Notes: a model not told the origin generated them from the letters alone. Shown: positions 1-48,172, numbered from the stretch's first letter. The stretch is DNA of 48,172 bases from Arcicella sp. (GCA_014376355.1 JACMRQ010000123.1:1-48172), one strand, 5' to 3'. Program-made: numbers and translations.

Positions 1-1056
1 ATCAGCAAAATTTGCTCCCCAACTAATGGCAAAATTCATTAATCCAACCTCTTGGGTTTTGTCACTGAATGGTTTTCCAACGCCTTGATTTACCATAAAA
101 TGATTGAAACGGATATTGGTGAAATAGTAATCCATCAAACCGTCGTTGTTATAATCGCCCACCGCTGTTGCCATAGAGTTGATTTTTAAGTCCATTTTTA
201 ATGCTGGAGAAACATCTATAAATTTCTTTCGCCAACCTTTATTTTCCAATAATAGATTGGGAGTTCGTTTATACCCAAAATCGTGATTGATGATGAGGTC
301 CTGATCGCCATCATTATCAAAATCTGTGAAAACACCCCCAAAACCAAAACCTTTATAGTTTAAGCCGTAATCTTCATACACATCTTCAAAATATTTACCG
401 CCTTTATTCAGTAGTAAATAGCCCTTTGAAGTTTGTGTAGCTCCCACAATCGTTGCATCATTTATGACCGTTAATTCTCCTTTAAAATCGTTAAAATAAT
501 TGCCTACATATAAATCAGGGAAACCATCAGCATTGAAATCGCCAAAACTGGCTGCGGTACTGAATGAGATTAATTGGTCAAGTTTATATTCCTTTGTTGC
601 ATCTCTGAAAGTTCCATTTCCGTTATTCAAAAATAATAAATTCATGGCTCTCGGCACAGGAAGTTTTTTGCCTTTTGTGGTGATAGTCGTCACGAATAAA
701 TCTACAAATCCATCACGATTTACGTCTGCCGCTGTTGCTCCTTGAGTTACAAATTTCTTAGAAATTGTCAATCCAGATTTTTCGTAAACATTCGTAAATC
801 GTGGCGACGAACCGGTTCCATTTCCATTGTTTTTATAGAGAATATCATCATTCATTCCACCCGTTAGGAAAACATCTTCAAAGCCGTCATTATCAAAGTC
901 AAGCACACAAGCCCCGCCTCCAAACATTCCTTCATAAACTTGGAATTGGTGATTAATTCCTGATTGTTTTGTTACATCCTTAAAGTTTTTTTGGGCTTTG
1001 GAAAAGGGTATCAGACAAAGTAATAGTAGTGTTGTAATAATAATTTTTTTTTTCAT
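1..1056 (-). CDS. FG-GAP/VCBS repeat exported protein (CRTAC1-like), 3' end outside window
   Basis: This reading frame is absent from the ORF track because its stop lies beyond the left edge. I read it from the ATG at 1056, and it stays open for 352 codons. It begins with a type I signal peptide (MKKKIIITTLLLLCLIPFSKA, probable cleavage before QKNF). At least five calcium-loop FG-GAP/VCBS motifs follow: DFDNDGFED, DVNRDGFVD, DFNADGFPD, DFDNDGDQD and DYNNDGLMD. Such repeats build extracellular beta-propellers. The N-terminus (GINHQFQVYEGMFGGGACV) resembles CRTAC1-type proteins. An ASPIC domain may lie in the missing part. Only 6 nt separate it from the haloperoxidase stop codon, so the two are probably co-transcribed and translationally coupled. 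Unlike its neighbours it lacks a lipobox cysteine, so it may be periplasmic or secreted. Its substrate or binding partner is unknown. Confidence 0.9.
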   Translation of the reverse strand, partial: MKKKIIITTLLLLCLIPFSKAQKNFKDVTKQSGINHQFQVYEGMFGGGACVLDFDNDGFEDVFLTGGMNDDILYKNNGNGTGSSPRFTNVYEKSGLTISKKFVTQGATAADVNRDGFVDLFVTTITTKGKKLPVPRAMNLLFLNNGNGTFRDATKEYKLDQLISFSTAASFGDFNADGFPDLYVGNYFNDFKGELTVINDATIVGATQTSKGYLLLNKGGKYFEDVYEDYGLNYKGFGFGGVFTDFDNDGDQDLIINHDFGYKRTPNLLLENKGWRKKFIDVSPALKMDLKINSMATAVGDYNNDGLMDYYFTNIRFNHFMVNQGVGKPFSDKTQEVGLMNFAISWGANFAD

Positions 1057-1062
1057 ACCAAG

Positions 1063-2400
1063 TTATTTTTTCCAATGTAAAGCGTTAATATTTTCCCCAA
1101 TCTCTTTTCCTTTTTCCAAACCAGCTTCATTATCTTGTGGGCAATGAATTCCGCCATAAAACCGTGAATTAGCAGTTTCTGTGGCTACTTCCCAGAATGA
1201 ATTAAAGTGTCTTGCCTTAAAATCAGCATTTCTTTGTTCGTCTCGTTTCCTTCCTACGTGGGCTAAATCGGTGAATTCAAAGGATTTTCCATATAAATCG
1301 GTTAAAACTGTTGCCATTGCAGCTGCTTGAATGGCATGACCCGATGGAAAAGCGGGGAAAGGTGGGTCGGGCCAAAAGGAATCCCACTGGCGGTCAATAT
1401 GTTCTGGAATGAATGTATTGGGACGTTCCGAAAAAAACTGATATTTCCATTTCCAACAATCCCGAAAAGCATCCGCAACTGCCATACCTACACGGGCGTA
1501 AGATTCAGCACATTGAAGCAAGTCGGGCTTCGATTTTTGAATAGCAATCGTGGCTAAATAATAGGAATGTCCAGGCGGGGTGAAAGTCTCGTCGGGATCG
1601 TCACTCCACCAAATCGCAATTTCTTTTTCTTCTTGCGTTAAGATTTTTCGTTTTTCATAAACCTTCATAAACTGTTGATAATACGTAGAATTTATATTGG
1701 TATCACAGACAATGAATTTTGGGTCTTTCAGATTTGCATCAATCGCTAAAAAAGTGCGGTTTTCCCCCCAATGTGGTTGCAAAGGATAATGACTAAAAGA
1801 TTGTGCATAAAGTGGTGGTTTCCAGCAACCTAAGAAGGTAGGGTGCTTCATTTGTTTATCAAAATTCTTTAAATATGCCCGATGTCCACCATCTATTTTC
1901 GACCATTCAAAAATTTGTTGAGCTACGGCTTTTCCAAAATTTACTGAACGATTTATAACTATTGTATCTTGAATATTCTCAGAAAATTGTTCCAAAATCA
2001 AGGTTTCCAAAGAATCTATTTTACCTTTATTTATATCAGAAGTTTGGTTATACATACTTTTCAAAATAAATGCTTGTCCTGCATTTAGAGCCACTTGCCA
2101 ATCATATTTTTTGCCTTTATCGGGTTTTGGTAAATTACTTAATCCATTCAATTGACCTTCCAAAGATTGATAATTGGGATAGCCATTTACGATAGATTCA
2201 TACATGGTCAAACCTATATATCCCAAACATCTTGACGAATAAGTAGGAGAATTGGCAGGCGTATTTTTAGTAATAAACAGCGTCATTTCAGCCCATGAAG
2301 TGGCTATTTCATAGGGTTGGAGTTTTTTTTCCTTCTTTAGTGAACAACTGAACACTATGGAAATTGAAAGAAAAATTATTGATTTTTTAAAGAGTTTCAT
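1063..2400 (-). CDS. Vanadium-dependent haloperoxidase / PAP2-family lipoprotein
   Basis: This is a predicted 445-residue lipoprotein of the vanadium haloperoxidase/type 2 phosphatidic acid phosphatase superfamily. All three parts of the vanadate/phosphate site are visible: K319 followed by RP at 326-327 (KYQFFSERP), PSGH at 352-355, and SRFYGGIHCPQD, which fits SR-x5-H-x3-D with H419 and D423. The family either oxidises halides with hydrogen peroxide or hydrolyses phosphomonoesters. Sequence alone does not decide between these here. The track ORF begins at 2484, but that 28-residue extension (MYSICTFRPRAYAIRPYNWK) is translated from a REP-like repeat and hides the signal peptide. The start at 2400 gives MKLFKKSIIFLSISIVFSC with a lipidatable Cys19. 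The gene lies between two FG-GAP genes in the left array. Confidence 0.88.
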   Translation of the reverse strand: MKLFKKSIIFLSISIVFSCSLKKEKKLQPYEIATSWAEMTLFITKNTPANSPTYSSRCLGYIGLTMYESIVNGYPNYQSLEGQLNGLSNLPKPDKGKKYDWQVALNAGQAFILKSMYNQTSDINKGKIDSLETLILEQFSENIQDTIVINRSVNFGKAVAQQIFEWSKIDGGHRAYLKNFDKQMKHPTFLGCWKPPLYAQSFSHYPLQPHWGENRTFLAIDANLKDPKFIVCDTNINSTYYQQFMKVYEKRKILTQEEKEIAIWWSDDPDETFTPPGHSYYLATIAIQKSKPDLLQCAESYARVGMAVADAFRDCWKWKYQFFSERPNTFIPEHIDRQWDSFWPDPPFPAFPSGHAIQAAAMATVLTDLYGKSFEFTDLAHVGRKRDEQRNADFKARHFNSFWEVATETANSRFYGGIHCPQDNEAGLEKGKEIGENINALHWKK

Positions 2401-2433
2401 GGTTGTAATTTTGTGTGGTTTACATTTCCAGTT

Positions 2434-2490
2434 GTAGGGGCGTATAGCATACGCCCTCGGACGAAATGTGCATATACTATACATCTCTAC
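2434..2490. repeat. REP/BIME-like double hairpin, copy A
   Basis: Two head-to-head palindromic halves are present. The left half reads GTAGGGGCGTATAGCATACG. The right half, on the other strand, reads GTAGAGATGTATAGTATATG. Each half can fold on itself, with arms such as GGGCGTAT/ATACGCCC. Both carry GTAG at the 5' foot, as known REP elements recognised by Y1 (RAYT) transposases do. Related copies occur at 30901 and 38694. The element overlaps the stop codon of the upstream FG-GAP gene (TAG at 2487-2489) and fills the gap before the haloperoxidase gene. Confidence 0.7.
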
Positions 2491-5400
2491 CTTAGTTTCA
2501 ACCGATAACTCATTATTTTCTGCTGATTTATACCAAAAAGTAGTAAATCATTTATTTGCACTACACTCCGCACATCGCCTTTCAATTTAAAACCAGAAAG
2601 TGATTGATTAAGGTATTGAAAATTGCCTTTCCCATTTCCTTTCATTAAAAAGCCATAATTGGCATCCATTCTACCCAATCTGATTTTGGTGTGCAGATTA
2701 TTGCCACAAAGCAAAACGTCATCATTTCCATCTTTATCAAAATCCAAAACAGTTATCGTATGAACGGGGGCAAATTGGGCTTGTATTGGCAATGGACTTG
2801 CTTTAAATTTAATGGTATTAGTACTCAAAAATAGCGTTGTTTGTAAATGATTTGCCGTTAAATGTCCCGCATTTTTCAAATCTTCGGGCGTGAAAATGGT
2901 TTCCAAAGTTGCATTTGCATAACTTTCATAAGTAGGAAATTGCGAACGATAACCGCCAATTTGATTGAGCAATTCATCTCTGGTAACGTAGGGATAACTT
3001 TTTCCTTGAATGTAAGAACATAAAATTGATTCAATTGAACCATTTTTGTCAAAATCTTTGTAATACGTCTCCGCTGGGGTATTTTCACTAACTTTTATTT
3101 GAGAATTATTACCCCAATTGCCAATCATTAAATCGGGTTTATAGTCTTTATTGAAATCTCCAACAGCAATTTTATTCCAAAAACCGTTGTATTTTTTATC
3201 AAAATAAGTATCGGTTTTATTTACCATCTTGCCTTTTTCATACGCAAAAACGGTAACGGGCATCCATTCACCAACTACGACCAATTCCTTTTTATTATCC
3301 TGATTCAAATCTATCCAAATGGCATCCGTTACCATCCCTATTTTCTCTAATTCGGGAGCCATTTTTTGTGTTTGATTAGTGAAATGTCCTTTCCCATCGT
3401 TCAGTAAAAAATAACTAACTGGCGTTACAGGATATTTGCCTGGAATCATTCTTGAACCCACAAAAATATCCATAAATCCATCTTCATTTACGTCATTAAC
3501 TGCAACGCACGATTTGCTCGAAAGCATTGAAGGTAAAGCATTTAGGCTTTTTATGAAATGTCCTTTTCCATCATTCAAATATAATCTATCTTGCAAAAGA
3601 GCATCGTTTTCTGCAAAAGAATGATACCCGCCACTTGCCACATAAATATCTTGAAAACCATCATTATTGGCATCAAAAAAAACAGCATTTTCATCGTGAT
3701 TTGCCTTATCAATTTCAAATGTAGGTATTTTTTGTAGAGCAAAATGCCCACCTTTTTGTTGAATATACAATGAACCACTTTGTCCAGCCGCTCCACCCAC
3801 AAAAATATCGTCTAAACCATCTTTATTCAAATCCCCTTTTGCCATACAAGGTCCTGTGTAGGATGGTTCGCTGATAAGTAATAATTGTCTATCAAAATCA
3901 TTGATAGAAATAATTGGATTTTGATAGGGAATAGGAGAGTGGATTTCGCTATAAAGTGGCTCAATTAATTGAGGTTTTATGGATTTTTCATTAGCATTAT
4001 TTTCGTTTAAAGTAACGGTTTGATTTACGGTTAAATTCCTAATGGTCTCTTGTTTTCCACTCGACCACAGAATTCTTAAAGAGTCAATTTTAGGTTCTTT
4101 TCCTAAGCCAAAATGCAGTACTGGAGATATAGCAGATAAATATCCTCTGGTAATAGTTTGGTTTTGGGTTTGAATTTTCCCCTTCGCATAAATACTTATT
4201 TTACTGCCAATGCCTTGCGTATTGCCATTTTTACCGCTTAATTTTATCTGTAAATAATTATTCTTTAACAGTTTTTCAGACTCATTTCTGTAAATAAAAG
4301 CGGGTTGATTAATATTATTGACAATCAAATCTAAGTCACCGTCATTGTCCAAATCTGCGTAAGCCGAACCGTTGCTGTTGGAAGGTCGGTTGATACCCCA
4401 AGCAATTGTTTCATTTGAAAACGAAGCACCATTTTGATTTTTGAATAAATAATTTACGACGTTAGAAGCGGGCATTTTGGCAATAATTTCTAAAACATCC
4501 TCACGCACTAATCGCCCTTTTTTTTGGACAAAATCATCCATATATTTGATGAAATCCATATTAGTATAATCGTGATAATAACCGTTGCTCACAAACAAAT
4601 CTTTCCAACCATCATTGTCAAAATCGGCAAAAAGAGCCGCCCAACTCCAATCAGTATTGGAAATTCCTTGCATTTGACCAACTTCTGAAAAATCACCGTT
4701 TCCATTGTTTACATGTAGCATATTTCTCATATATTGATAATAGAAACCACTCTTAACATTGAGGTTAAATTTGGCAAAATTATCAGGAGCCAACAATAAT
4801 TTCTGGCGATGATTGCTTTCTGGAATCATATCGAGTGTGAAAATATCATCGTGTCCATCATTGTTTATATCCGACACATCATTTCCCATTGAAAATTGGC
4901 TGGTATGTCCCAAACTTTGTTGGACAGTATTGGTAAAAGTGCCGTTCTTGTTGTTCAAATAAAGATAATCAGGCACGGCATAATCATTTGATAAATAGAA
5001 ATCTATCCAACCATCATCATTAAAATCTGCCATTCCTAAGCCTAAACCATAACTTAAAGCCGAACCGTTGATGCCAGATTTTGTGGTTACATCGTCAAAA
5101 TGTCCATTGGTTTGTTTGAATAATCTTAAACCTCTTTCAGGGTCATCAGTTTTTAGGAATTCTGCCGTACTCGCTTCGTTAAGAATAGGAAGATTTTTAG
5201 GATTATGGTTCAATAAAAGCATATCCAAATCACCATCTTTATCATAATCCAAAAAATAAGATTGGTTACTAAATCCTTGACTTGCTAATCCATATTCCTC
5301 CGCTTTTTCAACAAAAGTGGGAATTCCTTTCGCATTATTTCCCTGATTGATAAATAATTGATTAGTTCGTTTTTCAGCAGGCATCGCACCCGAATAACAG

Positions 5401-5846
5401 AGATAAATATCCAACTTTCCATCTGCATTTATATCAACCGTATTTACCCCAGTTTTCCAAGGACCAGAACGTCCGCCCGCTCCTGATATTTCTGTAATAT
5501 CTTCAAAGCGTGGCGACGCACCGTTCCCCAAACCTTTATTTATGTAAAATTTATTTTCACTCATATTAGAAGTAAAATATAAGTCAATATTGCCATCTCC
5601 GTCAAAATCTCCCGAAGCCACACCGCCCCCGTTGTAAAAATATTCATACATTAAAATATTGGTATTCAATCCTTCATTGAGGATATTTTGAAACTCAACC
5701 CCTGTTTCTTCAGGTGTAAGGAGCGTAAAAAGTGTAGGTTCATTTGATGAGGTTTGTTCATCTTTTGATTTGTCTTTACAGGCTGTTAAGCCAAGAAAAA
5801 CAAGGATTATAAAGCCAATAAAACGTTTTGAGGGAATACAGAGCAT
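2487..5846 (-). CDS. Giant FG-GAP/VCBS repeat lipoprotein with ASPIC/UnbV domain
   Basis: This 1119-residue protein has a lipoprotein signal (FIILVFLGLTAC). About a dozen DxDxDG-type calcium loops are spread over its whole length, for example DFDGDGNID, DYDKDGDLD, DFNDDGWID, DLDNDGDLD, DLNKDGLDD and DFDKDGNDD. They suggest two beta-propeller blocks. An ASPIC/UnbV domain lies between them at about residues 530-612 (NYLQIKLSGKNGNTQGIGSK through the HFGLGK motif). The family is common in Bacteroidota but lacks an assigned activity. Surface or outer-membrane anchoring and carbohydrate or protein binding are inferences. It follows the SusC/SusD pair after a terminator-like hairpin and precedes the haloperoxidase gene. 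It is paralogous to the 38827-42381 gene; compare YEYFYNGGGVASGDFDGD with FEYVNNGGGVALGDFNND. Confidence 0.92.
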   Translation of the reverse strand: MLCIPSKRFIGFIILVFLGLTACKDKSKDEQTSSNEPTLFTLLTPEETGVEFQNILNEGLNTNILMYEYFYNGGGVASGDFDGDGNIDLYFTSNMSENKFYINKGLGNGASPRFEDITEISGAGGRSGPWKTGVNTVDINADGKLDIYLCYSGAMPAEKRTNQLFINQGNNAKGIPTFVEKAEEYGLASQGFSNQSYFLDYDKDGDLDMLLLNHNPKNLPILNEASTAEFLKTDDPERGLRLFKQTNGHFDDVTTKSGINGSALSYGLGLGMADFNDDGWIDFYLSNDYAVPDYLYLNNKNGTFTNTVQQSLGHTSQFSMGNDVSDINNDGHDDIFTLDMIPESNHRQKLLLAPDNFAKFNLNVKSGFYYQYMRNMLHVNNGNGDFSEVGQMQGISNTDWSWAALFADFDNDGWKDLFVSNGYYHDYTNMDFIKYMDDFVQKKGRLVREDVLEIIAKMPASNVVNYLFKNQNGASFSNETIAWGINRPSNSNGSAYADLDNDGDLDLIVNNINQPAFIYRNESEKLLKNNYLQIKLSGKNGNTQGIGSKISIYAKGKIQTQNQTITRGYLSAISPVLHFGLGKEPKIDSLRILWSSGKQETIRNLTVNQTVTLNENNANEKSIKPQLIEPLYSEIHSPIPYQNPIISINDFDRQLLLISEPSYTGPCMAKGDLNKDGLDDIFVGGAAGQSGSLYIQQKGGHFALQKIPTFEIDKANHDENAVFFDANNDGFQDIYVASGGYHSFAENDALLQDRLYLNDGKGHFIKSLNALPSMLSSKSCVAVNDVNEDGFMDIFVGSRMIPGKYPVTPVSYFLLNDGKGHFTNQTQKMAPELEKIGMVTDAIWIDLNQDNKKELVVVGEWMPVTVFAYEKGKMVNKTDTYFDKKYNGFWNKIAVGDFNKDYKPDLMIGNWGNNSQIKVSENTPAETYYKDFDKNGSIESILCSYIQGKSYPYVTRDELLNQIGGYRSQFPTYESYANATLETIFTPEDLKNAGHLTANHLQTTLFLSTNTIKFKASPLPIQAQFAPVHTITVLDFDKDGNDDVLLCGNNLHTKIRLGRMDANYGFLMKGNGKGNFQYLNQSLSGFKLKGDVRSVVQINDLLLFGINQQKIMSYRLKLR

Positions 5847-5860
5847 GAATGAAATGGTTA

Positions 5861-5900
5861 AAAAAAATCTATTCCCTAAGATAAGGAAATAGATTTTTAT
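5861..5900 (-). terminator. Rho-independent terminator after susD
   Basis: Read on the minus strand, AAAAATCTATTTCCTTAT pairs with GGAATAGATTTTT and runs into eight T residues. The hairpin lies in the 75-nt gap between susD and the FG-GAP lipoprotein gene. It should reduce read-through from susCD into the downstream enzyme and propeller genes. Confidence 0.65.
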
Positions 5901-5921
5901 TTTACTTATTTGGGAAAAGAA

Positions 5922-7799
5922 TTAATACCCAGGATTCTGAATCAACTTCGCATTTCTGTTAATTTCATCTCTACTGATTGGTCGGAAATACATTTTATCA
6001 TTCCAGTTACGAGTTTCATTTTCGGTATTGTCAACGGGAGTGTATGTATAAGTATATTTGCTTTTGTCATACTTATATGGAACACTTGGCGTTGCACCTG
6101 GTTTCAATTTTGCGTCAACATTAATGGCTTTAATTCCTCTTCCTACGGTTGTAGGAGCAATTACCCATCTTCTGGCATCATGGTAACGATGTTCTTCATA
6201 TACCAATTCAACTCGTCTTTCGTTGCGGTATCTATTTTTAAGAGCTGCCCCTGCATCCGTAACGGCTGGCATTCCTGCTCTAAACCTAATTTTGTTTAAC
6301 CAGTTTTTTGCTTCTGCTTCATCTCCTACTTCAATACTTGCTTCAATATAATTCAAGGCAATTTCAGTAGTACGAATAAAGGGCCACGGAATCACCTGAG
6401 CACTTGATTGGTTATCGGCAATGCCAGGGTCAGAGTCAATGAATTTACGAGTATAATAATGAGTACGACTTCCATTCCAGTTTTCAACCGCTGATTCACG
6501 AGTGTCGATACCATTAATTCTACCCCCTTTTCCATCGTCATAATATCCTGTTTGAACTTGATTCGCTGGTTCAAGACCCGCAACATCCGATGGACGAGGT
6601 TTCCAAATAGAACCATCATACAAAATAGTTGCTCCCAAACGTGGGTCACGATTTGCGTAAGGATCAGCTTTTTGAGCGGGTTTATTCCAATCAAATTTAG
6701 AGCCATCCATCATTTCATAATCATCAACTAATTGCTGAATAGGCGTATTTCCAGCCCAGTTATGATAACCATTTGGTCCGTTATTGATACCATAGTGAAT
6801 TCCACCCAATGGCCAGTTATCTTCAGCTACATAAAGCGCAGTATGAGTTCTTTGAAAGAGCAGTTCATTTTCGGCAGAAGCATCGCCAACGGCACTTTTT
6901 CCACCCATCGAAATAGACACATAATTGGCTCTACCATCCGCCGCTGAAGCGGGAGCGGTTAAATTCAATCTATATCCCGATGTTAAATCTAAAACAGCTT
7001 TTGCAGCAGCTTTTGCGGCTTGCCATCTACTTGTACGGTCACCCGTTGTGTAGGCAACTAATTCAAGATTGGGATACGAAGCTAATGAACTAACTTTCGA
7101 TTTTACGGTTGCTCCATCGTGCAAATCACTAGCAGCATAGGTCAAAACTCTCGATTTTAAAGCTAAAGCAGCAACTTTAGAAGTTCTGCCCGCTACCATC
7201 GTTTTGCCATCTAAAAGTGTAACAGCTTTATCTAAATCAGCTACGATAAATTTGATACAATCCTCGTAAGTACTACGGGCGATTGTATAATCTTCGTTCA
7301 AACCATAAGGTTTACTGATTAGGGGTACACCACCATAAAACCTTACCAATTGTTGATAATAATAAGCTCTTAAAAATAGGGCTTCTCCTAATAATTGGTC
7401 TTTCAATTTAATATCCGAGAAGGTTGCTTTTGGCAAATTATCAATGGCAATATTTGCTTGTCTGATTGCTAAATACATTCTGTTCCATTCATACGTTGGA
7501 CTCATCCATGACAAAGAACCTGGCGTTTCAGAACCCTCAGTGAAAGTATTTATATTCCTTCCAGAGTGGGTAAACATGGCTTCGTCCGTGTAAGCGGCTA
7601 AGGCTTGCTCTTCAAATCCGCCGTAACCCAAATATGAGTAAACATTAAAAACAAATGCTTGAGAAAGTGCCCCATCTGCCCAAGTGGCATCACTTGAAAT
7701 TTTGTCTAAAGGCTTGGTATTTAGAAAGTCTGTGTTACAAGACAAGCAAAATACCAACACAAAAGTTGTTAGCCCTATTGATATTTTTTTTATGTTCAT
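5922..7799 (-). CDS. RagB/SusD-family nutrient-binding outer membrane lipoprotein
   Basis: This 625-residue protein has a lipobox (VLVFCLSC) followed by the typical SusD start NTDFLNTKPLDKIS. The N-terminal helical TPR-like part includes YEWNRMYLAIRQANIAIDNL and LLGEALFLRAYYYQQLVRFYGGVPL. The C-terminus has YIEASIEVGDEAEAKNWLNKIR, the ERRVELVYEEHRYHDARRW element and the usual ending INRNAKLIQNPGY. SusD proteins form the lid over their SusC porin and bind glycans or other large ligands at the cell surface. The SusC partner ends 12 nt upstream, which implies co-transcription. Its sequence is less like the other two SusD proteins here than those two are like each other, so a different ligand is likely. 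Confidence 0.95.
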   Translation of the reverse strand: MNIKKISIGLTTFVLVFCLSCNTDFLNTKPLDKISSDATWADGALSQAFVFNVYSYLGYGGFEEQALAAYTDEAMFTHSGRNINTFTEGSETPGSLSWMSPTYEWNRMYLAIRQANIAIDNLPKATFSDIKLKDQLLGEALFLRAYYYQQLVRFYGGVPLISKPYGLNEDYTIARSTYEDCIKFIVADLDKAVTLLDGKTMVAGRTSKVAALALKSRVLTYAASDLHDGATVKSKVSSLASYPNLELVAYTTGDRTSRWQAAKAAAKAVLDLTSGYRLNLTAPASAADGRANYVSISMGGKSAVGDASAENELLFQRTHTALYVAEDNWPLGGIHYGINNGPNGYHNWAGNTPIQQLVDDYEMMDGSKFDWNKPAQKADPYANRDPRLGATILYDGSIWKPRPSDVAGLEPANQVQTGYYDDGKGGRINGIDTRESAVENWNGSRTHYYTRKFIDSDPGIADNQSSAQVIPWPFIRTTEIALNYIEASIEVGDEAEAKNWLNKIRFRAGMPAVTDAGAALKNRYRNERRVELVYEEHRYHDARRWVIAPTTVGRGIKAINVDAKLKPGATPSVPYKYDKSKYTYTYTPVDNTENETRNWNDKMYFRPISRDEINRNAKLIQNPGY

Positions 7800-7811
7800 T
7801 TTATTATTATT

Positions 7812-10800
7812 TTAGAATGAGATACTTAAACCTGTATTGATTACTCTTGATTGTGGATAATAAACACCACTTTGAGCGGTTGCTTCTGGGTCATACACTT
7901 TTGTTTTATCAATCGTGAAAAGATTTGATCCATTAACATAAATTCTTGCACTACTTAATTTTAATTTACTTAGGATTGATGCTGGAATCCTGTAACCTAA
8001 CTCTAAATTTTTAAGACGGATATAGTCTTTATCAAATAAGAAGTAAGTATTATTTCCATAATTTCCTCCAGTGTAATACGTATCACCACGACTTGCTAAA
8101 CGAGGGTGTACATCGCTTGGATTGGCAATTGACCAACGATTGTCATAGCTGTATTTCAAGAAATTACCGATATCTCCCGATTCCGTTTGGATTCTGATAG
8201 CCGCTCCTGTTGCACCTTGAAACAATACGCTCAAATCAAAACCTTTGTATTTTATTTCAAAGTTTGCCCCGAAGTTAAACGTTGGATTAATTGTTTTGTC
8301 TATTCTCGTTGCATCATCAGCATTTATTTTGCCATCACCATTCACATCCTCGAATTTCATATCACCTGGAATCAACTTACCCGTAACACCAGAATAATCA
8401 ATTTTGTTAGCTTCAATGGCTGCTTGATCTTTAAAAACACCCGCAGATTTAAAAACTAAATAAGCTCCAATAGGGTGTCCTTCTTGTTTTTGATAATCAG
8501 GAGCTCCTTGAGCCTCATCTTGAAATATGACTTTATTTTGTGCATAACCTCCATTAATTCCCGCTCTGAATTGAACCTGATTTGATGCTTTACCATTATA
8601 ATTTAAGGTAAATTCATATCCACTGTTATCAACACGCCCAGCATTTACAGGAGGAAGTAAAGAACTAATTCCAGAAGAAGCTGGCGTTGAACCCGTTTTT
8701 TGAATTAAGATTTGGTCTCTTTTATTGTAAAAATATTCAAGAACCATATCGAATTTATTATTCAAGAAACTGGCATCAAGTCCTAAATTGAAGTTATTTG
8801 CTCTTTCCCAAGTGAAGTTTGGATTTGCTAAAGAAGTTTCAACCAAAGTTGTGGCAACTTGTCCATTGATTGGATATTGACCAAATCCATAAGTTGATAG
8901 ATAAGCATACTCCTGTAAGTTTCCGTTATAAAATACTTGATCATTTCCCATTTGTCCGTAAGAAGCTCTGATTTTCATATTATCAACTGCTTTAACAGAT
9001 TTGAAGAAATTTTCTTTGCTAATATTCCAGCCCACCAAAATACCAGGAAAGAAACCAAAACGTTTGGACTCAGGGAAAATATATGAACCATCAACACGCC
9101 AAATTCCTTCTACTAAATATTTCTCTTTGAATGAATATTGCACACGTCCATAATAACCTAATCGGGCTCTTTCAAAAGCACTACCGCCTGTATTTTGTTG
9201 CAATGAACCTCCTGCAAATAATTGGTCAACGGCTGGTGAAATATAATTTCTACGAAATGCTGAAAAATTATCACCTTTAAAAGTTTCCTTTGTTACACCC
9301 GCTAAGATATTGATATTGTGAACTTTATCAAGCGTTTTATTATAACTCAACAATGCCGTCAAATTAATATTCAACGAAGAACTGTACTGTTGTCCTAATC
9401 TTGGATCTTTGAAATTGGATCTAACAGCTCCTTCTAATTTTGGTGTTACACCATCAGCTTCAAAAGTGGTTTTGTCCCAATAATAAAGTGACCAAGGCGT
9501 TTGCCAAATTTTGGTAGTAAAGCTACTTTTATCCACTGCGGCCGATAAAGTCAATTTCAATCCGTCAATCCATGGGTTTGTAATATCAATGCCCGCATTG
9601 GTTTGAAGATAATCCGTTGGCGTATCTATATAACCTGTTGCATTAGTGGTGATTACATAAGGATTCTGTCCATTTTCAATATCTGGACCTGGCTTTCCAT
9701 TAGGCCAAACTTCTGGTTCGGTTGGTCGTCCACGCATCAACATTCTGAAAATTGAACCCGCACTTTCCGTTGGAGAACGTCGTTGCTCTCTACGCAGCAT
9801 TACGTTTAAGTTTGCAGTAATGTATGGATTAATTTTAGCATCAACATTCGTTCTGAAATTGTATTGGCTATAATTTGAAGCTGAATTTTTGTAGTAAGCA
9901 TCCTGCGAAACATAACCCAATGAAGTGAAATACCTAACATTATCACTACCACCAGAAATGGTCAAATTATGTCTGGTCTGTGGAGCCCAAGCTTTGAAAG
10001 CATCGCCAAACCAATCTGTATTTGGGTAACGCCAAGGGTCTGAACCATCCGCATATTTTTTTACTGCTTCTGGACTAAAATTAGCATTTAATGCACTTAT
10101 TCCTGCTGTTGGCGATTTGTACGAACCCGTTGTGTTAATACTATTTGAAGCTGCACCCCATTCTCCTACTGGAATAGTTTTATAAATGGGTAATTCATTC
10201 ATAATACTCGCATATTCAAAAGCATTCGCTAATTGAGGTACTCTTGCGGGTTGAGCAACACCAAAATTGGCACTGTAAGTAACCATTGGTTTGCCAGATT
10301 TTCCTCTTTTAGTTGTCACAATAATGGCTCCATTTGCTGCTCTTGCTCCATAAATGGCTGCGGAGGCATCTTTTAATACAGAGATTGATTCAATGTCATA
10401 TCCTGAAATTCTGCTTAAACCGCCATCACGGTCAGGAATACCATCAATTACTACTAAAGGGCTACTGTTTCCCAATGTATTAGTACCTCTAATTCTGATG
10501 CTTGCATTATCAAATCCAGGCTCACCACTCGATTGGATAACTACCAAACCGGGCAGACGACCTGCCAAAGCACTTCCTAAATCCATTGATGGAGATTTAA
10601 TTAATTTATCACCTTGTATGGCCGATATTGCTCCAGTAACAGTTGCTTTCTTTTGAGTGCCATAACCAACTACAACAACTTCGTCCAAATTAGAAACATT
10701 TGCTTTTAAAACGATATTAAGATTTGTAATTGAACCTACTTTCACTTCTTGATTAGAAAATCCTACAGAAGAAAAAACTAAGATTGAGTTCGCACCAACT

Positions 10801-11348
10801 ACTTTAATAGAGAATTGTCCTTCAGCATTTGTGGTAGTTCCATTTTTTGTTCCTTTTTCTAATATCGTTACGCCGGGGATTGTTACACCTGATTCATCCG
10901 AAATTTTACCAGTAACATTAATTACTGCAACATTGAGTATATCACTGGTTTTCTGAATACCACCTACACTATTTACTACACCCTCAGTTACCCGATTAAT
11001 AATTACCAATTTTCCAGATACTTCGTACGTTAATTGAAGCGGTTTGAGGAGATTATCAAGAATTTTTGATAATGGGATATTCTGAAAATCAACCGTCATT
11101 TTACGATTTGATTGAATCAGTTTCGAGCTAAAAACAAACCTAATATCCGTTTGTTTTTCAATTTGCATTAAGATATTTTTCATGCCTAAATCTTGCCCCT
11201 GCAACGTAATCCGCTGATTGAGAGTATTTTGAGCATTAGTGTCATTTGCAAAAGCAGAGCTCATGAGCCAAATGGCAATAAAGACTTGTGTGAGGGAGAT
11301 TTTCATAGCCGTAAGTAGTAACTTATGGATTTGTAATGTTTTTTTCAT
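7812..11348 (-). CDS. SusC/RagA TonB-linked outer membrane protein with STN signalling domain
   Basis: This 1178-residue protein has, in order, a signal region ending near AFANDTNAQ, an STN (secretin/TonB N-terminal) domain at about residues 45-120 (ITLQGQDLGMKNILMQIEKQ), a carboxypeptidase-regulatory-like beta-sandwich (VTGKISDESGVTIPGVTILE), the SusC signature VVVGYGTQKKATVTGAI, a TonB plug with VVIDGIPDRDGG and ISVLKDASAAIYGARAANGAI, and a large beta-barrel ending in VINTGLSISF. It imports large substrates through the outer membrane using TonB energy. The STN domain is typical of transporters that signal to a FecR anti-sigma factor. fecR and an ECF sigma gene lie directly upstream, so this one is likely both transporter and sensor. 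It is paired with the SusD 12 nt downstream. Confidence 0.96.
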   Translation of the reverse strand: MKKTLQIHKLLLTAMKISLTQVFIAIWLMSSAFANDTNAQNTLNQRITLQGQDLGMKNILMQIEKQTDIRFVFSSKLIQSNRKMTVDFQNIPLSKILDNLLKPLQLTYEVSGKLVIINRVTEGVVNSVGGIQKTSDILNVAVINVTGKISDESGVTIPGVTILEKGTKNGTTTNAEGQFSIKVVGANSILVFSSVGFSNQEVKVGSITNLNIVLKANVSNLDEVVVVGYGTQKKATVTGAISAIQGDKLIKSPSMDLGSALAGRLPGLVVIQSSGEPGFDNASIRIRGTNTLGNSSPLVVIDGIPDRDGGLSRISGYDIESISVLKDASAAIYGARAANGAIIVTTKRGKSGKPMVTYSANFGVAQPARVPQLANAFEYASIMNELPIYKTIPVGEWGAASNSINTTGSYKSPTAGISALNANFSPEAVKKYADGSDPWRYPNTDWFGDAFKAWAPQTRHNLTISGGSDNVRYFTSLGYVSQDAYYKNSASNYSQYNFRTNVDAKINPYITANLNVMLRREQRRSPTESAGSIFRMLMRGRPTEPEVWPNGKPGPDIENGQNPYVITTNATGYIDTPTDYLQTNAGIDITNPWIDGLKLTLSAAVDKSSFTTKIWQTPWSLYYWDKTTFEADGVTPKLEGAVRSNFKDPRLGQQYSSSLNINLTALLSYNKTLDKVHNINILAGVTKETFKGDNFSAFRRNYISPAVDQLFAGGSLQQNTGGSAFERARLGYYGRVQYSFKEKYLVEGIWRVDGSYIFPESKRFGFFPGILVGWNISKENFFKSVKAVDNMKIRASYGQMGNDQVFYNGNLQEYAYLSTYGFGQYPINGQVATTLVETSLANPNFTWERANNFNLGLDASFLNNKFDMVLEYFYNKRDQILIQKTGSTPASSGISSLLPPVNAGRVDNSGYEFTLNYNGKASNQVQFRAGINGGYAQNKVIFQDEAQGAPDYQKQEGHPIGAYLVFKSAGVFKDQAAIEANKIDYSGVTGKLIPGDMKFEDVNGDGKINADDATRIDKTINPTFNFGANFEIKYKGFDLSVLFQGATGAAIRIQTESGDIGNFLKYSYDNRWSIANPSDVHPRLASRGDTYYTGGNYGNNTYFLFDKDYIRLKNLELGYRIPASILSKLKLSSARIYVNGSNLFTIDKTKVYDPEATAQSGVYYPQSRVINTGLSISF

Positions 11349-11446
11349 ACATTTGAAGGAGTTTTGTTTAGGAAAATTTTGAGCAAAACGATTCCCGTAT
11401 ATTACCTTGTAATTGCTGATTGGTTGAATCCAAAATGGGAATTTTA

Positions 11447-11479
11447 AAGTCGGTAATGCTGAAACATTGCCGATTTTTT
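11447..11479. terminator. Hairpin between fecR and susC, terminator or attenuator
   Basis: CGGTAATG and CATTGCCG form an 8-bp stem (one G-T pair) with a 6-nt loop. On the plus strand it is followed by seven T residues. On the minus strand, the direction of transcription here, the tail is weak (ACTTTAAAA). It lies in the 214-nt fecR-susC gap and could partly insulate susC from the regulator genes. Confidence 0.45.
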
Positions 11480-11562
11480 TGTGGCTTGTTTTTTATTTTT
11501 TCATAAAATAATTTGTGTTTGAGTTTAAAGAAATAATAATTTTATTAGTAATCCACGTTCTT

Positions 11563-12678
11563 TTATCGACATCCTTTACTGTAAATCACGATTTGACCAT
11601 CCAAGATTTCATAATGAGCTTCAACACCTTTACAAATGATATTCAATTTGTCAAATAATTGTAAATCCGTCAATGATGCTGTTAATGGACAATTAGATAA
11701 TAATTCTTCATCAAAAACAATATCAATACTATATGCTTTTTCAAGAATTCTTAAAATTTCACTGACAGGTCTATCTTCAAACTCAAAGACCGTTTTAATT
11801 TTTTCCTGTTTAACAATAGTAGGCATTTCAACCAATGATTTTGCCATTCTAACCTCTTCTCTTGCATAAACAATTTTTTGATTAGGCGTTAATACCACAC
11901 CTCCCAATTCTCGATTAGTCGCTTTTTCTTTACTATTTGCATCAGACTGTGCAAACACCGAAACTTTTCCAGACTTTACTTCAACCGTTACTTCCTTATC
12001 TTTATCATAGGCCTTAATGCTAAAACTTGTTCCTAATACCTTAGTAATCAGTTCATTAGCGTACACAACAAACGGCTTTTCAGGGTTTTTTGTTACTTCA
12101 AAAAAGGCTTCACCTGATAAAAATATTTCACGAGTATTACCCAGAAAATTTTTGGAATAACTTATTTTACTACCTTTTTTGAGAAGAACCAAACTGCCGT
12201 CAATCAGTTGAACAGGTAAAGTTTTTTCATTTTCATTTTTTACCTCAATCATTTCATTGGAATTATTAGCAACCAATTTTTCATAAATGCCCTTTACGGG
12301 AGATTTTTGATGTGAAATATGATTATACCAAAAACCTATTCCCACTAAGAAAAAGATAGATGCCGCAATTTTGAGCCAACGTTTTTGATTGCTATAAAAG
12401 AGGATTATATTTTTATTCACATAATCGTCTGTGTCATTAATTTTTGAAATTGTTTGATTTATTCTTTCGTTAATTTCCTTTTCTCCGATAGTTGGACTAC
12501 TAATCTTTAGCGAACTGACAATTGTTTTGGCTTGTTGAACCATCGCCATTTTATCCGAATTTTGCTTCATCCATTTCTCCCAAAAAGTATTTGTTTCCCT
12601 ATTAGGGGTTAAAACCCATTGACGGAAATCTGTATCCCAAACGAAATCTTCAATATCAAATTCATTATATTTTCTCAT
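11563..12678 (-). CDS. FecR-family anti-sigma factor
   Basis: This 371-residue protein has a cytoplasmic N-terminal segment (IEDFVWDTDFRQWVLTP) that should hold the sigma factor. A single membrane span follows at about residues 105-121 (WLKIAASIFFLVGIGFWY). The periplasmic part is a FecR domain (LIDGSLVLLKKGSKISYSKN, REIFLSGEAFFEVTKNPEKPF, GTSFSIKAY) and a C-terminal DUF4974-like region (FEFEDRPVSEILRILEKAY), which is related to STN and probably contacts the transporter. It lies 111 nt after the sigma gene and 214 nt before the STN-bearing SusC. This matches the known Bacteroidota order sigma-FecR-SusC-SusD. When the SusC is loaded, FecR is expected to release or activate the sigma factor. 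Confidence 0.93.
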   Translation of the reverse strand: MRKYNEFDIEDFVWDTDFRQWVLTPNRETNTFWEKWMKQNSDKMAMVQQAKTIVSSLKISSPTIGEKEINERINQTISKINDTDDYVNKNIILFYSNQKRWLKIAASIFFLVGIGFWYNHISHQKSPVKGIYEKLVANNSNEMIEVKNENEKTLPVQLIDGSLVLLKKGSKISYSKNFLGNTREIFLSGEAFFEVTKNPEKPFVVYANELITKVLGTSFSIKAYDKDKEVTVEVKSGKVSVFAQSDANSKEKATNRELGGVVLTPNQKIVYAREEVRMAKSLVEMPTIVKQEKIKTVFEFEDRPVSEILRILEKAYSIDIVFDEELLSNCPLTASLTDLQLFDKLNIICKGVEAHYEILDGQIVIYSKGCR

Positions 12679-12789
12679 GCTTGTGATTAAACTCTTCTAT
12701 ATTGCGATAGACATCTATGGTTACTGGATACCATAAAATTTTGAAATATTCCTAAAAAAAATTAAATATAATCTAATAATCGTTAAATA

Positions 12790-13392
12790 TTAGTTGATTA
12801 GCAAGAGAATTAGTACGGATACAAGTTCCGTTATCCATTGTTTTTTGAGTTGTTTCACTGCCATTTGTAGAATATTAGAAACTGTTTGAGGAGCGATATC
12901 CATGATTTTAGCGATTTGTTCTCGTTCTAATTCTTGGAAAAATTTTAGGTAAATAGCCTCTTTTTGCCTTTTGGGTAACATTTCGAGGGTGTACTTTATT
13001 TTTTGAGTAAGCGCTAAGGTTGATTCATCTTGAATGAATTTTTCTTCAATTGAAAATTCAATATCAAAAGAATCTTTTGATTCCGTCAAGATGTCTGAAA
13101 AATAGAATGGCAATGTTGACCGATGAATACGTCTTCTTAAGGATGCCATCAAATAAGGTTTAACCATAACATTATTTGACAGATTTTGACGGCTCTCCCA
13201 TAATTGCAAAAATAAATCTTGGATACAATCTTTAATGAATTCTTTGTCTTTTGAAAATTTTGTGCCGTAATGAAATAAAGTATTAAAATGAGTTTTCATC
13301 AACTCTCCAAAGGCAACTTTATCACCTTCGAGAAATCTATCCCAAATTATATTATCAATATGGTTTTCGGGACGTTGGTCAGATAAATTCAT
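12790..13392 (-). CDS. ECF RNA polymerase sigma-70 factor
   Basis: This is a 200-residue extracytoplasmic-function sigma factor. Region 2 covers about residues 17-68 (FLEGDKVAFGELMKTHFN, KDCIQDLFLQLWESR). Region 4 covers about residues 137-187 (MLPKRQKEAIYLKFFQELER, IAPQTVSNILQMAVKQLKKQW). It ends in a hydrophobic tail (VSVLILLLIN), a feature I recognise from Bacteroidota ECF factors paired with FecR. It heads the minus-strand array and is probably controlled by the FecR protein encoded next. Its regulon most simply includes the adjacent susC and susD. I found no clear promoter in the 177-nt gap upstream. Confidence 0.94.
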   Translation of the reverse strand: MNLSDQRPENHIDNIIWDRFLEGDKVAFGELMKTHFNTLFHYGTKFSKDKEFIKDCIQDLFLQLWESRQNLSNNVMVKPYLMASLRRRIHRSTLPFYFSDILTESKDSFDIEFSIEEKFIQDESTLALTQKIKYTLEMLPKRQKEAIYLKFFQELEREQIAKIMDIAPQTVSNILQMAVKQLKKQWITELVSVLILLLIN

Positions 13393-13569
13393 AATTAAAT
13401 CATTGTTGATAACAAAACAACTTTTGGAATCCTATTTTTTGGGTAAATTAAAGAAGGAAATTTACCATTAAATATTGAAATATTTATAGTAACATCATGT
13501 AAAATAATATTGTTTTGCAAAATGTAAAGTCGTATCACAAAAAAATATACTCTTTATAAATTACTAAAA

Positions 13570-15381
13570 TTATTGTCCACCAACAACTTTCAATTGGTCT
13601 TTAATTTTCATTGCTCGTGCCTTCCCCATAAGGTTTTCTAATTCTTGGGGAGTTGCTTTATAAATGTTACTAACCGTTCCAAAATGTTTCAATAATTTCT
13701 CAGCGGTTGTTTTTCCAATCCCTTCAATACTTTCTAACTGACTGATAATGAAATTTTTAGATCTTTTGTCACGGTGTTTAGTTATGCCAAAACGGTGTGC
13801 CTCATCTCTTAATCTTTGAATAAGCTTTAAAGATTCCGACTTTTTATCAATGTATAAAGGAATACTATCTTCTGGAAAATAGATTTCTTCCAAACGTTTG
13901 GCAATGCCAATAATCGGCAATTTTCCGTATAATCCCAAACTTTTCAAGGCATCACAGGCGGCACTTAATTGCCCTTTACCACCATCCACAATGATTAAAT
14001 CGGGCAGGTCAGCTTCTTCTTCCAAAAGACGTTTATACCTGCGAGTAATAACTTCATTCATGGTTGCAAAATCGTCGGGTCCCACAACTGTTTTAGGTGT
14101 AAAGTGCCTATAATCTTTTTTAGAAGGCATTCCATTCTTAAAACATACCATTGCCGATACAGGATTTGTGCCTTGAATATTGGAATTATCAAAGCATTCG
14201 ATGTGCTTTGGAATCGTTTTTATTCGTAAATCATTTTTTAAAGTCAAAAGAATACGCATTTTTGAATCTCCTGCACTATCTTCGGAGGCTTGGCGATCGG
14301 CTTTTTCTTTACGGAAATACAAAACATTTTTCAAGGACATATCTAAGAGTTTTCGTTTGTCGCCAATTTGAGGAAGTACATTTTCAACGCCTTTTAATTC
14401 AATTGATAAGGGAATATTGGTGATTACTTCTTTTGCCTGACTTTCATATTTATCTCGCATCTCCCAAACCATCATTGTCAAAACATCTTCGTCGGTTTCA
14501 TCCAACTTCTTCTTGACTTCCAACGATTGCGACTGTGTAATAAAACCATTCAAAATTTTCATGAAATTGAAATAGAAAGATTCTTCATCCGACACAATTG
14601 AGAATACATCAACGTCCTTAATATTTGGATTAACAACGGTAGATTTACTTTGAAAATTAACTAAATACGCCAATTTTTCCTTAAATTCTTGGGCTTCTTC
14701 AAAATTTAATTTAGCCGCTGCTTTCAACATTTTTTCTTCAAAATACTGACGAGAAAGCCCCATATTACCTTTCAGCGTATTTTTTGCCAATTCAATTTCT
14801 TCCAAATATTCAGCTTCAAGCTGTAATCCTTCACAAGGACCTTTGCAGTTTCCGATATGATATTCAAGGCATACTTTGAATTTTTCTTCTTTAATGTTTT
14901 TTTCAGATAAATTCAAATTGCAAGTTCTGAATTTATATATCTGTTTAAACATATCCAGAATGGAATATAAGACTTTTTGATTGGCAAAAGGACCAAAGAA
15001 AGTCCCCAATTTTTTATCAACTCTGCGAATAGTAATGATTTTTGGGAAAGGTTCATTCGTAATGCAAATGAATGGGTACATTTTATCATCCCGTAAGAGA
15101 ATATTGAATTTAGGTTGATGTTTTTTAATGAGCGTATTCTCCAATAAAAGTGCATCAAATTCTGTATGAACGATGGTAAATTCTAAGTTTCGTATTTGGC
15201 TTACTAAACGCTTGGTTTTACGGTCGTGCTGATTAGATTTCGCAAAATAACTACTTACTCGATTCTTTAAATTTTTTGCTTTCCCAACATAAATAATCGT
15301 ACCCTCTTCATCAAAATAGCGATATACACCAGGTTCTTCTGGAACTTTGGCTAAAGCAGATTTGTAATCGAATTCTGTCAT
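13570..15381 (-). CDS. uvrC: UvrABC excinuclease subunit C
   Basis: This 603-residue protein is the usual length for UvrC, which makes both incisions in nucleotide excision repair. The order of domains is canonical: GIY-YIG nuclease at the N-terminus (EPGVYRYFDEEGTIIYVGKA), a cysteine cluster around residues 150-185 (CNLN, CLEYHIGNCKGPCEG), a UVR helical pair that binds UvrB (LNFEEAQEFKEKL), an RNase H-like nuclease (ECFDNSNIQGTNPVSAMV, LPDLIIVDGGKGQLSAA), and a C-terminal helix-hairpin-helix (LESIEGIGKTTAEKLLKHFG). It is a stand-alone housekeeping gene, divergent from a SusC gene and separated from the sigma gene by 177 nt. Confidence 0.98.
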   Translation of the reverse strand: MTEFDYKSALAKVPEEPGVYRYFDEEGTIIYVGKAKNLKNRVSSYFAKSNQHDRKTKRLVSQIRNLEFTIVHTEFDALLLENTLIKKHQPKFNILLRDDKMYPFICITNEPFPKIITIRRVDKKLGTFFGPFANQKVLYSILDMFKQIYKFRTCNLNLSEKNIKEEKFKVCLEYHIGNCKGPCEGLQLEAEYLEEIELAKNTLKGNMGLSRQYFEEKMLKAAAKLNFEEAQEFKEKLAYLVNFQSKSTVVNPNIKDVDVFSIVSDEESFYFNFMKILNGFITQSQSLEVKKKLDETDEDVLTMMVWEMRDKYESQAKEVITNIPLSIELKGVENVLPQIGDKRKLLDMSLKNVLYFRKEKADRQASEDSAGDSKMRILLTLKNDLRIKTIPKHIECFDNSNIQGTNPVSAMVCFKNGMPSKKDYRHFTPKTVVGPDDFATMNEVITRRYKRLLEEEADLPDLIIVDGGKGQLSAACDALKSLGLYGKLPIIGIAKRLEEIYFPEDSIPLYIDKKSESLKLIQRLRDEAHRFGITKHRDKRSKNFIISQLESIEGIGKTTAEKLLKHFGTVSNIYKATPQELENLMGKARAMKIKDQLKVVGGQ

Positions 15382-15701
15382 AATTTTTTTTCAAATAATA
15401 TCCTCTCAAATAATAGTTTCATAAACATAACAACAAAAAAATATTTTATTCAGTTTTTTAGTGTAAAAACAATGAATCATACAAAATTACACGATTAGCA
15501 CTGTATAGAACTGATTTTCATACACATACACTATTTCAATATTTAACAATGATGAATAAATATATTTGTAATAACGTTTTATGAAAAATGAAATATAAAA
15601 ATTTTTATAAAAAACATTGTCATAAAAAGAGATTCACATTACCTTTATGGAGTTTTCAACCAATTGTATAGTTTTTTCAATCAAAAACCCAATTTCTCAT
15701 T
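15382..15701. other. Divergent intergenic region between uvrC and susC
   Basis: These 320 nt are strongly AT-rich and contain no credible gene. On the minus strand, CAAAATTA (15482-15489) reads TAATTTTG and could be the -7 element for uvrC, although no good -33 element is visible. At 15504-15511 there is TATAGAAC inside CACTGTATAGAACTG. Read on the other strand this gives GTTCTATACAGT, which differs at one base from GTTCTATACTGT in the xylA operator-like site. The candidate susC promoter is listed separately. Confidence 0.5.
15561..15568 (+). promoter_or_regulatory. Candidate -7 element of susC promoter
   Basis: TATATTTG fits the Bacteroidota TAnnTTTG -7 consensus. The best -33 candidate is TTTC at 15534, with a spacer of 23, which is longer than usual. 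If used, the leader would be about 125 nt. In AT-rich DNA such a match can arise by chance. Confidence 0.25.
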
Positions 15702-18700
15702 ATGAACACAAAATTTTACTCTGCTTTGAAGAGTATGCTTTTGTTAGGCGTATTTTTATTAAGTACGATTCTAACATTTGCTCAAGACAGACGTGTGACT
15801 GGAAAAGTCGCAGGTGGTGATGGCCAGGGAATTCCTGGAGTATCAGTTCTTCTGAAAGGAACACAAACTGGTACTACAACTGATGCAAACGGGGCGTTTG
15901 CTATCAATTTAAAATCTGGAAAAGATGTATTATCTTTTTCTGGAATTGGCTTTAGAAGTGCAGAAGTGAAAGTTGGAACACAAAGTACGGTGAACGTTAC
16001 TTTGAACGAAGATGTATCATCACTTGATGAAGTTATTGTAACTGGATATTCAAGTAGTAACAGAAAGGAATCTACGGCAGCCATCTCAACGGTGAAAGCA
16101 AAAGATTTATTAGCAACTCCTTCTGGAAATGTTGAGCAACAATTGCAAGGACGAGTTGCAGGGGTTACATTGATTACTAATGGACAACCAGGAACAAGTT
16201 CAATCATTCGTGTACGTGGTTTTGGAGCATTTGGAGGTAATGAACCTTTATATGTTGTGGATGGAGTACCAGTTGGTTCAACAGATTTTTTATCGCCAAA
16301 TGATATTGAATCAACAACAGTCCTGAAAGATGCAGCGGCTGCTTCAATTTATGGTGCTCGTGCTGCAAATGGTGTAATTGTGTATGTAACAAAAAAAGGG
16401 GGAAAGAAAGCTCGTAAATTGGAAGTTACTTACGATGGATTATTCGGTGTGACAGATCCTAACGTGGGAGGAGCTCCTAAAAACTTGTCTCCACAGGAAC
16501 AAGCGGATTATACAAAAATTGCTCAATTGAACAATATTTCTCAGAATGGTATTGTAAAAGGAACAGACGCATATACTAATGCCTTGAAACATCCACAATA
16601 TGGAAACGGTGAAAAAGCTACGCTTCCAGCATATTTGTATGCAAATGGACAAAGTGGTGTATATGGTTCAGTAGATTTAGCTGCTGCTAAAGCTGCTTAT
16701 GATGCAGATCCAACCAATAGTTTTTTAATTAAGCCAAATTTGGCTGGAACAAATTGGTATCAAGCAATTACTCGTTCAGCTCCAATTATGCGTCATAGCC
16801 TTGGATTTAGTGGTGGTACTGATGGTGGTCGTTATTACTTTGGATTATCTGCTCAAGAACAAGCGGGTATTTTGATTAATAATAACTATAAGAGGTATTC
16901 TTTTAGAGCGAACTCTGAATTTGACCTTGGTAAAAGAGTAAGAATCGGAGAAAATCTTCAATTCACTTATCGTTCAGTAACTGGACAATCAGGTGGAAAT
17001 AACGGTTTAGGTGTTGCTGCTGATGAATCTCCAATATTAGCGGCTTATCGTATGCCAACAATCATTCCAATTTTTGATGAGTTTGGAAGCTATGCTTCAA
17101 CAAAAGCTTCTGGTTTCAATAATCCAAGAAACCCTGTAAGAAGTTTGACTTTGAACAACGGCAATGATAATAACTTTAATGGCAATGCTTTTGGTAATAT
17201 CTATGTAGAAGTTGATCCAATTGCTAACTTGACTTTACGTTCAAGTATTGGTGGACAATTCAATACTTATTATTACAAAGACTATAACTACAAATACTTA
17301 GGTGATTCAGAGCCAGAAGCCAGTAATTCATTTGGTGAAGGTAGCGGGTATAACTTTGCTTGGACATTTACCAACACTGCGACTTACAAAGCTAGGTTTG
17401 GTAAACACGGTGTTACAGCACAAGCAGGTATTGAAGCGTTAAATACTGGTTATGGTAGACAAATCGGCGGTTCTGGTATTAATCCTTTCTCAATGGATTT
17501 GGATTATGTGAATTTAAGTAAAGTAAACAACCCACAAGTAAATTCAAACTTGTATAGTGGTGTAAACTTTTACTCACTTTTTGGAGAACTTAAATACAGT
17601 TACAACGACAAATATTATGTTACTGGAGTTGTTCGCCGTGATGGTTCATCAAGATTTGGGGCTAATAATAGATACGGTATATTCCCTGCATTCTCTGCCG
17701 CTTGGCGTATTAGTAGTGAAGAGTTCATGAAAGAATTACCTTTTGTAACTGACTTAAAGATTCGTGGAGGTTGGGGACAAATGGGTAATTCAAACAATGT
17801 GAATCCAAGTAATCAGTATTCATTATACGGTTCAGATAAAGGAAGTTCATATTATCCAATTTCTGGTACAAACAACGGTGCAGATGAAGGATACTACAGA
17901 ACTCGTATCGGAAATCCTGATGCTAAATGGGAAACCAGTACAACTGCTAACATTGGTATTGATGGTACATTCTTAAACGGAAGAATAGAAGCAGTTATTG
18001 ATTTTTGGAATAAAGACACCAAAGACTTATTGTACCAAGTACCACTTGCTGGAGTTGTTGGATCTTTAGCATCTGCACCGTCAGTAAACATTGCTTCAAT
18101 GACTAATAAGGGAGTTGATATTCAGTTAATCGGACATGGTAAAATTGGTAAAGATGTTCGTTATGACCTTACTTGGAACAATTCATTCTTGAGTAACAAA
18201 ATAACTTATTTGGCACCTAATGTAGAATCTTTTGGTAGAGATATTGCTTTTAGAGGGGTGAACCCAATCAGTAATTCAATTGGACAGTCAATTTCTTCAT
18301 TCTTCGGATACCAGCAAGTTGGTTATTTCACCAGTGCAGAAGACGTAAAAAACTCACCTGCACAAGAAGGAGCGGGTATTGGTCGCTTCAAATATGCTGA
18401 TACAAATGGTGACGGTAAAATTACACCAGATGATAGAACAATTATTGGAAGTCCAGTACCAAAATATACAGGTGGTATCAACTTAGACTTGAAATATAAA
18501 AGCTGGAGTTTATCAACTTATTTATATACTTCATTGGGAAATAAAATTTATAATTTCGCTAAATGGTATACAGGATTCTATGGTACATTTGAAGGTTCTG
18601 GTAAAGGAGCAATTGCAAAAAGTTCTTGGACTCCAGCGTTGGGAAATGAAGCTAAAGCTCCAATTTGGGAAAGTGCTTCAAACTTAAGTACAAGTGGTGC

Positions 18701-18965
18701 ATCTAATTCATGGTATGTTGAAGATGGTTCATATTTAAGAATGACAAACTTAACGGTTGGCTATGAAATCCCAGCGGCGATAATTTCAAGACTTGGTATT
18801 AAAAGAGCAAAAATTACAGGTTCAGCTACCAATATATTCACAGTTACTTCTTACTCAGGACTTGATCCAGGTGTTGGTGGTGCTGCTGATACAAACTTCG
18901 GAATTGACGTAGGTAACTATCCAGTTTCAAGAGGTTTTAACTTTGGTTTAAACTTGGCTTTTTAA
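15702..18965 (+). CDS. SusC/RagA-family TonB-linked outer membrane protein
   Basis: This 1087-residue protein has a signal peptide (MLLLGVFLLSTILTFAQ), a carboxypeptidase-regulatory-like domain (RVTGKVAGGDGQGIPGVSVL), the SusC signature SSLDEVIVTGYSSSNRKES, and a TonB plug with VRGFGAFGGNEPLYVVDGVP and VLKDAAAASIYGARAANGV. The 22-strand-type barrel ends in SRGFNFGLNLAF. It has no STN domain, so unlike the left-hand SusC it probably does not signal to a FecR protein. The gene is followed after 99 nt by its susD partner, and the pair stands alone without obvious hydrolases. The substrate is unknown. It is the closer relative of the SusC at 43988; both have the ANGVxxYVTKKG/VIITTKKGKPG layout and very similar barrel segments. 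Confidence 0.96.
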   Translation: MNTKFYSALKSMLLLGVFLLSTILTFAQDRRVTGKVAGGDGQGIPGVSVLLKGTQTGTTTDANGAFAINLKSGKDVLSFSGIGFRSAEVKVGTQSTVNVTLNEDVSSLDEVIVTGYSSSNRKESTAAISTVKAKDLLATPSGNVEQQLQGRVAGVTLITNGQPGTSSIIRVRGFGAFGGNEPLYVVDGVPVGSTDFLSPNDIESTTVLKDAAAASIYGARAANGVIVYVTKKGGKKARKLEVTYDGLFGVTDPNVGGAPKNLSPQEQADYTKIAQLNNISQNGIVKGTDAYTNALKHPQYGNGEKATLPAYLYANGQSGVYGSVDLAAAKAAYDADPTNSFLIKPNLAGTNWYQAITRSAPIMRHSLGFSGGTDGGRYYFGLSAQEQAGILINNNYKRYSFRANSEFDLGKRVRIGENLQFTYRSVTGQSGGNNGLGVAADESPILAAYRMPTIIPIFDEFGSYASTKASGFNNPRNPVRSLTLNNGNDNNFNGNAFGNIYVEVDPIANLTLRSSIGGQFNTYYYKDYNYKYLGDSEPEASNSFGEGSGYNFAWTFTNTATYKARFGKHGVTAQAGIEALNTGYGRQIGGSGINPFSMDLDYVNLSKVNNPQVNSNLYSGVNFYSLFGELKYSYNDKYYVTGVVRRDGSSRFGANNRYGIFPAFSAAWRISSEEFMKELPFVTDLKIRGGWGQMGNSNNVNPSNQYSLYGSDKGSSYYPISGTNNGADEGYYRTRIGNPDAKWETSTTANIGIDGTFLNGRIEAVIDFWNKDTKDLLYQVPLAGVVGSLASAPSVNIASMTNKGVDIQLIGHGKIGKDVRYDLTWNNSFLSNKITYLAPNVESFGRDIAFRGVNPISNSIGQSISSFFGYQQVGYFTSAEDVKNSPAQEGAGIGRFKYADTNGDGKITPDDRTIIGSPVPKYTGGINLDLKYKSWSLSTYLYTSLGNKIYNFAKWYTGFYGTFEGSGKGAIAKSSWTPALGNEAKAPIWESASNLSTSGASNSWYVEDGSYLRMTNLTVGYEIPAAIISRLGIKRAKITGSATNIFTVTSYSGLDPGVGGAADTNFGIDVGNYPVSRGFNFGLNLAF

Positions 18966-19064
18966 AACAATTTTAATGGACAAAATGTATATTCAATAAT
19001 GTAAATATTGTATTATTCAAATGATCAGTTTTTTACATTAAAGGAAATTAAATAAAAAAATCAA

Positions 19065-20813
19065 ATGAACAAAAATATAAGTTTAAGAAAAACACTGATT
19101 GCTACCTTGGCAGTAGCGTCAATAACTTTCTCTTGTAAAGATAGCTTTTTGGAGGTATTACCAACAGGCTCTTTGGGAGAGGCACAATTAACCAGTAAGG
19201 CTGGGGTAGAAGGAACCCTTCTCGGGGCCTATTCAATGATGTTGGGAAAAAACTTTTCACGTCTTGCAGGACCTAATAACTGGGTATTTGGTAGTATCCT
19301 TGGTGGTGATGCCAATAAAGGAACTGACCCTGGTGACTATACTACGATAAATCCAATCCAGCGTTATGAGTCTGACGCAAATAATGGAGATATTGCAAGT
19401 ACATGGCTTGCTAAATACGAAGGTATTAGTCGTGCAAATAGTACTATCAGATTGGCTACAAAGTCAACGATGTTATCGGATGCAGATAAGAAAAGAATCA
19501 TTGGAGAAGCACGTTTCATCAGAGGTCATTTTTACTTTGAGTTGAAAAAAATCTTTAATAGTGCTCCGTACATTGACGAAACTCAAGATTATGGAACTGG
19601 TATTGAAAAAATACCTAATTCACCTGATTTCTGGGGTAAAATTGAGGCCGATTTTAAATTTGCTTACGATAATTTACCTGAAACATCAGATGCAGCTGGT
19701 AGAGCTAACAAATGGGCTGGTGCATCGTATTTAGCAAAAGCATATTTGTATCAGAAAAAATTTGCTGAAGCAAAAGCTATTTTTGATTTGGTAATTGCTA
19801 ACGGTAAAACAACTAATGGTAAAAAGTATAACTTGGTTCCAAAATATGCACAGATTTACAATGCTGAGAATGATAACAACGAGGAATCTATTTTTGCTAC
19901 TCAGACTTCAATGAACACTGGAAACACGAATAATGCAAATGGATACGATGATTTGAACTATCCATATAATACGGGTTCAGATGGTCCAGGAAACTGTTGT
20001 GGATTTTTTCAACCAAGTTTTGAGTTGGTAAATTCATTCCGTACTGACGCCAAAGGTTTACCTTTATTGGATAATTCATACAATGATGCTTCAAAAGCTG
20101 TAAAGAACGATTATGGTGTTGCATCAGCTGATGCGTTTACACCTGATGCTGGTAATCTTGATCCTCGATTAGATCATTCAGTAGGTCGTCGTGGAATTCA
20201 GTATTTAGATTGGAGAGATCACCCAGGTGCAGCTTGGATACGTAGTCAGCCTTATGCGGGACCATATTCTCCAAAGAAATATGTATACTATAGATCACAA
20301 GAAAATACTTTGACCGACGGTAGTTCATGGACTCGTGGATATTCTGTAATGAATTATACGATTCTTCGTTTTGCTGATGTACTATTGATGGCTGCTGAAG
20401 CAGAAATTGAAGTAGGTGATGTTAACAAAGCACGTGAATACGTAAACCGTGTACGTACAAGAGCAGCCAATACAGATTCTTGGGTTAAGAATAAAGCAGG
20501 TAATGCTCCTGCGGCTAAGTATGTAATTGGAACTTACGATACAGCTTGGTCTGATAAAGAAATGGCTCGTACAGCAGTAAGATTCGAAAGAAAATTAGAA
20601 TTATCAGGAGAAGGATATCGTTTCTTTGACTTAGTTCGTTGGGGAATTGCGGAGAAAGCTCTTAATGCTTATTTAGCAGTTGATGGAAAAGTATTATCAA
20701 TTAAATTTGGTGGTGCAAAATTCACAGCCGGTAAAAATGAGTATCAACCAATTCCACAATCTCAAATAGATATTCAAGGAAAAGATATTTTAAAGCAAAA
20801 TCCTGGATATTAA
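19065..20813 (+). CDS. RagB/SusD-family outer membrane lipoprotein
   Basis: This 582-residue protein has a lipoprotein signal (ATLAVASITFSC) and starts KDSFLEVLPTGSLGEAQLTS. TPR-like helices follow (KRIIGEARFIRGHFYFELKK, WAGASYLAKAYLYQKKFAEA). The C-terminal elements are ILRFADVLLMAAEAEIEVGD, FERKLELSGEGYRFFDLVRW and the standard ending QNPGY. It is the ligand-capturing lid of the SusC encoded 99 nt upstream. A paired cysteine motif, GNCCGFFQPS, lies in the middle of the protein. The partial SusD at 47207 has the equivalent WGCCG, and the two share WVFG, KGTDPGD/KGTDAGD and GVEGTLLGAY/GVEGILLGAY. They therefore form one subfamily distinct from the SusD at 5922. Confidence 0.96.
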   Translation: MNKNISLRKTLIATLAVASITFSCKDSFLEVLPTGSLGEAQLTSKAGVEGTLLGAYSMMLGKNFSRLAGPNNWVFGSILGGDANKGTDPGDYTTINPIQRYESDANNGDIASTWLAKYEGISRANSTIRLATKSTMLSDADKKRIIGEARFIRGHFYFELKKIFNSAPYIDETQDYGTGIEKIPNSPDFWGKIEADFKFAYDNLPETSDAAGRANKWAGASYLAKAYLYQKKFAEAKAIFDLVIANGKTTNGKKYNLVPKYAQIYNAENDNNEESIFATQTSMNTGNTNNANGYDDLNYPYNTGSDGPGNCCGFFQPSFELVNSFRTDAKGLPLLDNSYNDASKAVKNDYGVASADAFTPDAGNLDPRLDHSVGRRGIQYLDWRDHPGAAWIRSQPYAGPYSPKKYVYYRSQENTLTDGSSWTRGYSVMNYTILRFADVLLMAAEAEIEVGDVNKAREYVNRVRTRAANTDSWVKNKAGNAPAAKYVIGTYDTAWSDKEMARTAVRFERKLELSGEGYRFFDLVRWGIAEKALNAYLAVDGKVLSIKFGGAKFTAGKNEYQPIPQSQIDIQGKDILKQNPGY

Positions 20814-20833
20814 TTTTATTTACTTATTATTTT

Positions 20834-20868
20834 AAAAAGAGATGGTAATTGTTACCATCTCTTTTTTT
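20834..20868. terminator. Strong bidirectional Rho-independent terminator
   Basis: GAGATGGTAA and TTACCATCTC form a perfect 10-bp stem with a 3-nt loop, flanked by an A-run on the left and seven T residues on the right. The symmetry lets it end transcription both of susD from the left and of the DUF1080 gene from the right. Confidence 0.85.
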
Positions 20869-20955
20869 GTGGATAATGAACTTTATGAAACCTCTTAACT
20901 TGAAAAAATAGTATGAGGAGGTTCGATAAGAATATAAATAAACCTTAAATTCTTT

Positions 20956-21624
20956 CTATTTCAAAGGTGTTAAATCCACTTTTCTAAACTCAACTTCAGC
21001 ACCTTCCGCCTGCAAAGCTACTTTCCCTTTCTGAACGGTAGCGCCGTAACCATCATTTACCATATCATCATTTAACCACACTTTTATATTATTGCCTTTA
21101 CATTCAATTACCATTTTATTCCATTCTCCAAGCGGTTTTTCGGAATTATCGGTTAGATTTTTAATTCTTCTTTCTTTCCCATCAACACTTCCCCAGTTTT
21201 CTTTCGGACCTCTTCGTGATTCCATATTTGGTACACTAATATCTTCAGCAATGCACCAAAAATCTCCTGCATTATCGTGCATCATTTGTACTTCAATTGA
21301 TTTGGGGAATTGTTTATATAATGCCCTTAACGTTGAAGCATGAACTAAAACGCCACAATTTCCAGGCTTCCCAGCAAAGCGATATTCAATTTCAAGACGA
21401 TAATTTTGGTAAGAAGATTTTGTAATTAAATGACCCTGTGGCTCACCCAAACTCACCAATAATCCATTGCGAATGATGAATGGATTTATTGCCTGCGGGT
21501 CTTTATCCATGGCTGGAACATCAACAAACCAATTGTTCAAATCCTTTCCATTAAAGAGTTTGATGGTCTTCTGGGCGAAGATCGGTGTTGTGAGAAATGT
21601 TAGAAGGATAATTAGTTTTTTCAT
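20956..21624 (-). CDS. Secreted DUF1080 (3-keto-disaccharide hydrolase domain) protein
   Basis: This 222-residue protein has a type I signal peptide (MKKLIILLTFLTTPIFAQ) and a single DUF1080 concanavalin-like domain. Visible elements are LFNGKDLNNWFVD at the N-terminus, YRLEIEYRFAGKPGNCGVLV in the core, PKSIEVQMMHDNAGDFWCI, LGEWNKMVIECKGNNIKVWL and GKVALQAEGAEVEFRKVDL at the end. The family includes enzymes and binding proteins acting on glucosides, among them 3-keto-glucosides. Most members are uncharacterised. The start lies 22 nt after the MFS transporter gene, so the two are probably co-expressed and the transporter may carry the released product. It is periplasmic or secreted by inference. 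Confidence 0.88.
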   Translation of the reverse strand: MKKLIILLTFLTTPIFAQKTIKLFNGKDLNNWFVDVPAMDKDPQAINPFIIRNGLLVSLGEPQGHLITKSSYQNYRLEIEYRFAGKPGNCGVLVHASTLRALYKQFPKSIEVQMMHDNAGDFWCIAEDISVPNMESRRGPKENWGSVDGKERRIKNLTDNSEKPLGEWNKMVIECKGNNIKVWLNDDMVNDGYGATVQKGKVALQAEGAEVEFRKVDLTPLK

Positions 21625-21646
21625 CTTTATAAAATTTAAAATTTAT

Positions 21647-22918
21647 TTACTCAACATAATCTAAATCCTTGCTAAAAGTTTCCTCCACCTGTGAGGTTGC
21701 CCAAAGAGCGGCGGCAAAACAAGTTACGCCCACAATCATCGCTGAATTTAATAGTCCGTAAGTTGGTATTAAAGCTCTAAAACCTAATGTGATTGGGATT
21801 AATGCTCCTCTCACAAAATTAGGGACGGTCGTAGTTACCGTAGCTCTAATATTAGTACCGAATTGTTCAGATGCCATTGTGATAAAAACTGCCCAATAAC
21901 CGCCAAAAAAGCCTAGAATTAAGCAAAGAATATAAAAGTTGTTTGCTGATATGCCGAAGGAATTAAGATAAATTAGGGTAAAAATAACGGCTAATCCCAC
22001 AAAGATATAGACCGTTTTCTTTCTGCTCTTTAATAATTGACTTATTAAACCACTCAAAAAGTCTCCTAATGAAAGTCCCGTATAACAAAACAAAATAGTT
22101 TTTCCACCTGTGATTTCACCTTGGACGTTGAGAGCTTTACTCATTTCGGGGGCAACTAAAATCAAAATACCAACGACATACCATACGGGTAGACCGATCA
22201 AAATACAGTAAAAATATTTTCTAAAACTTTCTCTATTTGTGAATAAACTTATAAACTTTCCTTTTTGAACAGTCTCATTAATATTCTGAAAAAGTACAGA
22301 TTCAAAGGTTCCTAAGCGTAAAATTAACAGAAATAAACCCATGCCTCTACCGATAAAATAACAAGTTCTCCACCACTCTGGGTCTTGACTATGTCCACCC
22401 ACGAGTGCAGCCATTACAGCTCCTAATGCTCCAGTACCTGCAATGATTAATGCTCCGATTCCTCTTTTTTCTCTGGGTAAAGTTTCATTTACAAGTGTAA
22501 TTCCTGCTCCTAATTCCCCAGCAAGACCAACTCCTGCAATGAAACGAAGAACTCCGTATTGTGTTAAAGCACTCAAAAATTCAGTATCACGAATTAAACC
22601 GTTCAATGCATTAGCGGTTGAATACATTAAAATTGAGCCAAATAATACTGATTTTCTCCCTTTTTTATCGCCCCAAATACCCCACAAAATTCCGCCAATC
22701 AACATTCCAGCCATTTGAATATTGAAAAGTGAAAGTCCTTGAGAAAGTTGTTGTGCTTTATCCAATCCTAAACTTGCAAGGCTTGGATTGCGAACCACGC
22801 CAAAAAGAATGAGGTCATAAACATCCACAAAATAACCTAAAGCGGCAACAGCAATCAGTATTTTAGCGTTTTTTGAGATGTTGGTATTTGAGGAAATTTG
22901 AACGGGGGTCATTATCAT
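21647..22918 (-). CDS. Major facilitator superfamily transporter, probable sugar or organic acid
   Basis: This 423-residue polytopic inner membrane protein has about 12 predicted helices. The loop 2-3 signature reads GGILWGIWGDKKGRKSVLFG. The helix 4-5 region reads LRFIAGVGLAGELGAGITLV, as in the sugar/metabolite:H+ symporter group. The start could be the first ATG or the third codon (MIMTPV). It begins only 18 nt after the rodA stop, so it may be transcribed with the cell-wall genes, although the functional link is more likely to the DUF1080 gene 22 nt downstream. The substrate cannot be told from sequence. Confidence 0.9.
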   Translation of the reverse strand: MIMTPVQISSNTNISKNAKILIAVAALGYFVDVYDLILFGVVRNPSLASLGLDKAQQLSQGLSLFNIQMAGMLIGGILWGIWGDKKGRKSVLFGSILMYSTANALNGLIRDTEFLSALTQYGVLRFIAGVGLAGELGAGITLVNETLPREKRGIGALIIAGTGALGAVMAALVGGHSQDPEWWRTCYFIGRGMGLFLLILRLGTFESVLFQNINETVQKGKFISLFTNRESFRKYFYCILIGLPVWYVVGILILVAPEMSKALNVQGEITGGKTILFCYTGLSLGDFLSGLISQLLKSRKKTVYIFVGLAVIFTLIYLNSFGISANNFYILCLILGFFGGYWAVFITMASEQFGTNIRATVTTTVPNFVRGALIPITLGFRALIPTYGLLNSAMIVGVTCFAAALWATSQVEETFSKDLDYVE

Positions 22919-22936
22919 TAAGGATTTACTTTTATT

Positions 22937-24226
22937 TTACCACCTTGATAAAATTTGCGTGCGGTGGGCATCAATTTTTAGAAAGATAAATAATAAAATT
23001 GAAAAAGACCACAGCGACGAACCTCCGTAACTGAAAAAGGGCAAGGGAATTCCAATTACGGGCATTAAGCCGATTGTCATGCCTATATTAACCATAAAAT
23101 GGAAAAAGAGTATCGAAACTACACCGTAACCATAGACTCGTGCGAATCGGGATTTTTGTCGTTCAGCCAAATAAATTACTCGCAATAAAAGCCCTAAAAA
23201 CAATCCTACAACTAATAAACTTCCAGCAAAACCCTCTTCCTCACCGACGGTACAAAAAATAAAATCAGTAGATTGTTCAGGTACAAAGTCAAATTTTGTT
23301 TGTGTTCCTTGTAAAAACCCTTTACCCACAAGTCCACCTGAACCAATGGCAATTTTTGCTTGACGGACATTATAACCCGTTTTTTTTCTGTCAAAATCTG
23401 GATCAACTAATACTTTTATACGATTGCGTTGATGTTCTTGGAGGATATTGTTTACCGCCCAATCAACACCTGTAACGAAAATTCCCATTGAAATTCCCAC
23501 CCCGACAATTAGGAGAAGGTTTCGAGTTTTTCGTTCGTATCGAGGTATAATCAAGACAATTAAACCCATTAAAATGATAATACCAATGAAAATTTGCCAA
23601 GATGAAAAAATTAATGCTAACACAAAAAGTACAATTACACTCAAAAATGTAGCGGGATAAATGCCTGGTAATCCTTCACGATATACCAAAATCATAAAGC
23701 CTGCAAAGACTAATGCTACGCCTGTTTCGTGAGAAATCAATGTAAGAATTGGAGGAATCAGAATAATCAGAGCTACACTAAATTGGTCTTTGAATCGAGA
23801 TAAATTAACCATCGGCGTACTGATATATTTTGCCAATGCCAATGCCGTAGCCATCTTTGCAAATTCAGCGGGTTGAACTGTGAAAGTGCCAATTCTGAAC
23901 CAAGAATGAGAACCTTTAATTTCAGCACCCACTACTAATACTGCTAAGAGCGTAAAAATGGAAAATCCGTAAATAAAGAAGGCAGTTGTTTCGTAAAAGC
24001 GATAATCAATGACTAAAATGGCAATAATTAATAGTACAGTTGTGCCAATCCAAATAAGTTGTTTTCCTGCATTTGTATCAAAAAAACCGGCATCTCCAAT
24101 CCAAAGGGGATTTTCGGGATTATATATGGCTGCATAAATGTTCAACCATCCTACTACTACGCAGACGATAAAAATGAGAACAGAAATCCAGTCCAAATTT
24201 TTTGATATTTTTTCTTGTCTTGCCAT
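22937..24226 (-). CDS. rodA: RodA, SEDS-family peptidoglycan glycosyltransferase
   Basis: This 429-residue membrane protein of the FtsW/RodA/SpoVE family polymerises lipid II during cell elongation together with its class B PBP. Family signatures are visible: GSHSWFRIGTFTVQPAEFAK near residue 120, the periplasmic loop with DPDFDRKKTGYNVRQAKIAIGSGGLVGKGF, TDFIFCTVGEEEGFAG, and the C-terminal GIPLPFFSYGGSSLWSF. Its partner PBP2 gene lies directly upstream (108-nt gap), the usual mrdA-rodA pairing. mreBCD genes are not in the window on the upstream side, where an AtpZ-like gene is found instead. Confidence 0.97.
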   Translation of the reverse strand: MARQEKISKNLDWISVLIFIVCVVVGWLNIYAAIYNPENPLWIGDAGFFDTNAGKQLIWIGTTVLLIIAILVIDYRFYETTAFFIYGFSIFTLLAVLVVGAEIKGSHSWFRIGTFTVQPAEFAKMATALALAKYISTPMVNLSRFKDQFSVALIILIPPILTLISHETGVALVFAGFMILVYREGLPGIYPATFLSVIVLFVLALIFSSWQIFIGIIILMGLIVLIIPRYERKTRNLLLIVGVGISMGIFVTGVDWAVNNILQEHQRNRIKVLVDPDFDRKKTGYNVRQAKIAIGSGGLVGKGFLQGTQTKFDFVPEQSTDFIFCTVGEEEGFAGSLLVVGLFLGLLLRVIYLAERQKSRFARVYGYGVVSILFFHFMVNIGMTIGLMPVIGIPLPFFSYGGSSLWSFSILLFIFLKIDAHRTQILSRW

Positions 24227-24334
24227 ATTTTAGTGATTATTAATTAATTAGTGGCTATTAAAAGTGTGAAACGTTTTGTTTTCTGTGTATTCAGCATCGG
24301 CATTTTATGATTTTTAATAATCAATCATTAATCC

Positions 24335-26329
24335 TTACTTCTTTGGTTTCATTGGAATTTTAATTGAGTTTGATTTTTCTGCTCCCATTAATGGTAGGCC
24401 TTGCGGAGTAGTAAAGAACATTTCTTCATCAACTTTTTGCACAATACTATCTTTTTTCGCAGTTAATGTTTTTGAATTATCCGCTTTAGGCTGAGCGGTT
24501 CTGATAATATTTAGTGGATAGCTTTTATTCATCCACTTCGTTTCAATAGCTTTTCTATCTGAATGTCCTTTAATGTATTTTTCGATACATAAAGAGGCAA
24601 TTGGAGCTGCATGGGCTCCACCCGAACCTGCATTTTCTACAAATACAGCAATCGCAATTTTAGGATTATCTCTGGGGGCAAAAGCGATAAAAATGGAGTG
24701 ATTTTCTCCGTGACGATTCTGAGAGGTTCCTGTTTTTCCACACATTTGAATATCACTCATTCGTCCATCACCCGATACAGTTCCGTTGTTTACTGCATCT
24801 ACCATTCCACCAATAACAGTTTCAAAATGCCTTCTTTCAATATCTACTGAGATTTTCTGCTTATATTTTTCATCAATTTCTCCTACTTTTCCAACGCCTT
24901 TGACCATGTGAGGACGAATATACCAACCTCTATTTGCCACAATAGCAGCAACATTCGCCATTTTTAGGGGATTAACAATAATTTCACCTTCACCAATACT
25001 ATTACTGGCAATATTTGAGAATTTCCAGCGAAGCGGACCTCCATACATTTTATCGTAATAAGGCACATTCGGCAATTTCCCTTTTTTCTCGTTCGGTAAG
25101 TCAATTTCTAAAGATTGTCCAATACCAAATTTTGCCACCATATCATCCCATCGTTGTAAACCGACGGCAGATTTTTTGAAGACGTTAGTTTCATTATTGT
25201 TGTAAATAATCCGTTTGTAAGTTTGATAAAAATAAGGATTACAAGAATACTGAATTGCTTTTTGAATATCACTCGCCATGGGGTGATTGTGACTGCATTG
25301 AATGGGCGAACCTGCGTGACCAAAACCCGTACTTGGCACAATTGCTCCCATCTGTAGAGCAACCAAGGCTTGAATAATCTTGAAGGTTGAACCTGGACGA
25401 TAATAAGCACTCGGCGGACGATTCAAAAGCGGGTGCATTGGATTGAGATTGAGGGTTTGGAAATATTTAGAATATGTCCGCCCCGACAGCAAACTTGGGT
25501 CGTAGGTTGGAGCAGAAACCATGGCCAAAATCTCGCCTGTTGAAGGTTCAATTGCTACTACACTACCTACTTTATGTTGCATCAAACTATCGGCATAAGC
25601 CTGTAAATCAATATCAATGGAAGTCATTAAACTCTTTCCTGCGAGTGGTTCTACATCAAATGCACCTGCTTTATAAGCTCCTTTTTCTACGCCACGACTA
25701 TTTACCATCATATATTTGATACCCCTTTCTCCCCGTAATTGCTCTTCGTAATACCGTTCCAAACCTGTTACGCCTACGTAATCACCTTGTCCATAATAAT
25801 CCTCGCCCGCTTCTTCTTGCTTCAAAAGACGTTCTGGACTGATTTCTCCTACGTAACCCAAGGCGTTTGCCATGCCCTTCCAATCATAAGTTCGCAAGGC
25901 ACTTACTTGAAAACTAAATCCTGGGTAATCGATCATAGCATCTTGCACACGAGCATAGTCCTCCCTTGATAATTGACGAAGCATCAAAGATGGTCTAACA
26001 GGGGAATACATTTTGGCAATGTGCATGAGATTATTGAATTCAGAACGAGTTATTCCGAAAATTTCACAAAATCGCAAAGTATCAGCTACTCGAGCTTTTT
26101 TAGGCGTAACGTATAAGTCATATACGACCGTGTTACTAACAATTAATTTTTTATTTCGGTCGTATACTAAACCTCGAAATGGAGGTTGTACCAGTTTTCT
26201 GATGGCATTATTTTCAGCGGCCAGAATATAGGTATCATCAATAACTTGTAGATAAAATAGTCTGCCAACGTAAACTAACGCAATCAAGATAAAAAATGCT
26301 TGTATAAATCTTTTTCTAATCTCTTCCAT
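24335..26329 (-). CDS. mrdA: Penicillin-binding protein 2, peptidoglycan transpeptidase
   Basis: This 664-residue class B PBP crosslinks peptidoglycan in the elongation machine with RodA. It has one N-terminal membrane anchor (residues 9-30, IQAFFILIALVYVGRLFYLQ). A PBP dimerisation domain follows (QPPFRGLVYDRNKKLIVSN, GVTGLERYYEEQLRGERG). The transpeptidase domain has the catalytic STFK at 314-317, the second motif SCN (QYSCNPY) and KTGTS (CGKTGTSQNRHGE). The C-terminal tail is lysine-rich. The gene is followed by rodA in the same orientation. The length and motif order are normal, with no sign of decay. Confidence 0.97.
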   Translation of the reverse strand: MEEIRKRFIQAFFILIALVYVGRLFYLQVIDDTYILAAENNAIRKLVQPPFRGLVYDRNKKLIVSNTVVYDLYVTPKKARVADTLRFCEIFGITRSEFNNLMHIAKMYSPVRPSLMLRQLSREDYARVQDAMIDYPGFSFQVSALRTYDWKGMANALGYVGEISPERLLKQEEAGEDYYGQGDYVGVTGLERYYEEQLRGERGIKYMMVNSRGVEKGAYKAGAFDVEPLAGKSLMTSIDIDLQAYADSLMQHKVGSVVAIEPSTGEILAMVSAPTYDPSLLSGRTYSKYFQTLNLNPMHPLLNRPPSAYYRPGSTFKIIQALVALQMGAIVPSTGFGHAGSPIQCSHNHPMASDIQKAIQYSCNPYFYQTYKRIIYNNNETNVFKKSAVGLQRWDDMVAKFGIGQSLEIDLPNEKKGKLPNVPYYDKMYGGPLRWKFSNIASNSIGEGEIIVNPLKMANVAAIVANRGWYIRPHMVKGVGKVGEIDEKYKQKISVDIERRHFETVIGGMVDAVNNGTVSGDGRMSDIQMCGKTGTSQNRHGENHSIFIAFAPRDNPKIAIAVFVENAGSGGAHAAPIASLCIEKYIKGHSDRKAIETKWMNKSYPLNIIRTAQPKADNSKTLTAKKDSIVQKVDEEMFFTTPQGLPLMGAEKSNSIKIPMKPKK

Positions 26330-26456
26330 TTTGGGAGTTAGGAGTTGTTTAAGGGATTAAGGGTTTTTATAGGAAAAATGGTGATTAGGAGGAGAAGATA
26401 ATGTGAAGTTTCAAGATTAGTTATGCCTATACCTTTTTTATTTAAAACTCCAATGG

Positions 26457-26663
26457 TTACTCTTTTGGTAAACTTTTAATGAACAAAAACATTCCTGCAA
26501 AAATAAAAAATAAGGAACATCCAATGGTGAACCACGGAGTTTTCAACATAAATTTCTCATCCAACCAAGTTCCTAAAAACACACCTGCACCAATGGTTGC
26601 AAGCATTTGAAAGCCTGCACCCGCATATTGGGAAAACTTATTTGGTGAATTATTTTGTTCCAT
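26457..26663 (-). CDS. AtpZ/AtpI-family small membrane protein
   Basis: I place the start at 26663 (MEQNNSPNKFSQYAGAGFQM), giving 68 residues. The track ORF adds 29 unlikely residues upstream. Two membrane helices are visible: GFQMLATIGAGVFLGTWLDE, which contains the GxxLGxWLDxKF pattern of AtpZ/AtpI proteins, and WFTIGCSLFFIFAGMFLFIK. In other bacteria these proteins sit ahead of the F-type ATP synthase genes and assist c-ring assembly or Mg/Ca transport. Here no atp genes are adjacent in the window. It lies 127 nt before mrdA and is divergent from the porW-like gene. Confidence 0.8.
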   Translation of the reverse strand: MEQNNSPNKFSQYAGAGFQMLATIGAGVFLGTWLDEKFMLKTPWFTIGCSLFFIFAGMFLFIKSLPKE

Positions 26664-26890
26664 AACACAAAAATACGCCTTTGGCATGGAAACTGATACT
26701 ATTTTTATGTAAAATTGCGTTTTGATTTTGTAGTGAACAGCTTTTAACAATGAGTTGTAAAATTCAAGCCTATCTTATGAATTTAAAACTAAATTTCTCC
26801 AATAATTAACTATTTTTAAGACAAATATGTAAGTCAATTACTTAAAAATTGTACCTTAAAATTAAATAGCTGTCTAATTGTTCTTAAAAG

Positions 26891-29053
26891 ATGAAAACAA
26901 AGTACTCCTTCCATATTATTTTATCTATTATTTCCCTTTGCGAATTCTTTTTAGGATGTTCTCAGTATAGTAGTTCCCCTCTGGCAGTAGGTTTTCACAA
27001 CGTTAATGCGAAATATAATGCTCTTTTTCAGGCAAGTATTAAGTTAAAAGAAGTTGAAAAAAGTCTTTTTGATGCTTACAGAGATAATTATTCCCAACAA
27101 CTCCCGATTTTAATTCCCATTGATTCCAATTCAGCGGGAGCAATGCGTGAGCAATTAACTGCGGTTATCAAAAAGGCTTCCTTAGTGGCAGAACGTCATC
27201 AGAACTCTAAATGGTTAGATGATGCTTATGTGATGATTGGCAAGGCTCGTCTGTTGAAACAAGATTATAAAAATGCCATTGAAACGTTCAAGTATGTCAA
27301 TACTAATGCCAATTCCGACAAAGCTCGTGATGCAGCATTAATCGGCTTAATGCGTGCGTATACCGAACAAGGAGAATATCAAACTGCCCTTCGAGTGGCT
27401 GAATTATTGCGAGAAGAACCCTTAGATAACGAAAATACTCGTGATTTTTATTTGACAAAAGCTTATTTGCATCAATTGAAGGAGGAGTATAAAACCTCGG
27501 TTGCCATTTTGGAAGAAGCTTTGCCTTATATGAAGAAGAACGAGCAAAAGGCCCGTGTATTGTTTGCGGCTGGACAAATGTATGAGACTCTGAATGATAA
27601 AAGTAATGCTTCGGAAAAGTATTTAGCCGTTAATAAAAATTATCCTTCTTATGATTTAGGGTTTTATGCAAAATTGAATAATGCCTTGACTTTGGGACAA
27701 ACAGAAGGCTTTCAAAAACTGTTGAAAGATTCTAAAAATAAGGATTTACAAGACAAAATCTACGAAGCCATGTCGGCAGTTGAAATGCGAAAAGGGAATT
27801 CAAAAGATGGTATAAAATTGCTTCAATCGTCGGCTCGGAATAGTCAAAATCTCAAACAATTACCTTACACGTTCTTGAAACTGGCGGATTTGGCTTATAA
27901 TACAATGGGGAATTATGAAATGGCGGCAGCCTATTATGACAGTACTGCTTCACTATTACCTCAAAATGACCCTGCTTACAAACGAGTAGTGGACAAGCAA
28001 CGTTCTTTGCGAGATTTTGTAACCCAAACCAATATCATTAAAACTGAAGATTCTTTGCAACATTTGTCAAAGATGAATCCTGCACAATTAGAAAAGGTTT
28101 TGGAGAAAGTCGTTTTGGATAAAATTGCCAAAGAAACGGAAGATTTACGAAAAGCACAGGAAATTGTTAATCGTGGTTTACAGCAACAACAAACCAAAAC
28201 GGATGCTTTTACCGACCCCAATAAATCTTCTTGGTATTTTACGAATGCCATTGCTCAACAACAAGGCAAAACGTCTTTTTCAAATGTTTGGGGAACGAGA
28301 GCTTTGGAAGATAATTGGCGGAGAAGCAGAAAAGATAATGCTTTAGCTTTTGATAATAATGCCAATGGAAATCAAGGAATTAATAATTTAGGTTTAAAAA
28401 ATCTAAGTATTCCAACTGAAAAATTTGGGGGAGGTATTAAAGATGATATAGCGGCATTAAAGACCAAAATACCTTTCTCGAAAGAGGCCTTTGATGCTTC
28501 GATGAAGCGAAAAGAAGAGGCAAGTTTTGAGTTGGGGAAAGTGTATAAATTCAAATTGAATGAACCCAAAAATGCCATTATTACGTTCGACCACTTTCTT
28601 ATGGATTTCCCTAAATCAAGCCATGAGCCAGAAACGTTATACTTATTGGCTTTGTTGAATGAAGAGAATTTTGCCAGTAAGGAAATATACACCAAAAGAC
28701 TCATGAAAGAGTACGAGGATTCTTATTTTGCCCGTTTATTGAATCGGACTTCTACTGAAACATTAAGTACAGGTAAAGAATCAGAATCTCAAAAACTGTA
28801 TGCTGAAGCATACCAATATTATTCTCAAAATAATTTTACGGACGCTTTGGCTTTTGTGGAAACGGGATTGAAACAATATCCGAACAGTCAAATTGAGGAT
28901 AAAATTATGTTTTTGAAAGCGATGATTTCAGCTAAAACGCAATCAATAGATATTTATCAAAAAGCCTTAAAAAACTTTATTACTGATTATCCAAAAAGTC
29001 AATTAATTACGATGGCAAAAGAACGACTGGAGGCTTCGGGTGAGAAAAAATAG
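26891..29053 (+). CDS. porW: Type IX secretion TPR lipoprotein, PorW/SprE-like
   Basis: This 720-residue lipoprotein (signal ending SLCEFFLGC) has the PorW/SprE start pattern VGFHNVNAKYNALFQASIKL. Many tetratricopeptide-like repeats follow (WLDDAYVMIGKARLLKQDYK, AALIGLMRAYTEQGEYQTAL, KARVLFAAGQMYETL). A low-complexity middle (residues about 400-500, Q- and N-rich) separates them from a second TPR set (ELGKVYKFKLNEPKNAI, FPKSSHEPETLYLLALLNE). PorW/SprE is a periplasmic lipoprotein needed for type IX protein secretion and, in gliding species, motility. It links other machine parts and has no enzymatic role. The gene is monocistronic or followed by a separately promoted small gene. Confidence 0.85.
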   Translation: MKTKYSFHIILSIISLCEFFLGCSQYSSSPLAVGFHNVNAKYNALFQASIKLKEVEKSLFDAYRDNYSQQLPILIPIDSNSAGAMREQLTAVIKKASLVAERHQNSKWLDDAYVMIGKARLLKQDYKNAIETFKYVNTNANSDKARDAALIGLMRAYTEQGEYQTALRVAELLREEPLDNENTRDFYLTKAYLHQLKEEYKTSVAILEEALPYMKKNEQKARVLFAAGQMYETLNDKSNASEKYLAVNKNYPSYDLGFYAKLNNALTLGQTEGFQKLLKDSKNKDLQDKIYEAMSAVEMRKGNSKDGIKLLQSSARNSQNLKQLPYTFLKLADLAYNTMGNYEMAAAYYDSTASLLPQNDPAYKRVVDKQRSLRDFVTQTNIIKTEDSLQHLSKMNPAQLEKVLEKVVLDKIAKETEDLRKAQEIVNRGLQQQQTKTDAFTDPNKSSWYFTNAIAQQQGKTSFSNVWGTRALEDNWRRSRKDNALAFDNNANGNQGINNLGLKNLSIPTEKFGGGIKDDIAALKTKIPFSKEAFDASMKRKEEASFELGKVYKFKLNEPKNAIITFDHFLMDFPKSSHEPETLYLLALLNEENFASKEIYTKRLMKEYEDSYFARLLNRTSTETLSTGKESESQKLYAEAYQYYSQNNFTDALAFVETGLKQYPNSQIEDKIMFLKAMISAKTQSIDIYQKALKNFITDYPKSQLITMAKERLEASGEKK

Positions 29054-29061
29054 CTTAAAAT

Positions 29062-29096
29062 TTTGAGAAATATGCGATAAATGTTGTGTATTTTTG
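29062..29096 (+). promoter_or_regulatory. Candidate promoter of small charged secreted protein gene
   Basis: TATTTTTG at 29089-29096 fits the TAnnTTTG -7 element, and TTTG at 29062-29065 is a possible -33 element with a spacer of 23, slightly long. A start near 29102 would give a leader of about 65 nt before the ATG at 29167. Confidence 0.4.
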
Positions 29097-29166
29097 ATGG
29101 GTCACAATAAACAAAACCGAACCTGGTTGAAATATTTTTAATCAGTTAACTATTTTAAACAATCAA

Positions 29167-29682
29167 ATGAAAAAGACAATCATTGCCTCTGCCGTCTTGT
29201 TATTTACACAAATAGCAATTTTTGCCCAAACACCAGTGGTAACACCACCGTCTGATGCTTCTGCTCAAACGATGAAAGGTAGTAGAGGAAAAGGGAATCA
29301 GCGTGGAAAAGACCAAAGAGAAAAACAGCCAACAATGACAGCTGCAGTCAGAGCTGTTCAGTATTCGAATCAATTAAAATCGGCTCTCACGTTGAATGCC
29401 GACCAGTATCAGAAAGTTTTAGCCGTAAATACTGAATGTATTACTCGTAAAGATGCCATGAAAGGCAGCGGAGATAAAGGTGCTATGAAAACAGGAAAGA
29501 GTGATATTAAGGCTTATCGTTTGGGTGAATATAAAAAGATTTTTACTGCTCAACAACTGACTGCTTATCAAAATATGAACGATGATAAAGGTGAAAAGGA
29601 CGATAACAACGATGAACGTGATGGAAGAAGAAAGGGAAAAGGACATGGCAAAGATGGTGGAGATAGAAAAGAGAATAATTAG
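29167..29682 (+). CDS. Small secreted charged protein of unknown function
   Basis: This 171-residue protein has a clear signal peptide (MKKTIIASAVLLFTQIAIFA). A basic, glycine-rich stretch follows (KGSRGKGNQRGKDQREK), then a short helical core (YSNQLKSALTLNADQYQKVL, YRLGEYKKIFTAQQLTAYQN). The tail alternates acidic and basic residues (DDKGEKDDNNDERDGRRKGK, ending DGGDRKENN). The core pattern of 'L-L-A-Q-Y-x-K-V' followed by 'I-F-T-A-Q-Q-L' resembles small periplasmic helical proteins of the Spy/DUF4890 type, but I cannot assign a family firmly. It is transcribed alone, with a candidate promoter upstream and a strong terminator downstream. It is probably periplasmic. Confidence 0.8.
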   Translation: MKKTIIASAVLLFTQIAIFAQTPVVTPPSDASAQTMKGSRGKGNQRGKDQREKQPTMTAAVRAVQYSNQLKSALTLNADQYQKVLAVNTECITRKDAMKGSGDKGAMKTGKSDIKAYRLGEYKKIFTAQQLTAYQNMNDDKGEKDDNNDERDGRRKGKGHGKDGGDRKENN

Positions 29683-29704
29683 TCATATTATTTTTTAAAG
29701 CAAG

Positions 29705-29744
29705 AGAGGAGATTATCTAAATTGATAGTCTCCTCTTTTGTTTT
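29705..29744 (+). terminator. Rho-independent terminator
   Basis: AGAGGAGATTATC pairs with GATAGTCTCCTCT (13 bp with one G-T pair, 6-nt loop) and is followed by TTTGTTTT. It lies 22 nt after the stop codon of the small secreted protein gene. Confidence 0.85.
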
Positions 29745-29854
29745 AAATTAATTTTACTAAATCAAAATTTCATACAGAATTGCTTTTTAATATTACAGAG
29801 AATTATGCTGTAATGAATTCAAGCACGACTTCTATTAAAAGAAAATTATTTTTA

Positions 29855-30877
29855 TTAATTCACTTTCACAACAATCCGACTCTGATTATATCCTGCCATT
29901 ACGCCCAAACCATTTTTGATATTAGTATAAGTCAAAACGGGTTCGGCAAATGGATTTCCATTCGCCTTTCTGATTTTGTCGATGGCTGTGTTGTAAAAAT
30001 AATAGGCTTTATCAGTATTGGCAATATAGATTTCGTTGTATCGGTCGGTTACGGTCACAAGCACATTATTATTGTTTCCACCACCTGCTTGTGGCCCACC
30101 GCCATTGATTCCTCCAGCACCATTTCCGTTTCCTCCAAAAGAGTTGAAATTATTAAAAGATCTCAAATCAAATGGGAGAGCCACAATTGTTTTATTTTCT
30201 TGACCTTTGTCGGAAATATATTCGTATTTCGTTGTCCAATTCACCCGTATTTTTTTTGCACCAGTCGCATCAATGTAAGTACCTTTTTGATAGAAAAATT
30301 GCCCTACACTATAAAAACTTTCCTCTCCTTCAATGTCTTTAAAACGAACTTCAATGCTTGGGTAAGTTCCCGTTGCTCCACGTCCAATATTACCTGTAAT
30401 GGAAGTTTGTATGGAAGAAATATCTTTTTCGGAAACTACTTTCGTCGGAATTAAACAAGAGCTTTCGACCGACTCAAAACCTGGAGCCGAAATCTTTAAT
30501 GTATAGTTTTTACCAGCAATAATTGGCAAATTTTTAGCCGATAAAAAATACCTTGAACGTGCCGTGAAAATATATTCACCATCAGCATCATAAGCGGAGG
30601 GTAGTTGTAAAGTTTTATACGGAATTGTTACTGATTTTTGACCATCCGAAAGTACTACATTCGCATTTAAGATATTTGGATAACGTTCTGCACCGTCCAA
30701 AACGGTTCCAATTACTGGAGCAGTTTGCGTCACAGAAACCTCTAAAAGTGTATCTTGTGGAGAAATAAAGCACTGAACCACCAAGCGGTCATGGTAGGGA
30801 ATATCAATATCCGTTACCAAACTTTTGCAAGAGGTAAATAGACAAGTTATGATTAAAATGATGCTAATATTTTTCAT
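29855..30877 (-). CDS. DUF4249 lipoprotein
   Basis: This 340-residue lipoprotein (signal IILIITCLFTSC) has the DUF4249 beginning TDIDIPYHDRLVVQCFISPQ, in which a beta-sandwich follows the lipid anchor. Later family elements include GKNYTLKISAPGFESVESSC and YFYNTAIDKIRKANGNPFAE. An unusual glycine/asparagine-rich loop (GGNGNGAGGINGGGPQ, then NNNN) interrupts the middle. DUF4249 genes in Bacteroidota regularly follow a TonB-dependent receptor gene, as here (94-nt gap). The protein is probably an outer membrane accessory of that receptor, by analogy with SusD. Its substrate is unknown. Confidence 0.88.
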   Translation of the reverse strand: MKNISIILIITCLFTSCKSLVTDIDIPYHDRLVVQCFISPQDTLLEVSVTQTAPVIGTVLDGAERYPNILNANVVLSDGQKSVTIPYKTLQLPSAYDADGEYIFTARSRYFLSAKNLPIIAGKNYTLKISAPGFESVESSCLIPTKVVSEKDISSIQTSITGNIGRGATGTYPSIEVRFKDIEGEESFYSVGQFFYQKGTYIDATGAKKIRVNWTTKYEYISDKGQENKTIVALPFDLRSFNNFNSFGGNGNGAGGINGGGPQAGGGNNNNVLVTVTDRYNEIYIANTDKAYYFYNTAIDKIRKANGNPFAEPVLTYTNIKNGLGVMAGYNQSRIVVKVN

Positions 30878-30900
30878 TGTTCTATGAAATAATGAAGACG

Positions 30901-30958
30901 GTGGGGACGAATAGCATTCGTAATTTGTCGAATATGGACGAATCCTACTCGTTCCTGC
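30901..30958. repeat. REP/BIME-like double hairpin, copy B
   Basis: The left half is GTGGGGACGAATAGCATTCG. The right half on the other strand is GCAGGAACGAGTAGGATTCG followed by TCC. This is the most degenerate of the three copies, with both GTAG feet mutated. It lies in the gap between the TonB receptor gene and the DUF4249 gene. Confidence 0.6.
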
Positions 30959-30971
30959 CGTTTTCCCTTTT

Positions 30972-33389
30972 TTAAAATTTAAAACTATAAGAAACCGATG
31001 GCAAAAACGTAAAGATTGAATATTGTGCCAATGTTTTCGTTGTTATACCCGAAGTTGCGTCGTATTGACTCTTGAAATCATAAAAATACGGATTCCTACG
31101 ATTATAAAGGTTATAAATACTGAACTCCCACGTGCGTTCATGTCTTTTCATTTGCTTATGAAACTGAACGCCAACGTCCATACGATGATATGGAGCCGCC
31201 CTAAAAGCATTTCTTTCACCATAATCGGGTAATTCTCTAAACTCACCACGATAATTAATTGCGGCAACTCCTGCTTGGTCAACTCCAGCAATTTTATAAC
31301 CCGAACGATAAGTTGCATCGGGTAAAGTAATAGCATTTCCCGTACCATACACCCACGTAGCCGAGAGCGTAATTTGTGGCTTTAGATGATAAATTGCCAC
31401 GATTGAAGCATCGTGTCGGCGATCATATTTGGCATAAAATTTCTTTCCAAAATTCAATTCGTCAAATTGGTGTTCAGTCGATGAAAGCGTGTAACCAATC
31501 CAACCTGTCAGTTTTCCAGATTTTTTCTGAATCAATAATTCAATTCCTTTTGACCAACCCTGTCCAGCCGTAATTTTATCCTCAAAAGGCACAACATTTA
31601 CCTGACTTCTCGCTAAAGACTGAGGTCCATCCACTGAAAGGGTAGCAAATGTACTGCCCTCTTTGTAAGAAATAATATTATCCATTTTTTTGTAATATCC
31701 TTCTAATGTAATCGCTAAACCCTTGTCGGTCAAATCTTTGGCAATTCCAAACGCAATTTGTTGCGAGCGTTGAGGTTTTACCGTACCCGTTGAAGGAACC
31801 CACAAATCTGTTGGCAGACCTGCTCCAGAATTTGAAAGTAAGTGGATATATTGGTTCATTGTGGCGAAAGAAGCTTTGATTGCAAAGTCTTTTGGCAGCG
31901 TCCAAGCAATAGAAATTCTGGGTTCTGGGTTGCTATAATTTGCCGTTTTTGATACAAAAGAAGAATAGCGTAAACCCAAATTTATCCGAAGATTTGACAC
32001 AGGTTTGTAAGTATCTTCCACGTATATACCCGATTCAGTGGCATCAATAATGGTGGTGGATTCACGCAAAGTATCCGCTGCACTGTCCGTAACAACCAAG
32101 GCAGACGGAATAAAACGGTGGGCGGTAACTTGTCCGCCGAATTTGATACTATGATGCGAATTTGGAAAGAAATCAAAATCAATTTTTGCTCCATAATCAC
32201 GGATACTGCTACTATAACTCAACGTATAATAGGCAGAGTTAGTGGAAATTGTAGGAGATTTATTGTCAATATTTGTTTCAAATTGATAAGAACTATGAAT
32301 CAAAGAAACGTTTGAAAAGAGCTTTTTATTAAAAATATGGTTCCAACGGAAAGTACCCGTGGCATTTCCCCAATTTAAACCTGCATTAACGGTTCGGTTG
32401 CCTTGCACATCGGCAACGGCTCCTTTGTCTCGTCCAAAATATCCCGAAAGGAATAGACGGTCTTTATTTCCAAAATCATAATTGACTTTGGCGTTCAAAT
32501 CATAAAAATAATAGAAACTTCCTGCATTTTGGGCGGGAATAAAAAGACCCGCAGGAATATCGGCATAAGTCCTTCTACCTGAAATTAGGAAAGATGATTT
32601 ATGATTTTTGGTGATTGGAGCTTGCACAACAATTCTACTGGAAATCAATCCAATACCACCTTCTACTTGTAATTTTTCTTTGTTTCCATCTTTCATTTGC
32701 ATTTCGATAACTGAAGATAATCGTCCGCCGTATCGAGCAGGAAAACCGCCTTTGGTCAATTCAACACTTTTAAGAGCATCGCCATTGAAAACCGAAAAGA
32801 AACCGAATAAATGGTAGGCATTATAAACGGGAGCATCGTCCAAAATTAAGAGATTTTGGTCGGCTCCACCTCCACGAACATAAATCCCAACGTTGCCTTC
32901 TGAACCTTTTTGTACTCCTGGCATCAGTTGTAAAACCTTCAAAACGTCCTTCTCGCCCATAAAAGCGGGAATCTCCTTGATTTGTTGTACAGGAATCGAA
33001 ATCTGACTCATCTGTACATTTTCAGAAACTTTTTGCTGTTCAGGAGAATCACCAAAAACCTTTACTTCATCCAACTGACGAGTTTCGGGTGATAATTCAA
33101 TGTTTTGTTTAGGGTTATTCACCGTGAATTTTTTGATAGTTTGCTTGTAACCCACAAAACTAAAAACTACCATAACATCTGTATTTTGGGGTATTGTTAG
33201 TGAGTAAAAGCCATAATTATTGGTTTGAGTGCCAATTTTTTGACCTTGCACATACACACTGACGCCTGGGAGCAATTCGCCACTACCACTTTCTTTTACC
33301 GTGCCACTGATGGTAATCTTTGTGTTTTGAGCAAACGCATTTTCATATTGATATAACAGAAAAGATAGTAATAGTAACAGTTTTTTCAT
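30972..33389 (-). CDS. TonB-dependent receptor with carboxypeptidase-like N-terminal domain
   Basis: I choose the start at 33389 (MKKLLLLLSFLLYQYENAFA), which gives a signal peptide and 805 residues. The track ORF adds 32 residues with no signal character. A carboxypeptidase-regulatory-like domain (ISGTVKESGSGELLPGVSVY) precedes the TonB plug (LKVLQLMPGVQKGSEGNVGI, VRGGGADQNLLILDDAPVYN, GGFPARYGGRLSSVIEM). The barrel ends in the aromatic VSYSFKF, as expected for BAM-assembled proteins. It lacks the SusC signature and is shorter than SusC, so it belongs to the general receptor group that pairs with DUF4249 lipoproteins. It probably imports a small molecule, peptide or metal complex. The substrate is not evident. 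Confidence 0.93.
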   Translation of the reverse strand: MKKLLLLLSFLLYQYENAFAQNTKITISGTVKESGSGELLPGVSVYVQGQKIGTQTNNYGFYSLTIPQNTDVMVVFSFVGYKQTIKKFTVNNPKQNIELSPETRQLDEVKVFGDSPEQQKVSENVQMSQISIPVQQIKEIPAFMGEKDVLKVLQLMPGVQKGSEGNVGIYVRGGGADQNLLILDDAPVYNAYHLFGFFSVFNGDALKSVELTKGGFPARYGGRLSSVIEMQMKDGNKEKLQVEGGIGLISSRIVVQAPITKNHKSSFLISGRRTYADIPAGLFIPAQNAGSFYYFYDLNAKVNYDFGNKDRLFLSGYFGRDKGAVADVQGNRTVNAGLNWGNATGTFRWNHIFNKKLFSNVSLIHSSYQFETNIDNKSPTISTNSAYYTLSYSSSIRDYGAKIDFDFFPNSHHSIKFGGQVTAHRFIPSALVVTDSAADTLRESTTIIDATESGIYVEDTYKPVSNLRINLGLRYSSFVSKTANYSNPEPRISIAWTLPKDFAIKASFATMNQYIHLLSNSGAGLPTDLWVPSTGTVKPQRSQQIAFGIAKDLTDKGLAITLEGYYKKMDNIISYKEGSTFATLSVDGPQSLARSQVNVVPFEDKITAGQGWSKGIELLIQKKSGKLTGWIGYTLSSTEHQFDELNFGKKFYAKYDRRHDASIVAIYHLKPQITLSATWVYGTGNAITLPDATYRSGYKIAGVDQAGVAAINYRGEFRELPDYGERNAFRAAPYHRMDVGVQFHKQMKRHERTWEFSIYNLYNRRNPYFYDFKSQYDATSGITTKTLAQYSIFTFLPSVSYSFKF

Positions 33390-33807
33390 TAGGGTTGATT
33401 TTTGGAAAAATGTATCATTAAGCAAGTACGTAAAAAATGGTGGTTTTATTGGTTTTGAGGATATTTCGAAAAGTAATAAAGCCATTAGATGTACCTGTAT
33501 TGAATAAACAAAAAAATCGTAAAATTAAAACTTTTATCTTCAAATGCTTGATTAGTGTTCACAGAAAGTTCAATTATTACCCGATAAATGGGCATTTTTT
33601 TATTTATCTTAGCAATACATTGAGCGACAAACAAATTACAGACTTTAAATAATGTAAATAATGAATAGATAATAATTTTAACTATCAAAAAACGTTTCAA
33701 CCTTGAATACAAACTACTTATCAGAATTGTCACATTATATTTATAAATTTGTAACGATGGATACACATTATTAATCAACATTTAAAATTTCCTTACCTAA
33801 ATATAGT
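33390..33807. other. Divergent intergenic region, receptor gene and PBP1A gene
   Basis: These 418 nt are AT-rich. The track ORFs in it (33485-33781 minus, 33437-33652 plus) have no recognisable family and poor composition, so I do not call them. TAAATTTG at 33744-33751 fits a plus-strand -7 element for the PBP1A gene, but the only nearby TTG (33727-33729) is too close. No hairpin terminator or repeat stands out. Confidence 0.5.
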
Positions 33808-36150
33808 ATGATTAAAATACAAAAAGGTCAGTATCAATTACTTATTGCAAGAATATGGAAATGGTCAAGTATTGGGCTTGGAGCATTTCTATTGTATATT
33901 TTGGCGGTACAATACAACTTATTTTGGCTTTTTGGGGGTATGCCAAGCCTACAAGAATTAGAAAATCCTAAAAGTCAGGTGGCTTCGGTTTTATATTCGG
34001 AAGACGGTGAAGAATTAGGAAAATATTTTCGTGAAAATCGCTCCCCTGTTGAATATGAAGAACTTTCTCCTAATCTCATTAAAGCCCTTCTTGCTACGGA
34101 AGACGCTCGTTTTACCCAACACTCAGGCGTAGATTTACGCTCAACTTTTCGGGTAATTACCCATTTAGGTAGTGCTGGTGGTGGCAGTACCTTGTCACAA
34201 CAATTAGCCAAAAATCTATTCGATACTCGACATAGTGTTGAAGACCCCGAAGAAGGAGAAAGTTACAAAGGAATATTAGCCAAAATTCCTGTAATTAGAA
34301 CTTTAATTGCCAAAACGAAAGAATGGATTTTGGCAATTCGTTTGGAGAGTCGTTATACCAAACAAGAGATTTTAAAGATGTATTTAAACGAAGTAGAATT
34401 TGGTAATAATGCCTACGGAATCCGAGTGGCGTGCAAAACCTATTTCGGAAAAGACATCAATAATGTAAGCGAAAAAGAAGCTGCAACCCTTATTGGAATG
34501 TTGCAAAATCCGTCCTTATATGACCCACGTCGTCATCCAGAACGGTGTATGGTACGCAGAAACGTGGTTTTGAGTCAGATGTATCACTACGGATATATTT
34601 CGCAGGAAGAATCAATTGATCTACAAGGAAAAACGCTGGGCTTAAATTTTAAGGTTGAAAATCAGAATACAGGCGAAGCACCGTATTTGCGTGAGTCTCT
34701 TAAAAAACAATTGCAAAATATCATTGCGGATATTAATTCAACCCGTGATGATGCTGATAAATTGAATCTTTTCACGAGTGGTTTGAGAATTTATACGAGT
34801 ATAGATTCGAGAATGCAAGAATATGCTCAAATATCGTTGGATAATCACATGAGAGACCAACAAAAGAAATTTTATGCTCACTGGAAAGGTCGTAATCCTT
34901 GGGTGGACGAGAATATGCATGAAATCAAGGGTTTTTTGAAAGATGCGATGAAACGCACGCAACGTTATAAATCTTTAATAGTAGAATTGAATGGAGACGA
35001 AGAGGCAGTTTGGAAAATATTGAAAACGCCCGTAAAAATGACCATTTTTTCGTATCAAGGAGATAAAGATACAACGCTATCTCCTTTAGATTCAATGAAT
35101 TACTACAAAAGAATTCTGAATTGTGGTTTTATGGCGATGAATCCAAACGATGGTCATGTGAAGGCTTGGATTGGAGGAATTAACTTCAAATTCTTTAAAT
35201 TTGACCACGTGCGTCAATCGAAACGTCAACCTGGATCAACCTTCAAGCCTTTTGTATATGGAGCAGCTCTTGAAAATGGGATAGCCGATTTATGTGATTA
35301 TGTGGTGGACGAACCCGTAACTTTTGGACAAGAAGATGGCTTGGTCGGTAAATCATGGACACCCCAAAACTCCGAAGGACGTTATTCTTATGCCAGTATG
35401 AGTCTTCGCCATGCCATGGGACTTTCGATAAACTCTATTTCCGCAAAATTAATGAAACAATTAAAGCCCCATGCAGTGGCTGAATTTGCAAATCGAATGG
35501 GAATTCAAAGCACTCTAAATGAAGTTCCATCTTTATGTTTAGGAGCAAGTGAAGTGTCTGTATATGAGCAGGTTGCAGCATATTGCACGTTTATGAATGA
35601 AGGTGAACGAATCGACCCAATTTTGATTTTAAAAATTGAAGATAAGAACGGAAATGAATTAAAACGTTTTGAAACAACTTCTAAAAAAGTTATTAGTTCC
35701 GAAACGGCTTATAAAATGACATATATGTTGAAAGGACCTATTCAAGAATCAGGTGGAACAGCTCAGGGTTTGAATAAATACAACTGTACAAAAGGGAACG
35801 ACATCGGAGCAAAAACGGGTACAACTTCAAACTATTCAGACGGTTGGTTTATGGGTGTAACGCAGAGTTTAGTGGCGGGTATATGGGTAGGAGGGGACGA
35901 TCGAAGTATTCACTATCGTAGTCTTGCTCTCGGACAAGGGTCAAAAATGGCAATGCCTGCCTACGGAAAATTCATGGATATGGTTTATGCCGATAAATCT
36001 TTAGCCATTGCAGGATTCAAAAAACAACCATTCAAAAAGCCGAATGGGGCAGATTTGGGTTGTAATAGCACTCGCATCGAAACTGATTCAACGGGAATTC
36101 AACAGCAAGCAACCAAACCGAAAGAAGATGAGGACGGGTTTTTGAAATAA
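33808..36150 (+). CDS. mrcA: Penicillin-binding protein 1A, bifunctional glycosyltransferase/transpeptidase
   Basis: This 780-residue class A PBP has one N-terminal membrane helix (about residues 18-36, WSSIGLGAFLLYILAV). The GT51 glycosyltransferase has catalytic E98 in ATEDARFTQHSGVD, plus GGGSTLSQQLAKNLF and LEMYLNEVEFG-like LKMYLNEVEFGNNAYGI. The transpeptidase has STFK at 477-480 (RQPGSTFKPFVYGAAL), the second motif SIN (MGLSINSIS) and KTGTTSNYSDGWF. It polymerises and crosslinks peptidoglycan in the periplasm. A GntR-type regulator gene starts only 6 nt after its stop, so the two are likely co-transcribed although a functional link is not obvious. Confidence 0.96.
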   Translation: MIKIQKGQYQLLIARIWKWSSIGLGAFLLYILAVQYNLFWLFGGMPSLQELENPKSQVASVLYSEDGEELGKYFRENRSPVEYEELSPNLIKALLATEDARFTQHSGVDLRSTFRVITHLGSAGGGSTLSQQLAKNLFDTRHSVEDPEEGESYKGILAKIPVIRTLIAKTKEWILAIRLESRYTKQEILKMYLNEVEFGNNAYGIRVACKTYFGKDINNVSEKEAATLIGMLQNPSLYDPRRHPERCMVRRNVVLSQMYHYGYISQEESIDLQGKTLGLNFKVENQNTGEAPYLRESLKKQLQNIIADINSTRDDADKLNLFTSGLRIYTSIDSRMQEYAQISLDNHMRDQQKKFYAHWKGRNPWVDENMHEIKGFLKDAMKRTQRYKSLIVELNGDEEAVWKILKTPVKMTIFSYQGDKDTTLSPLDSMNYYKRILNCGFMAMNPNDGHVKAWIGGINFKFFKFDHVRQSKRQPGSTFKPFVYGAALENGIADLCDYVVDEPVTFGQEDGLVGKSWTPQNSEGRYSYASMSLRHAMGLSINSISAKLMKQLKPHAVAEFANRMGIQSTLNEVPSLCLGASEVSVYEQVAAYCTFMNEGERIDPILILKIEDKNGNELKRFETTSKKVISSETAYKMTYMLKGPIQESGGTAQGLNKYNCTKGNDIGAKTGTTSNYSDGWFMGVTQSLVAGIWVGGDDRSIHYRSLALGQGSKMAMPAYGKFMDMVYADKSLAIAGFKKQPFKKPNGADLGCNSTRIETDSTGIQQQATKPKEDEDGFLK

Positions 36151-36156
36151 GAGAAA

Positions 36157-37173
36157 ATGAAGAAATCACTAAACATAAAACCTAATGCTCAAACGCCTAA
36201 ATATCAACAGATTGTAGATGAAATTATTGAACGAATTCAACAAGGAATTCTGAAAAGAGGCGACCAATTGCCGACAATAAATGAAATTACAAACACGTTG
36301 GGTCTTGCACGAATGACTGTCATTCGTGCTTATGAGGAGCTGCGTGAACGGGGAATTATTGCTCCTCAACATGGGAAAGGATATTTTATTACTTCTACCG
36401 ACATACAGGCAACAATGCATATTTTTGTGTTATTTGATGCCATGAATTCATACAAAGAAATTCTTTTTCAAGCCCTCAAAGAATCATTAGGAGATAAAGT
36501 TTCGATTCATCTGTTCTTTCATTATCATGATATTACGGTCTTTGAAAATGTGATTGTCAATAATATTGGCAACTATAATTTCTATATTATTATGCCCCAT
36601 TTCAACGAAGATATTTCTGAAATTGTAAGGCAAATTCCCAGAGATAAATTATTGATTTTGGATATTGATGTAGAGAAATTGGATGATACTTACGCAGTAC
36701 TTTACCAAGATTTTGAGGAGAATTTTTATCAAGGATTGTTTCAAGCGCTTTCAATGATTCGGAAGTATAAAAGTCTATCTTTATTCTTGAGTAAAAATCA
36801 ATTCCAGTACACACCAAAAGGGGTTTTAAATGGATTTAAGCGATTTTGTGAAGATTATACTATTAAAAATAAAGTAGTAAACGACCTCGAATTTGACCAC
36901 CTTGACGAAGGGCATGCTTATATTTTATTTTTAGAAAATGACTTAATTCGTTTTGTGAATTACGCCAACAGGAAGGGCTTAAAATTGGGGAAAAATATTG
37001 GACTTTTATCTTATGATGATACGCCCATCAAAGAGATTTTGGATGATGGTGGCATTACAACCATTTCAAATGATTTCGTCCAAATGGGCAAGTTAGCTGG
37101 AAGAATGGTGCATAATCGACAAAAAGGGAAAATTGCCAGTGAATGTAGGTTAATTGTAAGAGGGTCACTTTAA
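36157..37173 (+). CDS. GntR-family regulator with LacI/periplasmic-binding-type sensor domain
   Basis: This 338-residue regulator has an N-terminal winged helix of the GntR family (YQQIVDEIIERIQQGILKRG, EITNTLGLARMTVIRAYEEL, GIIAPQHGKGYFI; residues about 15-82). The rest, residues 90-338, looks like a LacI/type 1 periplasmic-binding fold. Examples are MHIFVLFDAMNSYKEILFQA at its start and NIGLLSYDDTPIKEILDDGG plus VQMGKLAGRMV near the end. The same architecture is known in the Bacillus arabinose repressor AraR. It is convergent with xylA, so it may be a pentose-responsive repressor. The operator-like direct repeat in the xylA promoter is its best candidate target. The ligand is inferred only from position. 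Confidence 0.87.
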   Translation: MKKSLNIKPNAQTPKYQQIVDEIIERIQQGILKRGDQLPTINEITNTLGLARMTVIRAYEELRERGIIAPQHGKGYFITSTDIQATMHIFVLFDAMNSYKEILFQALKESLGDKVSIHLFFHYHDITVFENVIVNNIGNYNFYIIMPHFNEDISEIVRQIPRDKLLILDIDVEKLDDTYAVLYQDFEENFYQGLFQALSMIRKYKSLSLFLSKNQFQYTPKGVLNGFKRFCEDYTIKNKVVNDLEFDHLDEGHAYILFLENDLIRFVNYANRKGLKLGKNIGLLSYDDTPIKEILDDGGITTISNDFVQMGKLAGRMVHNRQKGKIASECRLIVRGSL

Positions 37174-37184
37174 TAAGTTGGTAT

Positions 37185-37235
37185 ATTGCTAACGTATTGA
37201 GGTAATTTGTCTGATTGCTTCAATACGTTAGCAAT
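37185..37235. terminator. Perfect 16-bp inverted repeat between convergent genes
   Basis: ATTGCTAACGTATTGA (37185-37200) is repeated exactly inverted as TCAATACGTTAGCAAT (37220-37235) around a 19-nt spacer. It fills most of the 68-nt gap between the GntR gene stop and the xylA stop. A long perfect stem in a convergent gap suggests a bidirectional terminator. There is no T-run on either side, so it may instead protect mRNA 3' ends or be a protein-binding site. Confidence 0.6.
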
Positions 37236-37241
37236 GACATA

Positions 37242-38573
37242 CTAAATATATTGATTAATAATATTCTCAAACATCTCTTGTTTTCCACTTGTTTGTGCGG
37301 GTTCACCGGTGGCAAAGGCATGCTCTCTTAAATCTTCTAAAGTGAGTGTACCAGCCTCATAATCAGCACCTTTTCCCGAATCAAAAGAAGCATAACGATT
37401 AGTACGAAGTTTTTTGTATGGTGATTTTTTCAAAATATCATCAGCAATTATTAAAGCTCTTGCAAATGTGTCCATGCCTCCAATATGAGCCAAGAAAATA
37501 TCGTCTAAATCGGTTGAATTTCTACGAGTTTTTGCATCGAAATTAATACCCCCTTGCGTGATTCCACCCGCTTCCAAAATAATCAACATTGACTCCGTTA
37601 TTTCATTCAAATTTGTTGGAAATTGGTCAGTATCCCAGCCATTCTGATAATCACCACGGTTTGCGTCAATACTTCCTAACATTCCAGTGTCAGCGGCAAT
37701 TTGTAATTCGTGTTGAAAAGTATGTCCTGCTAAAGTTGCGTGATTTACTTCCAAATTCAACATGAAATCATTTTCTAAACCGTGTTCTTTCAAAAAGCCA
37801 ATCACCGTTTCAGCATCATAATCATATTGGTGTTTTGTTGGTTCACAAGGTTTTGGTTCAATGAAAAACTTTCCTTTAAAACCATTTTTACGAGCATAAT
37901 CACGAGCAACTGTTAAGAAACGTCCTAAATGTGCTTTTTCTCGCTTCATGTCAGTATTTAATAGAGACATATAACCTTCACGACCACCCCAGAACACATA
38001 ATTTTCGCCCCCTAAAGCAATTGTTGCGTCAATGGCATTTTTTACTTGCGTACCTGCATGAGCCAAAACGTTGAAATCTGGATTGGTTGAAGCCCCGTTC
38101 ATGTATTTCGGATTTGAAAATACATTGGCAGTTCCCCACAATAATTTCATGCCACTTACTTGTTGCTTTTGTTTAGCATAATCCACAATTGCAGATAAAT
38201 TACTTTCATATTCCGACAATGAATTCCCACCATCAACCAAATCAGTATCGTGAAAACAATAATAGGGCGTACCTAATTTTGTCATAAATTCAAAGGCAGC
38301 ATCCATTTTATCTTTGGCACGTCCTACGGCATCATTTTTCGCATCCCACGGAAAATCTTTTGTTCCTGGTCCAAATGGGTCAGCTCCTGTTCCGCAGAAA
38401 GTATGCCAATAAGCAGTTGCAAAACGCATTTGCTCTTTCATGGTTTTGCCACCCACGATACGGTTTTCATCGTACCATTTGAATGCCATTGGATTAACTG
38501 ATTCTCTCCCTTCAAATTCGATTTTGCCTATTCCCGCAAAATATTCTTTGTCTCCTAATGTTATGTTAGCCAT
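37242..38573 (-). CDS. xylA: Xylose isomerase
   Basis: This 443-residue protein has the normal length for class II xylose isomerase, which converts D-xylose to D-xylulose in the cytoplasm. Visible signatures are the catalytic His region [20 protein letters not shown], the VFWGGREGY motif, and metal-ligand segments [38 protein letters not shown] and [20 protein letters not shown]. The substrate-channel Trp/Asn context [16 protein letters not shown] is present. No xylulokinase or xylose transporter gene is adjacent, which is unusual. A strong promoter and a tandem operator-like repeat lie upstream, and a GntR/LacI-type regulator gene is convergent. Confidence 0.98.
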
Positions 38574-38601
38574 CTGTTTTAGAATATTGAATGTTTATTT
38601 T

Positions 38602-38624
38602 ACAGTGTTCTATACTGTTCTATA
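38602..38624 (-). promoter_or_regulatory. Tandem operator-like direct repeat in xylA leader
   Basis: On the plus strand TGTTCTATA occurs at 38606-38614 and again at 38616-38624, a 10-bp spacing that places both on one face of the helix. ACAGT and ACTGT flank the first copy as an inverted pair. The repeats begin just downstream of the predicted xylA transcription start, a position suited to repression. Confidence 0.5.
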
Positions 38625-38633
38625 AAATTACTA

Positions 38634-38665
38634 CAAAAGTATTATCCATTCTAAAAAAAGCCAAA
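38634..38665 (-). promoter_or_regulatory. xylA promoter, Bacteroidota housekeeping type
   Basis: On the minus strand TTTG (38662-38665) is followed after exactly 20 nt by TACTTTTG (38634-38641). This matches the TTTG-N19-21-TAnnTTTG consensus of Bacteroidota primary sigma promoters. Transcription would begin near 38628, leaving a leader of about 55 nt. Confidence 0.7.
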
Positions 38666-38693
38666 TTATTTCTTTGAATCGATAATTTTTGTA

Positions 38694-38759
38694 GTAGGGA
38701 CGAGTAGTATTCGTCCACGGTGTTATTTGAGAGAGTGGACAAATGCTATTTGTCCCTAC
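38694..38759. repeat. REP/BIME-like double hairpin, copy C
   Basis: This is the best-preserved copy. The left half is GTAGGGACGAGTAGTATTCG followed by TCC. The right half on the other strand is GTAGGGACAAATAGCATTTG followed by TCC. Both halves keep GTAG at the foot and can fold as hairpins, and the two together form a long imperfect palindrome. It lies between the stop of the FG-GAP gene and the xylA promoter. Confidence 0.75.
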
Positions 38760-38826
38760 ATAAAACCCTCCATAAAACTGTCAAAGAATCTTATTTAAAA
38801 AAGGAAAGAGCATTAAAGAAAAACGG

Positions 38827-41800
38827 TTACAACTCTCTCTTTTTTCCCTGATAATCAATTACTTCTACCGATTTGACCAAAGGCGAAAGCAAAATACTTC
38901 TCGAAGATTGCGATAAAAATGAAGTGCCATATCCCACTTCCACTTTGCGAGTTTTACCGTTTTTCAAGTGCTCAAAAGCCATAGCATCATTGGCTTGTAA
39001 TGCCTTCGTTGTTAAGGATTTAATATCGCTAAAAGTTTTCAAATCTGCCCGATTTTGGGTTGCCATTATTAAGGGTTTACCGAGTGGATTCGTTACTCTA
39101 ACTAAGCCTTTAGCATCTCCTGAGACACAAAAAGCACTTTCCGAAAGTGTAGCTGGTTTGAAATTTCCATTGCCGTCTCCTTTCAGGAATAAACCATTAA
39201 AAGCATCCAAACGCCCTACGGAAACTTCATTGCCAAAATCATTGCCTACCATTAAAATATCAAGGTTTCCATCGGCATTAAAATCTTCTACTAACATTCC
39301 ATTTATCGGGGCAGTTTGAGCTTGAATGGGTAAGGCTGAAATCTTGAATTTGGCTTCTCCTAAATTTTCGATATAACTGGTTTTTAAATAATTAGCTTTC
39401 AAAATTAGGGCATTTTTTAATTCTTCCTCCGACAAAACATCTTTAATCCCTGCCAAGGCAAACTTCTGATAATTATCAAATTTCTTACGGATTGTGTTCA
39501 TTTGTTTTGCCAAATCATCTCGTCCATGAAAGGTCACTTCCATGCGTTTTCCTGCCTTGTCGTGATAAAAAACGGTTGGAATGGCATCAAAATTTCCATC
39601 TCCGTTGAAGTCTTTTGCATAAATACTCACAGGGTATTCGTCCGATGCTTGATTGAGTGTATTCGTTCCCAAATTTCCTGCTATATAATCCATATCGCCA
39701 TCATTATCAAAATCTCCCGCCGTTAAACTATTCCAAAAACCGACCTTATTGCCCAAAGATTCAGTTGAAGTTGGGGCAAATGATTTTCCTTTATTATTCT
39801 TCAAAACCGTTAGTGGCATCCATTCACCCGCAAGCATTAAATCCATCCATCCGTCATTGTCAGTATCCGTCCAAAGAGCATCACACACCAACCCAATATT
39901 TTTGAGATTTGGAGCAATTTGTTGCGTAACGTCAGTAAATTTTACGGTACCTTTTTTTGAATCATTCCGTAATATAAAACTTGAAACAGGCTTTGGATAA
40001 GCGTTAACTTCCATTCGTCCACCGATGAATAAATCTAAGTCACCATCGTGGTCAAAATCAGTGGCTTTTACGCACGAACCACTTTTTAAAAATTTGGGTA
40101 AAGCAGCTTTATTCTGGGAAAAATGTCCTTTTCCATCATTTTCATAAAAGCGGTCTTGATATTCAAGTGATTCTTTTGGTAATTCATTACTTCCACCTAC
40201 AATGTATAAATCAAGGTCGCCGTCTCGGTCAGCATCAAAAAGTAAAACCCCCATGTCTTCCGATAGTTTTGTAGCATCGGTTTCTCCCAGAATTAAATCA
40301 GATTTCGTAAACTTTCCTGCTTTATTTTGCAGAAGAAAAGTGCCTTTAAATTTGGTCGAGCCGCCAATGAAAACATCTTCCAATCCATCACCGTTCACAT
40401 CTCCAACGGCAAGCGAAGGGCCGAATTGTGACAGTTTATGCGGTAATAATTTTTGAATATTAAAATCAATTGCATCTAATTCTTGATGAACATAATCAAT
40501 TGATAATGAATCGCTTATATCTGAGAATATAGCCGACTGTCGATTGCTGATTGCCGACTGCTGACTATTTACCGCTAATCTTTCTTCTATAACTAACACC
40601 TGATTAATCGCTACATTTTTTAAAATTTGATATTTTCCACTTTGCCAAGTTACTTTTAATTCATCAATTTTTTTGGTTTTCCCCAAGCCAAAATGAGCAA
40701 CATTTTCAATGGTTGAAAGATAGCCACGATAAGGAGTATTTTCGTAAATTTGTTGTTGTCCTTTATCGTAAGAAATCTCAACAAATGCTCCAATTCCGTT
40801 AATATTATCTTTTAATCCATTTAATTTTACTCGTAAATAATGACTTTCTTCGGGTTTCAATTGGATGGAATTATTTCGATAAACTGAGGCAGAATCATTG
40901 ATATTATTGATGACATAATCTAAATCTCCGTCATTGTCTAAATCTGCATAAGCCGCACCGTTCGAGAAACTGGGTATATCCATTCCCCAGTCTTTAGTCA
41001 CGTTTTTAAATTCTAGACCTCCCATATTTTTAAAGGCATAATTAGCAATTTTCACGGATGGAATAACATCCAAAAGCATCATTGGACTCATTAAATTGGC
41101 TACTTCGGCATGATAAACCATAAAATCTTGGTCGGTAATATCTTTCGGAAAACCATTGGTAATAATAATATCTCTGAAACCATCATTATCAAAATCCGTT
41201 ACCATCGGTGTCCAACTCCAATCCGTTTCAGCAATCCCTGCTAACAAACCCATTTCACTAAAAACAGGCTTGCCAGTTTTTGGATTTACGCCCTGATTAA
41301 CCTGCAAAGTGTTGCGTGGATATTGATAATTATAATGATACTGCTCGTTGTTTTGATACGCCAAATAATTATTGGCAGAAGTCATCATTTTCTTACGATA
41401 ATTGTCAGCAGGCATCATGTCAACCGCCAAAATATCAACTAAACCGTCGTTATTCAAATCCTCAACTTCATTGCCCATTGCCGAGTAGGAAGTGTGCTTT
41501 AAGTATTGTCCCGCTTCATCCGTAAAAGTTCCATTTTTATTGTTGATATAAAGCAAATCATTAGTCAAATAATCATTGGTTACATAAATATCCTTCCAAC
41601 CATCTCTGTTAATATCAGTAATGTTTAATCCCAATCCATAACCCTCAATCAAAATTCCAGCTTCTTTACTAATGTTCGTGTAAACAGGATGATTAAGTAA
41701 TTTTGAAAAATCGTTTCTGTACAATCTACTGGTTCTTTTTGAAGAACCATCTACAATTTTATCATGGTATTTATTTGGAAAACGGTTATCGTCCATTTCA

Positions 41801-42381
41801 TTCACGAGTACGAATAAGTCCAAATCTCCGTCATTATCATAATCAAAAAAGGCAGCATTGGTTGTGTGCGTTGTGTCGGCAATACCATATTCTTGAGCCA
41901 TTTCTTTAAAAATTGGCACGCCATCTTTCCCAACGCCTTGATTGACATATAATAGGTTGGCTCGTTCAGAAGCCACTTTTTTAGCCGTCGCACAAACATA
42001 AATATCTAATAATTTATCGTTGTTTATGTCCACTAATGCCACACCCGAACACCATTTTCCTTTGGCTTCGACGTTGGCTTTTTTAGAAACGTCCTCGAAT
42101 TTAAAATCTCCTTTATTCAAATATAATTTGTTATCTACCTGATTGCCAGTAAAATAAGCATCCACCAATTTATCATTGTTAAAATCACCCAATGCTACGC
42201 CTCCACCATTGTTTACGTACTCAAACGTAAGCACATTCATGGTATCTAATTCGGTGATTCTATTTGAAAAAGTGATGTTTGTTTCTTCGGCAGGGAGCTT
42301 TGTGAAAACGGTATCTTTTCCGCAAGAGAATAGAAAGAAAGAAGAAATTAGAAAGAAAAAAGATAAATATTTAGCAGTCAT
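38827..42381 (-). CDS. Giant FG-GAP/VCBS repeat lipoprotein with ASPIC/UnbV domain
   Basis: This 1184-residue lipoprotein (signal SFFFLISSFFLFSC) is a paralogue of the 2487-5846 product. It carries many DxDxDG-type loops (DYDNDGDLD, DINRDGWKD, DLNNDGLVD, DFDNDGFRD, DLDNDGDLD, DVNGDGLED, DADRDGDLD, DFDHDGDLD, DTDNDGWMD, DFDNDGDMD, DFNADGNLD). They are arranged as propeller blocks around an ASPIC domain at about residues 510-600 (HYLRVKLNGLKDNINGIGAF, AHFGLGKTKKID). Directly after this domain, residues about 603-618 (NSQQSAISNRQSAIFS) are encoded by a heptanucleotide tandem repeat. Calcium-dependent surface binding is likely, but the ligand is unknown. The gene lies 76 nt downstream of the response regulator gene, in the same direction, so the regulator and this gene may form one transcript. 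Confidence 0.92.
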   Translation of the reverse strand: MTAKYLSFFFLISSFFLFSCGKDTVFTKLPAEETNITFSNRITELDTMNVLTFEYVNNGGGVALGDFNNDKLVDAYFTGNQVDNKLYLNKGDFKFEDVSKKANVEAKGKWCSGVALVDINNDKLLDIYVCATAKKVASERANLLYVNQGVGKDGVPIFKEMAQEYGIADTTHTTNAAFFDYDNDGDLDLFVLVNEMDDNRFPNKYHDKIVDGSSKRTSRLYRNDFSKLLNHPVYTNISKEAGILIEGYGLGLNITDINRDGWKDIYVTNDYLTNDLLYINNKNGTFTDEAGQYLKHTSYSAMGNEVEDLNNDGLVDILAVDMMPADNYRKKMMTSANNYLAYQNNEQYHYNYQYPRNTLQVNQGVNPKTGKPVFSEMGLLAGIAETDWSWTPMVTDFDNDGFRDIIITNGFPKDITDQDFMVYHAEVANLMSPMMLLDVIPSVKIANYAFKNMGGLEFKNVTKDWGMDIPSFSNGAAYADLDNDGDLDYVINNINDSASVYRNNSIQLKPEESHYLRVKLNGLKDNINGIGAFVEISYDKGQQQIYENTPYRGYLSTIENVAHFGLGKTKKIDELKVTWQSGKYQILKNVAINQVLVIEERLAVNSQQSAISNRQSAIFSDISDSLSIDYVHQELDAIDFNIQKLLPHKLSQFGPSLAVGDVNGDGLEDVFIGGSTKFKGTFLLQNKAGKFTKSDLILGETDATKLSEDMGVLLFDADRDGDLDLYIVGGSNELPKESLEYQDRFYENDGKGHFSQNKAALPKFLKSGSCVKATDFDHDGDLDLFIGGRMEVNAYPKPVSSFILRNDSKKGTVKFTDVTQQIAPNLKNIGLVCDALWTDTDNDGWMDLMLAGEWMPLTVLKNNKGKSFAPTSTESLGNKVGFWNSLTAGDFDNDGDMDYIAGNLGTNTLNQASDEYPVSIYAKDFNGDGNFDAIPTVFYHDKAGKRMEVTFHGRDDLAKQMNTIRKKFDNYQKFALAGIKDVLSEEELKNALILKANYLKTSYIENLGEAKFKISALPIQAQTAPINGMLVEDFNADGNLDILMVGNDFGNEVSVGRLDAFNGLFLKGDGNGNFKPATLSESAFCVSGDAKGLVRVTNPLGKPLIMATQNRADLKTFSDIKSLTTKALQANDAMAFEHLKNGKTRKVEVGYGTSFLSQSSRSILLSPLVKSVEVIDYQGKKREL
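40532..40566. repeat. Five-unit heptanucleotide tandem repeat inside a CDS
   Basis: Five consecutive units GCCGACT, GTCGATT, GCTGATT, GCCGACT and GCTGACT fit GYYGAYT. On the coding strand this reads as alternating AGTCAGC/AATCAGC units and encodes the linker NSQQSAISNRQSAI. The paralogous gene at 2487-5846 has no such tract at the equivalent place. Confidence 0.75.
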
Positions 42382-42457
42382 AAGGCAATGATTTATAAAA
42401 TCGAATAATTTTTTTTAGGGAAATAAGTTATAAATTTAGCATGATTTTATGTAAATT

Positions 42458-43234
42458 CTATGAGGGTAAAGTGGTAAATTGTTTGGAATTTATGTATTCC
42501 GAAGGAGTGATATTAAATTGTTTCTGAAAATTTCGAGTAAAATTGCTTTGAGAACTAAACCCAACCATATAGGATACTTCAAAAATTTTATGATTACCCT
42601 CCGCCAACAACTCAGCGCCTCTTTTTAAGCGAGTAATATTGATTAATTCTATAGGAGTGAAAACTGATACTGCTTTTATTTTTCGGTATAAAGTGATGCG
42701 ACTCATGTTCATAATTTGAGCCAATTTTTCAACATCTAAGTCTGTATTTTCAAGATTTTTATTGATAGTATTTTGTAATGTTTCCAAAAATATTTCATCT
42801 GCTTTAGAATGTGCCATATTTTTGATATGAATTAAGGGAGAGCTTGCAAAATACTCACGAATAATGTTTCGATTGTTTAATAAACTTTCAATTTGTGCTT
42901 GAAGGTGTTCTTTTGAGAATGGTTTTTCGATATAAGCGTCCGCTCCTAATTTAAGTCCGTCGATCTTCGTTTGAATGTCATTTTTAGCTGTAAGAAGTAT
43001 CACTGGAATATGAGAATACTCATGGTTTGCTTTTAGTATTTTGCATAATTCAAGGCCATCCATCAAGGGCATCATTATATCACTAATGATTAATTGTACT
43101 ATTTCTTTATTCAGTACCATTAATGCTTCGCTTCCATTTTTCGCTTTAAGAATATTATATTTTATGTTTAACATTCTTCCCAGAAACTCCAGAATATCTT
43201 CATTATCATCAACGATTAAAATTCTTGGTAGCAT
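42458..43234 (-). CDS. Response regulator with AraC-family DNA-binding domain
   Basis: This 258-residue protein joins a receiver domain (residues 1-120) to an AraC-type helix-turn-helix (about 160-250). The receiver has the acidic pair D9/D10, the phosphorylation site D52 in SDIMMP, the TAK motif near 82-84 and K104 in EKPF. The DNA-binding part has MNMSRITLYRKIKAVS and the conserved VSYMVGFSSQSNFTRNFQKQFN. The arrangement matches the C-terminal end of Bacteroidota hybrid two-component sensors, but no periplasmic sensor or histidine kinase precedes it. It is therefore a stand-alone regulator needing a kinase encoded elsewhere. It is divergent from the susC/susD pair and upstream of the FG-GAP gene, so both are likely targets. 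Confidence 0.93.
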   Translation of the reverse strand: MLPRILIVDDNEDILEFLGRMLNIKYNILKAKNGSEALMVLNKEIVQLIISDIMMPLMDGLELCKILKANHEYSHIPVILLTAKNDIQTKIDGLKLGADAYIEKPFSKEHLQAQIESLLNNRNIIREYFASSPLIHIKNMAHSKADEIFLETLQNTINKNLENTDLDVEKLAQIMNMSRITLYRKIKAVSVFTPIELINITRLKRGAELLAEGNHKIFEVSYMVGFSSQSNFTRNFQKQFNITPSEYINSKQFTTLPS

Positions 43235-43987
43235 ATCATAGTTTATTTTTAGAGTTTAAGTATTGACTTATTTATAAAGTTAATCGGTGCTATGTTAAAA
43301 TTAAGTACTCACAAATTTGATAATTAATATTCCAAAATAATACTTTCTTGTTGATTTTCAAAAGTTTAACTTTTATAAACCTTATTTTAGGATGCTAATG
43401 AAAAGTCAATTTTACGGTTTTACACAGAAATATAATAAAAGAGTAGGAAAAACTGTGTTTAGCAATAAATAAGGCTAATGTGAGTGTTTATATTGACAAG
43501 TAACATAATTCCGATATTTATCATTAGGGTAATTTTTAATATTATAAAATGAGAATTTTTCCACAAATTAGGTAAAAATGAAACATATTGTTGAACTAAT
43601 GATACAAATTGAATAATGTTTGAACATATATAAACCTAAATTTACTATAAATATTCTACGATTAAATAGTTTAAAATTAATATATTAAATCAAAGTGTAT
43701 TTACCTAACTCTTTCTAATTACCAATTAAATTTTAGCTTACTAAAACCCTTTTTAAATCCTCTAATCACTTAATTCAATTCACTTCCAAATTTTCATAAG
43801 CTATTGCAATCATCATTTATCAATTTTTAATTGAGTATTCAGTAACGTTCAAAATACTTCATAGCTTTTAAGGTATTTTCGACAAGTCCTCAAATTTAAA
43901 GTGCCAGTAATTTATAAATCACACGCAGGACATCTTATTAAAACAGCTTTACCAATTTTAATTATTACAATTCAAAACACAAATTTT
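43235..43987. other. Long divergent regulatory region, regulator gene and susC
   Basis: These 753 nt are very AT-rich and have stops in all frames. I see no gene and no trace of a decayed histidine kinase. The track start of susC (GTG at 43901) lies here but gives a poor N-terminus, so the region runs to the ATG at 43988. It should hold the promoters and AraC-type binding sites for both directions. One promoter candidate is listed separately. Confidence 0.55.
43591..43622 (+). promoter_or_regulatory. Weak promoter candidate for susC
   Basis: TTG (43591-43593) is followed after 20 nt by TAATGTTTG, which has one extra base compared with TAnnTTTG. The leader would be about 360 nt. The imperfect match makes this a suggestion only. 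Confidence 0.2.
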
Positions 43988-46900
43988 ATGAAAAACAAAC
44001 ATTTACGAAAAAGTATGTTTTTGTTACTTGCATTTTTGAACTTCAGTGCGTTTGCTCAGAATAGAAAAGTTACAGGAAAAATTACTGACAAACCCAGTGG
44101 GCAAGGAATTCCAGGAGCTTCGGTAATTATTAAAGGAAGTACGATGGGAACAACCACTAACGCCAATGGAGAATTTAACGTTGCAGTAAAAGATGATAAT
44201 GCCATCTTGATGATTTCATCAGTAGGATTTCAATCTCAGGAAATCAAAATAGGAAGCCAATCAGATATCAGAGTAACTATGTTGGAAGACGTAGCAAATT
44301 TATCGGAAGTAATCGTTACGGGTTATGGTACACAATCTAAACGAGATATTACGGGTGCCGTTGCCACTATTCAGGCAAAAGATCTTCAATCTGTTCCTGC
44401 TACAACTTTTGCTCAAATGATGCAAGGTCGTGCATCTGGATTGAGCGTTGTGAACGATGCAACACCTGGAGGAGAAGCAACCGTGAGGATTCGTGGATTC
44501 GGAACGATTGGTAATAATGACCCCCTTTACGTAATTGACGGTGTGCCAACGGAAAGCCAAGGAAACTTGAACCCAATGGATATTGAATCTATCCAAATTT
44601 TGAAAGATGCCTCGTCTGCTTCAATTTATGGTTCAAGAGCGGCAAACGGTGTTGTTATCATTACTACGAAAAAAGGAAAGCCAGGAGAAATTAAAGTTTC
44701 TTTTTCAACGTATCAAGGTTCGCAAACAACTGCCAATAATGTTGAGGCATTGAATGCAAAAGAGTTAGGCTCATATTTGTATTTAGCGGATAAGTATGCA
44801 GGAAAAACACCTTCACACGGGCAATATACCTTTGGGGCAAACGGTGAAGTGGGTCTACCTGATTACGTTTTTCCAAGTAATGGTAAAGAAGGAAGTGCGG
44901 GCGTTGACCCAAAACTGTATTCGCTAACCCCAAGTAATATCTATGCCATCACAAAAGCGACGGATACTAACTGGTGGCAAGAATTGACTCGTACAGCACC
45001 CATCAGAAATTACCAAATTACGGCAACTGGTGGAACTGAAAATGGGCGTTTTGCTCTTTCTTTGGGTTATTTTAACCAAGAATCAGTTGTGAAATTTGTA
45101 GGATATGAGCGTTATACGCTTCGAGCAAACACTGAATTTACAGCTTTGAAAAAACGTCTTCATATTGGGGAAAATTTCTCAGCTTCTTTGGATAATCGTA
45201 AAGGAGGTTTTGGTAATAATGATGAGCAAAATGCTGTTTCTGGTTCATATAAACATCATCCTTTGCTACCAGTTTATGATATTGCGGGAAATTTTGCGGG
45301 TAGTCGTGGAGCAAACTTAGGCAATAACTCAAATCCTTATGCAACGCTTGCTCGTCAGGCTGATAATTTTACCTATCGTTTGCGTGCTTTTGGTAACGTT
45401 TATGCTGAATACGATATCCTTCCTGACCTTAAAGTTAAAACCAGTTTCGGAGTTGATATTAACACGAATCGTGGACGATATATTGGTCGTGCTAATCCTG
45501 AATATATTGAAGGTAGTTTCAATAATAGTTCAACTTCAACGAATGGTTATTTCTTTGCTTGGACTTGGACAAATACACTTTCTTATTCAAAAACTTTCAA
45601 TAAAGTCCATAAATTCGATGCTTATGTTGGTATAGAAAGTATTAGAGAGTATGGTGAGCAATTCTTGGCAAGCAGAAATGGATATGCCTTTGAAACCAAT
45701 CCAATTATTAGTTATTTAGATTTGGGAGATCCAACAAAGGTTTCAAACGGTGGTAACATTAATAGAGATTATACGCTTTATTCTCAATTTGGAAAATTGA
45801 ATTATGCTTACAAAGACAAATATTTGTTTCAAGCAATTCTTCGTAATGACCAATCTTCTCGTTTCTTACAAGCCTCTCGTGGTGCTGTTTTTCCTGCATT
45901 TAGTGTGGGTTGGAGACTTTCCGAAGAGAAATTTATTAAAAATGAACTTCCCGTTATTGATGATTTAAAATTGCGTTTTGGATACGGACAAACAGGTAAT
46001 CAAAAAATTGGTGACTACAATGCTTTCACTACCTATCGTGCTGATATTTATCACGCAGGTTATCCAATTGACGGTTCGTCAAGCAGTCCAAAAATTGGAT
46101 ATGATACGCAGGCTTATGGTAATCCTAAAGCGAAATGGGAAACTACTACTTCCTCTAACCTTGGTATAGATGCTTCTTTATTTAAAAGTAAGCTTGCCAT
46201 AGAAATTGATTTTTGGACTCGTAAGACAACCGATATGTTATTCACCATTCCCAATACATTTACGGCGGGAGATGCCAGTGCGGCAGCTTTCAACGTAGGA
46301 GCGATGACGAATAAAGGAGTAGATATTGGTTTAAATTATCGAAATTCAACTTCTCGAGGTCTTCGTTACAGCATTGGAGCGAATTATTCAATGTATCGAA
46401 ACAACGTTGACAAATTAGATGAAAGCCCAACGACCAAATACTTTGGAAATAGCTCTCGTGTTCCTGCCGTTACTTTAACGCAAGCAGGTTTGCCAATTTC
46501 TTCTTTCTTTGGTTATAAAGTATTAGGTATTTTCCAATCGGATGAGGAAGCAAGAGCATGGGCTCCTTATACAGAAGGATATAATAAAGCGGGTAAATTC
46601 AAAATGGCTGATATTAACGGAGATGGTAAAATTGATGATGCCGATCGTACAGTTATTGGAAATCCTCACCCAGATTTTATTTACGGGCTTAGTTTAAGTG
46701 TAGGTTATAAAGCATTTGATTTGGTAGTATTCTGTAATGGAACACAAGGAAATGATGTATTTAATTATACTCGTTATTTCTCTGATTTCAATACTTTCCA
46801 GGGTAATCGTTCTAAACGTGCTTTGTATGATGCTTGGCAGCCAACAAATACTGGCGGCACTGTGCCAATCATGGATGCCAACGACCAAGTAAGTAGCCGT

Positions 46901-47164
46901 CCTTCAAGTTATTTCATTGAAAAAGGCTCTTATTTCAGAATCAAAAATGTACAATTGAATTACACAATGCCTTCAAGGATTGTTAATGCTATTGGTTTCG
47001 CTAATCTTCAGGCGTATGTTCAAGTTCAAAATTTGGCAACATTCACTAAATACACAGGCTTAAATCCAGAAATTCAGACAGGAAATGACAATACTTTAAG
47101 TTTTGATGGCGGTTATATGCCTGTTTCAAGAACTTTATTAGTTGGCTTAAACTTAGGATTTTAA
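43988..47164 (+). CDS. SusC/RagA-family TonB-linked outer membrane protein
   Basis: The start at 43988 gives 1058 residues with a signal peptide (MFLLLAFLNFSAFAQ). The track's GTG start adds 29 residues ahead of it. Then come a carboxypeptidase-like domain (VTGKITDKPSGQGIPGASVI), the SusC signature EVIVTGYGTQSKRDITGAV, the plug (VRIRGFGTIGNNDPLYVIDG, IQILKDASSASIYGSRAANG) and a long barrel ending VSRTLLVGLNLGF. It has no STN domain, so control is probably by the adjacent response regulator rather than by sigma/FecR. It is a transporter for an unknown large ligand, paired with the susD 42 nt downstream. It is closest in this window to the SusC at 15702. Confidence 0.95.
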   Translation: MKNKHLRKSMFLLLAFLNFSAFAQNRKVTGKITDKPSGQGIPGASVIIKGSTMGTTTNANGEFNVAVKDDNAILMISSVGFQSQEIKIGSQSDIRVTMLEDVANLSEVIVTGYGTQSKRDITGAVATIQAKDLQSVPATTFAQMMQGRASGLSVVNDATPGGEATVRIRGFGTIGNNDPLYVIDGVPTESQGNLNPMDIESIQILKDASSASIYGSRAANGVVIITTKKGKPGEIKVSFSTYQGSQTTANNVEALNAKELGSYLYLADKYAGKTPSHGQYTFGANGEVGLPDYVFPSNGKEGSAGVDPKLYSLTPSNIYAITKATDTNWWQELTRTAPIRNYQITATGGTENGRFALSLGYFNQESVVKFVGYERYTLRANTEFTALKKRLHIGENFSASLDNRKGGFGNNDEQNAVSGSYKHHPLLPVYDIAGNFAGSRGANLGNNSNPYATLARQADNFTYRLRAFGNVYAEYDILPDLKVKTSFGVDINTNRGRYIGRANPEYIEGSFNNSSTSTNGYFFAWTWTNTLSYSKTFNKVHKFDAYVGIESIREYGEQFLASRNGYAFETNPIISYLDLGDPTKVSNGGNINRDYTLYSQFGKLNYAYKDKYLFQAILRNDQSSRFLQASRGAVFPAFSVGWRLSEEKFIKNELPVIDDLKLRFGYGQTGNQKIGDYNAFTTYRADIYHAGYPIDGSSSSPKIGYDTQAYGNPKAKWETTTSSNLGIDASLFKSKLAIEIDFWTRKTTDMLFTIPNTFTAGDASAAAFNVGAMTNKGVDIGLNYRNSTSRGLRYSIGANYSMYRNNVDKLDESPTTKYFGNSSRVPAVTLTQAGLPISSFFGYKVLGIFQSDEEARAWAPYTEGYNKAGKFKMADINGDGKIDDADRTVIGNPHPDFIYGLSLSVGYKAFDLVVFCNGTQGNDVFNYTRYFSDFNTFQGNRSKRALYDAWQPTNTGGTVPIMDANDQVSSRPSSYFIEKGSYFRIKNVQLNYTMPSRIVNAIGFANLQAYVQVQNLATFTKYTGLNPEIQTGNDNTLSFDGGYMPVSRTLLVGLNLGF

Positions 47165-47206
47165 TTGCTTTTTGCAAACAAATATTAATACGGTAATACT
47201 CATCAA

Positions 47207-48172
47207 ATGAAAATAGAAATGAAAAATAAATTCATAAAATATAGTTTAGTAGCGGGATTGTCTTTGGGTTTAGCAACGGCTTGCACGGATAATTTTCTTA
47301 CCCGTGAACCCCAAGGACAATACAGCCCGACTGCTCTACAAACACCCACAGGCGTAGAAGGAATTCTCTTGGGTGCCTACGGTATGCTCGATGGAACTGG
47401 TTTAGATGGTCAAGCTCCGTGGGAAAATGAAATCCAGAGTTGGGTTTTTGGTGGAATTCCATCGGATGATGCCTACAAAGGAACCGATGCAGGTGACCAA
47501 CCAGAAGAGTCATTTATTGAAAAATATGACTTTCAACCAACCAATGGACATATCAAGAACAAATGGAGAGGTTTATTTAAAGGGGTTGCTCGTTCAAACG
47601 ATGCCTTGAACAGTTTGAAAAATGCTAAAGGTGTGAACGCTGATCGTGCAAAACAAATTGAAGCCGAAGCCAGATTCTTGCGTGGTGTGTTCCATTTTGA
47701 AGCCAGAAAAATGTGGAAAAATATTCCATTTATTGATGATAAAATCTTTGATTTGAACAATACGGAAAGTACTAAAGTGCCAAACGATAAAGAAACTTGG
47801 CCCCTCATTGAAGCCGATTTTCAAGCAGCAATGGCGGTTTTACCCGATAAACAAGAAGAGGTTGGTCGTCCAACAAAGTGGGCAGCCATGGCATTTTTGG
47901 CAAAAGCCTATATGTTTCAAGGTTGGAATATTTCAACGGGCGTAGCAAATACAGCTAAATTGCAAGCGGCAAAAGCCATATTAGACCAAATTGTAAACAG
48001 CGGCAAATTCAGATTAACGCCTAAGTTTTATAGCAATTTTGATGTGGCAACTCGTAACAATGAAGAATCCGTTTTTGAAGTTCAATATGCCGTTTCGAGT
48101 GCTACTGGTGATGCTTCTGACCAAGGTATGGGTTTGGCTCATCCTTATGCTTCGCCATGGGGATGTTGTGGA
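47207..48172 (+). CDS. RagB/SusD-family lipoprotein, 3' end outside window
   Basis: This frame is not in the ORF track because it has no stop before the right edge. I read it open for 322 codons from ATG at 47207; an ATG at 47219 is an equally good start. The signal ends LGLATAC, followed by TDNFLTREPQGQYSPTALQT. SusD elements include GVEGILLGAYGMLDG, WRGLFKGVARSNDALNSLKN, EAEARFLRGVFHFEARKMWK and WAAMAFLAKAYMFQG. The visible part ends in WGCCG, a cysteine pair also seen in the SusD at 19065 (GNCCGFF). It is the surface lid for the SusC just upstream. Confidence 0.94.
   Translation, partial: MKIEMKNKFIKYSLVAGLSLGLATACTDNFLTREPQGQYSPTALQTPTGVEGILLGAYGMLDGTGLDGQAPWENEIQSWVFGGIPSDDAYKGTDAGDQPEESFIEKYDFQPTNGHIKNKWRGLFKGVARSNDALNSLKNAKGVNADRAKQIEAEARFLRGVFHFEARKMWKNIPFIDDKIFDLNNTESTKVPNDKETWPLIEADFQAAMAVLPDKQEEVGRPTKWAAMAFLAKAYMFQGWNISTGVANTAKLQAAKAILDQIVNSGKFRLTPKFYSNFDVATRNNEESVFEVQYAVSSATGDASDQGMGLAHPYASPWGCCG

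Follow-up and report, generated by a model that had tools for sequence, protein, structure and literature searches.

A conserved SusC/SusD gene cluster with a vanadium-haloperoxidase-family lipoprotein and CRTAC1-type propeller proteins in Arcicella sp. and its relatives

Overview

We describe a gene cluster of Arcicella sp. in which a SusC/SusD pair is accompanied by a double-propeller lipoprotein, a lipoprotein of the vanadium-haloperoxidase (VHPO) family and a CRTAC1-type FG-GAP protein, a combination that recurs in other genomes. We put at about even the chance that the cluster serves nutrient uptake in the manner of SusCD systems and includes a single metal enzyme that works outside the cytoplasm. 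SusC and SusD would import a galactoside-like molecule, the double-propeller UnbV_ASPIC lipoprotein (ASPIC below) would bind it, and the VHPO lipoprotein, together with a CRTAC1 propeller anchored in the inner membrane, would modify it chemically in the periplasm, most likely by using peroxide to oxidise either a halide or the substrate. Expression would be tied to a LacI-type galactose regulator in several relatives and, in the DNA analysed here, to a sigma/FecR pathway that signals by way of the SusC STN domain.

Gene content of the cluster

The stretch of DNA that was analysed (the window) is one whole contig of 48172 bases from a 4.67 Mb assembly (89% complete, 6.9% contamination) whose closest named relatives are Arcicella. 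An earlier note, made from the sequence alone, had read seven same-strand genes in the order sigma factor, fecR, STN-bearing susC, susD, ASPIC lipoprotein, VHPO lipoprotein and FG-GAP protein, and this order was confirmed. The cluster occupies positions 13392 to 1 of the minus strand and consists of the following genes:

12790 to 13392, minus strand: ECF sigma factor, 200 amino acids; Sigma70_r2 and r4 (Pfam), TIGR02985-like but below the cut-off
11563 to 12678, minus strand: FecR anti-sigma factor/signal transducer, 371 amino acids; FecR (E 1.5e-14) and FecR_C (E 5e-12)
7812 to 11348, minus strand: SusC-type TonB-dependent transporter, 1178 amino acids; TIGR04056 (E 4e-272, 905 bits)
5922 to 7799, minus strand: SusD surface lipoprotein, 625 amino acids; SusD_RagB (E 6e-52) and SusD-like_3 (E 3e-28)
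2487 to 5846, minus strand: double-propeller FG-GAP/UnbV_ASPIC lipoprotein, 1119 amino acids; seven FG-GAP_3 stretches and UnbV_ASPIC (Pfam)
1063 to 2484, minus strand: VHPO-family lipoprotein, 473 amino acids as called; PAP2 and a weak VCPO_N (Pfam)
1 to 1056, minus strand: CRTAC1-type FG-GAP protein, 352 of about 570 amino acids; FG-GAP_3 (E 1e-27)

The seventh gene is truncated, since the window is the whole contig and the gene runs into its end, and the VHPO reading frame probably starts at an internal ATG near 2400, directly ahead of the lipobox. Intergenic gaps are 111 bp between the sigma factor gene and fecR and 214 bp between fecR and susC; from susC onward they are 12, 75, 2 and 6 bp, so that susC through the seventh gene read as one operon. 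FecR has one apparent membrane helix, and SusC, whose nearest solved relative is the SusC homologue 8aa4, carries an N-terminal STN domain (E 8e-8) together with CarboxypepD_reg and Plug (Pfam). The three elements by which cell-surface signalling is recognised, a receptor with STN, a FecR protein with FecR_C and an ECF sigma factor, are all adjacent in the window. Adjacent susC and susD, by which polysaccharide utilisation loci are recognised, are likewise present, and the pair is kept in 22 loci.

Conservation of the linkage

The grouping of these families, proposed from the window by itself, proved to be conserved in a gene-neighbourhood comparison; the outcome that the earlier note had named as refuting it, an absence of such linkage from other genomes, did not occur. 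SusC, SusD, VHPO and CRTAC1-type genes occur together in 22 loci including the window, nearly always with the ASPIC gene; the loci are the neighbourhoods of the closest VHPO matches from whole-genome searches. Loci of this VHPO clade cover eight genera of the window's own family, and four of the 22 carry assignments to other families (L079, L080, L099, and L005 with the label Ferruginibacter). The ASPIC gene, which lies between susD and the VHPO gene in most loci, is divergent and upstream of susC in L039, L043, L048, L049, L050 and L053 and is the last gene in L040 and L041. No ASPIC gene was found with the cluster in L045, whose contig stops there, and the only ASPIC gene of L047 belongs to a second SusCD-ASPIC copy, which is divergent. 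The ASPIC gene is the mobile part of the cluster.

VHPO matches are found in 211 of the 223 family genomes, in one to seven copies. Orthologues of the seventh protein, searched for with a full-length protein as the query, are found in 24 of the 223 with exactly one match each, and in 23 of these 24 genomes the orthologue adjoins a VHPO of one clade. L009 provides the analogy for the 24th genome (G044), where a contig end has probably removed the VHPO partner. In a maximum-likelihood tree the VHPOs of these loci fall on a single branch (24 rows, support 100/99), as does that of the Lunatibacter locus L007, in which the VHPO-CRTAC1 pair has no SusCD directly upstream. VHPO paralogues with about 45-58% identity were rejected as members of the system; they have no FG-GAP neighbour and fall on separate branches. 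Pairwise distances of the five cluster proteins correlate (Spearman 0.34-0.86), which is expected from shared ancestry and is by itself weak evidence for linkage.

In L007 a second locus, on the other strand, comprises susC and susD together with genes for a CRTAC1-type protein and for a VHPO-like protein that is only distantly related (27% identity, VCPO_2nd domain); both of these last proteins carry T9SS sorting tails. In L086 a distant VHPO adjoins an FG-GAP protein. The pairing of a VHPO with a CRTAC1-type propeller therefore arose or was kept more than once. Upstream of its VHPO-CRTAC1 pair, Lunatibacter has a gene for a purple acid phosphatase.

Regulation of the cluster in relatives and in the window

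The earlier note regarded the sigma factor, FecR and the STN domain as the control of the whole system. This did not generalise, as the three are found in only two of the 22 loci, the window and L079, and the others have either a LacI-type gene and a palindrome or no recognised regulator. L079 has a similar arrangement, with a sigma factor 23% identical to that of the window, and an orthologue of the window's sigma factor is absent at most other copies of the cluster. The other N-terminally complete SusC proteins are about 100 residues shorter and have no STN extension, most relatives' SusC having 1063-1089 residues.

A LacI-family gene adjoins the cluster in eight loci, which represent three genera and three different arrangements, and the encoded proteins are 49-85% identical to the LacI of L039. 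An exact 16-bp palindrome, GTGCAAAnnTTTGCAC, is situated about 250-325 bp ahead of susC in ten loci from three genera (g8, g11 and g22), with a second, weaker site 42-43 bp away in several of the loci. All 10 exact matches in 480 kb lie before susC, none occurs in shuffled sequence, and the flanks are only 28-37% identical between genera, which amounts to no conservation. When seven palindrome-bearing genomes were taken whole, seven of the eight exact sites lay before the cluster's susC. When the LacI gene lies away from the cluster, g11 being an example, galK-galT is its divergent neighbour; a divergent LacI orthologue is present at galK-galT in G040, G120 and G121, and weaker palindromes precede galK or fall between lacI and galK. 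The copies in relatives thus display the two hallmarks of a LacI-type galactose regulon, a LacI orthologue and a common palindromic site at the target promoters, and we infer that the LacI protein binds GTGCAAAnnTTTGCAC in these organisms.

No palindrome was found within the window, even with up to two mismatches allowed, and it is also absent from the same-genus relatives G039 and G042 and from the other-family copies. The window's genome (an assembly that is 89% complete) contains no close LacI orthologue, the best matches being 43% and 39% identical.

The probable substrate

A galactokinase gene is found beside the cluster in G100, G103, G131 and G132 and beside a SusCD-ASPIC sister copy in G101; a glycerol-3-phosphate dehydrogenase (GlpD) gene likewise lies beside the cluster in the first four genomes and near the SusCD-ASPIC copy in G101. 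A GH2 beta-galactosidase gene adjoins the cluster in G100 and G132, and a GH2 gene is next to galK in L039 and L054. This adjacency of galactose genes to the cluster is a feature of two genera only. Galactokinase alone was rejected as a marker, galK being present in 114 of 223 genomes. G130 (g20), a genome without the VHPO clade, has a SusC-SusD-ASPIC set, 53-54% identical, beside LacI and galK-GlpD genes, and this locus carries the exact palindrome. Taken with the galactose adjacency, the G130 set suggests that the transporter type belongs with galactose genes and that the VHPO-CRTAC1 pair looks like an added cassette.

Since genes for galactokinase, beta-galactosidase or glycerol-3-phosphate dehydrogenase neighbour the cluster in two genera, its substrate is probably a galactoside, and a molecule made of galactose plus glycerol is a reasonable guess. 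For the window this is an extrapolation, because it has no palindrome, its genome has no close LacI orthologue and there are no galactose genes near its cluster. The earlier note had argued that the locus has no glycoside hydrolase and so is not an ordinary polysaccharide locus. Its premise stands, as Pfam finds no carbohydrate-active enzyme among the seven window genes, but its conclusion is weakened by the galactokinase and GH2 genes that adjoin the cluster in relatives. A more elaborate pathway, which we offer only tentatively, would have SusCD import a galactose/glycerol molecule, such as a galactolipid head group or galactosylglycerol, for oxidation or halogenation by the periplasmic VHPO with CRTAC1 as its obligate partner, all within a galactose regulon whose control has passed to sigma/FecR in some lineages.

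The VHPO-family enzyme

The catalytic motifs listed in the earlier note are indeed intact in the window VHPO: K347-x6-R354, P380-S-G-H383 and S440-R-x5-H447-x3-D451. K347, R354, the PSGH box (S381-G382-H383), S440-R441, H447 and D451 are invariant among 19 orthologues, and the vanadate-binding set of Lys, Arg, Ser-Gly-His, Arg and His is complete in the window protein and in all 19. Trp344 and Phe376, which precede the Lys and the Ser by three and five residues respectively, are also invariant and align with the pocket Trp and Phe of Zobellia iodoperoxidase and Curvularia chloroperoxidase. The best solved relative is the Zobellia iodoperoxidase 4cit (phmmer, E 1e-47). An AlphaFold (AF2) model (pLDDT 79.9) matches 4cit and 4usz in Foldseek with E 7e-21, over 426 columns for 4cit, which is the whole-length helical bundle including its N-terminal part, and matches the Curvularia and bacterial chloroperoxidases with E about 1e-11; the Pfam VCPO_N domain scores 24.6 bits, under its cut-off of 29.3 bits. 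No halide or peroxide source is encoded within the cluster.

The propeller proteins and cellular location

In the ASPIC lipoprotein the lipobox Cys23 is invariant, and the top Foldseek match of its AF2 model (pLDDT 80.8) is mouse CRTAC1 (9etn); fold matches past CRTAC1 (DDB1 entries, TM about 0.2) were disregarded as generic multi-propeller similarity. It is a probable substrate-binding protein. Full-length relatives of the seventh protein start with a signal peptide, continue with FG-GAP repeats and UnbV_ASPIC and end in a hydrophobic helix at the C-terminus; in 21 of 21 orthologues this helix, of mean hydropathy 1.6-2.8, has a basic tail (+2 to +5). The L005 orthologue matches CRTAC1 with E 8e-18 (phmmer). 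The ordinary signal peptide and C-terminal membrane helix of these relatives rule the seventh protein out as a lipoprotein, and the simplest reading of its sequence is an inner-membrane anchor with a periplasmic propeller, which may contact the enzyme. Alternatively, the membrane tail could direct sorting; among sorting-signal families, NCBIfam gave one sub-threshold LPXTG-like match only.

In Bacteroidota, lipoproteins of the cell surface have an acidic export signal after the lipobox Cys (PMC5080379), a rule that is applied to the window's family by extension from other Bacteroidota. Acidic residues follow the lipobox Cys in relatives' SusD, and the mean net charge at +2 to +6 is -1.2 for SusD versus +0.9 for VHPO (p 2e-7, to be taken as a guide only because the sequences are related); two VHPOs carry two acidic residues there. 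Because the CRTAC1 membrane helix is so constant and the VHPO has no SusD-like acidic motif of the export type, the enzyme step is probably periplasmic.

Alternative explanations

The VHPO could be a phosphatase of the PAP2 superfamily, for which vanadium would be irrelevant and which would take phosphate off a phosphorylated galactoside or a glycerol-phosphate glycan, either imported or bound at the surface. The K-x6-RP, PSGH and SR-x5-H-x3-D motifs of class A acid and PAP2 phosphatases are all present, Asp451 included, and as haloperoxidases share them the motifs cannot discriminate between the two families. The GlpD genes that accompany galK in relatives and the Lunatibacter purple acid phosphatase gene would fit this reading, and a haloperoxidase fold can act as a phosphatase, as judged from the phosphate intermediate trapped in an apo-chloroperoxidase (PDB 3bb0, among the Foldseek matches). 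However, haloperoxidases are the top matches in both sequence and fold and align along the entire protein, N-terminal helical part included, whereas acid phosphatases match only about half of it (E above 5e-3, TM to query 0.2-0.3); the compact single-domain fold of about 220 residues of class A acid and PAP2 phosphatases is not matched in Foldseek; and Trp344 and Phe376 have their counterparts in haloperoxidases. Fold and pocket fit a haloperoxidase better than a phosphatase, and haloperoxidase is the putative activity that we favour; we give the phosphatase perhaps one chance in a handful.

Doubtful to a similar degree is the earlier note's own proposal, in which a polymer is oxidised or halogenated outside the cell, where enzyme and propellers lie, and its fragments enter through SusCD. 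A secreted version does exist in the second Lunatibacter locus with its T9SS tails, and ASPIC and VHPO are lipoproteins. Such an all-surface machine was nevertheless not borne out in the window's clade, where CRTAC1 has an inner-membrane-type anchor in 21 of 21 cases, the VHPO has no motif resembling the acidic export signal and no scanned member has a T9SS tail. We regard as improbable a role in defence or detoxification, in which the haloperoxidase would break down peroxide or produce hypohalous acid to counter competitors or algal defences, SusCD being a passenger. On the alga Ascophyllum, Zobellia induces vIPO3, which has been discussed in connection with algal defence compounds (PMC9296495), but SusCD lies directly upstream in all clade copies with enough sequence, except Lunatibacter L007, and the promoter palindrome of the relatives is held in common with galactose catabolism genes.

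Comparison with known systems

In the literature searched we found no description of this combination; 'haloperoxidase' and 'SusD' co-occur only in a genome announcement, where they are unlinked. The suggestion of an undescribed system therefore holds in part: the cluster is real, conserved and apparently undescribed in that literature, but it is a variant of SusCD uptake and not a wholly new kind of system. One VHPO clade now comes with fixed partners and with a transport system, to which the relatives add a candidate for the regulator and for the class of substrate. The cluster makes the roles of the family's haloperoxidases and FG-GAP/UnbV-ASPIC proteins directly testable, and its galactose regulon setting in several relatives does the same for the substrate and the unusual chemistry.

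The iodoperoxidase of Zobellia galactanivorans (4cit, 4usz) matches the window VHPO over its whole length (TM 0.70/0.80, about 29% identity) and has the same Lys/Arg/Ser-Gly-His/Arg/His set and pocket Trp and Phe. It differs in having TSGH and H-x3-A where the window protein has PSGH and H-x3-D, and the window gene lies in a SusCD cluster with CRTAC1; halide use by its product is predicted from sequence and model. For iodine uptake by Arenibacter sp. C-21, also a member of the Bacteroidota with homologues of the Zobellia iodoperoxidase, a membrane-bound glucose oxidase and a haloperoxidase, and thus sugar-dependent oxidation, have been proposed (PMC5064120); the cargo there is iodine and not sugar, and no SusCD-VHPO-CRTAC1 cluster is described (PMC5064120). 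Both propeller proteins resemble CRTAC1 (cartilage acidic protein 1, 9etn) and other UnbV-ASPIC proteins in having an FG-GAP propeller followed by an UnbV_ASPIC domain, to which ASPIC adds a second propeller and a lipid anchor and the seventh protein a C-terminal membrane anchor. With polysaccharide utilisation loci and Sus systems the cluster shares the SusC-SusD pair, an extra lipoprotein, one-component or STN-FecR-sigma regulators and, in some relatives, GH2 and galK genes alongside; it differs from them in that the sole enzyme of the window operon is not a carbohydrate-active enzyme but a VHPO-family protein.

Related loci in the window and in its genome

Several further ASPIC lipoproteins, relatives of the double-propeller FG-GAP/UnbV_ASPIC lipoprotein of the main cluster, are encoded elsewhere in the same genome (loci L093-L098), where their neighbours are SusCD, GH43, GH2, a sugar transporter or a DUF4249 protein. 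Because these copies adjoin such genes, we suggest that double-propeller ASPIC proteins are general partners of sugar uptake.

A second locus of SusCD type lies at the opposite end of the contig:

36157-48172: GntR-type regulator, xylose-isomerase-like TIM-barrel protein, FG-GAP/UnbV_ASPIC protein, AraC-type response regulator, SusC and SusD

Its FG-GAP/UnbV_ASPIC protein (1184 aa) is 40% identical to the main-cluster counterpart, and its SusD is incomplete, the gene being interrupted by the window end.

Loci in other genomes

In genome G101 an additional palindrome pair with a spacing of 42 bp (L137:7335-7392) lies upstream of a GH5/GH2-like hydrolase gene and is flanked on the opposite side by a reverse transcriptase gene. 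The region upstream of the cluster in G580 (L080:15050-17398) encodes a 3-keto-disaccharide hydrolase as well as a zinc carboxypeptidase, and a multihaem cytochrome gene lies two genes from the cluster in G150 (L052:16094-17299).

Large Ig_7 proteins, one of the two with SprB repeats, directly follow paralogues of the vanadium-haloperoxidase-family lipoprotein (VHPO) that are 55% identical (L056, L058). Similar large reading frames lie downstream in L057, L061 and L069; the Ig_7 domain typing covers L056 and L058.

In Lunatibacter (L007:13073-21308), SusCD occurs together with a VHPO-like protein and a CRTAC1-type (FG-GAP plus UnbV_ASPIC) protein, both T9SS-tagged, and this locus is a secreted counterpart of the window's system.
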